From: an uncultured Lachnospiraceae bacterium | GTDB taxonomy: Bacteria; Bacillota; Clostridia; Lachnospirales; Lachnospiraceae | Reading direction: 5' to 3' | Assembly (NCBI GenBank): GCA_947588845.1 | Contig: CANQAR010000014.1 | Location: 1-48,399, forward strand | Length of the DNA: 48,399 nucleotides | Shown here: piece by piece, positions 1-48,399 of the stretch | How positions within the stretch are numbered: the first letter of the stretch is position 1 | Layout of the letters: the number at the start of each line of letters is the position of its first letter | Program-made: the position numbers and the translations under genes | Notes under the pieces: model-generated | The model's database searches: none | The model's input: only the letters and a program-made list of their open reading frames with translations | What the model was told of the DNA's origin: nothing

Positions 1-2
1 AG

Positions 3-53
3 GAACAGCAGGAGGATAAGCCAGAGGTCCATGAGGATTCACTGGCTTCTTAA
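3..53 (+). CDS. C-terminal tail of a protein, possibly a transposase (partial)
   Basis: The third frame is open from the window edge to a TAA at 51-53 and encodes an acidic tail, EQQEDKPEVHEDSLAS. It stops 7 bases before the terminal repeat at 61-77, which is where a transposase gene would end in an insertion element. The link to a transposase is inference from position only; 16 residues are too few to recognise a family. Confidence 0.3.
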   Translation, partial: EQQEDKPEVHEDSLAS

Positions 54-60
54 TTATGCA

Positions 61-77
61 AACTTTTAACTCTCAAG
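61..77 (+). repeat. Terminal inverted-repeat copy of an insertion element
   Basis: AACTTTTAACTCTCAAG. It matches 12272-12288 on the plus strand at 16 of 17 bases and 11732-11748 on the minus strand at 16 of 17. Three near-identical 17-mers in 48 kb are very unlikely by chance. Confidence 0.6.
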
Positions 78-147
78 ATATGTAAAAACTGCAACATTAT
101 ATGAAGAAGGTTATACGATTAAGTTTGCAGGCACAGGGGAAGGAACC

Positions 148-2742
148 ATGAGCTATGAGTGTGAAATCGTCGATAAGGATGATAACATACAGAGCCGCAA
201 TGTGAAGGATATTCCGGTACACAGTGGTTCTATGTATACTACATTTGATAATTTCGAAGAGGGTATTCTGCAGGGTGATCTGGATGGCGACGGAGAGCCG
301 GATTTTAATGGAACGTATGTTAAACCATTGTCATTAAATCTAAATATGGAAGAAAAAGTTTTAGGATTTGCTGATATGTTGGAATTAAATGCGTCTGTTG
401 AGCCTGCCGGGGCTTCTCAAACCGTTTACTGGTATAGTTCAGATACAAAAACAGCGTACGTAGATAAAGATGGAATTGTTACGGCAGTTGGAACTGGAAG
501 TGCTGAAATTACAGCAGTTTCTTCCGAGGATCCGGGGGTATCGGCAGTTTGCAGAATAACTGTATCAGAAGAAGCAATTTCTGTCAGTGAAGCAAAAATT
601 TTAATGAATCAGGAGTCTTATGAGTATACTGGAAATCCGATTAATCCTGATTTTGAAGTGAGTTATCAGGGGATAGAACTGATGGAAGGGATGGATTATA
701 CAGTGTTGTTTGAGAATAATATTTTCCCGGGAACGGCAACAGCTAAATTATCTGGCTGCGGCCTGTTTAAAGGCACTGCTTCATTGGCATTTGAAATAAC
801 AGCAGCGCCTGATATTACGGTGGAAAAGAAAGTAGAACAGCTTATGGAAAAATGTATAGCATCTGGTGCGGATTCGGAAGATTCCATTGCGTTATGGTTT
901 CATGACTGGCTGATTACTCATGCCGATTATGATTATACATTAACAGAATACGATGCGGATGGTGTATTATTGAAGGGCAAAGGAGTCTGCCAGAGCTATA
1001 CGCTTGCGTATAAAGCTTTGCTGGATCAGGCGGGAATAGAAAATATGGTTATTTCTGCACCGGAGATGGATCACGCGTGGAATATCGCAAAAATTAATGG
1101 TTCCTGGACGCATATAGACTGTACCTGGGATGACCCGAATTACGGCGGCAGGGAAAACAGGAGTTATTTCGGTCTGAGTGACTCTGATATGGGAAAAGAT
1201 CATACATGGAACAGAGCCGATTATCCCCGGTGTTCTGCGATTGTTCACAGCCCGTCATACTATGAACTGCCGGAGCCTGATCCGCTTGGCGATCCGGTCG
1301 AGGGAATAGATTTTGTGCTGGCCGATACTTCAGGAAAAACTCTTACGAGAGAGAATTTCAAAACGGGAAATACGCTTCTGATTTTTGGGCGGTCAATCGA
1401 GGATGAAACTCTGGAATTTATAAATGAACTGGTTTTGTTTAAGGATGTGATAAAAAAGAATAATTTGAATGTACTGCTTGTTTTTGAAGACGAAGAACAG
1501 GCGGCGCAGAGTGCAGGACAGGTGCCGTTTACCTGTACTTATTCGGTGGATACGGGATATGCAAAATGGGATTTTCTTGATCGTGTCGGCGTGAATGATT
1601 ATTATGAGTATCCTCTGGTAGTTCTTCAGAATCCGCAGGGATACGCGTTCTATTATTCTACAGGATATGTTTATGAACCTAAATATGTGCTGGCGGCGGC
1701 GGTTCAGAAACTGCCTGTTACAGAGGAATTAAATGCCGTTCCGCTGGAACAGTATAAGAACAGCAAAGAGCTTAAAGATATTTTGGAAACCGCGCTGGAG
1801 GAACGCCGGGAGAATCTGAAGATTTGTAATCCTGATGCTGCAGAGTTAAGTCAGGGAGATTTTGACATAATTTCAGAAATCGTTGAGCAGTACTGCAGGC
1901 AGAATAATATTACCTGTGGATATCACTGTAATTATTATGGAAATGTAGCGATATTTACATTTGAATACCAGAATGAAGAAATTACAGAACATACGCATGT
2001 CTGGTCGACAATACCGGCGGTCGAAGCAACGTGTATGAATTCCGGATTAACGGAAGGGAGTTTCTGTTCTGTTTGTGGGCTGATTTCTGTTCCGCAGCAG
2101 ATAATACCTGCGGCAGAACACAAATGGAGTGAGTGGGAAACGATATCCGAAGCAACAATAGAGAAACCGGAGCGGCAGAGAAGAACCTGCCGGGTATGCG
2201 GGAAGTATGAAGAAAGGGAGTATGGAAACTGTCTGACGGCAACGGCGAATCTGAGTACAAGTTCCATCCTGCTAAAGGCAGGACAGTCTGCAGACAACTT
2301 TTTTGTCAGCGGGATGGCGAGAGGGGATTATGTGAAATCCTGGAAATCGAGCAATCCGAAGATAGTGAAGGTGTCCGGAAAACAGGACGGAACCTGCAGA
2401 CTGACTGCGCAGAAAAAAGCCGGGAAGGCGAAGATTACAATCAAACTGTACAGTGGGTTGAAGGAGACTTTGAATGTAACGGTGCAGAAAGAGGTCGTCA
2501 GGACAAAGTCGATCAAGGGAATTGCCAAAAATGTAACGATGAAAAAAGGCAAAACGTTGACTTTGCACCCTGTGATCAGCCCGGCCGCAAGCCAGGACAA
2601 AGTGACATTTAAGAGCTCGAACAAGAAAGTGGCGGTCGTGAACGCAAAAGGCGTAGTCAGAGCCAAAAAAGCGGGGACAGCCAAAATTACGGTGAAATCC
2701 GGGAAAAAGAAGGTGGTCTGCAAAATCAAAGTAAAAAAATAA
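148..2742 (+). CDS. Surface protein with Ig-like and transglutaminase-like domains, 5'-truncated
   Basis: An 864-residue reading frame for an extracellular protein. In order: a Big_2-type Ig-like domain (about 55-140), a second beta-rich domain (145-220), a transglutaminase-like domain (about 230-350) with Cys in GKGVCQSY, His in DHAWN and Asp in DCTWDDP as the likely triad, a thioredoxin-fold-like stretch (about 385-530), a region with paired Cys-x-x-Cys motifs (about 620-700) and two C-terminal Big_2 domains ending in a Lys-rich tail. There is no signal peptide. The frame is open upstream to position 70 and reads as protein (YVKTATLYEEGYTIKFAG), so the true N-terminus lay further left and was probably lost when the element ending at 77 inserted. 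ATG 148 has a purine-rich GGGGAAGGA upstream, so translation is possible, but secretion is not expected. Likely a decaying gene. Confidence 0.75.
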   Translation: MSYECEIVDKDDNIQSRNVKDIPVHSGSMYTTFDNFEEGILQGDLDGDGEPDFNGTYVKPLSLNLNMEEKVLGFADMLELNASVEPAGASQTVYWYSSDTKTAYVDKDGIVTAVGTGSAEITAVSSEDPGVSAVCRITVSEEAISVSEAKILMNQESYEYTGNPINPDFEVSYQGIELMEGMDYTVLFENNIFPGTATAKLSGCGLFKGTASLAFEITAAPDITVEKKVEQLMEKCIASGADSEDSIALWFHDWLITHADYDYTLTEYDADGVLLKGKGVCQSYTLAYKALLDQAGIENMVISAPEMDHAWNIAKINGSWTHIDCTWDDPNYGGRENRSYFGLSDSDMGKDHTWNRADYPRCSAIVHSPSYYELPEPDPLGDPVEGIDFVLADTSGKTLTRENFKTGNTLLIFGRSIEDETLEFINELVLFKDVIKKNNLNVLLVFEDEEQAAQSAGQVPFTCTYSVDTGYAKWDFLDRVGVNDYYEYPLVVLQNPQGYAFYYSTGYVYEPKYVLAAAVQKLPVTEELNAVPLEQYKNSKELKDILETALEERRENLKICNPDAAELSQGDFDIISEIVEQYCRQNNITCGYHCNYYGNVAIFTFEYQNEEITEHTHVWSTIPAVEATCMNSGLTEGSFCSVCGLISVPQQIIPAAEHKWSEWETISEATIEKPERQRRTCRVCGKYEEREYGNCLTATANLSTSSILLKAGQSADNFFVSGMARGDYVKSWKSSNPKIVKVSGKQDGTCRLTAQKKAGKAKITIKLYSGLKETLNVTVQKEVVRTKSIKGIAKNVTMKKGKTLTLHPVISPAASQDKVTFKSSNKKVAVVNAKGVVRAKKAGTAKITVKSGKKKVVCKIKVKK

Positions 2743-2806
2743 CACTTGGGAGGAAAATGAACAACGAAAGACCTGAAATAAGCAGGATAAGAATCTGCAA
2801 GAGCAG

Positions 2807-2840
2807 GAAGGCCGGGAGTCAGAACAGACTTCCGGCCTTC
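2807..2840 (+). terminator. Terminator-like hairpin after the surface protein
   Basis: Arms GAAGGCCGG (2807-2815) and CCGGCCTTC (2832-2840), with a further AGTC/GACT pairing inside. The tail is only weakly T-rich. Confidence 0.5.
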
Positions 2841-2843
2841 TTA

Positions 2844-2966
2844 TGTCACAGGAAATTTCGTCCTGTGACACAAGAAGCCTCCGGCGGGTGCGCACGAGCG
2901 CGTGCATGGAAAATGCTGCTTTCGCAGCCGCGCTCGGCGCAGGAATGTGCCAAAGGCACATTCCTT
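2844..2966. repeat. Multi-hairpin repeat element, copy A
   Basis: Three successive structures. First, a perfect 10-bp hairpin TGTCACAGGA/TCCTGTGACA (2844-2870). Second, a long stem-loop at 2889-2941: outer stem TGCGC/GCGCA, middle stem GAGCGCG (2896-2902)/CGCGCTC (2929-2935), apical GCTGC-TTTC-GCAGC (2915-2928). Third, an 11-bp hairpin AGGAATGTGCC-AAA-GGCACATTCCT (2941-2965). Copy B at 38891-39138 has the same plan with different stem sequences. The 78-codon open frame across this region follows the palindromes and is not believed to be a gene. Confidence 0.75.
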
Positions 2967-2979
2967 ATTCCACTGTCCG

Positions 2980-3017
2980 GTATTCTGTGCTAAGATAAAT
3001 ACAAATTTTCAGAATAC
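2980..3017 (+). promoter_or_regulatory. Operator-like inverted repeat in the regulator promoter region
   Basis: GTATTCTG (2980-2987) and CAGAATAC (3010-3017) form an 8-bp inverted repeat flanking a possible -10 box TAAGAT (2991-2996). It lies just before the HTH-like gene at 3035, so autoregulation is possible. No good -35 box is visible. Confidence 0.35.
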
Positions 3018-3034
3018 ACCTGTGGGGAGAAGAG

Positions 3035-4204
3035 ATGAAAGCTGTATACACGAGAATATCAAAAAATAATCTTGCGCAGATCGTCAGGCGGCAGATGACG
3101 CCGGAGGAGATGATTGAGTTCCTGAAGGAAGGGGCGCTGTTCAGGAAATTTTCAGATGTGCTGCTGCAGGTTTGTCCGGATGAAAATCCTGCCGCCCGTC
3201 TTGGGAGGAATCTGACACAGATTACAGGGCAGGATTATGCAAATGTATCCAGGCGGGTGCGCAACTGGATGGCGGGGAAAAGCCTGCCGCAGAACAGGGA
3301 AGCGCTGTTTCAGATCTGTTTTGCGCTGCAGCTGGATGAAATGTCGGCGGATTATCTGATTGCGGCGGTCGATGAGACGGGGATTCATTACCGCAATCCG
3401 GATGAGCTGGTATATGCGTTTGCGTTTCGGACCGGGAAAAGCTACCAGGAGGCGCAGGTTCTGAAAGAGAAAATGCTGGAGATCTACAATGCGCAGAATG
3501 CGGAGGGTTCGAAACGGCCGGACGACTGTTCTCTGAAATATACCAGGCAGATCAGAGACGCGTTTTCTCAGGTCAGCACGGAGGAGGAACTGGAGCGTTT
3601 TTTCCTTGCGTACAGTCAGGACTTTGGAATGATTCACAGGACCGCGTATGAAAAATTTATTGAATTTCTGGGTAATCTTCAGGATCCTCCGGATGTGGTG
3701 GCGGAAAGCCTGGAAAAAGACAGGAAAAATGAGACGTATTCGGTTGAGAGAATTGTGAGGGAATACATCCGCATGCATGTGCCGAATACCAAAAAAACCA
3801 GGGACTTTTCGTATATCCAGAAAGTGATCAAAAAGAACTGGCCGTCGGAAAGCGAGCTGGCAAAGATGAAAGGCCGGAAAAAAGATGTCAGCCGGAAAGC
3901 GATGATCATTCTTTTTCTGGTCACGGAGGATTTTGAGCTTGATGAAGGGGATTTGACAGGGGAAGAGGAACAGAAGTTTGCCCTGTATTATGAGGATCTG
4001 ATGGATAGCGCGGATGAGAGGCTGGAAGCGCGTCTGAAGCAGCTGGATCTTTTCCTGGGAGAATATGGGATGAACTGGCTGGATCCGGGAAACCCCTTTG
4101 ACTGTCTGGTTCTCTATGCGCTGAGAGCGCAGTATGGGGAGGAAGTGATCAGCGAAAAATTCAGCGCCGCTCTGAAAGCGCTGTTTGAAGACCCAAATGA
4201 ATGA
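3035..4204 (+). CDS. XRE-like regulatory protein of the kinase-STAND island
   Basis: A 389-residue soluble protein. Residues about 52-105 have the look of a divergent XRE-type helix-turn-helix (RLGRNLTQITG, then VSRRVRNWMAGKSLP, then a short helix). The remaining 280 residues are mostly helical and charged, with no motif I recognise; they may be a ligand- or partner-binding domain. ATG 3035 follows a GGGGAGAAGAG ribosome-binding site. It lies about 100 bp upstream of the kinase-STAND gene, which has its own promoter (4244-4272). That suggests this protein senses something and controls the operon next door. An HTH role is inferred from pattern, not from a confirmed family match. Confidence 0.6.
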   Translation: MKAVYTRISKNNLAQIVRRQMTPEEMIEFLKEGALFRKFSDVLLQVCPDENPAARLGRNLTQITGQDYANVSRRVRNWMAGKSLPQNREALFQICFALQLDEMSADYLIAAVDETGIHYRNPDELVYAFAFRTGKSYQEAQVLKEKMLEIYNAQNAEGSKRPDDCSLKYTRQIRDAFSQVSTEEELERFFLAYSQDFGMIHRTAYEKFIEFLGNLQDPPDVVAESLEKDRKNETYSVERIVREYIRMHVPNTKKTRDFSYIQKVIKKNWPSESELAKMKGRKKDVSRKAMIILFLVTEDFELDEGDLTGEEEQKFALYYEDLMDSADERLEARLKQLDLFLGEYGMNWLDPGNPFDCLVLYALRAQYGEEVISEKFSAALKALFEDPNE

Positions 4205-4243
4205 GAAGGGTAACAATCCCGAAAAACGTGGGACTTTCCGCTG

Positions 4244-4272
4244 TTGTCATGAAAAAGGTCTTTTGTTAAAAT
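4244..4272 (+). promoter_or_regulatory. Sigma-A-type promoter of the kinase-STAND operon
   Basis: TTGTCA (4244-4249), 17-bp spacer, TAAAAT (4267-4272). The coding start follows at 4306 with a GGGGGGATCGGGG ribosome-binding site. Confidence 0.6.
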
Positions 4273-4305
4273 AGAATCAGACCAGTTTGTAAGGGGGGAT
4301 CGGGG

Positions 4306-7296
4306 ATGTCCGACCGGCGTCAGTTAAGGAGAGAGGGCGAATCTGTCCTGTTGGGAGGGATCTCCTACCGTATTGATTTTGTCGAGGGAATGGGAGGGAG
4401 TTCCATTGTATACCGGGCGAGTTATGAGGATGCGCTGAATCATGACCGGCGGCACGAGGTATTGATCAAGGAACTGTTTCCGTGGCACCCGGGAGGGACC
4501 GTATACCGGGACGGGGACGGCTGGATCCGCTGTACCCCGGAGGGGCGCGGGCTGATGGAGCATGGCAGGCTGAGTTTCCGGCAGGGAAATCAGATCAACC
4601 TGGAATTATTAGCGCGGATGCCGTCGCAGATTTCCGGAAACGTCAATTCGTTTGAGGCGTACGGGACTTATTATTCGGTGCTTTCCGTACACGGCGGGGA
4701 AAATCTGGAGACGGCTCTGGAAGAGGGAACCGGCCCGCGAAAGCTGCGTGATATGGCGCTTGTTCTGGAGAAAGTTCTGGATGCGCTTGCGTGTTTCCAC
4801 AGAAACGGGTTTCTGCATCTGGATATCAGTCCGGATAATATTCTGCTTCTTCCGGAACAGGCTCTGCTGATCGATTACAGCAGCGTGTGGGATATACAGG
4901 AGGGAAATTTTGAAGAGTTTACGTTCAGTGAGAAGGAAGGCTATTCAGCTCCGGAGATTTCGCTTGGAAGTATCGGGGAGATTGGTTTTTCGACGGATCT
5001 CTATGCGGTATGCGCGATATTTTTCCGAATGCTGGCCGGACGTTCTCTGACTGGAGATGATGTAGCGGGAAACAGGCTGGGCCGCTGTCTGATGCATGGA
5101 CTTCCGGTGTTCGAGGGAGAGCCGGAATCTGCTGTAGGCAAAACCATACAGATTCTTTTGAAAGGGCTGCATATTCTTCCGCGCAAGCGGTATCAGAGTA
5201 CGGATGAGCTTAAGGCAGAGCTGGAGGAACTGCTTGACCGCATCGACCGGATGGGAGTCTCGCACGCCGCGCTCTGGGAAGCCGGGAGGGCGGATTTTAA
5301 AAGACAGAAAGGGCCTGCCGCCAGGTTTCTTCCCCGGAAAATTCTGCTGGGGATGGAGGATTCTGCGGGTGCGGACATGGAGGCGGCATTGGAAGCTGTC
5401 TCCGAATCGCAGGATACTCTTTCGGAAGCGGAACTTCTGGACAGGCTGGGAGAAGGGGCGCTTTTTCTGCTGGAGGGAGCCGGAGGGATAGGCAAGACAT
5501 GGCTGCTCCATCGTCTTTGGGAGTCCGGAACGAAAGGCTATACTCTCCGGACAGCTGCGGTACTTTATATTTCCCTGAAGGAATATCAGGGGGCGGGCGA
5601 AGAACCGGCATATATCAGAAAATCGGTTCTTGGAAAGCTGGGCGCCCGGAGAGGGAGGAATGAAATCAGACAGATGCTGCGCGAGCTGGAACAGCTTTTC
5701 GCTTCTCAGGCGGACGGACGTGCAAAGGTCATTCTTCTTCTGGACGGGCTGAATGAGGCAGGCGACCGGCGGAGGCTGCTGCTGAAGGAGATCGAGGATC
5801 TGGGAGCGATGCCGGGCGTGTCGATTCTTGTCACGGACCGGACAGCCGAGGTGAAAAAATATGCTCTGAAAAAATTTCGGACCGCGAAACTCCTGCCCCT
5901 TGCAGAGGAGCTTGTCCGGGAGGAACTGGAATGTGCGGGATTTGAGTTTCCGGAGAATGTGCGGCTGCGGGAACTGCTCACAAATCCCATGATGCTTTTT
6001 CTTTACCGGGATGTTCTTCTGATGCAGAGGGAAAGCCATGACGACAGCGGCGCGGAAGAACGGATTACTACCGAGGTCAGTCTGACCGGACTTTATCTTG
6101 ACCGACTGTGCCAGGTTCAGCTGCGGCTGTATTCCGGCGACGAGGCACAGCAGCTTCGCTGCCGTTATATTCTGGAACATCTTCTGCCGGATATCGCGGC
6201 TGAGATGTCGAAGAGGAACCGAACCATGCTGGAACCTGAACGGCTGTATGCCGTGACAGAGAAAAGCTACCGGAATCTCAGAAAGAAAGCATTTGGAAAG
6301 ACATTTCCGGATTATATCGGAAAATCAAGGCTGATGCTCCGGGATATCTCGGATGCGAACGAATGGTTTGATTTCGCGGTTACGGAACAGCTGGAGAGCA
6401 GGCTCGGTCTGCTGGTGAAAAGCGGAAACGGCAGTTATGGGCTGCTGCACGATAATTTTCTGGAGTATCTGACCGCCGTGGCGGAAAAAAATCAGCATAT
6501 TTATAGCGGCAGGCGCAGAAGAGTCTGGACTGTGCGGGGAACAGCCGCGGCAGCGGCAGCAGTATTTGCGGCAGCCGGAAGTGCGGCGGTATATTCTCAT
6601 GTCAGGGACAGGACGGTTTTCCGCGTAAAGGATGAGAGACTGATTGGAGAGGCAGTCAGCTGTCTGAAAAACAATCTGGAAGTTTTAAGCAGTATAATCG
6701 TCGCGCAGAAAACGATGGTCGATATGGTATATCAGGCGGATATGCTGGAACACAGCGAGAACGGGCTTCGCTCTTATTCTCTTACGCGTTCCCAGTTTGA
6801 GAATACGAACGCGGCGGATGACAGAGAGGCTTTGAGCCAGAATGTGAGGGACGCGCTGCTCCGCGCAAATCCGGATTATCCGATGGAGTATGCGGATTAT
6901 CTGTACAATGAACCGGTGAACATCGAGGTTATTACGAGTAAAGTATATCTCTGGTTTGACCAGGTGCTGTATGATATGCAGGATACGCTGGCCAGCCAGG
7001 AAGAAAAGAAAAAGATCATGGATGTGTATGACCAGTATCTGGAAGCTTATGCGGAATATATTTTTTATATAACGGATTATACGCTTTTGTGCATATCGCC
7101 GGAAGCGGCGGAAATGATACTGGACGGACATTCCTACCACTGGGCGGTTGACGTCTATTATATGAAGACCAGTATGAGCGGGCAGGAACCGCAGCACGTC
7201 CGGGATCTGATCAGGGATGCGGGGGTCCGCCTGCGGGAAGCGGAAAATACGATGAACGAGTATGGCTATGCGATCAGCTGGGGGGAAATTCTATGA
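4306..7296 (+). CDS. Protein kinase-STAND ATPase-transmembrane sensor fusion
   Basis: A 996-residue multidomain protein. Residues about 18-310 form a Ser/Thr kinase-like domain: glycine-rich loop GMGGSS (29-34), lysine in VLIKEL (K55), catalytic-loop HLDISPDN (H171-L-D173) and metal-binding DYS at 190 where DFG is usual. Residues about 385-700 form a NACHT/STAND-type NTPase: Walker A GAGGIGKT (391-398) and Walker B LLLDGLNE (D480). A hydrophobic Ala-rich segment (about 745-766) crosses the membrane once, and the last 230 residues, helical, would lie outside the cell. The arrangement suggests an external signal relayed to a switch ATPase and a kinase inside. It overlaps the next gene by 4 bp (ATGA), so the two products are probably co-translated and act together. 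Substrate unknown; the DYS motif leaves kinase activity to be tested. Confidence 0.8.
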   Translation: MSDRRQLRREGESVLLGGISYRIDFVEGMGGSSIVYRASYEDALNHDRRHEVLIKELFPWHPGGTVYRDGDGWIRCTPEGRGLMEHGRLSFRQGNQINLELLARMPSQISGNVNSFEAYGTYYSVLSVHGGENLETALEEGTGPRKLRDMALVLEKVLDALACFHRNGFLHLDISPDNILLLPEQALLIDYSSVWDIQEGNFEEFTFSEKEGYSAPEISLGSIGEIGFSTDLYAVCAIFFRMLAGRSLTGDDVAGNRLGRCLMHGLPVFEGEPESAVGKTIQILLKGLHILPRKRYQSTDELKAELEELLDRIDRMGVSHAALWEAGRADFKRQKGPAARFLPRKILLGMEDSAGADMEAALEAVSESQDTLSEAELLDRLGEGALFLLEGAGGIGKTWLLHRLWESGTKGYTLRTAAVLYISLKEYQGAGEEPAYIRKSVLGKLGARRGRNEIRQMLRELEQLFASQADGRAKVILLLDGLNEAGDRRRLLLKEIEDLGAMPGVSILVTDRTAEVKKYALKKFRTAKLLPLAEELVREELECAGFEFPENVRLRELLTNPMMLFLYRDVLLMQRESHDDSGAEERITTEVSLTGLYLDRLCQVQLRLYSGDEAQQLRCRYILEHLLPDIAAEMSKRNRTMLEPERLYAVTEKSYRNLRKKAFGKTFPDYIGKSRLMLRDISDANEWFDFAVTEQLESRLGLLVKSGNGSYGLLHDNFLEYLTAVAEKNQHIYSGRRRRVWTVRGTAAAAAAVFAAAGSAAVYSHVRDRTVFRVKDERLIGEAVSCLKNNLEVLSSIIVAQKTMVDMVYQADMLEHSENGLRSYSLTRSQFENTNAADDREALSQNVRDALLRANPDYPMEYADYLYNEPVNIEVITSKVYLWFDQVLYDMQDTLASQEEKKKIMDVYDQYLEAYAEYIFYITDYTLLCISPEAAEMILDGHSYHWAVDVYYMKTSMSGQEPQHVRDLIRDAGVRLREAENTMNEYGYAISWGEIL

Positions 7297-8198
7297 GAAA
7301 GGCGGCCGTCATTTTTTTCGGCGTTGTTCTGGCAGCCGCGTGCATGGCTGTCGGTCTGAAAATAAAGGGGGAAGAGCGGTACAGGAGCATGGTGGATATT
7401 TACGCGGACATCATTCTTCCGATTGCGGAGGATGCCGAGCGGTATTACGATGCGCTTGACCTGACTGAGGCATATGTGACAGGACAGACGGACGTCGGGA
7501 GTATGCTGAAAGGCCTGGAAAAGGGAGAAGAAGAACTGCGCGGGATTCGGAACAGTCTTGCGGATTCAGAAGAAGAGGCGGTCAGGTGTCTGGCGAAAGC
7601 TGGTTTTGACAAAAAAGGTGCGCAGAAGATGGCGGAACGCCGCGCGGTGGGTCTGGAAGAATATATCTGGAGCCTGGAGTCTCTGCAGGACTATTTTCAG
7701 AATTTAGAGGAAAAGGATTTTACCAATTCCGATAAAATGTGCTGGAGCCGGACAGTGGATACGATCAAAGGGACTTCGCGCGGGCTGCGCTATTACGGGG
7801 ATATCAATTACTGGTTTGCCGGAGAAAGTGAAGAACGGATGGAGTATGTTCTGGAAAAGATCGTCCGCAGGCTTCCTCCTCCCGCCGCGGAACCATTCGG
7901 GTGGGAGAAGGATCCTGTCATGGTTGACCAGAAGCTGGGAATATGCAGGGAATACAGGGAGTGTTATTATGAAATTGAATATCCTGTATCTGCACACGAG
8001 GATCTGGAAAAGGTACGCAGCGGGTATGAGCGCGCGGCTGCCCTGAAAGAAAAGCCCGTATATCCGGGAACCAGCTGGATGAACAGTCTGACGGAGGTCA
8101 GGAATCTGGCGGAAACGATGGCGTATTGGGAGGACGCGCTCAAGAGAAGAGAGACGTACGGGGATCTGTATTATGATGAGATGCTGGAAAATCAGTAA
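7293..8198 (+). CDS. Membrane-anchored extracytoplasmic helical protein
   Basis: A 301-residue protein with an N-terminal signal anchor (about residues 5-24, VIFFGVVLAAACMAVG) and no lipobox, followed by about 275 residues of charged, mainly helical sequence predicted outside the membrane. No known domain is recognised. The start ATG overlaps the TGA of the kinase-STAND gene (ATGA, 7293-7296), with GGGGGG just upstream, indicating coupled translation. Its topology resembles the C-terminal outer part of the upstream protein, so the two may form a receptor pair. The next gene, a histidine kinase, starts 84 bp downstream in the same orientation. Confidence 0.7.
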   Translation: MRKAAVIFFGVVLAAACMAVGLKIKGEERYRSMVDIYADIILPIAEDAERYYDALDLTEAYVTGQTDVGSMLKGLEKGEEELRGIRNSLADSEEEAVRCLAKAGFDKKGAQKMAERRAVGLEEYIWSLESLQDYFQNLEEKDFTNSDKMCWSRTVDTIKGTSRGLRYYGDINYWFAGESEERMEYVLEKIVRRLPPPAAEPFGWEKDPVMVDQKLGICREYRECYYEIEYPVSAHEDLEKVRSGYERAAALKEKPVYPGTSWMNSLTEVRNLAETMAYWEDALKRRETYGDLYYDEMLENQ

Positions 8199-8281
8199 GA
8201 GAGGTTGTCTGCTGCATTTTCCTGTAGGGAAAGTGCCGGACAAGAAGAAGGTGCGGCAGGGAAAGGAACGGCGAGAGAAGC

Positions 8282-9736
8282 ATGGAACGTGGATTGCCCG
8301 AGGGAGTTTTGCTGCTTTTTACCATTTTGATATGGGTTTTATATATTCTGATCCTGGTTTCCAGCCCCAGAAACAAAGTGAACCAGTGGTGCTGCATCTG
8401 CGGATGCTTTCTGGGGCTTGGGGTTTTGAAAGAATATCTCTATTACGGCGGTTTTCTGGCCGGAATGGAAGTTCATTTCTGGAAGCTCGAATATGCGGCG
8501 GATGAACTGACGAATTCTGTGATGACGGCGATGCTCTACTATCTGGCGATGCCCTGCGGGGTAATCTGCAGTTTTTATTTCAGCAGGCTGAACAGAAGAT
8601 TTCCGCGCTGTTTTCCGTTTCTTTGCGCGGTGGTATTTCTGCCGGCCCTGGTATTCAGCGTCATATATCCGTGGTGGAAAGTCAGAGAAATCCCGGATGT
8701 GATTCCGCAGGCATATACAATTGTGGCCGTTTACAATCTTTCCTACGGTGTGCTGATGACAGTTCTGATTATCGGCACGCTGGTGAAGGAACGCAGAAGT
8801 TTTCTGTTTCGTCAGAGGCGGATTGTGTCAGTGCTGGGACTTCTGCCGCTCTGGTACTGGCTGATTACAATTTTTGTCTTCCGGCTTGCCGGGATTGACC
8901 GTTTTGATAAGGCCTGGCAGGGAAATGCCGTGATTATCTGCGGGCTGCTTGCTTATTATCTGTACCATCTGTTCCATGACGGGATATGGGGAATGCGTCT
9001 GAACAGGGAACATTTTGACTGGTCGGATGAGACGGAGCAGATTTCCCGCGACAACGGGTATATCTCCCATATGCTTAAGAATGAGATGTCAAAAATCAGG
9101 CTGAGTACGCATCTGATCCGCGAGGCAGGGAATGGGAATATAGGGGATGAGCTGGATATTATTGATCGGTCTGTTTCCCACATTGAAGAATATGTCCGCA
9201 GGAGCAACGAATATACGGGGAAGATCCATTTGGAGCCGGAGGATGTGGACATCTGTGAACTGATCCGTGAGACGGCAAAAGAGCAGACGACGGTATGGGG
9301 AGGAAAGGTGGAGTACGATCTTGATGACCGGTTTTCTGTTTTGTACTGCGATCCGTCGCATATGAAGGAGGTACTTGGAAATCTGATCTCCAACGCGCTG
9401 GATGCCATGGGAGATGATGGGATACTTACCCTTTCGTATAAAGCCTCGAAAAAAAGCGTTGCATTGATCTGCATTTCCGATACCGGATGCGGGATTGCAG
9501 GAAACGAGCTGGGACGTATTTTTGATCTGTATTATACCAGACATGCGGGATTTTCTCATTTTGGCATTGGTCTGTCTTACTGTCAGAATGTGATCCGGGC
9601 CCACAAAGGATACATTAACGTGAAAAGCAGTACGGATTCCCGGCAGCATGGGACAGAGTTTACCTTGTGCCTGCCGCGGGGATCGCAAAAGGAGGGGAAG
9701 AAGAATGGATTCGCAGATAAAGGTTCTGATCGTTGA
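8282..9736 (+). CDS. Seven-helix membrane sensor histidine kinase
   Basis: A 484-residue sensor kinase. The N-terminal 235 residues contain about seven hydrophobic segments with short loops, so the ligand is likely lipid-soluble, membrane-bound or small. The dimerisation helix carries His263 in ISHMLKNEMSK, a divergent H-box. The GHKL ATPase domain is intact: N-box NLISNALDAMGDD, G1 DTGCGI, G2 GIGLS. The gene overlaps the response regulator at 9705 by 32 bp, a classic kinase-regulator pair. It sits in the same orientation as the kinase-STAND genes upstream, so a shared circuit is inferred. Confidence 0.85.
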   Translation: MERGLPEGVLLLFTILIWVLYILILVSSPRNKVNQWCCICGCFLGLGVLKEYLYYGGFLAGMEVHFWKLEYAADELTNSVMTAMLYYLAMPCGVICSFYFSRLNRRFPRCFPFLCAVVFLPALVFSVIYPWWKVREIPDVIPQAYTIVAVYNLSYGVLMTVLIIGTLVKERRSFLFRQRRIVSVLGLLPLWYWLITIFVFRLAGIDRFDKAWQGNAVIICGLLAYYLYHLFHDGIWGMRLNREHFDWSDETEQISRDNGYISHMLKNEMSKIRLSTHLIREAGNGNIGDELDIIDRSVSHIEEYVRRSNEYTGKIHLEPEDVDICELIRETAKEQTTVWGGKVEYDLDDRFSVLYCDPSHMKEVLGNLISNALDAMGDDGILTLSYKASKKSVALICISDTGCGIAGNELGRIFDLYYTRHAGFSHFGIGLSYCQNVIRAHKGYINVKSSTDSRQHGTEFTLCLPRGSQKEGKKNGFADKGSDR

Positions 9737-10292
9737 GGACGATGCGGATTTTTCGTATCTGATCAGAAAGCTGCTGGAAAAACAGGGTGATATACAGATT
9801 GTTGGCTGCGCTGCCAATGAGGAAGAGGCAATGCAGAAGGTGAGGGAAGAACTTCCGGATATTGTACTGATGGATCTTCATCTCGGCACTTCTTCCACAG
9901 AGGGGATTCAGCTTTCCAGAAAAATAAAGATAGAGACGAATGCAAAGATCCTGATTTTTACAGGGCTGAACACGCCGGATATAATTATGAAAGCAGCCAG
10001 GGAGGCCCTGGCGTCGGGCTATATTTTCAAAGATCAGATGTCATTTCTGGTGGAGAATATCCGGGCCGTCGCAAGAGGGTATACGGCGCAGGAATATCTG
10101 ATCGCGACATCAGCGCTCTCCTGCCTGTCGGAAGCCGAGATGTCTGTATTCCAGATCATGATGGGGAAGGAAAATGATCTTCAGTCGTCCATGAAAACAA
10201 TCATGAATCAGAGGAGGACAATCCTGAAAAAGCTTGGGCTGGATAATCAAAAAGAACTGGAGCACGTGTTCCGTATGTTCCGGGAAAAATAA
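9705..10292 (+). CDS. Response regulator with LuxR-like output
   Basis: A 195-residue regulator and cognate partner of the preceding kinase. The receiver domain (1-120) has the acidic pair E11-D12-D13, the phospho-acceptor D57 (IVLMDLH), the switch Thr86 (LIFTG) and Lys109 (YIFKD): all key residues are present. The C-terminal part (about 135-195) resembles a shortened LuxR/GerE helix-turn-helix (LSEAEMSVFQIMMG, then TIMNQRRTILKKLGL). ATG 9705 follows an AGGAGGGG site with 7-bp spacing, which rejects the longer upstream start at 9648. It is a paralogue of the next gene. Confidence 0.85.
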   Translation: MDSQIKVLIVEDDADFSYLIRKLLEKQGDIQIVGCAANEEEAMQKVREELPDIVLMDLHLGTSSTEGIQLSRKIKIETNAKILIFTGLNTPDIIMKAAREALASGYIFKDQMSFLVENIRAVARGYTAQEYLIATSALSCLSEAEMSVFQIMMGKENDLQSSMKTIMNQRRTILKKLGLDNQKELEHVFRMFREK

Positions 10293-10422
10293 CGTTATGG
10301 TTCCTCTCTGCAGTCAGCCGGATAAAAGATGCAGAGATATAAAAAGCAGGAGGTAAAATAACAAAAGGATACAGCAATACAGCCTTGCTGCTTCAAATCC
10401 AGAAAACAGGGAGGAACGGAAA

Positions 10423-11031
10423 ATGAATTCTGTCATAAAAATATTGATTGTCGAAGATGCGCCCGCTTTTACAGCGCAACTGCAGGAACTGCTTGAAAAA
10501 GAGGAAGACTTTCAGATTGTCGGATACAGTTCCGGGGAAGAAGAGGAGACGCTGGAGATTGTCTGTAAAAAATCTCCGGACATTGTTCTGATAGATCTGC
10601 ATTCAGGAGATTCCCCGCAGGATGGAATCCAGCTGTCCAGGAGACTGCGCAGAGAGACAGACGTAAAGACACTGCTCCTTCTGGAAGACCGCGATCCTGG
10701 ACTGATTATAAGAGCGTTTCGGGAAGGTTTTGCGTCCATCTGTCTTTTCCGGAACCAGCAGTGTTCTCTCCTGACGGCGACTGTCCGCGTCCTTGCACAG
10801 GGGAGTACGGCACAGGAGTATATAAGCACGTTTCTTGCGATGGATTATCTGTCAAAAGCGGAGACATCCGTGTTCTGGCTCATGATGGGGCAGGATGTCG
10901 GACTCAAATCAGCCCCGAAAACAATAGCAAATCAGAAAAGAAGAGTGATGAGGAAACTTGGATTAAAAAATCAGGAAGAACTGTGCCATGTTTTCCGGCT
11001 GTTTCAGGAAGACGGGAAAGAAAAACATTGA
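10423..11031 (+). CDS. Paralogous response regulator with degenerate receiver
   Basis: A 202-residue homologue of the preceding regulator, similar along its whole length and clearly a tandem duplicate. It keeps the acceptor Asp58 (IVLIDLH) but the switch Thr is replaced (LLLLED in place of LIFTG) and the conserved Lys is Arg110 (CLFRNQ). Such changes normally stop phosphorylation from triggering the usual switch, so this protein may act without phosphorylation or modulate its partner. The output region (LSKAETSVFWLMMG to VMRKLGL) is retained. It starts 130 bp after the first regulator, with GGGAGGAACGG upstream of ATG 10423, and ends in a strong hairpin. Confidence 0.8.
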   Translation: MNSVIKILIVEDAPAFTAQLQELLEKEEDFQIVGYSSGEEEETLEIVCKKSPDIVLIDLHSGDSPQDGIQLSRRLRRETDVKTLLLLEDRDPGLIIRAFREGFASICLFRNQQCSLLTATVRVLAQGSTAQEYISTFLAMDYLSKAETSVFWLMMGQDVGLKSAPKTIANQKRRVMRKLGLKNQEELCHVFRLFQEDGKEKH

Positions 11032-11040
11032 TGTAACAAA

Positions 11041-11075
11041 CCCGGCAGGAAGTTGTCTGCAATCTTCCTGCCGGG
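11041..11075. terminator. Strong hairpin between convergent genes
   Basis: Perfect 12-bp arms CCCGGCAGGAAG (11041-11052) and CTTCCTGCCGGG (11064-11075) with an 11-base loop. It lies between the plus-strand regulator and a minus-strand gene and probably serves both, though neither side has a long T-run. Confidence 0.65.
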
Positions 11076-11129
11076 ATTAGAAAAATGCTGGTTTAACAGC
11101 GCTGTCTCATAGAAACAGATGGTATAAAT

Positions 11130-11375
11130 TTATTTGCTGCCGCCCATCATGAAGTCGATCAATCTGGTGATATCTTCCGGCTCATGAGCAACGAGCTCCA
11201 GCTCCGGAATCTCAACATCCCCTTTGGAGAAGATCGTAGCAAGAGATACGTACTGGCTCAGCTTGGATTTCAGATTCAGACGGTCTCCCTCGCCTGTAAT
11301 CAGCTCAACAGTACCTTTGCACTGGTCGACTACCTTGAAAAAACCCTCAATGTTCGAAATGTTTGTAATTTTCAT
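11130..11375 (-). CDS. Small conserved-looking protein, function unknown
   Basis: An 81-residue acidic protein starting MKITNISNIEGFF and ending MMGGSK. Start chosen at 11375 because AGAAAGGAG lies 8 bases upstream; the 91-residue frame begins before this site. It has no signal peptide or membrane segment and is predicted as a small alpha/beta fold. I recall similar short proteins in Lachnospiraceae genomes but no function for them. A possible second small gene lies upstream in the same orientation (11415-11615). Confidence 0.65.
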   Translation of the reverse strand: MKITNISNIEGFFKVVDQCKGTVELITGEGDRLNLKSKLSQYVSLATIFSKGDVEIPELELVAHEPEDITRLIDFMMGGSK

Positions 11376-11414
11376 TGACTGTTCTCCTTTCTGAAGTTCC
11401 CCCATAAATACAGA

Positions 11415-11615
11415 TTAACGCGTTTTCAGACCTGATACAGCTTTCAAGCCTGTGTCTGAAATGATTTTCATGTTACCGTAGCTTTTTTCCTCTGTAGCCT
11501 TTGTTTCCTCGATTACGGCTTCACTATAAGCCGGAGGCCTGGAAAAATCAAGTACTTTTTTAAAATTCGTATAATTGGATGACGCACATAAAAAACGGGA
11601 ATTAAAATTGTGCAT
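11415..11615 (-). CDS. Possible 66-residue protein, unrecognised
   Basis: An open frame whose C-terminal two thirds look like protein (SEAVIEETKATEEKSYGN). It lies 39 bp upstream of the 81-residue gene and may share its transcript. No ribosome-binding site precedes the ATG at 11615 and no family is recognised, so this is only a possible gene. Confidence 0.3.
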   Translation of the reverse strand: MHNFNSRFLCASSNYTNFKKVLDFSRPPAYSEAVIEETKATEEKSYGNMKIISDTGLKAVSGLKTR

Positions 11616-11731
11616 GTTAACCACTGGAGAAAAGGGAGAGCAGGCCGTAAAAAAATCATGGAGCCGGTTCGTTTTGCAGGTATTCCCAAAATTTATGGGA
11701 ACTTTTCCCATTAAGTTTCTGATATAATATA

Positions 11732-12288
11732 CTTGAAAGTTAAAAGTTTGGCTCCGTTGCCGACCAAGACATGGAAAGTTCCTTCCTTATAAAAAGGTGT
11801 GTGTTCCTTCATGGCACGGAACCGGCAAGTATGGATGGAGTCTAGGTTCTAGGAGAAAGCACGGAAAAATCAAATATCGTGTTGCAGGCAACAAGGTATT
11901 TGATCCTCGCGGCATTCGGCAGATGTCTATGTGAGCACGTTCACTTGGCTCATTAACCACGGAAATGGAGCATGGAGTCATAGCAGACTGGCCGGAGCGT
12001 AAGGTCACGAATCACGGAAGTGATCCCCAGCCTGTTTGAGCGGAGTATCAGACCGGTGGTAAGGATGACAAACCGGCCAAAGGCAACCTTATGGGAGAAA
12101 CAGGGTTCAAAATGGGAGAGAATATTTTCAATAAAATTTATCATAATCGTGGAAAACCACAGGATGGTAAACTCATATGCAGGATAACTCTTTTCGTAAT
12201 TTATGTCTTTCTTAAGTGTGGGAACTAAAGAATACCATAGAACCATGCGGAAGGATTATTCTTTTATTGAAAACTTTCAACTCTCAAG
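11732..12288. mobile_element. 557-bp transposase-less element with terminal inverted repeats
   Basis: Left end CTTGAAAGTTAAAAGTT (11732-11748); right end, read inward on the minus strand, CTTGAGAGTTGAAAGTT (12288-12272): 15 of 17 bases agree. A third copy of the repeat ends the insertion-element fragment at 61-77. The interior has no credible long gene. It holds several small hairpins, for example TCAAATA/TATTTGA enclosing TGTTGC/GCAACA, and ATCAC-GGAA-GTGAT with a GNRA loop. It could be a MITE-like relative of the element at the left edge, or one carrying an RNA or decayed coding piece. No target-site duplication is evident. Confidence 0.55.
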
Positions 12289-12301
12289 CAGAGGTGGAAA
12301 A

Positions 12302-13006
12302 ATGTTTATTGAAGCTGAGTTGGAAAGAAAAGAAGTTCAACGAGAGGTAGAGAAACTGCGTAAATCGACTAGGCGCACGATACTGGAGTCTGATATGGTC
12401 CTCCCGAGAAAGAAGGAAACAAAACTTTCTGGAACAGAAATGAAAACCAAGTTGACTGAGGCTGTAAATCACATAGAGCCAAACCGTATAGCTGAAGGTT
12501 TCTCACTCCGGGATCTTACGGATAGTGAGAAACAGAGACTCAGAAATATTGGTATGTCGAGTACTAATATCGATAGGTGCAAGATCGATGAGAGGGGTGT
12601 TTTTCATCTAGACTGCCGGAACAGCAACATGGAGGGTACGAGGCATCCGACAACAGGCGTTTCTTTTGAGCATAAGTTGATCAGTATCAAAGGTGTGATG
12701 GTTGAAGGCGTGTTCCCTAAGTTTCAGAGCATTGTGGAATTACGACTACCGGAAAGGTTATATCGTGCAACAGAGAGTGAACAATTCCGCTATCTCAATG
12801 CGCAGTTGCAGGAGGCAATCGAAAAAGACGTCTGGCTTTACGAAAGGTTTACGGAGCAGCAAATCAAGGTGATCAAGAACGGCAGAAACCCTGCTGGATT
12901 CACATGGCACCATAATGAGTCATGCGGCGTGATGCAACTTGTAGAAACTGCGAAACATGCCGCAACAGGACATACCGGCGGTGACTCTATTTGGTGTGGC
13001 CGCTAA
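12302..13006 (+). CDS. WHH-type (HNH/EndoVII superfamily) nuclease toxin domain
   Basis: A 234-residue protein whose last 80 residues match the WHH nuclease tips of polymorphic toxins: FTWHHNESCGVMQLV followed by AATGHTGGDSIWCGR, with the paired His as metal and catalytic ligands. Upstream is a stretch typical of these toxins (VEGVFPKFQSIVELRLPE). The predicted activity is DNA cleavage. No secretion or LXG-type domain is present: the frame runs back into the inverted-repeat element ending at 12288, so the N-terminal part was probably lost by that insertion. Start ATG 12302 follows GAGGTGG; the upstream ATG at 12203 lies inside the element. The SUKH-type immunity gene follows 17 bp later. Confidence 0.8.
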   Translation: MFIEAELERKEVQREVEKLRKSTRRTILESDMVLPRKKETKLSGTEMKTKLTEAVNHIEPNRIAEGFSLRDLTDSEKQRLRNIGMSSTNIDRCKIDERGVFHLDCRNSNMEGTRHPTTGVSFEHKLISIKGVMVEGVFPKFQSIVELRLPERLYRATESEQFRYLNAQLQEAIEKDVWLYERFTEQQIKVIKNGRNPAGFTWHHNESCGVMQLVETAKHAATGHTGGDSIWCGR

Positions 13007-13023
13007 TTGAAAGGAGGACAGGT

Positions 13024-13425
13024 GTGAATAAGATTACATGGAATTTCACGGAGCCGTTGAGTTCAATGGATGTGCTTGACGTATTTGAGCACCGCTATTT
13101 GCATGAGATTCCGGATACGCTTAAATCTCTTATTCTGGAACATAATGGTGGATATCCAAATAAGGATGTATTTGACAAACCTCAGAAGGGCCTGTTTTTT
13201 TCAAATTTGCTTTCTTTTAATGAGGACAGTGTGGAAGGAGTGCATCTGTATCTGCCATCGTTTGAGAGCGAAGACGGGATTACCGCGCTTCCTTTTGCTA
13301 CAGACGGATTCGGGAACTTGATCTGTGAGGTGGATGGTAAAATTTTTTTCTGGCGGCATGAGACTGAGGAACTTGACTTGGTAGCAGAATCTATTGACGA
13401 ACTGTTGGATATGCTGCATAGCTAA
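13024..13425 (+). CDS. SUKH (SMI1/KNR4)-type immunity protein
   Basis: A 133-residue protein with the SUKH-family layout: N-terminal helix, IPDTLKSLILEHNGGYP near residue 25, FSNLLSF, then a central ALPFATDGFGNLICEV and a C-terminal helix (SIDELLDML). SUKH proteins are the usual immunity partners of nuclease toxins and bind the toxin directly. The GTG start at 13024 is preceded by AAAGGAGG with 6-bp spacing, which is better than any upstream start. Position immediately after the WHH nuclease gene supports its role as antidote. Confidence 0.8.
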   Translation: MNKITWNFTEPLSSMDVLDVFEHRYLHEIPDTLKSLILEHNGGYPNKDVFDKPQKGLFFSNLLSFNEDSVEGVHLYLPSFESEDGITALPFATDGFGNLICEVDGKIFFWRHETEELDLVAESIDELLDMLHS

Positions 13426-13535
13426 TTTGAGATTATCAGAAAAAATTTAAACAGTACATATCATTTATAATTATCAATAAAGTGTTGATATATTAGGCTT
13501 TTATAAAATATCAGATAGAAAGGAAGAATCTAATT

Positions 13536-13736
13536 ATGAAAGAAGTCGAGAAAGCGAAAAAGATTATGGAGATTTCCAGGGATTTGGATAGCGCAAAGCG
13601 TGATTTGGAATCCAAGCGCAAACGTTTGGAAAGTGATATTCTGTTTGATCGTGATGTAACTTTGAGTTCTAACGATGTGAAATACGCTACCAGGAGGGTC
13701 GAGTCCTTGCAAAAAGAATTGGACAGACTTATGTAA
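13536..13736 (+). CDS. Small coiled-coil protein at the head of the dynamin-HerA cluster
   Basis: A 66-residue, highly charged, all-helical protein with heptad-like spacing (DLDSAKRDLESKRKRLESD, later VESLQKELDRLM). No family is recognised. The ATG follows AGAAAGGAAG. An AT-rich 110-bp gap separates it from the immunity gene and probably holds a promoter (TATAAT at 13466-13471, no clear -35). The next gene follows after 114 bp with its own strong ribosome-binding site. Membership of the dynamin-HerA cluster is inferred from position and orientation. Confidence 0.55.
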   Translation: MKEVEKAKKIMEISRDLDSAKRDLESKRKRLESDILFDRDVTLSSNDVKYATRRVESLQKELDRLM

Positions 13737-13850
13737 AATGGATTACCCGTTTGCTGACAGCTTTTGAGCAAGAGGATTCTGCTTTGTATTTCTCGTTAAA
13801 ATTTATTTTCTATAAACAATTACTTACTAATTAACAAGGAGGGTATTTCT

Positions 13851-14630
13851 ATGAACGAAACACATATGGCTCGGATTGATATCACTTTCAGGAAATTGCA
13901 TCAGGATGCAGTCGTGGCTTACAGGGGTATATACGATAGTATTTGGCAGCAGCTGAAGGATTCCAATAGCCGCGGCTTGAGCGGCGAAATTGCGCAGTTG
14001 GAGGCAAAAAAGCTGAACCAGGAGCTTCTTAGGTTGACGGACACCGTGAAGCAGGCGGCTATTTCCGAGATGATTGCCTGCGGATGCAAACAATACCTGA
14101 CTCAAGCAGGGTGGACGGAAATTCAGCAGGTTGCTGGGCTGCCGCATACGGAACTCTGCAAGGTCAAAGTGGACACCATGAGTTCCGTCAGAAAAAAGAA
14201 GTCCGAGATTGATGCAAAACCTGCAACCAATAAGAGCAGAGAGCTCGAAGAACTGGCGCGGCAATATGGTGTTGCTGAAAAAGTCTTGGCGTGTATCGCA
14301 GGCCTTGGTGCCGCTGCGGTAGTAGTCAGCCTGTTTATCCCAGGGTGGTCTCTCCCGGTTAAGGTTTTGTGCGTAGGTGGCGTGACGGTTGCGGTCTTGA
14401 GCGCAGGTGGCGCGATTTATTGCGACAGTAAGAAAAAAGAGGCCATTTCAAAATTCGAGCATGTTGGGAAGCAGGCTGCCTCAAAAACACAGGATAGCGT
14501 ACAGCTGGATTCCCTTGTTAAGCAGATTACGGACAGCCAGTACAAGCAAAACCTCAAGCTTTATGACACATGGCTGGAGGAGGTCAAACATGCACTTATC
14601 ACTGAATGTGACAAGCTTTCCTCGATGTGA
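13851..14630 (+). CDS. Membrane protein with a central two-helix hairpin
   Basis: A 259-residue protein. Residues 1-140 are helical and charged; two hydrophobic segments follow (about 144-163, LACIAGLGAAAVVVSLFIPG, and 168-187) joined by a very short turn; the last 70 residues are again helical. Both ends would face the cytoplasm. ATG 13851 follows AAGGAGGG with 7-bp spacing. The stop lies at or just before the start of the next gene. In a cluster with a dynamin-like GTPase and a large ATPase, it is a natural candidate for a membrane anchor or pore, but this is inference; no family is recognised. Confidence 0.65.
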   Translation: MNETHMARIDITFRKLHQDAVVAYRGIYDSIWQQLKDSNSRGLSGEIAQLEAKKLNQELLRLTDTVKQAAISEMIACGCKQYLTQAGWTEIQQVAGLPHTELCKVKVDTMSSVRKKKSEIDAKPATNKSRELEELARQYGVAEKVLACIAGLGAAAVVVSLFIPGWSLPVKVLCVGGVTVAVLSAGGAIYCDSKKKEAISKFEHVGKQAASKTQDSVQLDSLVKQITDSQYKQNLKLYDTWLEEVKHALITECDKLSSM

Positions 14631-14659
14631 CCACGGCAGGGAATATGGAGGTGGACGCA

Positions 14660-15625
14660 TTGGATCTTATTATCGTAGATGGGGATTGCAGGAACTTGTG
14701 GACTTTGCCTGAACTGGAGCGCCTTATGGACGCGCAGCATGATACAATCTGGTTTTGCAAGGATGCTGTTTTGCGGGAGCACAAATATAATGTTGCGGCA
14801 GTAGCCCAGACTTCGATTGGTGCGTCTTTTGAAAAGGCAATCTTGGTGACGAGGTTGCAGAGCGGCGTGATGGGTTATCATAGACAGATGTTCCGCAACA
14901 CTGTAGGGTGCAAGCGTTGGATGATCGTGATCGTCGGCCAAGTCAGTGATATCTATAAAGAGCAGTACTGCAACGAAATTAATTCTATCCTAGGGGAATC
15001 GGTGCGATATGAGGTCATTTTCGATAAATCGTCCGAGCTGAAGATTGCACTGGAAGCAAAGAGAGAAGTTGTGGATGGTCGCTCTTTCTGCGTCATTGCG
15101 ACAAGATCAGATGCCCGATTTGCCGAGGACGTCCGGAAGACGTTAGAATCAGCTTATGCGGACTGGCGGTTCGAATGCCATGTCGGAATGGAAAAAGATG
15201 GTTACAAGCATGCGGATGTCATCCTGGTAATTGGCCGGAATGAGGAGGAATATGCTGTTCCGCCGGTAAAGGAAAATGCCAGCCGCGTTAGGATATGGCT
15301 CGAAGCACCCCGCGGCGGCAGGACACAGGAAGTTCATGTGATCGAGCGGATGAACCGGAATGGATGGAATTTAGGCAACCGACGTATCTGGAGCAGCTGT
15401 CTTGCAAACGAAATTCTGCTGCAGGAACTTGATAATGGCGAAATCAGCAAGGAAGCACTCTGCGCCGATGATCGATTCGTAATGTGGGATCGATATGGTC
15501 TACCGCTTCCCGCATGTGATTACGAATCAGCGGATCAGGCGGAAGTATTTCTTCGGCATCAGTGCTGCTTCCCTGGCCTGTTAAACAGCAAAAATGAAAA
15601 GGGGGAATTGTTGAATGCGATATGA
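14660..15625 (+). CDS. Unrecognised cluster protein, possible two Rossmann-like domains
   Basis: About 321 residues from TTG 14660, chosen for the GGAGGTGG five bases upstream; a GTG at 14627 that overlaps the preceding stop would add 11 residues. The sequence opens with a beta-strand and acidic pair (LIIVDGDCRNLW), has a hydrophobic strand near the middle (WMIVIVGQVSD), and a second alpha/beta unit (SFCVIATRSDARFAEDV, then VILVIGRNEEE). This suggests two Rossmann-like folds, perhaps nucleotide-related, without a conserved motif I can name. Its end overlaps the dynamin-like gene by 11 bp, so it is translated with it and probably works with the GTPase. Confidence 0.6.
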   Translation: MDLIIVDGDCRNLWTLPELERLMDAQHDTIWFCKDAVLREHKYNVAAVAQTSIGASFEKAILVTRLQSGVMGYHRQMFRNTVGCKRWMIVIVGQVSDIYKEQYCNEINSILGESVRYEVIFDKSSELKIALEAKREVVDGRSFCVIATRSDARFAEDVRKTLESAYADWRFECHVGMEKDGYKHADVILVIGRNEEEYAVPPVKENASRVRIWLEAPRGGRTQEVHVIERMNRNGWNLGNRRIWSSCLANEILLQELDNGEISKEALCADDRFVMWDRYGLPLPACDYESADQAEVFLRHQCCFPGLLNSKNEKGELLNAI

Positions 15626-18275
15626 GGACGCGCAGAGAAAGAAAGATGATACGGAAAAACTTCTGACTCCTGGTGCAAAGGGTCAGAAGGTTTCCGAAAA
15701 TATAACGGAACAAAAGAACGTGGAACTTCCTGGACCCATGAAACAGGTCAGTGAAGATGCGGTAGATCAATTTCAGGTGGCTGTATATAACGCAGGCTCC
15801 AAAGCTTTGAGTATGCTGGATGCTGACGCACTGACGAAAGGCCTCGAAATTGATCGTCGGAAGGAGGTAAACGATACGCTCAAGCAATTGGGCGCTTTTC
15901 GCTACAACATCGGATTCGCCGGCCCTCAATCGTGCGGCAAATCATCGCTGATCAATGCTCTCATCCGATATCCGTTGATGCCAACCTGCAATCTGGCTAC
16001 GACTTGCACTCCGGTGGAGCTGGTTTATGGCAAGGAAATACGAATCATCGTGAAGGATGAGGACCGTAAGGGGAAAATTGTATTCGATAGGAGATGCGGC
16101 GCTATATCGCAGACTGAGTTTGATAAGCTGATGGATTATGCCTGCAAGGTTATGCCTGTTGCGGTTATTGAGAATCTCCAATTTTTCTGCGATTCCAGTA
16201 TCCTTACCCGGTTTAGGGATCTCAGGCAGCATATACATATGGATCGAAGCGCCCCACGGCAAGTCGCACTGCTGTTTTTAATTCTCTTTACAGTATATGC
16301 GCATCAGAACAACAAGGAATTGACCAAAGCTGAGCTGGAGCTGAACGATCTTCGGTTAAAGACACTGACGTATTTTGGAATCTGCCAGAGTACGATAAAC
16401 TATTGCGTGGTTGTCCAATGGGACAATCCCATGCTGGCTTCTGGACTGATGATCACAGACCTGCCGGGCCTCGGATCTTCTGCTGAGGATAAGAAAGAGA
16501 GCGATGTTGTTATAAAGGGACACGACACGATCACAAAGGAAGCAGTTCTCCGAACCGATACGATGGCTTTCATGTCTGAGCCGCAGGTCATGGCCGACGC
16601 TGTTCCAGCGCTGGAGATAATGATTTCTAATGCCAACATCCTTGATGCTGTCAGCGTAGAGGAGCGGATCATACCTATTATGAACAAGGTGGACCAAATG
16701 TTGGGAGCACAAAAGGAAACCGCCATTAACATGATGTTGGGTATGATGCGCAACGCGGGTGTCAGCATGAATAACCGAAAGGTTTGGGAGACCAGTTCTT
16801 TATACGGTGAATACGCCTATGAGTGTCTTAACGTGAAGCAGTCATTTTACGTTCAGAGCAAGGTATTTAAGCTGGTGGAAGATGGTTACAGCAAGGACGA
16901 GATCGATGAGGAACTTCCTGGCATTATGCGCAAGATGAGACGGGGATATGAAAAATCCGGCGTGAACGAACTTAGGGAGTTTTTTCGTTCGGCTTTCATT
17001 GGAAGAGGGAAATACCAAAAGACATTTTCCACAGTTATTGCGTTGAGGGCACTTGCGTTGGACATGGTTACGCCGCTACGAATCGCAATAAACAGCAGTG
17101 CGGCACTAGCGGAGGTAAACGGGGATTTTGCGCGAGAAGCGTTGGGATATCTGAAAGAGGCCGCCATAATACCGCTGAATGACGCTCAGAAAACGGAACA
17201 GGTCATCAACAAGATGATAGATGAGCACATGGAGATTGTTGATCCGATGATTAGCGCTGCTACGATAAAATACGAGTCGATTCTTTCTGATGCGATAGAT
17301 GATTATGTACAGCGTCTCCGGAATATCACAGATAAATTTGACCTGACCTACATAGGCCTCGGCAATCGCGCCCGCGTTGATAGCGGGCATCCAAACAACC
17401 ATAAGCTTTATCAAAATTTGCTGGATGAAAGCAAAACCATCCATGTTGATTTGAAGGAAGTCAATAAAATCCATGCGAATGCATTGCGCTACTGCGGCGA
17501 TGCCGTAACAGGAATTTATAAGAGCGCAAGGGACAGGCTAGTCACATTTCAGAAGGACTACCCCAGAATTATGAGGGATTGCATCGATGAATATAGAGGA
17601 AAGGCCGGCCCTGACGTTGTTGCTTTGATGGAGAGCCTGCTTCCTTCGCTCCAGCAGTATGTAGCGGCTAAAATCCTGGCGGCAGATGCTGCCATTCAGG
17701 GTCAACGATCCAGTTTCCAGAATGTTGCCAGTCAGCTTGCGTGTGAGATTGTAGCCCTCAATGATGAGTTTGTCTCAGTTTTACTCGGAATGGTTCAGGG
17801 GAAACTGGAAACGGTCGCGGGAGGCTGGTTCACTAAGAAGGATTTCCTGGTAGTCGATGGTGACAATGGCCTGAAGGCAACAATCAAGAAGCTTGGACTT
17901 ACAAAAGCTGACCGGGATTATATCCGTGGGCTTGTCTCTGCGAAGGCTGCTAATGTCATTACGAATCCGCTTCGTGGATGGTATCAGACTGCCGCGAACG
18001 ATGTCAATCAAATCATGACTTCGCTTACTTTAGAATTCGCTAATCAGTTTAATCTAATGCGAGAAAACTTGAAGGAGAAGACCAAAGATATGGAAGATGG
18101 TATCGAACAAGCCAAAGAAACCTTGGAAGTGCTCTGCGAGGTGTTCCGTCGGATGCAGAAAGATATCCAGCCGCATCTGGACTGCATACTGGAACTGGAA
18201 GGTATAGGAAACTCACCCTTGAAAGGAGACCTGTTCGAGGGGATGCTGGAAGCGCAGGGTGATGTAAATGGCTGA
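15615..18275 (+). CDS. Dynamin-family large GTPase
   Basis: An 886-residue protein with a dynamin-type G domain near the N-terminus: G1 GPQSCGKSS (103-111), G2 Thr in TTCTPVE (about 126-132), G3 DLPGLGSS (282-289) and G4 NKVD (357-360). The long G2-G3 spacing contains a hydrophobic stretch (VALLFLILFTVYA, 217-229). The C-terminal 450 residues are almost all helical, as in the stalk and assembly regions of bacterial dynamin-like proteins. GTP-driven assembly on membranes is the family role. It overlaps genes on both sides (11 bp upstream, 8 bp with the HerA-like ATPase), so GTPase and ATPase are almost certainly made together. ATG 15615 is preceded by AGGGGGAA. Confidence 0.85.
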   Translation: MRYEDAQRKKDDTEKLLTPGAKGQKVSENITEQKNVELPGPMKQVSEDAVDQFQVAVYNAGSKALSMLDADALTKGLEIDRRKEVNDTLKQLGAFRYNIGFAGPQSCGKSSLINALIRYPLMPTCNLATTCTPVELVYGKEIRIIVKDEDRKGKIVFDRRCGAISQTEFDKLMDYACKVMPVAVIENLQFFCDSSILTRFRDLRQHIHMDRSAPRQVALLFLILFTVYAHQNNKELTKAELELNDLRLKTLTYFGICQSTINYCVVVQWDNPMLASGLMITDLPGLGSSAEDKKESDVVIKGHDTITKEAVLRTDTMAFMSEPQVMADAVPALEIMISNANILDAVSVEERIIPIMNKVDQMLGAQKETAINMMLGMMRNAGVSMNNRKVWETSSLYGEYAYECLNVKQSFYVQSKVFKLVEDGYSKDEIDEELPGIMRKMRRGYEKSGVNELREFFRSAFIGRGKYQKTFSTVIALRALALDMVTPLRIAINSSAALAEVNGDFAREALGYLKEAAIIPLNDAQKTEQVINKMIDEHMEIVDPMISAATIKYESILSDAIDDYVQRLRNITDKFDLTYIGLGNRARVDSGHPNNHKLYQNLLDESKTIHVDLKEVNKIHANALRYCGDAVTGIYKSARDRLVTFQKDYPRIMRDCIDEYRGKAGPDVVALMESLLPSLQQYVAAKILAADAAIQGQRSSFQNVASQLACEIVALNDEFVSVLLGMVQGKLETVAGGWFTKKDFLVVDGDNGLKATIKKLGLTKADRDYIRGLVSAKAANVITNPLRGWYQTAANDVNQIMTSLTLEFANQFNLMRENLKEKTKDMEDGIEQAKETLEVLCEVFRRMQKDIQPHLDCILELEGIGNSPLKGDLFEGMLEAQGDVNG

Positions 18276-21200
18276 TTACAAAAAGGATAAGGACCGGCTT
18301 CTCCTAGATCAATATCAGGAGAAGATTCGTTATATTATGGAGGATCGAACTTTCGATGATTCTTGGAATTGGGAAACCGTACTGAAGAAGTTCCATTACC
18401 GTCCCCCTGCAAAGCTCGGCATCCCTGAACCAGATCTTGAACAGGTTTATGAGAGGGCGGAGGCCCTTTTAAGGTTTCGGCCTGAGCTGGAATGCACACC
18501 GTTGGGTACAGCAATCTCGATTCGGAAGCTTGGCAAGCAGCCTGTGAAGCAGAAGGAACCGCAGCCTTATCCGCCTATGGTGATGGCCGCCCGGCGCGTC
18601 GGACGTATTCTCACGGCACATCCGGAGTCCGATATTGTCCTGCGTGCTGAATGCAGGATGGACGAATCTGGGACGCGGATGGACTTTCAAGTTGGTTCCA
18701 GTTCTCTCAGCGAGGAGGCGCTGGCTTCGATGATTCGGGGGGCCTATGGCCGGATCGAGTATGAACCAGCCCGTATTCAGGGGCCTTATGCTGTTACATG
18801 CTATGCGGAGGCTTCTGCTATTTCCCGCGATAAGCGTGTGTTCGAGCAACAGGAAAAAGACCCGACATCGGTGGAGTCCTGGATCACGACGCTCCTGTCC
18901 GCCATGGCGTGCGGACGGAATTACGCTGTAGAATTTCACTTCCACCCGCTGCTGGATTCTAGAGAAAAGGCTGAGATGGAGACTCTGGCTAGGAATATGG
19001 AGAAGGCGTATCGGGAATTGGCATTCTATAGTGAGGTGACCTGGAACAACGGCCTTAGCGGTGGCGGGAATATTTCGATGAAAATTTCTGCGTTGCATAA
19101 CATTCTGCAGCAGCTCCATTTTTTCCGCAACGCTACGAAAGATGGTGTGCAGGCAGGGGAAAATTATTCTTTCAGTTATGGCGAAAGCAGCAAAAATGTA
19201 GATCAGCGTGCTATGAGATTGATGGCTGAACTGGAATGGCAGTTGATCCGGTTGCGCCAAATTAGGAATTCTGTCGGCTGGAATGTGATGATATCCGTTT
19301 CGGCTTCTGATGAGGAAACGCTTGACGCAGTCACGGCAATCGTATCCGGAGCCGCTGAAAGGGCAAACTTCAGCCTGAACTGGCGACAGAAGCCTTGCTG
19401 TGCTATGTTCGCATCCAGCCAGGATATTCTGCCACTCTTGACCTTTCCAACAGCTGAATTCGTGGGCTTCGAGTTTGTGGAGAACGAAGAATTTTCACTG
19501 TTTTCTCCTGAAATGGGAGAAGACGGACTGGGAATCGGGAATATTCTGTGGAACGGTGCTGAAATCTCCAGGTTTTGTCTCCCACGCCAAGCGCTGAACA
19601 GGCATGCATTCATTTGTGGTATGACGGGGGCGGGCAAGACGAATACTTTGTTTAAGATCATCGAAGAAATAGCAGCCCCGTTCTTGGTGATCGAGCCGGT
19701 AAAAGGGGAATACAGATCATTGCTAAGCAAGTATCCGGATATGCGGATATGGACCATGCGCACTTCAGATGTGACGATGGAGAACGTAGAAGTCCTGCAG
19801 CTTAACCCATTCTGGTTTCCAGAGGGCGCGAATCTTGCGTTTCATATCGATAGTATTAAGACGATCATATCCTCTGCATTTGATCTGAGTGCGGCGATGC
19901 CTAATATCGTAGAGCAGTGCCTGTACAATGTTTACCTGAAGGCAGGATGGAACATCGTCACCAATCGCAACGTATATCAGGATATTTTGCCCGAGACTTA
20001 TCTTTACCCTACGTTCCAGGATTTTACCAATGAGGTGGCCGTTTATTTGGACAAAAGCGAATTCGGTGAGGAGGTTCTGGGGAACTACAAGGGCGCTTTG
20101 CTCTCTCGTCTTCGCTCCTTCACTAACGGCTCAAAAGGGGCCTTGCTTAATACGGCAAGGCATCCGGACTACGAAGTTATTATGAATGGATGCACCATCG
20201 TGGAACTGGAAGGGTTAGCGGATGATGCGGATAAATGTCTTGTAATGGGAACAATCCTCGTGCAGTATTACCAATATCTAAAGAGTCACTTCCACGATTC
20301 GGATAAGACAAAGAACCTCAAGCATATTATCGTGATTGAGGAGGCCCATCGCCTCTTCAAGAATGTCAAACCCCAAGGGAAAGGCGTAGAAGGCCCGGAT
20401 CCTACGGGGCAGCTTGTGGAGAGCCTCAGCAACATTATGGCGGAAATCCGTGCTTTCGGAGAGGGAATGCTGATCGTGGATCAGAGTCCGACAAAAATTG
20501 CGGAAGATGTAATTAAGAATTCCGGCACAAAAATCATTCATAGGATCGACCATGGGGAAGATATCAAGTTGCTGCAGTCAGCTATGCTGATGCCGGAAAA
20601 TACAGTTGGATTTTCCGCTCTCTCGCAAGGCGAAGCTCTAATCCGGTCTGATGCCATGATGCGTCCCTGCAAGGTGAAGATTTACCGTTCGGACATCAAG
20701 GAAAATTATTCTCTGGCGGATACGTTCCGAATCGGGGAACTCAGAGACTTCGCGATTAATGACGCATTCGTAGCAAATACCATTCTTCAGGATGGGGAGA
20801 TATTCGACGCCATCAGGCTGGAACTGAAGCGGCTTTTCCGCTCGTTTGCTTGGATGAATTGGGATGAGTGGTATACAGTCATTAACGAATTCCTTCGCAG
20901 GGTCATTGGCATTTTGAAAGATCGGCGCATGTTCGATCGGCTGCAGGGACGTTTTCAGGTACTCCGGGAAATTGTCTCCGCTTCGGTTATGCGAATGTTC
21001 AGTGAGGATGGGACGAAAGCTTCCGGTCTTGTTCATATGTTCCTCATGCGTTTCTTGGACTTTTATGAAGATGGCAGGTTGAACCGCAAGGTTAAGACAG
21101 AAGCAATCGAGATGCTGAACGTTTATTTTCGTGATGTGCTATGCAGAGATATACTCTTTCCGAACGAGGAGAAACTGGAGGGGGATTCGGTTTTCGAGGA

Positions 21201-21435
21201 ATTTTCCCAGTCCGTTGGCTTGGAGGATGATCTGGAACAATCTTATTTACTCTACAGTTTCCTCTGTACTGCGATGGAGGGCTCCGATGACATCACTGGG
21301 GTAGATATGCAGCATTTTCTGGAATTGAATACGCTACTTTCCTGGGAGTGCTATCTAAAGCATTACGGCAGTTTGGATGAACAGCTCCAAAAGTTGCTTC
21401 GCAGCGAGTCGTTTCTTATGTTGTTGCGTGGTTGA
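18268..21435 (+). CDS. HerA/DUF87-type ATPase
   Basis: A 1055-residue ATPase. The N-terminal 430 residues are an alpha/beta region without a recognised domain. The core has Walker A GMTGAGKTN (451-459), a characteristic following VIEPVKGEYRSLL, and Walker B IIVIEEAHRLF (687-697), with SPTKIAEDVIKNSGTKIIHRI nearby acting as the sensor region seen in HerA-FtsK relatives. The last 300 residues are helical. HerA-type proteins form hexamers that move DNA or protein, and recur in anti-phage systems with nuclease or NADase partners. Here no nuclease is fused; the partner by overlap (8 bp) is a dynamin-like GTPase. The next cluster gene starts 27 bp downstream. Confidence 0.85.
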   Translation: MADYKKDKDRLLLDQYQEKIRYIMEDRTFDDSWNWETVLKKFHYRPPAKLGIPEPDLEQVYERAEALLRFRPELECTPLGTAISIRKLGKQPVKQKEPQPYPPMVMAARRVGRILTAHPESDIVLRAECRMDESGTRMDFQVGSSSLSEEALASMIRGAYGRIEYEPARIQGPYAVTCYAEASAISRDKRVFEQQEKDPTSVESWITTLLSAMACGRNYAVEFHFHPLLDSREKAEMETLARNMEKAYRELAFYSEVTWNNGLSGGGNISMKISALHNILQQLHFFRNATKDGVQAGENYSFSYGESSKNVDQRAMRLMAELEWQLIRLRQIRNSVGWNVMISVSASDEETLDAVTAIVSGAAERANFSLNWRQKPCCAMFASSQDILPLLTFPTAEFVGFEFVENEEFSLFSPEMGEDGLGIGNILWNGAEISRFCLPRQALNRHAFICGMTGAGKTNTLFKIIEEIAAPFLVIEPVKGEYRSLLSKYPDMRIWTMRTSDVTMENVEVLQLNPFWFPEGANLAFHIDSIKTIISSAFDLSAAMPNIVEQCLYNVYLKAGWNIVTNRNVYQDILPETYLYPTFQDFTNEVAVYLDKSEFGEEVLGNYKGALLSRLRSFTNGSKGALLNTARHPDYEVIMNGCTIVELEGLADDADKCLVMGTILVQYYQYLKSHFHDSDKTKNLKHIIVIEEAHRLFKNVKPQGKGVEGPDPTGQLVESLSNIMAEIRAFGEGMLIVDQSPTKIAEDVIKNSGTKIIHRIDHGEDIKLLQSAMLMPENTVGFSALSQGEALIRSDAMMRPCKVKIYRSDIKENYSLADTFRIGELRDFAINDAFVANTILQDGEIFDAIRLELKRLFRSFAWMNWDEWYTVINEFLRRVIGILKDRRMFDRLQGRFQVLREIVSASVMRMFSEDGTKASGLVHMFLMRFLDFYEDGRLNRKVKTEAIEMLNVYFRDVLCRDILFPNEEKLEGDSVFEEFSQSVGLEDDLEQSYLLYSFLCTAMEGSDDITGVDMQHFLELNTLLSWECYLKHYGSLDEQLQKLLRSESFLMLLRG

Positions 21436-21462
21436 TTATAAACAATGGGGGAGAGATAGCCT

Positions 21463-22707
21463 ATGAAACAGAAATGTCCGAAAGAAATGTGGCCAAACGA
21501 AGTTGCTGAACATCTCCAGAGCGACGACTGGGAATCCTGCTATCAGACTGCTGAGCATTTTTACGCACAGGGAGTTTATCAGGAAGCATTTTCTTGGTAC
21601 AAGAAGGCTTCTGTGTTGCCAGATTGCAATCCCATCATTTTCTTCGAGTTGGGATATCTTTTCCAACATGGCGAAGGCGTAGATTCGGATAATATTGAAG
21701 CACTCAAATGGTACGAAAAAGCAGCATCGTTAGACGTCCCGCAAGCGATGTATAACTTGGCGTACTTTTACCAAAATGGGATCGTAGTAGATCAAGATAT
21801 CCAGAGGGCAGCACAGTTGTTACGGGATGCTACGTCGCTGATGGATCGGCTTCAGCTTGAACGTGACTCCTATGGTGTGTGGAAAGCAGAGTACGATGCG
21901 CAGCTTGCTGAGATTCAAAAAGAGGTGGAAGAGAAGAGGATTCATTCCGAAAATCTGGAATTGCGGAATCGTGAACTTGATATTGAGTTGTTGGCAGTCA
22001 AGCGGGAATGTCAGCGTCTGGAGCAAGAGGTAGCTCGGCACAAGCGTACCTTGGAGGAATCAGAAAAGTGGAAAGCGGAGTATGATGTGCAGCTTGTGGA
22101 GATTCAAAGAGGTGCGGAAGAGAAAAGGATTCGTTCCGAAAATCTGGAATTGCAGAATCGTGAACTTGATATTGAGTTGTTGGCGGTCAAGCAGGAATGT
22201 CAGCGTTTGGAGCAAGAAGCGGCTCAGTACAAGCGTGCCTTGAAGGAATCAGAAAAACAGTGTGGGATATTTGCGACTCGTACGGAATCAACTGAAGCCG
22301 CATTACGTAAGGAACAGGAAACGAGAAAGGAAGTTGAAGTGATGGCATCCACGCGTCAAACTCAAATGGAGGAATGGTTGCGCGCTTCCAATGAACTTAT
22401 CACTAATCTAGTAAAGAAACATAATGAGAGTTTCGAGAGTGTGCAATCTTCCTACACAGTCCAGATTGACCGTCTTCAGCGGGCTTACGAAACCGATTTT
22501 ACAGAATTGCAAAGAGCAAAAGAACAACTCGGTGGACAGAATGCGGATTTATCCAAAAAGTTAGACAGAAAAATATCGGAACTTAGTGTGTTGCAGGAGA
22601 CGTTGCAGCAACTCCAGATGCAGCTTGAACAGGAGCAGAAAAAGAAAAGGTTTGCATTTATATTAGCTGGTATATTTGGAGTGCTGACTGTGATTCTTTT
22701 TATATGA
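21463..22707 (+). CDS. Tail-anchored Sel1-repeat and coiled-coil protein
   Basis: A 414-residue protein closing the cluster. Residues about 25-115 contain two or three Sel1-like repeats (AFSWYKKAS, ALKWYEKAASLDVPQAMYNLA), usual protein-interaction modules. Residues 120-385 are coiled coil, including an exact-period 63-residue tandem duplication. The extreme C-terminus is a single hydrophobic helix (FAFILAGIFGVLTVILFI) preceded by KKKR, so the protein is anchored in the membrane by its tail with the bulk in the cytoplasm. ATG 21463 follows GGGGGAGAG. It may tether the dynamin-HerA machinery to the membrane or measure distance through its coiled coil. Confidence 0.75.
   Translation: MKQKCPKEMWPNEVAEHLQSDDWESCYQTAEHFYAQGVYQEAFSWYKKASVLPDCNPIIFFELGYLFQHGEGVDSDNIEALKWYEKAASLDVPQAMYNLAYFYQNGIVVDQDIQRAAQLLRDATSLMDRLQLERDSYGVWKAEYDAQLAEIQKEVEEKRIHSENLELRNRELDIELLAVKRECQRLEQEVARHKRTLEESEKWKAEYDVQLVEIQRGAEEKRIRSENLELQNRELDIELLAVKQECQRLEQEAAQYKRALKESEKQCGIFATRTESTEAALRKEQETRKEVEVMASTRQTQMEEWLRASNELITNLVKKHNESFESVQSSYTVQIDRLQRAYETDFTELQRAKEQLGGQNADLSKKLDRKISELSVLQETLQQLQMQLEQEQKKKRFAFILAGIFGVLTVILFI
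21880..22257 (+). repeat. 189-bp tandem duplication inside the coiled-coil gene
   Basis: Unit 1 at 21880-22068 and unit 2 at 22069-22257, each 63 codons from WKAEYD to ESEK. They differ at scattered positions, so the duplication is recent but not new. Sixty-three is a multiple of seven, so the heptad register is kept. Confidence 0.85.
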
Positions 22708-22789
22708 AAGGAACCGTTTCCTCGGATTACTCATAGACCTAATATTTTATCTCCGGGATTGGGCTGGAAATGCGGATCAGATCCTGTGT

Positions 22790-22815
22790 CAGGACTCGCC
22801 TGCTGGCGAGTCCTG
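22790..22815. terminator. Hairpin between convergent genes
   Basis: Perfect 11-bp arms CAGGACTCGCC (22790-22800) and GGCGAGTCCTG (22805-22815), four-base loop TGCT. It separates the end of the dynamin-HerA cluster from the minus-strand ATPase gene and probably serves both. Confidence 0.65.
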
Positions 22816-22825
22816 AATTTCAGTT

Positions 22826-24412
22826 TCAGCGTGTAAATTCTTCGATTACACAGTCATGCTGTTTACTTTTCTTATCGTAACTCAGACCGACCAGCAGGAT
22901 TTTTCCAGTGTAGCCGGATACTGCCTGAATATACTTCTTTTCTTTGATCTGCCGCAGTGCCGTTTCCGCTTTTTTGTTCCATTTCAGTTCTACAAGAAGC
23001 GCAGGCATTTCATTAGTATATTCTGGTCTTGGCAGGAATACGTAATCTGCAAAGCCTCTTCCAGTGGGCATTTCACGGATTGGCATAAAATAATACTGCA
23101 TGGCCGACAGATACGCGATAGTTAGAACACTGCTGAGCGAATTTTCATCATTATACTGAATTGAGGATATAAATTGATTGTGGATCTTTTCAATTCCATC
23201 CGCGACACTTTCTTCGTCCAAATCAAGTGTTGCCTCCAGCAAATCTTCGGATGCTCTCTCGAAACAGAGCAGTTCGTTCCATTTTTTCTTTTTTACTGCT
23301 TTTAAAAATTCCTGGCGGATTTCCTCATTGGGAATGAATGTCGTACATTTTTGTTCATCATATGCCAGATATCCCAAATGAATTAATAAGGTAAGTACAT
23401 CGTCTTTATCCGCGAATGATATCATATCGTTCTGAAAAGTACTGACCTCGATCTCCACAGAACCGCCCGCAATCATCTGGATGACTGCTGTCTTCAGTCC
23501 GTCAAAGTCCATATTGATCAGAGGAAGGATGGATTCATAAGTTCCGGTCTGGGACCAGTAACTTTTGTACTGCCCCCAGAGCATGAGATTTACAACCGAA
23601 TCCGGATTGTAGACATGCAGATTTCTCAGCCGATAACCGTCATACCAGTGCCTGACATCTTCAAAGTTTTGCTTATGTTTTATACAGAGTTCTTTCACTT
23701 CGTCTTCTGTAAAACCAAAATACGGCGCTAATATCTTTGCGTCCAGCATTGAAAATTCATAGAAATTATTTAATGCCGACTCGGTTTTCAGTTTTTTGAT
23801 CGGCAGAATACCTGTCAGAAAGGCCAGATGAAGAAACCGGGTAGGTTCCGTTCCTTTAAACAGACCGCGAAGGAAATCAAGGTATTCTTTCTGCACTGCT
23901 GTGTTGGTTGCTTCCTCGCGGATCAGCGCATCCCACTCGTCAATAATAATGACAAATTTTTGTCCCGTCTGCTGTGTCACATCAGATAATATTTCTCCCA
24001 GTGTACTTTCCTGTGAAAAGGAAACCTGAGGAAATTCTGCCTGTAATTCCTCCAGAACTTTCTGTGTAATATAGGAAACAGTTTTTTCAGCGGCTTTGGC
24101 GCTCATAAAGCACCACTGTACATCAAAATGAATAACATTATATTTGTTAAGATGCTTTTTAAAGCTGTCATCTGCGCTGATTTTTCTTCCTGAAAAAAGC
24201 GGTTCGGAATCACAGCCCCTGCTGTAGTAGGCAGTGAGCATGTCAGCCGTGATGGATTTGCCAAACCGTCTGGGGCGGCTGTTGCAGATCATTGCCTGTT
24301 TCGTATCGATCACTTTGTTGGTATAACTTAGGAATCCTGTTTTATCTACATAAATTTCAGAGTTAAGAGCAACACAAAATGCGCTGTTATCTGGATTTAG
24401 AAATCTGCCCAT
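22826..24412 (-). CDS. AAA-ATPase-like protein with PD-(D/E)XK nuclease domain
   Basis: A 528-residue protein of the AAA-ATPase-like/DUF1703 type, common in gut Firmicutes and Bacteroidetes. Walker A SRPRRFGKS (45-53) and Walker B FVIIIDEWDAL (153-163) are intact. The C-terminal domain has the PD-(D/E)XK nuclease signature: an upstream Asp in GRGFADYVFLP and the ELK motif in ALLVELKW (E475, K477). ATG 24412 is preceded on the minus strand by AAGGAG with 7-bp spacing. A good minus-strand promoter lies at 24510-24538. It is divergent from a distant paralogue at 24681. The biological role of the family is not settled; a role in mobile elements or defence is often suspected. Confidence 0.85.
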   Translation of the reverse strand: MGRFLNPDNSAFCVALNSEIYVDKTGFLSYTNKVIDTKQAMICNSRPRRFGKSITADMLTAYYSRGCDSEPLFSGRKISADDSFKKHLNKYNVIHFDVQWCFMSAKAAEKTVSYITQKVLEELQAEFPQVSFSQESTLGEILSDVTQQTGQKFVIIIDEWDALIREEATNTAVQKEYLDFLRGLFKGTEPTRFLHLAFLTGILPIKKLKTESALNNFYEFSMLDAKILAPYFGFTEDEVKELCIKHKQNFEDVRHWYDGYRLRNLHVYNPDSVVNLMLWGQYKSYWSQTGTYESILPLINMDFDGLKTAVIQMIAGGSVEIEVSTFQNDMISFADKDDVLTLLIHLGYLAYDEQKCTTFIPNEEIRQEFLKAVKKKKWNELLCFERASEDLLEATLDLDEESVADGIEKIHNQFISSIQYNDENSLSSVLTIAYLSAMQYYFMPIREMPTGRGFADYVFLPRPEYTNEMPALLVELKWNKKAETALRQIKEKKYIQAVSGYTGKILLVGLSYDKKSKQHDCVIEEFTR

Positions 24413-24509
24413 GACATTCTCCTTAATTCCCGCAGGCGACAGGCCGATCGGCCAGACTTTCGGGGATACCTGATTTTTTAAAATTTACCGGTTTCAAAAG
24501 GCTACACTT

Positions 24510-24538
24510 ATTGTATCAAAATATAATGATAAATACAA
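24510..24538 (-). promoter_or_regulatory. Promoter of the minus-strand ATPase gene
   Basis: On the minus strand TTGTAT (24538-24533), 17-bp spacer, TACAAT (24515-24510). The transcript would reach the ATG at 24412 after about 90 bases. Confidence 0.55.
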
Positions 24539-24603
24539 TCCTTTTTGTTTCCTGCTTTTTCAAATAATCAGGAAAGCAGGCTATGCGGAAACAGAAAGCC
24601 CTA

Positions 24604-24632
24604 TTGAACATTTCTGCCCGATAATGTATCAT
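24604..24632 (+). promoter_or_regulatory. Promoter of the plus-strand ATPase gene
   Basis: TTGAAC (24604-24609), 17-bp spacer, TATCAT (24627-24632), about 50 bases before the ATG at 24681. Confidence 0.5.
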
Positions 24633-24680
24633 AGCAAGGAGAAAATGTAGTATAAATGATCAAAGAAAGGTGTGCAGATT

Positions 24681-26369
24681 ATGAAGATCAGACTTCCGCT
24701 CGGAATTGACAATTTTAAGAAGTTAAGAGAAGCAGGATACTATTATGTGGATAAAACCGGTTTTATCGCGGAGCTTCTGAGAAATCCTCCGGAAGCCAGT
24801 CTGATCACCCGTCCGCGCAGGTTTGGAAAGACTCTGACGCTGAGCATGCTGGAAGATTTTTTTGATATCCGGCAGGACAGCAGGGGGCGTTTCCTGGGGT
24901 TGGAGATCATGCGGGAGCCAGAGTTGTGTGAACGCTGGATGAACCGGTGGCCGGTGTTGTTTCTTTCTTTTAAAAGTGTGGAGGGACTGGACTTTAAAGG
25001 GGCAGCAGGGATGATGGCGAATCTGCTGTCGGATCTGTGTATTTCTCATAAATATCTGGAGGAAAGTGAAAGGATTGATCCGGCGGACCGGAAATTTTTT
25101 GAAGATCTGAAAATAAAAAAAGCAGATACAGCGGATATTAAAAATGCGCTGTATGTTCTCATGCGTATGATGTACGCATGCTTTGGAAGACCGGTGATTC
25201 TGCTTGTCGATGAATATGATGTGCCGCTCGCGAAAGCGAACGAGTGCGGATACTATAAGGAGATGCTGGATCTGATCCGCGGGATGCTGGGGAAAGCGCT
25301 GAAAACGAATGAATATCTGAAATTTTCTGTTATTACGGGATGTCTGAAAATCGCGAAAGAGAGTATTTTTACGGGAATCAATCATCTGGTTGCGGATACG
25401 GTTACAGGGCAGCGTTTTGAAGAGTATTTTGGCTTTACGCAGAAAGATGTGGAAAAACTGCTGGGGGACTGTGGACTGACAGAATATAACCAGGTGATAA
25501 AGGACTGGTATGACGGATACCATTTTGGAGCGGTTGATGTATATTGTCCGTGGGATGTGCTGCGGTACAGCAATGATTTGATGGTGGATTCCGGGAAAAG
25601 ACCGGAGGCTTACTGGGCAAATACCAGTGAGAACCGGATGATCCGGAACTTTATTCGCAGGGCAAATAAAAGTATCCGGCGGGAAATCGAACTGCTGATG
25701 GATGGCAGGACGATCAGCAAAGAGATCAGCGAAGAGCTCACTTATGCGGACATGGATGAAGATATAAACAATATATGGAGTATACTGCTTACAACGGGCT
25801 ATCTGACACAGCAGGGGCAGAATGAAAATGGCAGTTACCGCCTTGTGATCCCCAACAAGGAGATCCACAAAATATTTGCAGATCAGATCATGCGCTGGTT
25901 CCAGGATGAAGCGCTGAAGAAGCCGGATGTTTTGGAGATGCTGTTTTCTTCTCTGCAAAACGGAGACGCGCGAGGGGTCAAAATGTCGTTTGATTCTCTG
26001 CTTGCGACAACGATCAGCATCCGTGATACGTATTCGCAAAAAGCAAAAAAGGAAAATTTTTATCATGGGATGCTTTTGGGACTTCTGAGAAGCAATGACA
26101 ACTGGGTTGTGCAGTCCAATGCGGAGTCGGGAATCGGGTACTGTGATATACGGGTGGAGATTGAGGAAAGAGAAACGGGAATTATTATCGAAGTGAAATA
26201 TGCGGAGAAGGATGCACTGGATTCCCACTGTGCAGAGGCCATGAGGCAGATTGAAGAAAAACAGTATGCGGCAGGACTGGCAGAAGATGGCATGAAAAAG
26301 ATTTATCTGTATGGTATTGCCTGTTACAAAAAGCATTGTCAGGTGGTGTGCAGAAAATATTGTTCATAA
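24681..26369 (+). CDS. AAA-ATPase-like protein with PD-(D/E)XK nuclease domain, second paralogue
   Basis: A 562-residue paralogue of the divergent gene at 22826-24412, with low overall similarity. Both proteins share the opening pattern (YVDKTGF) and RPRRFGK Walker A (44-51 here); Walker B is ILLVDEYD (D177). The C-terminal nuclease-like domain has an upstream Asp in GYCDIRVEI and IIIEVKY (E504, K506). ATG 24681 fits AAAGAAAGG at about 10 bases; a GTG at 24672 is too close to that site. The two paralogues are oriented back to back with separate promoters in a 268-bp gap, so they are probably expressed independently. Confidence 0.85.
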   Translation: MKIRLPLGIDNFKKLREAGYYYVDKTGFIAELLRNPPEASLITRPRRFGKTLTLSMLEDFFDIRQDSRGRFLGLEIMREPELCERWMNRWPVLFLSFKSVEGLDFKGAAGMMANLLSDLCISHKYLEESERIDPADRKFFEDLKIKKADTADIKNALYVLMRMMYACFGRPVILLVDEYDVPLAKANECGYYKEMLDLIRGMLGKALKTNEYLKFSVITGCLKIAKESIFTGINHLVADTVTGQRFEEYFGFTQKDVEKLLGDCGLTEYNQVIKDWYDGYHFGAVDVYCPWDVLRYSNDLMVDSGKRPEAYWANTSENRMIRNFIRRANKSIRREIELLMDGRTISKEISEELTYADMDEDINNIWSILLTTGYLTQQGQNENGSYRLVIPNKEIHKIFADQIMRWFQDEALKKPDVLEMLFSSLQNGDARGVKMSFDSLLATTISIRDTYSQKAKKENFYHGMLLGLLRSNDNWVVQSNAESGIGYCDIRVEIEERETGIIIEVKYAEKDALDSHCAEAMRQIEEKQYAAGLAEDGMKKIYLYGIACYKKHCQVVCRKYCS

Positions 26370-26371
26370 TG

Positions 26372-26396
26372 GCCGGGATGTGTTCAATATCCGGGC
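26372..26396 (+). terminator. Terminator-like hairpin after the second ATPase
   Basis: GCCGGGAT (26372-26379) pairs with ATCCGGGC (26389-26396) except for one G-G mismatch; ATTTT follows. Confidence 0.45.
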
Positions 26397-26484
26397 ATTT
26401 TGTGAAGAATTTCCGCTGATAAGACTGTTTTCAAAATTGGTATACTGTTCTGATAAAACTGTTTTACAATAGAATTAAACGTAA

Positions 26485-26514
26485 TTGACAATTGAAGCGT
26501 TCTTATACTATACT
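26485..26514 (+). promoter_or_regulatory. Promoter of the DUF1461-peptidase transcript
   Basis: TTGACA (26485-26490), 18-bp spacer, TATACT (26509-26514). It leaves a leader of about 275 bases before the DUF1461 start at 26797; beyond the broken frame noted separately I see no structure in it. Confidence 0.5.
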
Positions 26515-26800
26515 ATACGAAATTACACGAGATGCAGAACATCCGCAGCGTTTATATATGGAAAAGAGGCAGACGCAGCCGGGAGATTTCTGGGAAACCG
26601 GAACCTTCGGCTGTATTTCTCTTATAGGATGTCTGCAAAAGCGGCCGGAATCCTGCGCGGGATCTGCGGCGAATCCTGAACAGCTGGAAAATGTTTTCTG
26701 AGACGAATCGGAAGTCCGCGTCATGATCCGGGAGAGGCCATTTGAGAGATGGCAGGAGAAAGGCCAGACGGCGAACGAGTATGTGAAGGAGGGGATGTGA
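26492..26800 (+). pseudogene. Possible broken small gene with an in-frame TGA
   Basis: One frame reads as protein from 26492 (SYTILYEITRDAEHPQRLYM) to TGA 26699-26701 and then continues open (VMIRERPFERWQEKGQTAN) to a TGA at 26798-26800 that overlaps the next gene. The 5' end overlaps the promoter at 26485-26514, so translation from 26492 is doubtful. It may be a decayed gene or chance. Confidence 0.25.
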
Positions 26801-27480
26801 AGTTGTCTGTAAAAAAGGCGGGAGAGGAACAAACGAAGAAAATTACGGTCAGCAATGTCCTGCTGGCTCTTATAGGAACACTTTTCATTTTCTGCGCTTC
26901 GGTGTATCTTGTGCTTAACATTCGTCAGATCTATTATTTCGACATAGACTTCCTGAAAATAGAGGAAGAAGTCGGTCTTGACGACTGGATTATACGGGAG
27001 AACTATGATATACTGATTAACTATAACCTGATTACGGGACAGGTCAGAGAATTGCAGCTCCCTTCTTTTCCAATGTCAGATACCGGGAAGGTCCATTTTG
27101 AGGAAGTACGCCGGATATTTTTTGGGATACAATATGCGGGTGCGGTCTGTCTGCTGTTGTTTGCAGCCGGATTCGCGCGCAAGGTTTGCCGGCGTGATTT
27201 CGAATGTCTGAGGCTGATGGCGCTTTTTTCTGTAGTGATTCCGCTGACGGTCGGTACTGCGATCGCCGTCAGCTGGCGAAAAGTCTTTGTAATATTCCAT
27301 GAACTTGTTTTTCAAAATGATTACTGGATCTTTGATCCTGTTACGGATCCTGTTATCAATATACTGCCGGATGAGTTTTTCTTTCATTGCGCGGCAGCGA
27401 TACTGTTGTTTATTTTGATCGGGAGTGCAGCGAGTGGTATTCTTTACAGGATGCTCACTCAGATAAGGAGGCGGAAATGA
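26797..27480 (+). CDS. DUF1461/TIGR01906-type integral membrane protein
   Basis: A 227-residue membrane protein with four hydrophobic segments: near the N-terminus (LLALIGTLFIFCASVYLVL), two in the middle (about 110-155) and one near the C-terminus (AAILLFILIGSAASGILY). A long loop after the first segment contains the DYNLITGQ-like pattern typical of this family (YNLITGQVRELQLPSFPMSD). Function is unknown; family members are widespread in Clostridia. GTG 26797 follows AAGGAGGGG closely; a TTG at 26803 has better spacing. The frame further upstream lacks a ribosome-binding site. It overlaps the peptidase start by 4 bp (ATGA), so the two are co-translated. Confidence 0.8.
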   Translation: MKLSVKKAGEEQTKKITVSNVLLALIGTLFIFCASVYLVLNIRQIYYFDIDFLKIEEEVGLDDWIIRENYDILINYNLITGQVRELQLPSFPMSDTGKVHFEEVRRIFFGIQYAGAVCLLLFAAGFARKVCRRDFECLRLMALFSVVIPLTVGTAIAVSWRKVFVIFHELVFQNDYWIFDPVTDPVINILPDEFFFHCAAAILLFILIGSAASGILYRMLTQIRRRK

Positions 27481-30413
27481 ATCTTAAATTGATTCCCCAA
27501 TATGAGTTACTGCAGCAGGAGTATATCGACGACATCCATGCCCAGGGATGTCTGCTTCGTCACAAAAAGAGCGGGGCCAGAGTGCTTGTGCTGCAAAATG
27601 ATGACAATAATAAGGTCTTTAATATCGCGTTTCGAACGACTCCGAAAGACAGTACGGGTGTCGCCCATATCATGGAGCACAGTGTCCTCTGCGGGAGCCG
27701 GCTGTTTCCGGTTAAGGATCCGTTTGTCGAGCTGGTAAAGGGTTCGCTGAATACGTTTCTGAACGCGATGACTTATCCCGACAAGACCATGTATCCGGTG
27801 GCAAGCTGCAATGAGCGCGATTTCTGCAATCTGATGCATGTTTACCTGGACGCGGTCTTTTATCCGAATATTTACCAGAAGGAAGAGATTTTCAGGCAGG
27901 AAGGCTGGCATTATGAGCTGGAAAGTCCCGAAGATGAGATCATTTACAACGGCGTAGTCTACAATGAGATGAAGGGGGCGTTTTCCTCGCCGGAAGACGT
28001 GCTGGAACGGGAAATCCTGAATACGCTGTTCCCGGATACCACGTATGGCGTGGAGTCTGGCGGTGATCCGGTGCATATTCCGGAACTGACGTATGAAGCG
28101 TTCCTTGACTTCCACAGAAAATACTATCATCCTTCGAACAGCTATATTTACCTTTACGGCGATATGGATGCGGAGGAACGGCTTGCCTGGATGGACCGCG
28201 AATATCTCAGCCATTTTGAACAGAATGAGGTGGATTCCCGGATCAGCCTGCAGGAACCGTTTGAAGAAATGAGGGAGTTTGAGCGGGTGTATCCGGTGAC
28301 GGAAGGGGATCCGCTTGAGGATAATACGTATCTGGCATGGAACGCGGTCATCGGCACGAGTCTGGATGTGGAGCTCTGCAATGCGTTTGCCGTTCTGGAA
28401 TATGCGCTCGTATCCGCGCCGGGAGCCAGACTGAAGCAGGCGGTTCTTGACGCCGGCATCGGCAAGGATGTTATGGGCTCGTACGACAGCGGAACGCTGC
28501 AGCCGGTCTTCAGCCTGATCGCAAAGAATTCCAATAAGGAAGAAAAAGAACATTTCATGTCGGTGATCCGGGAGACGCTGCGGCAGATTGTCGAGGAGGG
28601 AATCGATGAGAAAGCGCTGCTCGCCGGGATCAACACGATGGAGTTTAAGTTCCGGGAGGCGGATTACGGCTCCTTCCCGAAGGGGCTGATCTACGGGATC
28701 GATGTGTTTGACAGCTGGCTCTACGATGAGAATCGTCCGTTTGACTATCTGGAACAGCTTCATGTCTACGAAACACTGAAGGAAAAGGTGGGAAGCCGCT
28801 ATTATGAGGATCTGATCCGGAAATATCTGCTGGACAATCCGCATGAGACGCTGATCGTGGCGACCCCTGAGCGCGGGCTGACGGACCGGGAGGATGAGCG
28901 TGTCAGGGCGGAGCTTGCCGCATACAAGGAAAATCTTTCCCCGCAGCAGGTGAAAGAACTTGTGGACCGCACAAACGCGCTTCGCGCCTATCAGGATGCC
29001 CCGTCGTCAGAAGAGGATCTGAAGAAGATTCCGATGCTCGCGCGGGAGGACATTGAGAAGAAGGCTGCGCCTTACGCGAATAAGGAGATGCAGTGGAAGG
29101 GGACGACGGTCCTGCTTCACGATGTATTTACGAACGGGATTTCCTATATGAACCTGATGTTTGAGAGTAGCGATATCAGCGCGGAGGATCTTCCGTATCT
29201 TGGAATTCTGAAATCTGTGATCGGGATGGTGGACACGGAACACTACTCCTACAGTGATCTGAACAACGAGATTAACGGGAACAGCGGCGGGATCAATGCC
29301 GGCCTCTGGAATTTCCCGTTGCTGGAAGGAGAACGGGGAGTCCGGACGTTCTTCGGGATCCGGGCGAGAGTTTTGTACGACAAGATTCCGTTTGCCGTGG
29401 AGATGGCCCGGGAGATGCTTTTTGGATCTTCACTCGAGAGTGACCGGAGGCTGTACGAGATTCTGGCGCGGCAGAAATCCCGCCTTTCCATGCATTTAAG
29501 CTCTTCGGGGCATTCGACGGCGGCTGTGAGAGGTATGTCCTATTTCTCGGCGGTCAGCGCGTTCAACGACGCGGTCAGCGGAATCCGGTATTATAAATTT
29601 GTGGAAGATCTGGAACAGAATTTTGAGCAGAAGAAAGAGGAACTGCGCGCGGCGCTTCGCAGGCTGTGCGGACAGTTGCTCTGCAGGGAGAAGCTGCTGA
29701 TCAGCGTCACGATGGACGAGGCGGGACTGATGGAAGCGAGGGAGTGTATCGAGAAATTTATCGAGTCGATTCCATCCGGAGAATCTGATGCGGGAAGCTG
29801 CGGTGAAGAAGCGGCCGCAGCGGCAGCCAGTACAATCAACGAGGCGTTCACGACCGCGGGGCAGGTGCAGTATGTGGCCCGTACCGGCAACTTCCGGACG
29901 GCAGGCTATCCCTACACGGGGGCGCTGCGGATTCTCAAGGTGATCATGAGTTACGATTACCTCTGGATCAATATCCGCGTGAAGGGCGGAGCCTATGGCT
30001 GCATGAGCTCCTTCGGCAGAACCGGAGATTCCTACTTTGTATCATACCGCGATCCGCACCTTGTGCAGACGAACGAGGTCTACCAGGGGATACCGGAATA
30101 TCTGGAGCAGTTCGATGTCTCGGAACGCGATATGACAAAGTATGTGATCGGCACGATCAGTGATCTTGACACGCCGCTGACACCTCAGACGCAGGGAAGC
30201 CGTTCTCTGAACGCCTGGATGAGCGGCATCACGGAGGAGATGATTCAGCGGGAGCGCGATGAGATTCTCGGCGCTGACCGGGATGCCATAAGGGCGCTCG
30301 CGCCTCTGGTACGCGCGGTGCTGGAGCAGCAGTATATCTGCGTGATCGGAAATGAGGCGAAGATCCGGAAACAGCCGGAGCTGTTCCAGAAGATCCTGCC
30401 GCTGATGAATTAG
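27477..30413 (+). CDS. M16C-family zinc metallopeptidase
   Basis: A 978-residue insulinase-type peptidase of the presequence-protease (PreP/M16C) group. The inverted zinc motif HxxEH is HIMEH at residues 64-68, followed by the conserved VLCGS and, downstream, the third zinc-ligand region (VVYNEMKGAF). The protein has the full two-half length of single-chain M16C enzymes, which degrade unfolded peptides of moderate length inside a closed chamber. No signal peptide, so cytoplasmic. ATG 27477 overlaps the preceding stop (ATGA) and follows AAGGAGGCGG; the frame extends 30 codons further upstream within the DUF1461 gene, which is not used. Confidence 0.9.
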   Translation: MNLKLIPQYELLQQEYIDDIHAQGCLLRHKKSGARVLVLQNDDNNKVFNIAFRTTPKDSTGVAHIMEHSVLCGSRLFPVKDPFVELVKGSLNTFLNAMTYPDKTMYPVASCNERDFCNLMHVYLDAVFYPNIYQKEEIFRQEGWHYELESPEDEIIYNGVVYNEMKGAFSSPEDVLEREILNTLFPDTTYGVESGGDPVHIPELTYEAFLDFHRKYYHPSNSYIYLYGDMDAEERLAWMDREYLSHFEQNEVDSRISLQEPFEEMREFERVYPVTEGDPLEDNTYLAWNAVIGTSLDVELCNAFAVLEYALVSAPGARLKQAVLDAGIGKDVMGSYDSGTLQPVFSLIAKNSNKEEKEHFMSVIRETLRQIVEEGIDEKALLAGINTMEFKFREADYGSFPKGLIYGIDVFDSWLYDENRPFDYLEQLHVYETLKEKVGSRYYEDLIRKYLLDNPHETLIVATPERGLTDREDERVRAELAAYKENLSPQQVKELVDRTNALRAYQDAPSSEEDLKKIPMLAREDIEKKAAPYANKEMQWKGTTVLLHDVFTNGISYMNLMFESSDISAEDLPYLGILKSVIGMVDTEHYSYSDLNNEINGNSGGINAGLWNFPLLEGERGVRTFFGIRARVLYDKIPFAVEMAREMLFGSSLESDRRLYEILARQKSRLSMHLSSSGHSTAAVRGMSYFSAVSAFNDAVSGIRYYKFVEDLEQNFEQKKEELRAALRRLCGQLLCREKLLISVTMDEAGLMEARECIEKFIESIPSGESDAGSCGEEAAAAAASTINEAFTTAGQVQYVARTGNFRTAGYPYTGALRILKVIMSYDYLWINIRVKGGAYGCMSSFGRTGDSYFVSYRDPHLVQTNEVYQGIPEYLEQFDVSERDMTKYVIGTISDLDTPLTPQTQGSRSLNAWMSGITEEMIQRERDEILGADRDAIRALAPLVRAVLEQQYICVIGNEAKIRKQPELFQKILPLMN

Positions 30414-30420
30414 AGTGTTC

Positions 30421-30449
30421 CGGCAGCGGGGAAGATTTCTTCGCTGCCG
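30421..30449 (+). terminator. Hairpin after the peptidase gene
   Basis: CGGCAGCG (30421-30428) pairs with CGCTGCCG (30442-30449), with an inner GAAGA/TCTTC. There is no T-run, so it may only attenuate or stabilise the transcript running into era. Confidence 0.35.
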
Positions 30450-30576
30450 ATGAAGAGGAAAGGATGCCAGAGGGAGTCGGCGCGGCTGCAGTTCAGGGCC
30501 CGGGAGCTGCTGCCAGACTGGCATTCCGGAAAATCAGAATACAGAATTGGAAAATCAGAAGATTGCGGGAGATTAT

Positions 30577-31497
30577 ATGGATAACAGTACGGAGAACAGC
30601 AGATTTAAATCGGGATTTGTGACTCTGATCGGCAGACCGAACGTGGGAAAATCGACGCTGATGAATCATCTGATCGGACAGAAGATCGCGATCACGTCCA
30701 ACAAGCCGCAGACGACCCGGAACAGGATTCAGACGGTCTATACCTCGAAGGAGGGACAGATTGTCTTCCTTGATACGCCGGGGATTCACAAGGCAAAGAA
30801 CAAACTGGGAGAGTACATGGTCAATGTGGCGGAGCACACACTGAAGGAAGTCGACGTGGTGCTCTGGCTGGTAGAACCTTCTTCCTTTATCGGAAAAGGG
30901 GAACGCCATATCGCGGAACAGCTTTCCCGATCCGGCGTCCCGGTGATTCTTGTGATGAACAAGAAGGATACGGTGGATAAGGAAGCGCTGGCAGGATTTC
31001 TGGAAGCGTACAGGCCCCTGCTGGATTTTGCGGATATGATTCCGGTGTCCGCGCTGCGGGGACAGAATCTGGACGCCGTGATCCAGGCGATTTTCCGGTA
31101 TCTGCCGTATGGTCCCCAGTATTACGACGACGACACGGTGACCGATCAGCCTCAGCGGCAGATTGCCGCGGAGCTGATTCGCGAGAAGGCGCTGCGCTGC
31201 CTGGAGGAGGAGATTCCTCACGGGATCGCGGTGGCGATCGATCAGATGAAGGAGCGGGAAGATGGTTCCCTGATCGATATCGACGCGACAATCATCTGTG
31301 AGAAAGAATCCCACAAAGGGATTATTATAGGAAAAGGCGGGACAATGCTCCGGCGCATCGGCAGCCAGGCCCGCCGCGAAATTGAGAAGATGATGGAGCA
31401 GCAGGTAAATCTGAAGCTTTGGGTAAAGGTAAAGAAGGACTGGCGCGACAGTGATTTCCTTCTGAAAAATTTCGGATATGACAAGAAAGAGATATAA
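30577..31497 (+). CDS. era: GTPase Era
   Basis: A 306-residue GTPase that binds the 3' end of 16S rRNA and assists 30S subunit maturation. G1 GRPNVGKS, G2 TTRNRI, G3 DTPG and G4 NKKD are all intact, and the C-terminal KH RNA-binding domain shows GIIIGKGGTMLRRIG. ATG 30577 follows GCGGGAG; a TTG at 30547 gives a longer frame but has no ribosome-binding site. The 3' end overlaps recO by 20 bp, the era-recO order common in Firmicutes. Confidence 0.95.
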   Translation: MDNSTENSRFKSGFVTLIGRPNVGKSTLMNHLIGQKIAITSNKPQTTRNRIQTVYTSKEGQIVFLDTPGIHKAKNKLGEYMVNVAEHTLKEVDVVLWLVEPSSFIGKGERHIAEQLSRSGVPVILVMNKKDTVDKEALAGFLEAYRPLLDFADMIPVSALRGQNLDAVIQAIFRYLPYGPQYYDDDTVTDQPQRQIAAELIREKALRCLEEEIPHGIAVAIDQMKEREDGSLIDIDATIICEKESHKGIIIGKGGTMLRRIGSQARREIEKMMEQQVNLKLWVKVKKDWRDSDFLLKNFGYDKKEI

Positions 31498-32164
31498 GAG
31501 CAGCGCTTCGGGGGAAGTGAAGCTGACGGGAATGGTTTTGTCGGCCGCGCCTTTTGCGGAATCCGGAAAGCGTGTGGTGCTTCTTACACGGGAACGCGGA
31601 AAAATTGCCGCGTTTGCCCGGGGGGCGAGGAAGCCCACCAGCCGTCTTCTTGCGGCTACGACCCCGTTTGCGTTCGGCACGTTTAAAGTTTATGCCGGAA
31701 GGGATTCCTATACGCTGCTCGATGCGGAGATCACAAATTATTTTCAGGAGCTGAAAGAGGATTTCGCGGGAACCTGTTACGGAAGCTATTTTCTGGAGGT
31801 GGCGGATTATTACGCGAAAGAAAATCTGGAAGCCTCCGAACTGCTCAAACTGCTTTATGTGTCGCTGCGCGCCCTCTCAAATCCGCATCTGGAGAATGAG
31901 CTGGTGCGCAGTGTTTTTGAGATGAAAGCGATGCTGCTCGACGGGGAGTATCCCTATGAGACGGCGCAGGATATGAGTCTTCAGGAATCGACGCGGTATG
32001 CGCTTGCGTACGTGATGCAGGTTCCGATTCAGAAATTATATACGTTTACGCTGAAGCCGGAAATACTCAAAGAATTTCAGGAAGTGCAGGAGCGTATTAT
32101 GAAAAGAAATATCGGGCGGGAATTTAAATCCATGGAAATCATAAGAACCTTGCCTGCGGAATGA
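31478..32164 (+). CDS. recO: DNA repair protein RecO, lacking the zinc-finger insert
   Basis: A 228-residue RecO, which loads RecA by displacing SSB in the RecFOR pathway. The N-terminal OB-fold region is clear (TGMVLSAAPFAESGKRVVLLTRERGKIAAF) and the helical C-terminal domain ends normally (PIQKLYTFTL, FKSMEII). The Cys-rich zinc module usually found between LLDGEYP and the following helix is missing: the sequence passes straight from GEYPYETAQDMSLQES to the last helices, and the region has no Cys. The gene is shorter than typical 240-250-residue homologues but not frameshifted. ATG 31478 lies inside era. Confidence 0.9.
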   Translation: MTRKRYKSSASGEVKLTGMVLSAAPFAESGKRVVLLTRERGKIAAFARGARKPTSRLLAATTPFAFGTFKVYAGRDSYTLLDAEITNYFQELKEDFAGTCYGSYFLEVADYYAKENLEASELLKLLYVSLRALSNPHLENELVRSVFEMKAMLLDGEYPYETAQDMSLQESTRYALAYVMQVPIQKLYTFTLKPEILKEFQEVQERIMKRNIGREFKSMEIIRTLPAE

Positions 32165-32193
32165 ACCTGTCTGAAGATTTCATAAAGAAATGG

Positions 32194-32222
32194 TTGAAAA
32201 CCGTATTTTTTCTATGTATAAT
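32194..32222 (+). promoter_or_regulatory. Promoter of the lipoprotein-glyQS transcript
   Basis: TTGAAA (32194-32199), 17-bp spacer, TATAAT (32217-32222): one of the best promoter matches in the window. It drives the lipoprotein gene at 32480 and probably glyQS. Confidence 0.7.
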
Positions 32223-32479
32223 AAGCGGTACGGCAGAGGCGGGAACACGGGATCCGGGCTGTCTGCGGGGAAGCGTCGGACGGCCGGTACATCTGGCAGA
32301 CGGCCGGAATCTTTTGTGCGTAGGTCCAGGCAGAGAAACCAGCTGCTGAAAGCAGCACCTGGTACGCGCGGCGAGAAGGAGGAAAAGCCGTCTCCAGCTC
32401 GACCGTATATGAAGTGGCAGGAGATTTCATGCCGGGCATTGCCCTGCGGCGCGGGGCATGACTGTTTGGAGGAAAAACA
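32223..32479 (+). other. About 250-base structured leader, unassigned
   Basis: GC-rich leader between the promoter and the TTG start at 32480. Visible helices include ACCA-GCTGCT-GAA-AGCAGC-(ACC)-TGGT and CATGCC/GGCATG enclosing GGGC-ATT-GCCC. TGGTAC is followed by GCGCGG, faintly like a T-box core, but the canonical sequence and a terminator are not seen. Short open frames here lack ribosome-binding sites. Possibly a regulatory leader for glycyl-tRNA synthetase; unproven. Confidence 0.35.
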
Positions 32480-33151
32480 TTGCGTACGGAAAAAATATGG
32501 AAAACTGCAGTGCTTGCGTCAGCGGCGGCACTGCTTACAGGGTGCCGGATGACAGGGGAGGAAGCGTGGGCCCCCAGAGAGGACGCCGCGATTTCCATCG
32601 ACAGGAAGGGAAAGATCACGGAATATCTCTCTGAGGAGCTGAATCAGTCCTACTATGATTTCGAGGAACTGAAATCCATGCTTGACGGGGAAATAGCAGA
32701 GTACAACGCGGCGCGCGGAGCGGAGCGTGTGGCCGTGACACTGGCGGAGCAGGAGGACAGCCGGGCAAGGCTGGTTATTACCTATACGTCCGGAGAGGAT
32801 TACGCTTCCTTTAATAATGTTGAGTTTTATTATGGTTCCATGATCAATGCGCAGCTTGAGGGTTATCTGTTCGGAGGGACTTTTAAGGAGATCAAGGACG
32901 GCGTTGTGGTCAGGGAGGAAATGGATGGAAGCGGGATCTTCCACGATATGTCGGATACGGTGGTCATTGTGCAGGGCCCCCTGGAGGTACAGGTTCCGGG
33001 TGATGTCTGTTTTGCGAGCAGCAACGCCGATGTGCTCCGTTCTGATGTGGTCGACGCGTCCGGTTCGGAGGAGGATGGGACAGTTTCCGTTCTCTCAGAA
33101 GAGGATCAGGAAGACCCGGACCGCGTGTATATCATATTTAAAGAGGATTAA
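32480..33151 (+). CDS. Lipoprotein of unknown function
   Basis: A 223-residue exported lipoprotein: N-terminus with basic residues, hydrophobic core and lipobox LLTGC (about residues 17-21), then an acidic mature region. The mature part is alpha/beta with no recognised domain (DFEELKSMLDGEI, VTLAEQEDSRARLVITY, VVIVQGPLEVQVPG). TTG 32480 follows GGAGG with about 7-bp spacing. It lies 19 bp upstream of glyQS and shares its promoter at 32194; a functional link to tRNA charging is not apparent. Confidence 0.75.
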   Translation: MRTEKIWKTAVLASAAALLTGCRMTGEEAWAPREDAAISIDRKGKITEYLSEELNQSYYDFEELKSMLDGEIAEYNAARGAERVAVTLAEQEDSRARLVITYTSGEDYASFNNVEFYYGSMINAQLEGYLFGGTFKEIKDGVVVREEMDGSGIFHDMSDTVVIVQGPLEVQVPGDVCFASSNADVLRSDVVDASGSEEDGTVSVLSEEDQEDPDRVYIIFKED

Positions 33152-33170
33152 GAGGAGGAGATGATTCATT

Positions 33171-34559
33171 ATGGAGAAGACAATGGAAAAGATTGTTGCT
33201 CTCGCGAAAGGCAGAGGTTTTGTGTATCCCGGTTCCGAGATTTACGGCGGGCTTGCGAACACCTGGGACTACGGCAATCTTGGTGTTGAGCTTAAGAACA
33301 ATGTAAAGAAAGCATGGTGGCAGAAATTTGTTACGGAGAATCCTTACAATGTCGGCGTTGACTGCGCGATTCTGATGAATCCACAGACCTGGGTGGCGTC
33401 CGGACATCTCGGCGGCTTTGCTGATCCGCTGATGGACTGCAAGGAATGTCATGAGCGCTTCCGCGCGGACAAGCTGATCGAGGATTACTGCAAGGAGCAG
33501 GGGATAGAGCTTCCGAAGCCGATCGATGCTTTTTCTCAGGAGGAGATGAAGAATTTTATCGAGGACAACAACATTCCATGTCCGACCTGCGGCAAACATA
33601 ATTTCACGGATATCCGTCAGTTCAACCTCATGTTCAAGACCTTCCAGGGCGTGACCGAGGACGCGAAGAACACGGTTTATCTGAGACCGGAGACAGCGCA
33701 GGGTATTTTTGTCAATTTCAAGAATGTGCAGAGGACTTCCAGAAAGAAGCTGCCGTTCGGCATCGCGCAGATCGGCAAGTCTTTCCGCAATGAGATCACG
33801 CCGGGCAACTTTACGTTCCGCACGCGTGAGTTTGAGCAGATGGAACTGGAATTTTTCTGTGTGCCGGGCACAGACCTTGACTGGTTCAATTACTGGAGAA
33901 GCTTCTGCATCGACTGGCTGAAAGCGCTTGGCATGAAGGAAGAAGAGATGCGCGTGCGCGATCATACGCCGGAAGAACTCTGCTTCTACAGCAAGGGTAC
34001 GACGGATATCGAGTTCCTCTTCCCGTTCGGCTGGGGCGAGCTCTGGGGTATCGCGGACCGCACCGATTACGACCTGACGCAGCATCAGACGGTGTCCGGC
34101 CAGGATATGACTTATTTTGACGATGAGAGAAAAGAGAAATATATTCCGTACGTGATCGAGCCGTCGCTCGGCGCGGACCGTGTTGTGCTCGCGTTCCTGT
34201 GCAGCGCGTACGACGAGGAGGAACTGGAGGGCGGAGATATGCGCACCGTGCTTCACTTCCATCCGGCGCTCGCTCCGGTAAAGGTCGGCGTGCTTCCGCT
34301 TTCCAAGAAGCTGAACGAGGGCGCGGAGAAGGTCTACACAATGCTCTCAAAATATTATAACTGCGAGTTTGACGACAGAGGAAACATCGGCAAGCGCTAC
34401 AGAAGACAGGATGAGATTGGAACGCCGTTCTGCGTGACTTATGATTTCGATTCTGAAACGGATGGAGCGGTGACTGTGCGCGACCGTGACACGATGGCGC
34501 AGGAGCGCGTGAAGATTGAAGATCTGAAAGCGTATCTGGAGGAGAAGTTCCAGTTCTGA
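33171..34559 (+). CDS. glyQS: Glycyl-tRNA synthetase, alpha2 type
   Basis: A 462-residue class II aminoacyl-tRNA synthetase of the single-chain (eukaryote-like) type. Class II motif 1 is in [15 protein letters not shown], motif 2 in [17 protein letters not shown], and motif 3 in [14 protein letters not shown]; the C-terminal anticodon-binding domain ends [10 protein letters not shown]. It contains the family's [11 protein letters not shown] insert. It attaches glycine to tRNA-Gly in the cytoplasm. ATG 33171 follows AGGAGGAG; it is co-transcribed with the lipoprotein upstream and ends in an intrinsic terminator. Confidence 0.97.
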
Positions 34560-34605
34560 TCTTTAGGTCTGTTCCGCAGGTCACAAAATAAATAATAACA
34601 GGCGC

Positions 34606-34624
34606 AAAACGCTCTGCGTTTTTA
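34606..34624 (+). terminator. Intrinsic terminator of glyQS
   Basis: AAAACGC (34606-34612), TCT loop, GCGTTTTT with T-run to 34623. It is nested in a wider GGCGCAAA (34601-34608)/TTTGCGCC (34630-34637) pairing. Confidence 0.75.
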
Positions 34625-34637
34625 TGCGGTTTGCGCC

Positions 34638-34666
34638 TTGAAGCGGCTGGAAATTTTTGTTATAAT
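34638..34666 (+). promoter_or_regulatory. Promoter of pfp
   Basis: TTGAAG (34638-34643), 17-bp spacer, TATAAT (34661-34666), immediately after the glyQS terminator; ATG follows at 34716. Confidence 0.7.
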
Positions 34667-34715
34667 CTGGAAAGGTTGTTTACAGTTACTATAAGAGATC
34701 AGGAGGAGCTTAATT

Positions 34716-35963
34716 ATGAAAGGTAATATTGTAGTAGGACAGTCCGGCGGACCGACGGCTGTCATCAATTCCAGTCTTGCAGGCGTGTTCAGCGCGGCGA
34801 AGGCACTGGGTGTAAAGAAGATTTATGGCATGCATCACGGCATTCAGGGTTTCCTGAATGAGGATCTGGTAGATATGAGCGAGTACGTAAAGGATGACAA
34901 GGATGTGGAGCTTCTCAAGAGAACTCCGTCTGCTTTCCTTGGCTCCTGCCGCTACAAGATGCCGAAGATCGAGGGCAACGAGGCTGTCTATGACAAAGTT
35001 TTCGAGATCATGGAGAAGTATGATATTGAGTGCCTGTTCTACATCGGCGGCAATGACTCCATGGATACGATCAAGATGCTGTCTGACTATGCGGCTCTGA
35101 AGGGCAAACCGCAGAGATTCATGGGCGTTCCGAAGACAATCGACAACGATCTTCCGATCACTGATCACTGCCCGGGCTACGGTTCCGCGGCAAAATATAT
35201 CGCGACCTCCCTTAAGGAGATCATCCGCGACAACTCCAGCTTCGGCATCGAGAAGCCGACCATCCTGATCGTGGAGATCATGGGACGTCACGCAGGCTGG
35301 CTGACCGCGGCTGCAGCACTTTCCAGAGGTGAGGACTGCGAAGGTCCGGATATGATTTATCTGCCGGAGGCAGTTTTTGATATGGATGACTTCATGGCGA
35401 GGGTGAAGAAGCTTTCTGAGGAGAAGAGCTCCGTGGTCATCGCGGTTTCCGAGGGAATCAAGATCGCGGACGGCCGTTTCGTGTGCGAGCTCGGCAATGC
35501 TTCCGATTATGTGGACGCATTCGGCCACAAGCAGCTCTCCGGCTGCGGCGTTGTTCTCGCGAACAAGATCGCTGAGGCGTATGGTCTGAAGACCCGTGCA
35601 GTAGAGTTCTCCACACTGCAGAGAGCGGCTACACACATTGCATCCCTTCAGGATATCAACGAGGCGTTCAACGTAGGTTATCTTGCATGCCAGGCCGCGA
35701 ACGACGGCAAGACAGGCATGATGATCACGATCGACGTCAAGGAGCGCGATCCGTATCAGGTTGGCTACAGCATCTATGATATCCACGCAATCGCGAACGT
35801 GGAGCGTGCGGTGCCGGCTGAATGGATCATCAACGACGGAACCGATGTCAGCGATGAGTATGTGAAGTATGCGCGTCCGCTGATTCTTGGCGAGCTGAAT
35901 CCGCTGATGGTGAACGGAACACCGCAGCACCTTGTGCTGAACAAATCCACCTACAGAAAATAA
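34716..35963 (+). CDS. pfp: 6-phosphofructokinase, pyrophosphate type
   Basis: A 415-residue phosphofructokinase. Start motif GQSGGPTAVINSS binds the phosphoryl donor. The two positions that separate ATP- from PPi-dependent enzymes both read as PPi type: GGNDS (111-115) has Asp where ATP enzymes have the second Gly of GGDGS, and PKTIDND (139-145) has Lys where they have Gly. MGRHAGW (189-195) is the substrate-binding loop. It would make fructose 1,6-bisphosphate reversibly from PPi. ATG 34716 follows AGGAGG. It is flanked by its own promoter and terminator, with the PPi-linked ppdK directly downstream. Donor specificity is a prediction; GGND instead of GGDD is a small deviation. Confidence 0.9.
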   Translation: MKGNIVVGQSGGPTAVINSSLAGVFSAAKALGVKKIYGMHHGIQGFLNEDLVDMSEYVKDDKDVELLKRTPSAFLGSCRYKMPKIEGNEAVYDKVFEIMEKYDIECLFYIGGNDSMDTIKMLSDYAALKGKPQRFMGVPKTIDNDLPITDHCPGYGSAAKYIATSLKEIIRDNSSFGIEKPTILIVEIMGRHAGWLTAAAALSRGEDCEGPDMIYLPEAVFDMDDFMARVKKLSEEKSSVVIAVSEGIKIADGRFVCELGNASDYVDAFGHKQLSGCGVVLANKIAEAYGLKTRAVEFSTLQRAATHIASLQDINEAFNVGYLACQAANDGKTGMMITIDVKERDPYQVGYSIYDIHAIANVERAVPAEWIINDGTDVSDEYVKYARPLILGELNPLMVNGTPQHLVLNKSTYRK

Positions 35964-35982
35964 TCCGGAAACCGGAAAACGG

Positions 35983-36006
35983 CGCCCCGCATTGCGGGGC
36001 GTTTTT
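35983..36006 (+). terminator. Intrinsic terminator of pfp
   Basis: CGCCCCGC (35983-35990), ATT loop, GCGGGGCG (35994-36001), then TTTTT. Confidence 0.9.
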
Positions 36007-36015
36007 CCGCGAGTG

Positions 36016-36030
36016 TCACTGTTCACTCCG
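36016..36030 (-). repeat. Copy of a dispersed 15-base motif
   Basis: On the minus strand CGGAGTGAACAGTGA, identical to 45039-45053 and one base from 40869-40883 on the plus strand. Confidence 0.55.
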
Positions 36031-36121
36031 TGACCAGCAACAACGCTCCGCGATGCACAGAAATGGGAGAGTGAACTGTAACCCGCAAGTGCATTTTTTG
36101 CGTGCAATTTGAAGGATTTCC

Positions 36122-36149
36122 TTGACGGAATCTGGAAATATGTTACAAT
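36122..36149 (+). promoter_or_regulatory. Promoter of ppdK
   Basis: TTGACG (36122-36127), 16-bp spacer, TACAAT (36144-36149), with the start codon at 36192. Confidence 0.7.
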
Positions 36150-36191
36150 TAAGTGAAAGCTTTGAATATTATGTTAGGAGGCATGAAAAAC

Positions 36192-38822
36192 ATGGCAAAC
36201 AAATGGGTGTATATGTTTACGGAAGGCAATGCCGGCATGAGGAATCTTCTCGGCGGCAAGGGCGCGAACCTTGCAGAGATGACGAATCTGGGTCTTCCGG
36301 TACCGCAGGGCTTTACGATCACGACGGAAGCCTGCACGCAGTACTATGAGGACGGCAAATGGATCAACGACGAGATCATGGGACAGGTTATGGAAGCTGT
36401 CGAGAAAATGGAAAAGATCACCGGAAAGAAATTCGGCGATATGGAGAATCCGCTTCTCGTATCCGTACGTTCCGGTGCAAGGGCATCCATGCCAGGTATG
36501 ATGGACACGATCCTGAACCTCGGTTTGAATGAGGACGTCGTCAAGGTTCTGGCCGAGAAGTCCGGCAACCCGCGCTGGGCATGGGACTGCTACCGCAGAT
36601 TTATCCAGATGTTCTCAGACGTTGTCATGGAAGTGGGCAAGAAGTATTTCGAAGAGCTGATCGACAAGATGAAAGCTGAGAAGGGCGTGCAGCAGGACGT
36701 TGAGCTGACTGCTGACGACCTGAAAGAGCTTGCAAATCAGTTCAAGGCTGAGTACAAGGACAAGATCGGCAAAGATTTCCCGACCGATCCGAAGGATCAG
36801 CTGATCGAGGCGATTAAGGCCGTGTTCCGTTCCTGGGACAACCCGCGTGCAAACGTATACCGCCGCGACAACGATATCCCGTATTCCTGGGGTACCGCGG
36901 TCAACGTACAGATGATGGCGTTCGGAAACATGGGCGATACCTCCGGCACGGGCGTTGCGTTCACGCGTGACCCGGCGACCGGTGAGAAGCACCTGATGGG
37001 CGAGTTCCTGATGAACGCGCAGGGCGAGGATGTTGTGGCAGGTGTCCGCACCCCGCAGAAGATCGACCAGCTGATGGAAGTCATGCCGGAAGTGTACGAT
37101 CAGTTTGTAAACATCTGCAAGATCCTTGAGGATCATTATCATGACATGCAGGATATGGAGTTCACGATCGAGGACAAGCATCTCTACATGCTCCAGACCC
37201 GTAACGGCAAGAGAACCGCGAAGGCAGCTCTGAAGATCGCGATCGACCTCGTGGCAGAGGGCAGGATCACGGAGAAGCAGGCTGTGGCGATGATTGACCC
37301 GAGAAACCTTGACTCTCTGCTTCATCCGCAGTTTGACGCGCAGGCCCTGAAAGAGGCGAAGCCGGTCGCGAAGGCGCTCGGAGCATCCCCGGGAGCTGCA
37401 TGCGGAAGAATCGTGTTCACGGCTGAGGACGCGAAGATGTGGGGTCAGAAGGGCAAGAAGGTCGTGCTGGTACGTCTTGAGACCTCCCCGGAGGATATCG
37501 AGGGAATGAAGAACGCGCAGGGTATCCTGACTGTCCGCGGCGGTATGACGAGCCACGCTGCCGTTGTAGCCCGTGGTATGGGACGCTGCTGCGTATCCGG
37601 CTGCGGCGACATCATCATGGATGAGGAGAACAAGAAGTTCACGCTCGCAGGCAAGGAGTATCATGAAGGAGATTTCATCTCACTCGACGGCTCCACAGGA
37701 AATATTTACGATGGAAAGATTCCGACCGTTGACGCGACGATCGCCGGAGAGTTTGGCACGATCATGGAGTGGGCGGACAAATACAGAAGGATGAAGGTCA
37801 GAACGAACGCGGATACGCCGGCAGACGCGAAGAGAGCACATGAGCTCGGCGCTGAGGGCATCGGTCTCTGCCGTACGGAGCATATGTTCTTCGAGGGCAA
37901 CCGTATCGACGCATTCCGTGAGATGATCTGCTCCGAGACAGTGGAAGAGAGAGAGAAAGCGCTTGAGAAGATCCTTCCGGAACAGCAGAGCGACTTCGAG
38001 GCGCTGTATGAGGCGCTTGAGGGAGATCCGGTGACGATCCGTTTCCTGGATCCGCCTCTTCACGAGTTCGTGCCGACCGAGGAGGAAGACATCCGCAAGC
38101 TGGCGTTCGCGCAGGACAAGAGCGTGGAAACGATCAAAGCGATCATCGACTCTCTGCATGAGTTCAACCCGATGCTCGGACACCGCGGCTGCCGTCTGCT
38201 TGTCACTTATCCGGAAATTGCGAAGATGCAGACACAGGCTGTCATCCGCTCCGCAATCAACGTGAAGAAGAGACATCCGGACTGGAACATCTGCCCGGAG
38301 ATCATGATTCCGCTCATTGGAGATATCAAGGAGCTGGTATTTGTCAAGAAGATCGTCGTCGCCACAGCTGACGCTGAGATTGAGGCGGCAGGCTCCGACC
38401 TGAAGTACCAGGTAGGTACGATGATTGAGATCCCGCGTGCTGCCCTGACAGCGGACGAGATCGCGAAAGAGGCTGACTTCTTCTGCTTCGGAACGAACGA
38501 CCTGACACAGATGTGCTACGGTTTCTCGCGCGACGACTCCAGCAAGTTCCTGAACGCTTACTTCGACGCGAAGATCCTCGAGAACGACCCGTTTGCGAAG
38601 CTCGACCAGTCAGGCGTAGGAAAACTGATGGATACGGCAATCAAGCTCGGCAAGCCGGTGAACCCGAACCTTCATATCGGTATCTGCGGCGAGCACGGCG
38701 GCGATCCGTCATCCGTAGAGTTCTGCCATAAGCTCGGACTTGACTATGTATCCTGCTCACCGTTCCGTGTTCCGATCGCGAGACTCGCGGCGGCACAGGC
38801 GGCTATCGCTGATGGAGAATAA
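36192..38822 (+). CDS. ppdK: Pyruvate, phosphate dikinase
   Basis: An 876-residue enzyme that interconverts pyruvate, ATP and phosphate with PEP, AMP and PPi. The N-terminal nucleotide-binding domain opens with FTEGNAG and GGKGANLAEM. The swivelling phosphohistidine domain has GGMTSHAAVVARG with catalytic His at residue 455, the position known for the clostridial enzyme, which supports the ATG at 36192 over two upstream starts; TAGGAGG lies 10 bases before it. The C-terminal PEP/pyruvate barrel has FGTNDLTQ and ICGEHGGDP. In PPi-based glycolysis it produces ATP from PEP in place of pyruvate kinase. It has its own promoter and terminator. Confidence 0.97.
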   Translation: MANKWVYMFTEGNAGMRNLLGGKGANLAEMTNLGLPVPQGFTITTEACTQYYEDGKWINDEIMGQVMEAVEKMEKITGKKFGDMENPLLVSVRSGARASMPGMMDTILNLGLNEDVVKVLAEKSGNPRWAWDCYRRFIQMFSDVVMEVGKKYFEELIDKMKAEKGVQQDVELTADDLKELANQFKAEYKDKIGKDFPTDPKDQLIEAIKAVFRSWDNPRANVYRRDNDIPYSWGTAVNVQMMAFGNMGDTSGTGVAFTRDPATGEKHLMGEFLMNAQGEDVVAGVRTPQKIDQLMEVMPEVYDQFVNICKILEDHYHDMQDMEFTIEDKHLYMLQTRNGKRTAKAALKIAIDLVAEGRITEKQAVAMIDPRNLDSLLHPQFDAQALKEAKPVAKALGASPGAACGRIVFTAEDAKMWGQKGKKVVLVRLETSPEDIEGMKNAQGILTVRGGMTSHAAVVARGMGRCCVSGCGDIIMDEENKKFTLAGKEYHEGDFISLDGSTGNIYDGKIPTVDATIAGEFGTIMEWADKYRRMKVRTNADTPADAKRAHELGAEGIGLCRTEHMFFEGNRIDAFREMICSETVEEREKALEKILPEQQSDFEALYEALEGDPVTIRFLDPPLHEFVPTEEEDIRKLAFAQDKSVETIKAIIDSLHEFNPMLGHRGCRLLVTYPEIAKMQTQAVIRSAINVKKRHPDWNICPEIMIPLIGDIKELVFVKKIVVATADAEIEAAGSDLKYQVGTMIEIPRAALTADEIAKEADFFCFGTNDLTQMCYGFSRDDSSKFLNAYFDAKILENDPFAKLDQSGVGKLMDTAIKLGKPVNPNLHIGICGEHGGDPSSVEFCHKLGLDYVSCSPFRVPIARLAAAQAAIADGE

Positions 38823-38857
38823 TAAAAGAATGCAGGCGAGTTTTGAATGAATTATGT

Positions 38858-38883
38858 GGGGGAAAGTGGTTACGCTTTCCCCC
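38858..38883 (+). terminator. Terminator hairpin of ppdK
   Basis: GGGGGAAAG (38858-38866) and CTTTCCCCC (38875-38883), eight-base loop, then GTTTG. Confidence 0.65.
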
Positions 38884-38890
38884 GTTTGCC

Positions 38891-39138
38891 GTTTACTATA
38901 GCAAACGTCAAAAATATTTGCCGTTTGCTGTAAACCCTCCGGGGGCGCTGAATGTCCAGTGGACATTCGTCCAGTGCCGGTTCTGAGTGCCGGTGGCACT
39001 CGTTTAGAACCGACCGGAACGGAGTGAAGACCCGGAACGGAGTGGAGGTGCGCACGAATTTGAAGCGGAAAATGCCGCTTGAGCGGCACAAATTCGGCGC
39101 AGGGAACGAGCAAAACGAAAATCGTTTTGTCGTTCCCC
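38891..39138. repeat. Multi-hairpin repeat element, copy B
   Basis: Successive structures. GTTTAC..AGCAAACG (38891-38907) pairs with CGTTTGCTGTAAAC (38922-38935). GAATGTCC-AGT-GGACATTC is at 38950-38968. CGGTTCT (38978-38984)/AGAACCG (39006-39012) encloses GAGTGCC-GGT-GGCACTC. CCGGAACGGAGTG occurs twice (39014 and 39032). A long stem-loop at 39049-39101 has TGCGC/GCGCA, GAATTTG/CAAATTC and apical GCCGC-TTGA-GCGGC. Last, GGGAACGA.CAAAACGA-AAA-TCGTTTTGTCGTTCCC is at 39102-39137. The last two parts and a CCTCCGG linker match copy A at 2844-2966 in plan. A 69-codon frame here is an artefact of the palindromes. Confidence 0.75.
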
Positions 39139-39157
39139 ATAAAAAGGTGAAGATTGA

Positions 39158-39823
39158 ATGAATATTTTGATTGTGGAGGATGATTCTGCCGTCCGGCAGG
39201 AATTAAAACAGCTTCTGGAAAACGCGTTGTATGCGGTGACTGTGCTGTCCGAATTTGAGAAACCGGAGGAAGATATTCTGAAAACGCGGCCGGATCTCGT
39301 GCTGCTGGATGTGAACCTGCCGGGAAGATCCGGTTTCGACGTATGTCAGAAGGTCCGGGCAGTGTCGGACGTGCCGGTCATTTTTGTGACTGGCCGGGCG
39401 GATTCCATGGATGAGCTGAACGGAATGTTAAAAGGCGGGGACGACTACGTGACAAAACCGTTCAATCCTCCGGTGTTGCTGGCTCATATCGCGGCGGTTC
39501 TGAAGCGGAGCAGAAAAACCGCCGCGGAAGAAACCAGATTCCTCTATAAAGACGTGGAGCTGGATATGGCCTGCGGATGCGTCCGATATCAGGGGAAGCA
39601 GGCGGATTTATCGAAAAACGAGCTGAAGATTCTCTGTTATCTGTTCCGGCATAAAGGGGAAATTGTTCCGCGAATCGATCTGATCGAATATCTGTGGGAT
39701 CAGCGGATTTTTATTGATGACAATGCGCTCAGCGTCAATGTTGCCCGGCTTCGAAGCAGACTGGAGGAAATTGGAATTCATGATTTTATTGCGACAAAGC
39801 GCGGGATGGGATATCGGATATGA
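39158..39823 (+). CDS. OmpR-family response regulator of a Bce-type module
   Basis: A 221-residue regulator. Receiver with acidic E7-D8-D9, acceptor D51 (LVLLDVNLPG), switch Thr in VIFVTGR and Lys in YVTKPFN. The C-terminal winged helix (about 125-221) is of the OmpR/PhoB type (LSKNELKILCYLFRH, DNALSVNVARLRSRL). It overlaps the sensor kinase by 4 bp (ATGA) and lies upstream of an ABC transporter, the order of BceRS-BceAB modules. Expected target: the promoter of the transporter operon near 40.9 kb. The upstream start region follows the large hairpin of repeat copy B. Confidence 0.88.
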   Translation: MNILIVEDDSAVRQELKQLLENALYAVTVLSEFEKPEEDILKTRPDLVLLDVNLPGRSGFDVCQKVRAVSDVPVIFVTGRADSMDELNGMLKGGDDYVTKPFNPPVLLAHIAAVLKRSRKTAAEETRFLYKDVELDMACGCVRYQGKQADLSKNELKILCYLFRHKGEIVPRIDLIEYLWDQRIFIDDNALSVNVARLRSRLEEIGIHDFIATKRGMGYRI

Positions 39824-40836
39824 GCGTGACGGAGTTTATAAAGGACAAAATTTTATTGATTTTTCTGCATATAGGCTGCATGGTTCTCCTGGCAGCCTTT
39901 TTGCGTCTGACCGGATATCAGCGGGATTACTGCACGCTTATTCTGATCTGCTGGTGTCTGATTCTTGCGGTCTGGCTGTCGGTACAGTTCTTTTTGCGGA
40001 GAGAGTATTTCCGGAAGATGGAAGCGGTTATGGACAGGCTGGATCAGAGATATCTGCTGGGAGAGCTTATGCCGCAGTCTTTCCGGCTGGAGGACCGGCT
40101 GTACCGTGCCCTGATCCGCAGTTCCAATAAAGCTGTGATTGAGCGGCTCCGCCATATGGAGGATGAACAGAGAGAATACAGGGAATACATGGAAAGCTGG
40201 GTGCATGAAGTCAAGGCGCCCATTACGGGGATTGCGCTGTACTGTGAAAATCACAGGGATGCGGGGAGCAGATATATCGCGGCGGAGAACCGGAAGATAG
40301 AAAATTATGTGGAGATGGTGCTGTACTATGCCCGCTCGGATGAAGTCTATAAAGATTATATGATCGCGGAAACCGATCTTCAGGAAATTGTGGAAGAGGC
40401 GCTGATGAAAAACAAGTATTATCTAATCCAGCGCGGCATACGGGCTGAGGCGGACTGCCCGGATCAGGTATTTACAGATAAAAAGTGGATCGAATTTATT
40501 TTAAACCAGCTTTTGCTGAACAGCGCAAAATATTCCAGAGAAAAGAATGCGTATATCAAAATCTCTACGGAACGTCTGGATCGGGGAGTTTTGCTGAAAG
40601 TGAAAGATAACGGCATTGGGATCCCAGGCGAAGAACTGCCCCGGATTTTTGAGAAGGGTTTTACCGGGACAAATGGAAGAGATACGGAGAGGTCAACGGG
40701 AATGGGCTTGTATCTGTGCCGCAAACTCTGCGGAAAACTGGGGATCGGAATCCGGGCAGTGTCCAGGGAAGGAGAAGGAACAGAAGTGATTCTGGAATTT
40801 CCCGTCAGTTCCCACTTTTCAGATTTTCGTGGCTGA
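39820..40836 (+). CDS. Intramembrane-sensing (BceS-like) histidine kinase
   Basis: A 338-residue kinase with two N-terminal membrane helices (about 12-32 and 38-58) and almost no outside loop, the hallmark of intramembrane-sensing kinases that read the state of a partner transporter. Phospho-acceptor His129 is in WVHEVKAPITG. The ATPase domain has N-box NQLLLNSAKY, G1 DNGIGI and G2 STGMGLYLC. The start overlaps the regulator stop (ATGA). By analogy with Bacillus BceS, it probably detects antimicrobial-peptide transport by the ABC pair downstream. Confidence 0.88.
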   Translation: MSVTEFIKDKILLIFLHIGCMVLLAAFLRLTGYQRDYCTLILICWCLILAVWLSVQFFLRREYFRKMEAVMDRLDQRYLLGELMPQSFRLEDRLYRALIRSSNKAVIERLRHMEDEQREYREYMESWVHEVKAPITGIALYCENHRDAGSRYIAAENRKIENYVEMVLYYARSDEVYKDYMIAETDLQEIVEEALMKNKYYLIQRGIRAEADCPDQVFTDKKWIEFILNQLLLNSAKYSREKNAYIKISTERLDRGVLLKVKDNGIGIPGEELPRIFEKGFTGTNGRDTERSTGMGLYLCRKLCGKLGIGIRAVSREGEGTEVILEFPVSSHFSDFRG

Positions 40837-40868
40837 ATTGGAAAGTCTTTGGTTACAAGCTGATATTT

Positions 40869-40883
40869 CGGAGTGAACAGTAA
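40869..40883 (+). repeat. Copy of a dispersed 15-base motif
   Basis: CGGAGTGAACAGTAA, one base different from the copies at 36016-36030 (minus) and 45039-45053 (plus). Confidence 0.5.
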
Positions 40884-40923
40884 CAGTCTTTCAAAATTGT
40901 AAGATTCAGGAAAGGGAATTCAA

Positions 40924-40952
40924 TACAAAACGGATGGATATTCTGCTATAGT
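40924..40952 (+). promoter_or_regulatory. Possible promoter of the ABC transporter operon
   Basis: A TATAGT -10 box (40947-40952) with only a poor -35 (TACAAA, 40924-40929, 17-bp spacing), as is usual for promoters that need a response regulator. The 231-bp gap has no gene. Confidence 0.35.
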
Positions 40953-41067
40953 AAGTGCAGAACCGTAGTTCACGATTTGCTGACTCGGCAGAGAGCTGCC
41001 GGTTATGGAATGAAACGGGCACAACCCGCGTCCTGCGGCGGACCTGGATGGGAGAGGAGTGAATAAG

Positions 41068-41835
41068 ATGCAGGATATCATTCGTGTCTGTGACATAGAA
41101 AAATATTACGGAAATGGGAGCCGTGTGACCAAAGCAGTTGACAGGGTGAGTTTTACAGTGGAAAAGGGAGAGTTCATTGGAGTGATGGGCGCTTCCGGAT
41201 CCGGTAAAACCACCCTTTTAAATGTGCTGTCGACGATCGATACGGTGACATCGGGACATATCTATTACGGGGATGTGGATATCACAGAGCTATCGGAAGA
41301 TCAGCTGTCCGATTTCCGCAGGAAGAATCTGGGATTTGTATTTCAGGATTATAATCTGCTGGATACGCTGACCATGGAAGAAAATATCATGCTTGCAATG
41401 ACAATGCGCAGAAAAGACAGGGAGGAGATACAGGAGCGGTGCGAGGAGCTGCTGTCTCTTCTGGATATCACAGAGATCAGGGATCAGTTTCCCTATCAGG
41501 TGTCCGGAGGGCAGAAACAGCGGTGCGCCTGCGCGAGGGCGATGGCGAATCATCCGCAGCTTCTTCTCGCGGATGAGCCGACCGGGGCTCTGGATTCCCG
41601 GTCCGCACAGATTCTGCTGCAGACCTTTACGGACATGAACCGCAGGATGGGAGCCACCATTTTCATGGTGACCCATGATGCGTTTTCGGCAAGCTACTGC
41701 GGGAGGATTCTGTTTCTGAAGGATGGGAAGATTTTTCATGAGCTGGTCCGAGGGGAACGGAAACGCCGTGATTTCCTGAATGAGATTCTGGATGTGCTTT
41801 CTCTGACAGGAGGTGAGCTCTCCGATGAAAAATAA
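41068..41835 (+). CDS. ABC transporter ATP-binding protein, Bce-type
   Basis: A 255-residue ABC ATPase. Walker A GASGSGKTT, Q-loop FQDYNLL, signature VSGGQKQRCACARA, Walker B LLLADEPTGALD and switch His in MVTHD are all present. It is of the MacB/BceA class that works with a large FtsX-like permease. ATG 41068 has AGGAG eight bases upstream; a GTG at 41059 lies in that site. It overlaps the permease gene by 11 bp. With it, it is expected to free the cell from peptides that bind lipid intermediates of wall synthesis. Confidence 0.9.
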   Translation: MQDIIRVCDIEKYYGNGSRVTKAVDRVSFTVEKGEFIGVMGASGSGKTTLLNVLSTIDTVTSGHIYYGDVDITELSEDQLSDFRRKNLGFVFQDYNLLDTLTMEENIMLAMTMRRKDREEIQERCEELLSLLDITEIRDQFPYQVSGGQKQRCACARAMANHPQLLLADEPTGALDSRSAQILLQTFTDMNRRMGATIFMVTHDAFSASYCGRILFLKDGKIFHELVRGERKRRDFLNEILDVLSLTGGELSDEK

Positions 41836-44164
41836 GCTGGCTTTTCGGAATGTAAAACGTTCCGCCAGGGACTATCTGATCTATTTTCTGACCATGACGG
41901 TGGTCGCGGCCCTGATGTTTTCCTTCAATACCCTGATATTTTCCGAAGATGTGCAGAATATGTTCGAAACTGCCGCAATGATGGCGGTCATGACAGGAGC
42001 GGCGACAGTTTTTATTGTTCTGATCGTGGCCTGGCTGACCAGTTACATGGTGCGTTTTATACTGGAAAAGAGAAGTCGGGAATTCGGGATCTATCTGCTG
42101 ATCGGGATGAAGAAAAAGGAAATTGCGGGCTTATACATACAGGAGAATCTTTTTCTGGGAACCGGGGCGTTTGTGCTGGGAATGGCTTTGGGACTTCTGC
42201 TTCAGCAGATTCTGCTGGCTGTTTTTTACGGCATGGTTCAGATGAACTATCATTTGCATCTGGAACTTAACCGCTCCTGCATTCTGATGACGGCGTCCTG
42301 CTATGGAGGCTGCTATTTTCTGGCGCTGTTCGGATGCAGAAGAAAATTTAAGAAGATGAGTATCCGCGACCTGATGGACAGCCAGAAGAAAAATGAGGAA
42401 GTCCGGGGAAAACATGAAAAAGCAAAACGCCTGCTGCTGCCTTTCTCTCTTCTGTTTTTTGCCATTTTTGGTGTGTTCCTGTTCTGCTGGAAAAACTGGA
42501 ATGTCGGGATCGTGCTGCTGTTTCTGACCGGCCTGGTATTGACGATCTACCTGTTCTATACCGGGATTGCCGCATGGATATCCTACTATGTCAGGAAAAA
42601 GGGAAAGGCTGTGTACCGGGGAGATGCGCTGTTTCTCCTGCGCCAGTTTTCCTCGAAAGTGAGGACGATGAGCTTTACCATGGGGACGCTGTCGGCGCTG
42701 TTTACACTGGCGCTGCTTGGAAGCACCGTTGCGCTGATGTTTAATCATTTTCAGGATGAGATCCTGGTGAATAAATTTCCCTTTGACGTGCAGGTATACA
42801 GCAGCAATGCAGAGGATGACTTCCGTCAGGAGATCAGCCTGCTGAAAAAGAAAACACAGGTGAAGGAGACATTTATCTATCAGATTTATGAAAACGGGAC
42901 AAATCAGGTGAATGCCTGGCTGTATACGCATCTGAGGGTATTCGGTTCGGATTATCTGAAAAAGGACGGTACGCCGAACTGGAAGAAGATCAGCAGAAAT
43001 GCCGAGATGGTGTACTGCAATTATGATACATATATGAAGCTTTCTGACTATAATCATCTCCGCCGGATGCTGGGGCTGCCGGAAATTGTTCTGGGGGAAG
43101 GGGAATACGCGATCCATATAAAAGAGAGGGTGCTGAAGGAGACAGGCGATTTCTCGGCGGAACTGAACATAGAGGGAAAAGATGGTCCGCTTGCCTTTGC
43201 GGGGTATCACACGGAGAGCTTTTCGCAGGATGGGCACAATGGAGGGGACTATGTGATCGTGGTGCCGGATTCCGTCATTGACGGAGAAATGAGCGAAACG
43301 GCGGCTGGGAGAACGGCAGAAAATGAGCAGAGCAGACCGGATTCAGTCATTGACGGAGAAGTGAGCAAAACGACGGTTGGGAGAACGGATGAAAATGAGC
43401 AGAGCAGACCGGGTTTTGTCATTGATGGGGAAGAAAGCGAAAAAGCAGATGGGCGAACAGCTGAAAATGTGCAGAGCAGGCTGAATTCTGTCACCGACGG
43501 AACAAGCGGGGCAAAGGAAATGCGCCCGTACTATTCGGAGCTTGCTGCAGATCTGGAAGGAGCCGCGCCCGCAGGACTGCAGAACAAACTGGACAATCTT
43601 GAGACAGATCCCAAAAAGATAAACTCGCAGGGACATGTAAAGACGGAAGCGGCGGATGACTACGACTGGGAAGAAGAGAATCGGGGCAATTCCTGCTGCG
43701 GTTCTGATACCATCGTGGTTTTTGTCGCAAAGAATCTTGTGAGGGATAATCTGATCCCGGAACTCAAGGGCATCCTGTTATCCCTTATATTTCCGCTGTT
43801 TTATGTGGGGCTGGTATTTTTCTGCGTAGCGCTGACTGTGCTTTCCGTGCAGCAGCTTGGCGATTCATCAAAATACCGTTTTCGTTACCGGGTGCTTTCT
43901 CAGATGGGCTGCAGCCGGAAGGAGATCTCCCGGATTATTTTGAAACAGCTTTTGGGGTATTATATGTGTCCGGCGCTGGAAGCGCTGGCGGTCAGCGGAG
44001 TGATCTCCATCTATGCCGGCGGCAGGTTCAATTTTTACACGGGAACGCATACGCCGGCAGCAGGTTATTTCTTGATATCGGCGTCATTGTTTTTTGGAAT
44101 TTATGTCGCGTATTTTTCAGTTACCTGTGTCGGCTTCAGGAGAAATATAGAAAGAAAAGACTGA
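41825..44164 (+). CDS. Bce-type FtsX-like permease with repeat insert
   Basis: A 779-residue permease with about ten membrane helices: one near the N-terminus, groups at about 55-80, 105-165 and 205-260, helix about 290-315, then a large outside domain (about 320-640) and three C-terminal helices. This layout is that of BceB/VraG. The outside domain contains a tandem repeat of 24 residues (about 482-555) not expected in the family. ATG 41825 follows GGAGGT by 10 bases; a GTG at 41813 is less likely. Partner of the ABC ATPase upstream and, by family knowledge, of the BceS-like kinase. Confidence 0.88.
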   Translation: MKNKLAFRNVKRSARDYLIYFLTMTVVAALMFSFNTLIFSEDVQNMFETAAMMAVMTGAATVFIVLIVAWLTSYMVRFILEKRSREFGIYLLIGMKKKEIAGLYIQENLFLGTGAFVLGMALGLLLQQILLAVFYGMVQMNYHLHLELNRSCILMTASCYGGCYFLALFGCRRKFKKMSIRDLMDSQKKNEEVRGKHEKAKRLLLPFSLLFFAIFGVFLFCWKNWNVGIVLLFLTGLVLTIYLFYTGIAAWISYYVRKKGKAVYRGDALFLLRQFSSKVRTMSFTMGTLSALFTLALLGSTVALMFNHFQDEILVNKFPFDVQVYSSNAEDDFRQEISLLKKKTQVKETFIYQIYENGTNQVNAWLYTHLRVFGSDYLKKDGTPNWKKISRNAEMVYCNYDTYMKLSDYNHLRRMLGLPEIVLGEGEYAIHIKERVLKETGDFSAELNIEGKDGPLAFAGYHTESFSQDGHNGGDYVIVVPDSVIDGEMSETAAGRTAENEQSRPDSVIDGEVSKTTVGRTDENEQSRPGFVIDGEESEKADGRTAENVQSRLNSVTDGTSGAKEMRPYYSELAADLEGAAPAGLQNKLDNLETDPKKINSQGHVKTEAADDYDWEEENRGNSCCGSDTIVVFVAKNLVRDNLIPELKGILLSLIFPLFYVGLVFFCVALTVLSVQQLGDSSKYRFRYRVLSQMGCSRKEISRIILKQLLGYYMCPALEALAVSGVISIYAGGRFNFYTGTHTPAAGYFLISASLFFGIYVAYFSVTCVGFRRNIERKD
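43268..43501 (+). repeat. 72-bp tandem repeat in the permease gene
   Basis: Three full units (43268-43339, 43340-43411, 43412-43483) and a partial fourth. Each encodes 24 residues of the form DSVIDGE..ET..GRTAENEQSRP. Units drift in sequence but keep frame and length. Confidence 0.85.
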
Positions 44165-44179
44165 AAGGAGAGTGTTGTG

Positions 44180-45046
44180 ATGAAAAAGACAACAGCAGTT
44201 TTACTGATCATGGTTATGGTTTTCTGTCTGGCAGGTGGAGGAGTGACCGCATATGGAAAAGAGAAAAAAGTTTATAGACAGAAAAAGAAAGAGCTGAATT
44301 ATGAGGGAGAGGAGATAAAAGCAGACCTGAGACATGTGGATCTTATTGTCCGTCCGTCAAAAGACGACGGATTTTATCTGAAATATGACGTCAGCAGTAA
44401 AAAGGGAAAAAATCCTCTGCTTGTCAGTACAAAGGACGGGGTGCTCTCTCTGAAAGAAAAAAACGCGGGAGCGGCATCCTGGTACAAAGGAATATCCATT
44501 GAAGGAATCAAAATGATCACAGAAAAGGGAGGATACAAAAATGTTGTGACCCTGTATGTCCCAGCCGACAGGCAGATAAACTTTACGGCGGATCTGAGGG
44601 ACGGAGATCTGGAGCTTCAGGGAATCCAGATAAAATCAGCGGACATTACCATGAAGGACGGGGATCTGGAGATTCAGGGAGGCCAGATAAAGTCGGCGGA
44701 CATTACCATGAAGGATGGAGATCTGGAGCTGTCGGACATGACGATACAGGGAGGAACAGTCACGGCCGGCGACGGCGATATCGAGGCGGAAAACACAGAA
44801 TTGTTCCGGAATGTGCAGATACAGTCAGGAGATGGAGATATTTCCCTGGAACTGGGACCGTCCTGCCGGGATACACTTTCCATATCTGCCGATACGGAAA
44901 TGGATCTGGAAGTTTCGAAGGAACTGGGTGGAGAACTCTTCAGAAAAGGGGAAAGGATATCGTACAGGCGGACTGTGGAGGGATCAGAAGACCGGCTGAC
45001 AGTACGGTCCGAAGATGGAGACATTACGTTACTGGGCACGGAGTGA
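44180..45046 (+). CDS. Secreted DUF4097-like beta-helical protein
   Basis: A 288-residue exported protein. Signal peptide about residues 1-25 (core AVLLIMVMVFCLAGG, likely cleavage after VTA), no lipobox. The mature part resembles DUF4097 proteins, which form a right-handed beta-helix from short repeated strands: here DGDLEL..IQIKSADITMK recurs and similar GDGDI units follow. ATG 44180 follows AAAGGAG by 9 bases. It is the last gene of the Bce-like operon, 15 bp after the permease, so it likely acts at the envelope in the same stress response; its molecular role is not known. Confidence 0.75.
   Translation: MKKTTAVLLIMVMVFCLAGGGVTAYGKEKKVYRQKKKELNYEGEEIKADLRHVDLIVRPSKDDGFYLKYDVSSKKGKNPLLVSTKDGVLSLKEKNAGAASWYKGISIEGIKMITEKGGYKNVVTLYVPADRQINFTADLRDGDLELQGIQIKSADITMKDGDLEIQGGQIKSADITMKDGDLELSDMTIQGGTVTAGDGDIEAENTELFRNVQIQSGDGDISLELGPSCRDTLSISADTEMDLEVSKELGGELFRKGERISYRRTVEGSEDRLTVRSEDGDITLLGTE
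44600..44713 (+). repeat. 57-bp tandem repeat in the DUF4097-like gene
   Basis: Two units of 19 codons (44600-44656 and 44657-44713) starting DGDLE and ending ADITMK; a third begins at 44714. One unit probably equals one turn of a beta-helix. Confidence 0.8.
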
Positions 45047-45053
45047 ACAGTGA
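45039..45053 (+). repeat. Copy of a dispersed 15-base motif
   Basis: CGGAGTGAACAGTGA; it contains the stop codon of the DUF4097-like gene. Identical to 36016-36030 on the other strand. Confidence 0.55.
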
Positions 45054-45160
45054 TGACATCACGATAGAGTAGAATTGGCGTTGACATCCGGCGGAGATAA
45101 ATTTAAAATAAAAGAAGAGATTCAGACTTGTTGAGAACAGATAAATAAATTTACAGACAG

Positions 45161-45189
45161 TTGATAATAAACTAAAAGTGATTTATAAT
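45161..45189 (+). promoter_or_regulatory. Strong promoter of the 49-residue gene
   Basis: TTGATA (45161-45166), 17-bp spacer, TATAAT (45184-45189). The transcript should begin near 45196. Confidence 0.75.
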
Positions 45190-45192
45190 ATG

Positions 45193-45225
45193 CATTATCA
45201 GATGAGGCATAACTATCTGATAATG
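45193..45225. promoter_or_regulatory. Operator-like perfect palindrome at the transcription start
   Basis: CATTATCAGAT (45193-45203) and ATCTGATAATG (45215-45225), 11-bp perfect arms separated by 11 bases, just after the -10 box. It could bind a dimeric repressor or form a hairpin at the 5' end of the mRNA. Confidence 0.6.
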
Positions 45226-45271
45226 ACCGGAAGGGGAGCAGCAGAGCAAGCCGGACGGGGAAGGAGGTCTA

Positions 45272-45421
45272 ATGAAAAATATGAATATGGCAGAAGCGTC
45301 AAGAATTATTCTGGGATTAAGAGCGGCGGGCTGGGATGAAAAATCGATCAATGATTTTATTCTCTGGGTTGAAACGGGAGAAGAGCAGTATAAGCCGTCA
45401 GCTAAGGAAAAGGCGGAGTAA
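45272..45421 (+). CDS. Small 49-residue protein
   Basis: A short open frame starting MKNMNMAEASRI and ending PSAKEKAE, amphipathic and helical (IILGLRAAGWDEKSINDFIL). It has a strong AAGGAGG ribosome-binding site, a good promoter at 45161-45189 and a terminator at 45474-45504, so it is a real single-gene unit. The pattern of helix, DEK turn and second helix resembles a small DNA- or protein-binding unit; I recall similar short proteins in Lachnospiraceae but no function. The palindrome at 45193-45225 suggests tight regulation. Confidence 0.7.
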   Translation: MKNMNMAEASRIILGLRAAGWDEKSINDFILWVETGEEQYKPSAKEKAE

Positions 45422-45444
45422 TTCTGTCAGAAAGTAGAAGAGAA

Positions 45445-45504
45445 GGGAGAAAATGTCTCCCGTAAAAAATTTTGCCGGGAAAATGTTTCCCGGCAGAATT
45501 TTTT
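45445..45504. terminator. Bidirectional terminator pair
   Basis: GGGAGA-AAATG-TCTCCC (45445-45461) and GCCGGGAAA-ATG-TTTCCCGGC (45474-45494). The second is followed by T6 on the plus strand (45499-45504) and, read on the minus strand, by another T-run. Confidence 0.8.
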
Positions 45505-48092
45505 CACAGACGGTCTTTCAGGATATTCGTGAGCAGCTCCAGCAGCTTTTCCACGTCGATCGGTTTGGCGATATGCGCGTTCATGCCGCACTCGAGCGCG
45601 CGCTTGCGGTCCTCCTCGAATGCGTTAGCGGTCATGGCGACGATGGGAATGTTTGCCAGATCCGGGTTTTCCAATGCGCGGATCGCTTTTGTGGCATCGT
45701 AGCCGTTCATCTGCGGCATCTGGATATCCATGAGGATCAGCGAGTAATATCCTGGTTCAGAATTTTTTACCTTTTCCACGGCGATATTACCGTCCTCTGC
45801 CGTTTCCACGACAAAACCGCTGTCGGAGAGCAGTTCTTCCGCAATTTCACGGTTCAGTTCGTTGTCCTCGGTCAGCAGCAGGCGTGCGCCTTTCAGGTGA
45901 TCTGCCAGATCGGGAACAGGATTATATTCCTGCGTCTGAAGATTGTCGCTGGTGGCGGCGATCAGGATATCCCGGAGCTCCGAGAGGAAGATTGGTTTGT
46001 TGCAGAATGCGGTCACGCCGGCTTCGCGGGCTTCGTCTTCAAAAGAAGTCCAGTCGTAGGCGGTGACGATGATGATGGGCGCGCTGTCGCCCACAATCGC
46101 GCGGATCTGCCGGACTACCTCAAGGCCGCCAAGGTCAGGCAGGAACCAGTCTATGATATAGGCGTGGTACTCGTCTCCCAGCTCGTATGCCTGTTTTGCG
46201 TGCAGGACGGCTTCCTTGCCGTGCAGAACCCACTCGGAACGCATGCCGATCTGCCGGAGCATTCTGGTGACACTGTCGCAGGTGGAGAAGCTGTCGTCCA
46301 CGACGAGGGCGTGCAGCCCCTGCAGTTCTTTGATGACTTCCACATTCTGCGGCTCGGACTGGAGACGGAAATCAAGGTTGATGATAAATTCCGTTCCTTT
46401 GCCCTGCTCGGTTTTCAGCTCGATCGTGCCGCCCATGGTATCGATGATGTTCTTGGTGATGGCCATACCGAGGCCGGTACCCTGAATACCGCTGGCGGTG
46501 GAAGTGCGCTCCCGCTCAAAAGGCTCGAAAATATGTTTGGAAAATTCCTGGCTCATGCCGATTCCCGTGTCTTTGACGCGGATCTCGTAGGAACCGTAGC
46601 CTTTTGGCGCGCGGGGTTTCTGGCGGATCGTCAGCGCCACGGTGCCGCCGGAGGGCGTAAATTTGATTGCGTTTGAAAGAAGGTTCAGCAGTACCTGGTT
46701 TACGTGGAGTTTGTCGCAGTAAATATTCTCGTCGATGACGTCCACGGTGTCCATGAAAAAGTTAAGCTGCTTGGAATGCATCTGCGTCTGGATGATATTG
46801 CGCATGTCGCGGAAAATATCCGAGATGGAGCATTCTTTTTCCTCGATGTTCAGCTTGCCGGACTCAATGCGGCTCATGTCGAGGATATCATTGATCAGGG
46901 AGAGCAGGTGATTGCTGGAAGAGAGAATCTTCTTCAGGTATTCCTGCATGCGCTCCTTATTGTCCAGATTGGCCTGGGCGAGTGTCGCGAAGCCGATAAT
47001 AGCGTTCATCGGCGTGCGGATGTCATGGGACATGTTGGAGAGGAAGGTGCTCTTGGCCCGGTCCGCAGCTTCGGCTTTCTGCAGTTTTTCGGCCAGAACA
47101 GCCTGTTCTACAGCCATATTCATCGCCTGCTTTGCGTTGCGGCTGACCCACCAGTAATACAGCACGACAACGATGGCCATCAGCAGCCCCAGCCAGAAGC
47201 AGACGCGCTGAACGGCAAAAACGCTGGCAAACGCCTCTTTTTCCGGGATGGATACGGCGATGGACCACTGATTGATGTCGGCGGGAGAATAGTACATGTA
47301 TTCCCAGTCATCCGTGTTGGGCGAGCGGAAAATTACATAGTTGGTACCCAGGCTGAGCAGATCTTCCGTATATTCATCCCATGTCAGAGAGCCTTTAGTC
47401 CTTCTGGGGGATTTGTCAGAAGAAAAATCGGAAATATTTCCCAGCCCGTCATGCCAGGTGTCGAGGATGAAATCGCCGGATTTTGTATCGATGATGTAAA
47501 TGCTGGCACTGGCGTTATAAATATTATCGATGTTCAGGCTCTGCTGAAGCGTGTCCAGCCGGGTGACGCCGTAGAGCAGAGCGGCGGTCTGACCGTCCTG
47601 GATGATGGGCACGTAATGCCGCAGGACGGGAGCGCCGGTGGAAAGACCGTATTCCCGATTGGAAAGATGTTCGCCCAGAGGCGCTTCCTTTGCGAAGGAA
47701 ATATCATTGTTGTCCCCGGAGTCAGTGACGCTGCCGTTTGGCGAGAGAATCCGGTCGTCCGGCAGAAGGACTTGCACCTGCATGGTTTCAAGCAGGGGAG
47801 CGGTGGTTTCCATAATAGATAGCGTGGCGTCAATGTCAAAATTGTCTGCCTGGGAGATAATGCTGGCCGTGGCATTCAGAATGTGACTGTCCCGCTCAAG
47901 CTTGGATGTAACTTCCTCTGTAACCGTTTTGACGCCTTCTTCCAGGCGGCTCAGTGAGCGGTCCCGGAGTACCGAGGTGATCTTAAAGTATGCGGAAAGC
48001 AGAAGTACGATAATGGTGGCGATCACGATTCCGGTGGCTGTCAGGCTTTTGTCTTTTTTGATAATTTTTTCCTTTGCAGCGGTATTTTCCAT
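45504..48092 (-). CDS. Hybrid sensor histidine kinase with two receiver domains
   Basis: An 862-residue membrane kinase. First helix about 20-42, then an extracellular sensor of about 235 residues (cache-like by size and pattern), second helix about 285-307, HisKA with His in FLSNMSHDIRTPMNA, GHKL ATPase domain (N-box LLSNAIKFTP, G1 DTGIGM, G2 GTGLGMA), a first receiver (Asp in YIIDWFLPDLGG) and a second (Asp in LILMDIQMPQMNG). ATG 48092 fits AAAGGAG upstream; a start at 48131 would add 13 residues before it. No output domain or adjacent regulator gene is seen, so signals must pass to a protein coded elsewhere. The gene is transcribed toward the 49-residue gene. Confidence 0.9.
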   Translation of the reverse strand: MENTAAKEKIIKKDKSLTATGIVIATIIVLLLSAYFKITSVLRDRSLSRLEEGVKTVTEEVTSKLERDSHILNATASIISQADNFDIDATLSIMETTAPLLETMQVQVLLPDDRILSPNGSVTDSGDNNDISFAKEAPLGEHLSNREYGLSTGAPVLRHYVPIIQDGQTAALLYGVTRLDTLQQSLNIDNIYNASASIYIIDTKSGDFILDTWHDGLGNISDFSSDKSPRRTKGSLTWDEYTEDLLSLGTNYVIFRSPNTDDWEYMYYSPADINQWSIAVSIPEKEAFASVFAVQRVCFWLGLLMAIVVVLYYWWVSRNAKQAMNMAVEQAVLAEKLQKAEAADRAKSTFLSNMSHDIRTPMNAIIGFATLAQANLDNKERMQEYLKKILSSSNHLLSLINDILDMSRIESGKLNIEEKECSISDIFRDMRNIIQTQMHSKQLNFFMDTVDVIDENIYCDKLHVNQVLLNLLSNAIKFTPSGGTVALTIRQKPRAPKGYGSYEIRVKDTGIGMSQEFSKHIFEPFERERTSTASGIQGTGLGMAITKNIIDTMGGTIELKTEQGKGTEFIINLDFRLQSEPQNVEVIKELQGLHALVVDDSFSTCDSVTRMLRQIGMRSEWVLHGKEAVLHAKQAYELGDEYHAYIIDWFLPDLGGLEVVRQIRAIVGDSAPIIIVTAYDWTSFEDEAREAGVTAFCNKPIFLSELRDILIAATSDNLQTQEYNPVPDLADHLKGARLLLTEDNELNREIAEELLSDSGFVVETAEDGNIAVEKVKNSEPGYYSLILMDIQMPQMNGYDATKAIRALENPDLANIPIVAMTANAFEEDRKRALECGMNAHIAKPIDVEKLLELLTNILKDRL

Positions 48093-48306
48093 TTGTGCTG
48101 TTCTCCTTTCGGAAAAATAATATTTTGGCACTTCGTTTTAAGTTTTTTCCATTTTGTTTTAGCTGATTTCAGTCTTCGCTTTGCTGTGACCGTGAAGTCA
48201 GATAATTAATTTTAACACAGGATGTGCTGTTTTACTATATAAAAATAGCAGGACCGATGACAGAATTTTCGTTTGACAAAGTCATGATAGTGATTCGACC
48301 GGGATG

Positions 48307-48334
48307 TTGCGTATTTTGAGATATGGTGTATAAT
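48307..48334 (+). promoter_or_regulatory. Promoter for a gene beyond the window
   Basis: TTGCGT (48307-48312), 16-bp spacer, TATAAT (48329-48334). The window ends in AATGGAGG, which looks like the ribosome-binding site of the next plus-strand gene. The rest of 48093-48399 is AT-rich and without a gene. Confidence 0.6.
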
Positions 48335-48399
48335 TTACGGGCAGGAAAAGCAAATGCAGATATGGCCGTCAGAGATAAACAGGTCTGTAAAAATGGAGG

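Follow-up and report, generated by a model that had tools for sequence, protein, structure and literature searches.

To our knowledge, the role of dynamin-like GTPases is unknown in most bacteria. One described case is LeoABC, with dynamin-family GTPases that are often paired in operons; bacterial dynamins of this kind are presumably the ones also named 'Eleos'. In HerA anti-phage systems, the HerA ATPase is partnered by SIR2, DUF4297 or NurA. Type VIIb systems deploy LXG and WXG100 toxins, including nucleases, with neighbouring immunity genes, and YezG-like partners are linked to type VII. Dedicated immunity proteins that co-vary with their toxins are typical of antagonism between bacteria. 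In E. coli H10407, LeoABC has been tied to the vesicle-associated release of toxin (PMC4159319), and type VIIb has an ATPase of the FtsK/HerA superfamily (PMC3482391), as does the locus described here.

This locus lies on a contig of an uncultured Lachnospiraceae bacterium (GenBank assembly GCA_947588845.1, contig CANQAR010000014.1). We refer to the whole stretch of DNA analysed, 48,399 nucleotides, as the window. A nuclease gene and an SMI1/KNR4 gene precede a cluster of six genes at 13536..22707, and the features are as follows.

12203..13006, + strand: nuclease toxin, 267 aa (Colicin-DNase PF12639, 1.7e-26; WHH PF14414, 4.2e-12; C-terminal domain)
12991..13425, + strand: SMI1/KNR4 (SUKH) immunity-family protein, 144 aa, TTG start (PF09346, 3e-15)
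13536..13736, + strand: gene 1, small coiled coil, 66 aa (ORF; no Pfam family above cut-off)
13851..14630, + strand: gene 2, two-helix membrane protein, 259 aa (hydropathy; no Pfam family above cut-off)
14627..15625, + strand: gene 3, alpha/beta protein, 332 aa (no Pfam family above cut-off)
15615..18275, + strand: gene 4, dynamin-family GTPase, 886 aa (Pfam Dynamin_N, 1.6e-11)
18268..21435, + strand: gene 5, FtsK-HerA-type ATPase, 1055 aa (Pfam HerA_C, 5.7e-7; DUF87, 8.1e-7)
21463..22707, + strand: gene 6, Sel1 repeats, coiled coil and C-terminal transmembrane segment, 414 aa (Sel1, 9.5e-19)
22789..22816, + strand: weak terminator-like hairpin after gene 6 (12-pair stem, 8 G-C)

All six open reading frames of the cluster were found on the plus strand in the order and at the places given by the initial annotation. 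The overlaps of 11 bp between genes 3 and 4 and of 8 bp between genes 4 and 5 were reproduced, and genes 2 and 3 overlap as well, by 4 bp. Pfam bore out the domain calls for the GTPase, the ATPase and the Sel1 protein. Gene 3 had been described as encoding 321 residues; the gene is there, but its product has 332 residues from a GTG start or 326 from the first ATG. Gene 4 has intact GTPase motifs (G1 GPQSCGKS, G3 DLPG, G4 NKVD) that place it in the dynamin superfamily, and its PDB profile matches were Slr0869 and bacterial dynamin-like proteins. Intact Walker A (GMTGAGKT) and Walker B (IIVIEEAH) motifs place gene 5 in the FtsK-HerA ATPase superfamily, with PDB profile matches to HerA and other DUF87 ATPases. 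Hydropathy gave two transmembrane segments in gene 2 (145-163, 172-190), which is a possible membrane anchor, one borderline segment in gene 4 (474-492) and a C-terminal segment in gene 6 (396-414). As a candidate degenerate GTPase, gene 3 gained no support from profile comparison with dynamin alignments (probability below 1%), and a motif check found no P-loop in it.

Comparison with catalogues of defence systems, which the initial annotation had called for, returned weak matches alone. The LeoA model matched gene 4 at 45.7 bits (1.2e-12), a weak match for which PADLOC gives no cut-off, and reached at most 51.6 bits among the relatives tested; the LeoBC model matched the C-terminal part of gene 2 at 20.3 bits, again weakly and with no PADLOC cut-off. 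Gene 5 matched several PADLOC HerA models and stayed below the anti-phage cut-offs (NF042943, HerA_antiphage, 37.4 versus 800 bits; NF042944, 29 versus 850 bits). The ATPase family's best NCBIfam match was NF033849 'serine-rich protein' (2.2e-20 for the window, 6e-30 for locus L018), a name without a function, at 72 and 103 bits versus a cut-off of 650. The HerA anti-phage systems and this locus both place a HerA-superfamily ATPase next to an effector gene. Here, however, the ATPase has about 1000 residues and a different N-terminal half, an immunity-type gene accompanies the effector, and the partner is a dynamin. LeoABC and this locus both have dynamin operons, to which the HerA-type ATPase and the toxin-immunity genes are additional here. 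LeoABC-like vesicle release, in which the dynamin would bud toxin-carrying vesicles loaded by the ATPase, draws on the H10407 precedent and on the weak LeoA and LeoBC matches. We regard it as highly improbable: the passages on LeoABC in PMC4159319 name no such ATPase ('HerA' occurs 0 times in the paper), and the hosts of the relatives include Gram-positive bacteria. A literature search found neither a name for the set nor a paper describing it, in keeping with the earlier view of an undescribed system, and we found no published description of a dynamin/HerA-type chassis carrying polymorphic toxins.

The nuclease and SMI1/KNR4 genes had been set apart as mere neighbours of the cluster, and a search for the toxin domain points the other way. 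In 299 genomes of the window's family (Lachnospiraceae), the toxin query found seven places in six genomes, and 7/7, the window's own included, adjoin a gene of the ATPase family, itself found in 32 of the 299 genomes; these searches scored 2 to 8 candidates per genome, and misses are possible. The pair probably belongs to the dynamin/ATPase system. With the pair judged a part of it, phage defence loses ground to a polymorphic toxin system as the best reading. We give about even chances to the proposal that the cluster represents one subtype of a polymorphic toxin system, widespread and as yet unnamed, which is built on a dynamin/HerA-type chassis and would export its toxin against competitors.

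The toxin's WHH motif is intact, at residue 235, and its domain is a known polymorphic-toxin family that also occurs on an annotated LXG polymorphic toxin. No PDB sequence relatives of the window toxin were found at E up to 0.01. The SMI1_KNR4 gene lies directly 3' of the toxin gene, as an immunity-family gene of a polymorphic toxin system does. Its product may neutralise the toxin, and it matches a family (i22) whose genes stand behind this toxin family in L017 and L060. Other findings count against the toxin-system reading. The pair precedes the cluster, and 0 of the other 124 loci have a toxin in the five genes before the ATPase, although in L172 a 106-aa toxin-family piece and a partner gene lie about 10 kb upstream. 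The pair is also found on type VII leaders and, in Entomospira, without this ATPase. A search 5' of the window toxin found no degraded ATPase.

The position of the pair bears on a second explanation, in which it is a chance neighbour and genes 1-6 form a stand-alone dynamin/HerA-type system for membrane or DNA handling, such as membrane repair or plasmid or phage exclusion. Besides the upstream toxin, the window's genome has four loci of this ATPase family, so chance adjacency is less improbable than it would be in a one-locus genome. The seven of seven adjoining places argue against chance, and we consider this explanation rather improbable. The relatives of the window's own subtype speak on both sides of it. 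This subtype comprises six known loci (the window, L022, L023, L024, L025 and L184), and two of them have a toxin, the window upstream of the cluster and L184 behind the ATPase. In L184, a papain-fold toxin gene (PF15644 above cut-off) and a small gene directly follow the ATPase, which argues against the chance explanation. So does L025, where the sole toxin-linked gene belongs to the small family that follows papain-fold toxins elsewhere and sits before gene 3. The fetched stretches of L022, L023 and L024 held no recognised toxin or immunity gene, which favours a chance neighbour and counts against a toxin system. The toxin link is thinner for the window's own subtype.

The initial annotation had taken the GTPase, the ATPase and the alpha/beta protein to be a unit, and gene order agrees with it. 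Relatives of gene 3 lie directly 5' of the dynamin, and the order gene 3 - dynamin - ATPase is kept, in all five nearest relatives found (L022-L025 and L184). In a small restricted search, relatives of gene 1 stood before gene 2 in L023 (1.3e-5) and L024 (1.7e-4), with weak matches in L022 (0.29) and L184 (0.4). Gene 2 has relatives in L024 (6.6e-15), L023 (1.1e-4) and L022 (4.5e-4). A membrane protein without a detectable single-sequence match is encoded at a place similar to gene 2 in both L025 and L184, and the L184 protein did not match the gene-2 model. By profile comparison, gene 2 matched a membrane protein of L026 (probability 86.5%), and gene 3 matched a 378-aa protein of L026 over 67 C-terminal columns (E 1.2e-3, probability 19%). 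Sel1-repeat relatives of gene 6 adjoin the ATPase in L024 and L019. In other genomes of the family, the window GTPase had seven weak matches, and only the one in G253 lies near an ATPase-family gene, a further point against the toxin-system reading. Close relatives of the GTPase were found neither in viral contigs nor in plasmids, and none of gene 3 in plasmids.

Across the ATPase family, dynamins often lie 5' of the ATPase, and a toxin from any of eight families, accompanied by a small partner gene of its own, lies 3'. The eight families fall into about five unrelated folds, namely HNH/ENDO VII nucleases, PD-(D/E)XK-like, Endonuclea_NS, metallopeptidase-like and papain fold. A toxin family stood behind the ATPase in 28/37 dynamin loci, 15/46 other loci and 0/36 loci of the C1/Hsp70 group, counts in which the probable duplicates L046 and L150 remain; counting L037, recognised late, brings the 'other' group to 18/46. 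The contig scan kept 80 of 503 relatives. Loci L077, L085, L094 and L096 (ATPase ORF lost by the overlap rule) and L109 and L110 (without an ATPase ORF) were left out before counting, and repeats at zero tree distance (L104/L105, L046/L150) were kept in the toxin-family counts; the contigs of L046 and L150 are equally long. The toxin families were defined on training loci L013-L108, and the training counts are therefore partly circular. In the held-out set (L147-L177, 31 loci), 13 loci had a toxin of the defined families behind the ATPase, and 18 when those recognised by Pfam or BLAST were added. The added toxin loci were recognised by Pfam (L153, L170, L184), by BLAST to these (L078, L154, L156, L167) or by eye (L026). 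Among 31 family loci fetched via the ATPase, 14/15 toxin-family matches lay at most 3.5 kb behind it and one elsewhere in 512 kb (13/14 behind the ATPase without L150, which repeats training locus L046).

The linkage was also seen from the dynamin side. A type-A dynamin query of the same 299 genomes found six genomes, 6/6 with the ATPase alongside (in one, the contig ends inside the ATPase). In plasmids, the ATPase stood alongside in 7/7 records from three independent loci. Plasmids of L. cremoris, E. coli and T. saccharophilum carry dynamins, small protein(s), the ATPase, an HNH-type protein and a small partner gene; the E. coli form, searched in 5,426 E. coli genomes, was found only on the TW10590 plasmid. 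Gene 2 was also tried as a relative of the type-A adaptor, which profile comparison left unsupported (E 0.0094, probability 4%). Relatives in such different bacteria with exchanged toxins suggest a so far unnamed way of using protein toxins.

Type VIIb and these loci both have nuclease toxins with neighbouring immunity genes. The window's toxin domain is also carried by an LXG toxin and by a protein with a WXG100-like start (judged by eye), two Bacillaceae plasmids combine this domain and an SMI1/KNR4-type protein with type VII leaders, and YezG-like partner genes occur in the ATPase-family loci. In contrast to type VIIb, dynamins and membrane adaptors here replace the type VII core. The window's draft genome gave no EssC above the 778.4-bit cut-off (three weaker matches, best 105.3 bits) and 0 matches to LXG proteins.

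Another explanation is abortive phage defence, in which the dynamin/ATPase would sense infection or membrane damage and free the nuclease from the immunity protein, here serving as an antitoxin, to destroy phage or host DNA. HerA-type ATPases and dynamins are present in defence libraries, as the LeoA and PADLOC HerA matches of the window illustrate, and WYL regulators precede several loci. An Exiguobacterium locus lies near McrC and UvrD/PD-(D/E)XK genes. In a sister branch (L030 tested), the ATPase and dynamin occur with a radical-SAM protein matching viperin models at 2.4e-18, but this may be a mere radical-SAM match (Pfam Radical_SAM, 2.3e-15). Against abortive defence, one ATPase family is followed by several toxin folds that are unrelated to one another and that each bring a partner gene, cassettes stand in tandem in L101 and L159, and type VII leaders carry the same toxin domain together with an SMI1/KNR4-type protein. 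We judge abortive defence the main rival, possible but less likely than the toxin system; if it were true, these loci would make up a large defence family whose effectors are exchangeable and guarded by immunity proteins.

Some of the systems have one N-terminal leader in common on toxins with unrelated catalytic domains. With one toxin family left out at a time, motif 2 ranked 7/7 toxins above all 1405 background N-termini, and motif 1 failed for 3/6 toxins; the leader sets were picked by eye, and several members share one locus. BLAST joined the leaders of the L078 papain-fold and WHH toxins (5e-8) and those of the L153 and L158 toxins (8e-4). Most toxins have neither motif. The window toxin also lacks both, which counts against the toxin-system reading and favours a chance neighbour.

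The toxin-system reading is carried by comparison of gene content, intact GTPase, ATPase and WHH motifs, conserved linkage, the identity of the toxin and immunity families, toxin-family exchange behind one ATPase family and the leader common to some relatives' toxins. Of the anti-phage and conflict readings offered in the initial annotation, it is the conflict system that gains support. We infer the complex, export, transport direction, neutralisation and target. The gene 5 ATPase would form a ring motor that the two-helix protein of gene 2 and the tail-anchored Sel1 protein of gene 6 fix to the cell membrane. It would engage a dedicated toxin and drive it out of the cytoplasm, and at that site of the membrane the gene 4 dynamin and its companion, gene 3, might carry out remodelling that releases the toxin or hands it on. 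Competitor DNA would then be cut by the toxin (12203-13006), and the SMI1/KNR4 protein (12991-13425) would shield the producing cell and its kin. An outer-membrane or cell-surface component was not established, which counts against this reading. More tentatively, and with somewhat less than even confidence, we propose a new class of protein-delivery machine in which an FtsK-HerA-type ring ATPase and a dynamin GTPase, joined through small membrane adaptors, would recognise short leaders and export polymorphic toxins from Gram-positive as well as Gram-negative cells. The window's cluster would be a subtype that has recruited an extra alpha/beta protein and a Sel1 membrane protein. If the toxin-system reading is true, cassettes familiar from type VII toxins also ride a dynamin-like GTPase and HerA-type chassis, bacterial dynamins gain a testable job and polymorphic toxins an extra route. 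It would also explain loci annotated 'dynamin family protein - ATP-binding protein - HNH endonuclease - SMI1/KNR4'.

The hairpin after gene 6 is weakly supported as a terminator because the scan gave 9 sites versus a shuffle mean of 11.4, hence no excess. Mobile-element ends, which had been reported near the cluster, were not confirmed by a repeat search of 10900-24700 or by Rfam, which had no match. Apart from an internal tandem repeat, the repeats in 10900-24700 were just a 23-nt direct pair and three short imperfect inverted pairs (18-19 nt, 83-89%).

The six ORFs that the initial annotation had grouped in one cluster were all found on the plus strand where it had put them. The overlaps it had described between genes were reproduced in this ORF check, which also showed that genes 2 and 3 overlap by 4 bp. 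The toxin-immunity pair that it had noticed directly upstream was likewise present. The features were as follows.

12203..13006, first gene of the pair directly 5' of gene 1: nuclease of 267 aa with a Colicin-DNase/WHH domain (window toxin)
12991..13425, second gene of the pair: SMI1/KNR4 protein (putative immunity gene of the window)
13536..22707, plus strand: genes 1 to 6
Gene 2, plus strand: protein with two predicted transmembrane segments
Gene 3, plus strand: alpha/beta protein
Gene 4, plus strand: dynamin-family GTPase (Dynamin_N, 1.6e-11)
Gene 5, plus strand: ATPase of the HerA/DUF87 kind, by domain matches
Gene 6, plus strand: protein with Sel1 repeats and one predicted transmembrane segment at its extreme C-terminus

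The motifs of the GTPase and the ATPase were all intact, and a borderline transmembrane segment was predicted in gene 4. The coiled coil of gene 6 contained a tandem 189-bp repeat (88% identical, window 21879-22256), probably a recent internal duplication.

Nine aligned ATPases served as the query for a scan of genome contigs; at least 503 stretches encode relatives, and 80 of the 503 were kept. Four of these 80 (loci L022, L023, L024 and L025) had gene 3, dynamin and ATPase in the same order as the window, with a 54-aa ORF between dynamin and ATPase in L025. When 341 genomes of the class were searched with the dynamin alignment, one further locus emerged (L184, genome G340), where the three genes were consecutive. 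Relatives of gene 2 were found in L022, L023 and L024; the membrane protein of L025 resembled gene 2 by eye, without a BLAST-level match, and that of L184 did not match gene 2. Sel1-repeat relatives of gene 6 adjoined the ATPase in L024 and also lay 5' of a second ATPase in the window's own genome (L019). The initial annotation had proposed checking whether the cluster genes stay together, and judging by the order kept in these five loci, we concluded that gene 3, dynamin and ATPase are a unit. This subtype appeared to be rare, because besides itself the window dynamin had seven weak matches in 299 Lachnospiraceae genomes (best 2.3e-6), only one of them (genome G253) near an ATPase-family gene. 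L022 is labeled Bacteroides, which may be wrong because its source is a metagenome bin. Within the L025 cluster (2759-4511), a short Cys-rich ORF with no Pfam match and a radical-SAM/SPASM-like protein (by eye) resembled a RiPP gene pair.

The family to which the gene 5 ATPase belongs is large. Plasmids of Lactococcus cremoris, E. coli and Treponema saccharophilum carried two dynamin genes, then small protein(s), the ATPase, an HNH-type protein and a small gene, in that order; on two of these three plasmids the small gene is annotated as SMI1/KNR4. Three more ATPase loci were found in the window's genome.

Contig C38 (L018): two dynamins, two adaptors, ATPase, WHH toxin, SMI1/KNR4
Contig C61 (L019): Sel1 protein, ATPase, LHH toxin, SUKH immunity
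Contig C25 (L020): dynamin, membrane protein, ATPase, HNH-like protein (by eye), small protein

The gene 3' of the ATPase often came from one of eight toxin families of about five folds. Four are of HNH/ENDO VII type (Colicin-DNase/WHH, LHH, WHH variant and HNH-like, the last labeled by eye); the remainder are PD-(D/E)XK-like (by eye), metallopeptidase-like (from sub-cut-off Pfam matches), Endonuclea_NS_2 and papain-fold toxins. As a rule, a small gene particular to the toxin family came next; it was SMI1/KNR4, DUF6985, DUF7832, YezG-like or unnamed. ATPase-family genes also occurred on contigs classed as viral (L102-L108 and phage-collection records MT837341.1 and MT836703.1), which we read as mobile-element carriage; in L104, L105, L107 and L108 a toxin and partner gene lay 3' of the ATPase. 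An Exiguobacterium acetylicum plasmid (L187) carried a dynamin-like protein, ATPase, WHH toxin and SMI1/KNR4 near McrC and UvrD/PD-(D/E)XK genes. Ig-like proteins, possible surface parts, lay 3' of the ATPase or immunity gene in L187 (annotated) and in L164 and L166 (by eye). In L157 (G196:C18) the type-A dynamin 5' of the ATPase had one in-frame stop, and the ATPase, toxin and partner gene were open. In another branch of the family, the C1/Hsp70 group (L016, L038, L043, L044, L048, L057, L066 and others), the ATPase was accompanied by a coiled coil, a small membrane protein and a large one resembling an Hsp70/actin-type ATPase by eye, for which Pfam gave only weak Lcl_C matches in L016 and L057.

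Three tests of the toxin-ATPase linkage used starting queries other than the ATPase, which itself turned up in 32 of these 299 Lachnospiraceae genomes. The window toxin (E<=1e-8) was found at seven places in six of these genomes, and all seven adjoined an ATPase-family gene, six behind it and the window's ~5 kb before it. The type-A dynamin was found in six of the same genomes with the ATPase alongside in each, the sixth contig ending inside its ATPase. Against 72,556 plasmid records it matched seven (three independent loci), again all with the ATPase alongside. Among 31 held-out Lachnospiraceae loci fetched with the ATPase, 14 of 15 toxin-family matches lay <=3.5 kb behind it (one of them, L150, duplicates training locus L046), and the other (L172) lay elsewhere in 512 kb. 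Across 125 ATPase loci, toxin families stood behind the ATPase in 28/37 dynamin loci, 15/46 others, 0/36 of the C1/Hsp70 group and 0/6 of the window's subtype. Adding loci recognized by Pfam, BLAST or eye (L026) gave 32/37, 17/46, 0/36 and 1/6, with the others at 18/46 if L037 is counted. The 0/36 acts as an internal control, in which ATPases of this family that have different partners lacked these toxin families. Among plasmids the window toxin's domain was found in six records and was not exclusive to ATPase loci.

Treponema and Exiguobacterium: behind an ATPase of this family
Bacillus velezensis: carried by an LXG toxin
Bacillaceae (C02): on a protein with a WXG100-looking start (by eye)
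Entomospira (two records, one of them read): without an ATPase of this family

In some systems, toxins with unrelated catalytic domains shared similar starts. We tested two such leaders, chosen by eye beforehand and with several members being tandem neighbors in one locus, using models trained only on other toxin families. For motif 2 (Endonuclea_NS, WHH variant, metallopeptidase-like) all 7 toxins outranked the complete background of 1405 N-termini; with motif 1, three of six did and three failed. BLAST alone aligned the first 47 residues of two L078 toxins, one papain-fold and one WHH (45% identity, 5e-8), and likewise paired the L158 toxin with residues 8-49 of the L153 toxin (8e-4). Most other toxins, and the window toxin, had neither motif.

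Among the matches listed from open-licence PubMed Central full text, no title or abstract start described a dynamin/HerA/toxin set. PMC3482391 includes FtsK/HerA ATPases in its toxin-export motors (type VII); the word dynamin does not occur in that paper. The comparison with defense-system catalogues that the initial annotation had suggested yielded weak matches to PADLOC and NCBIfam models. Because the literature matches described no such set and the models matched weakly, we filed the set as a putative polymorphic toxin system on an apparently undescribed chassis; if delivery were shown, it would become a new class.

Its most likely use, at about an even chance on genomic evidence, would be toxin export against competitors. 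The ATPase would drive export, the dynamin would assist by membrane remodeling, and the immunity protein would guard the producer. We favored export because toxins are exchanged, each with dedicated partner genes; because some toxins have common leaders; because the same toxin domain rides on type VII leaders; because the ATPase is similar to translocation motors, CedD and VirB4 among them; and because the window's draft genome had no LXG matches and no EssC over cut-off (three EssC matches were weaker). PMC4159319 connects a dynamin, LeoA, with vesicle-associated toxin release. Against export we counted the upstream position of the window pair, the leaderless window toxin and the lack of an established surface component. 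Phage defense with an immunity-guarded effector is a serious rival, which we consider possible and rather unlikely; it gains weight from a sister branch whose ATPase lies beside a dynamin and a radical-SAM protein matching viperin models, the domains coming from one locus of the branch, L030 (Dynamin_N, hexapeptide repeats, Radical_SAM and viperin-model matches). That branch (L030, L032, L039, L052, L071, L152) comprised ATPase, membrane protein, an unknown protein, dynamin (~515 aa), further proteins and the radical-SAM protein.

Further genes lay outside the cluster. Window 4306-7296 encodes a 996-aa protein with protein kinase and NACHT domains; next come an unrecognized 301-aa ORF, then a histidine-kinase-like ATPase and finally two response regulators; this stretch is possibly another conflict or signaling locus. 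Behind the cluster were two large ORFs, 24672-26369 on the plus strand, a predicted AAA-ATPase with a PDDEXK_9 nuclease domain, and 22826-24412 on the minus strand, similar by eye.
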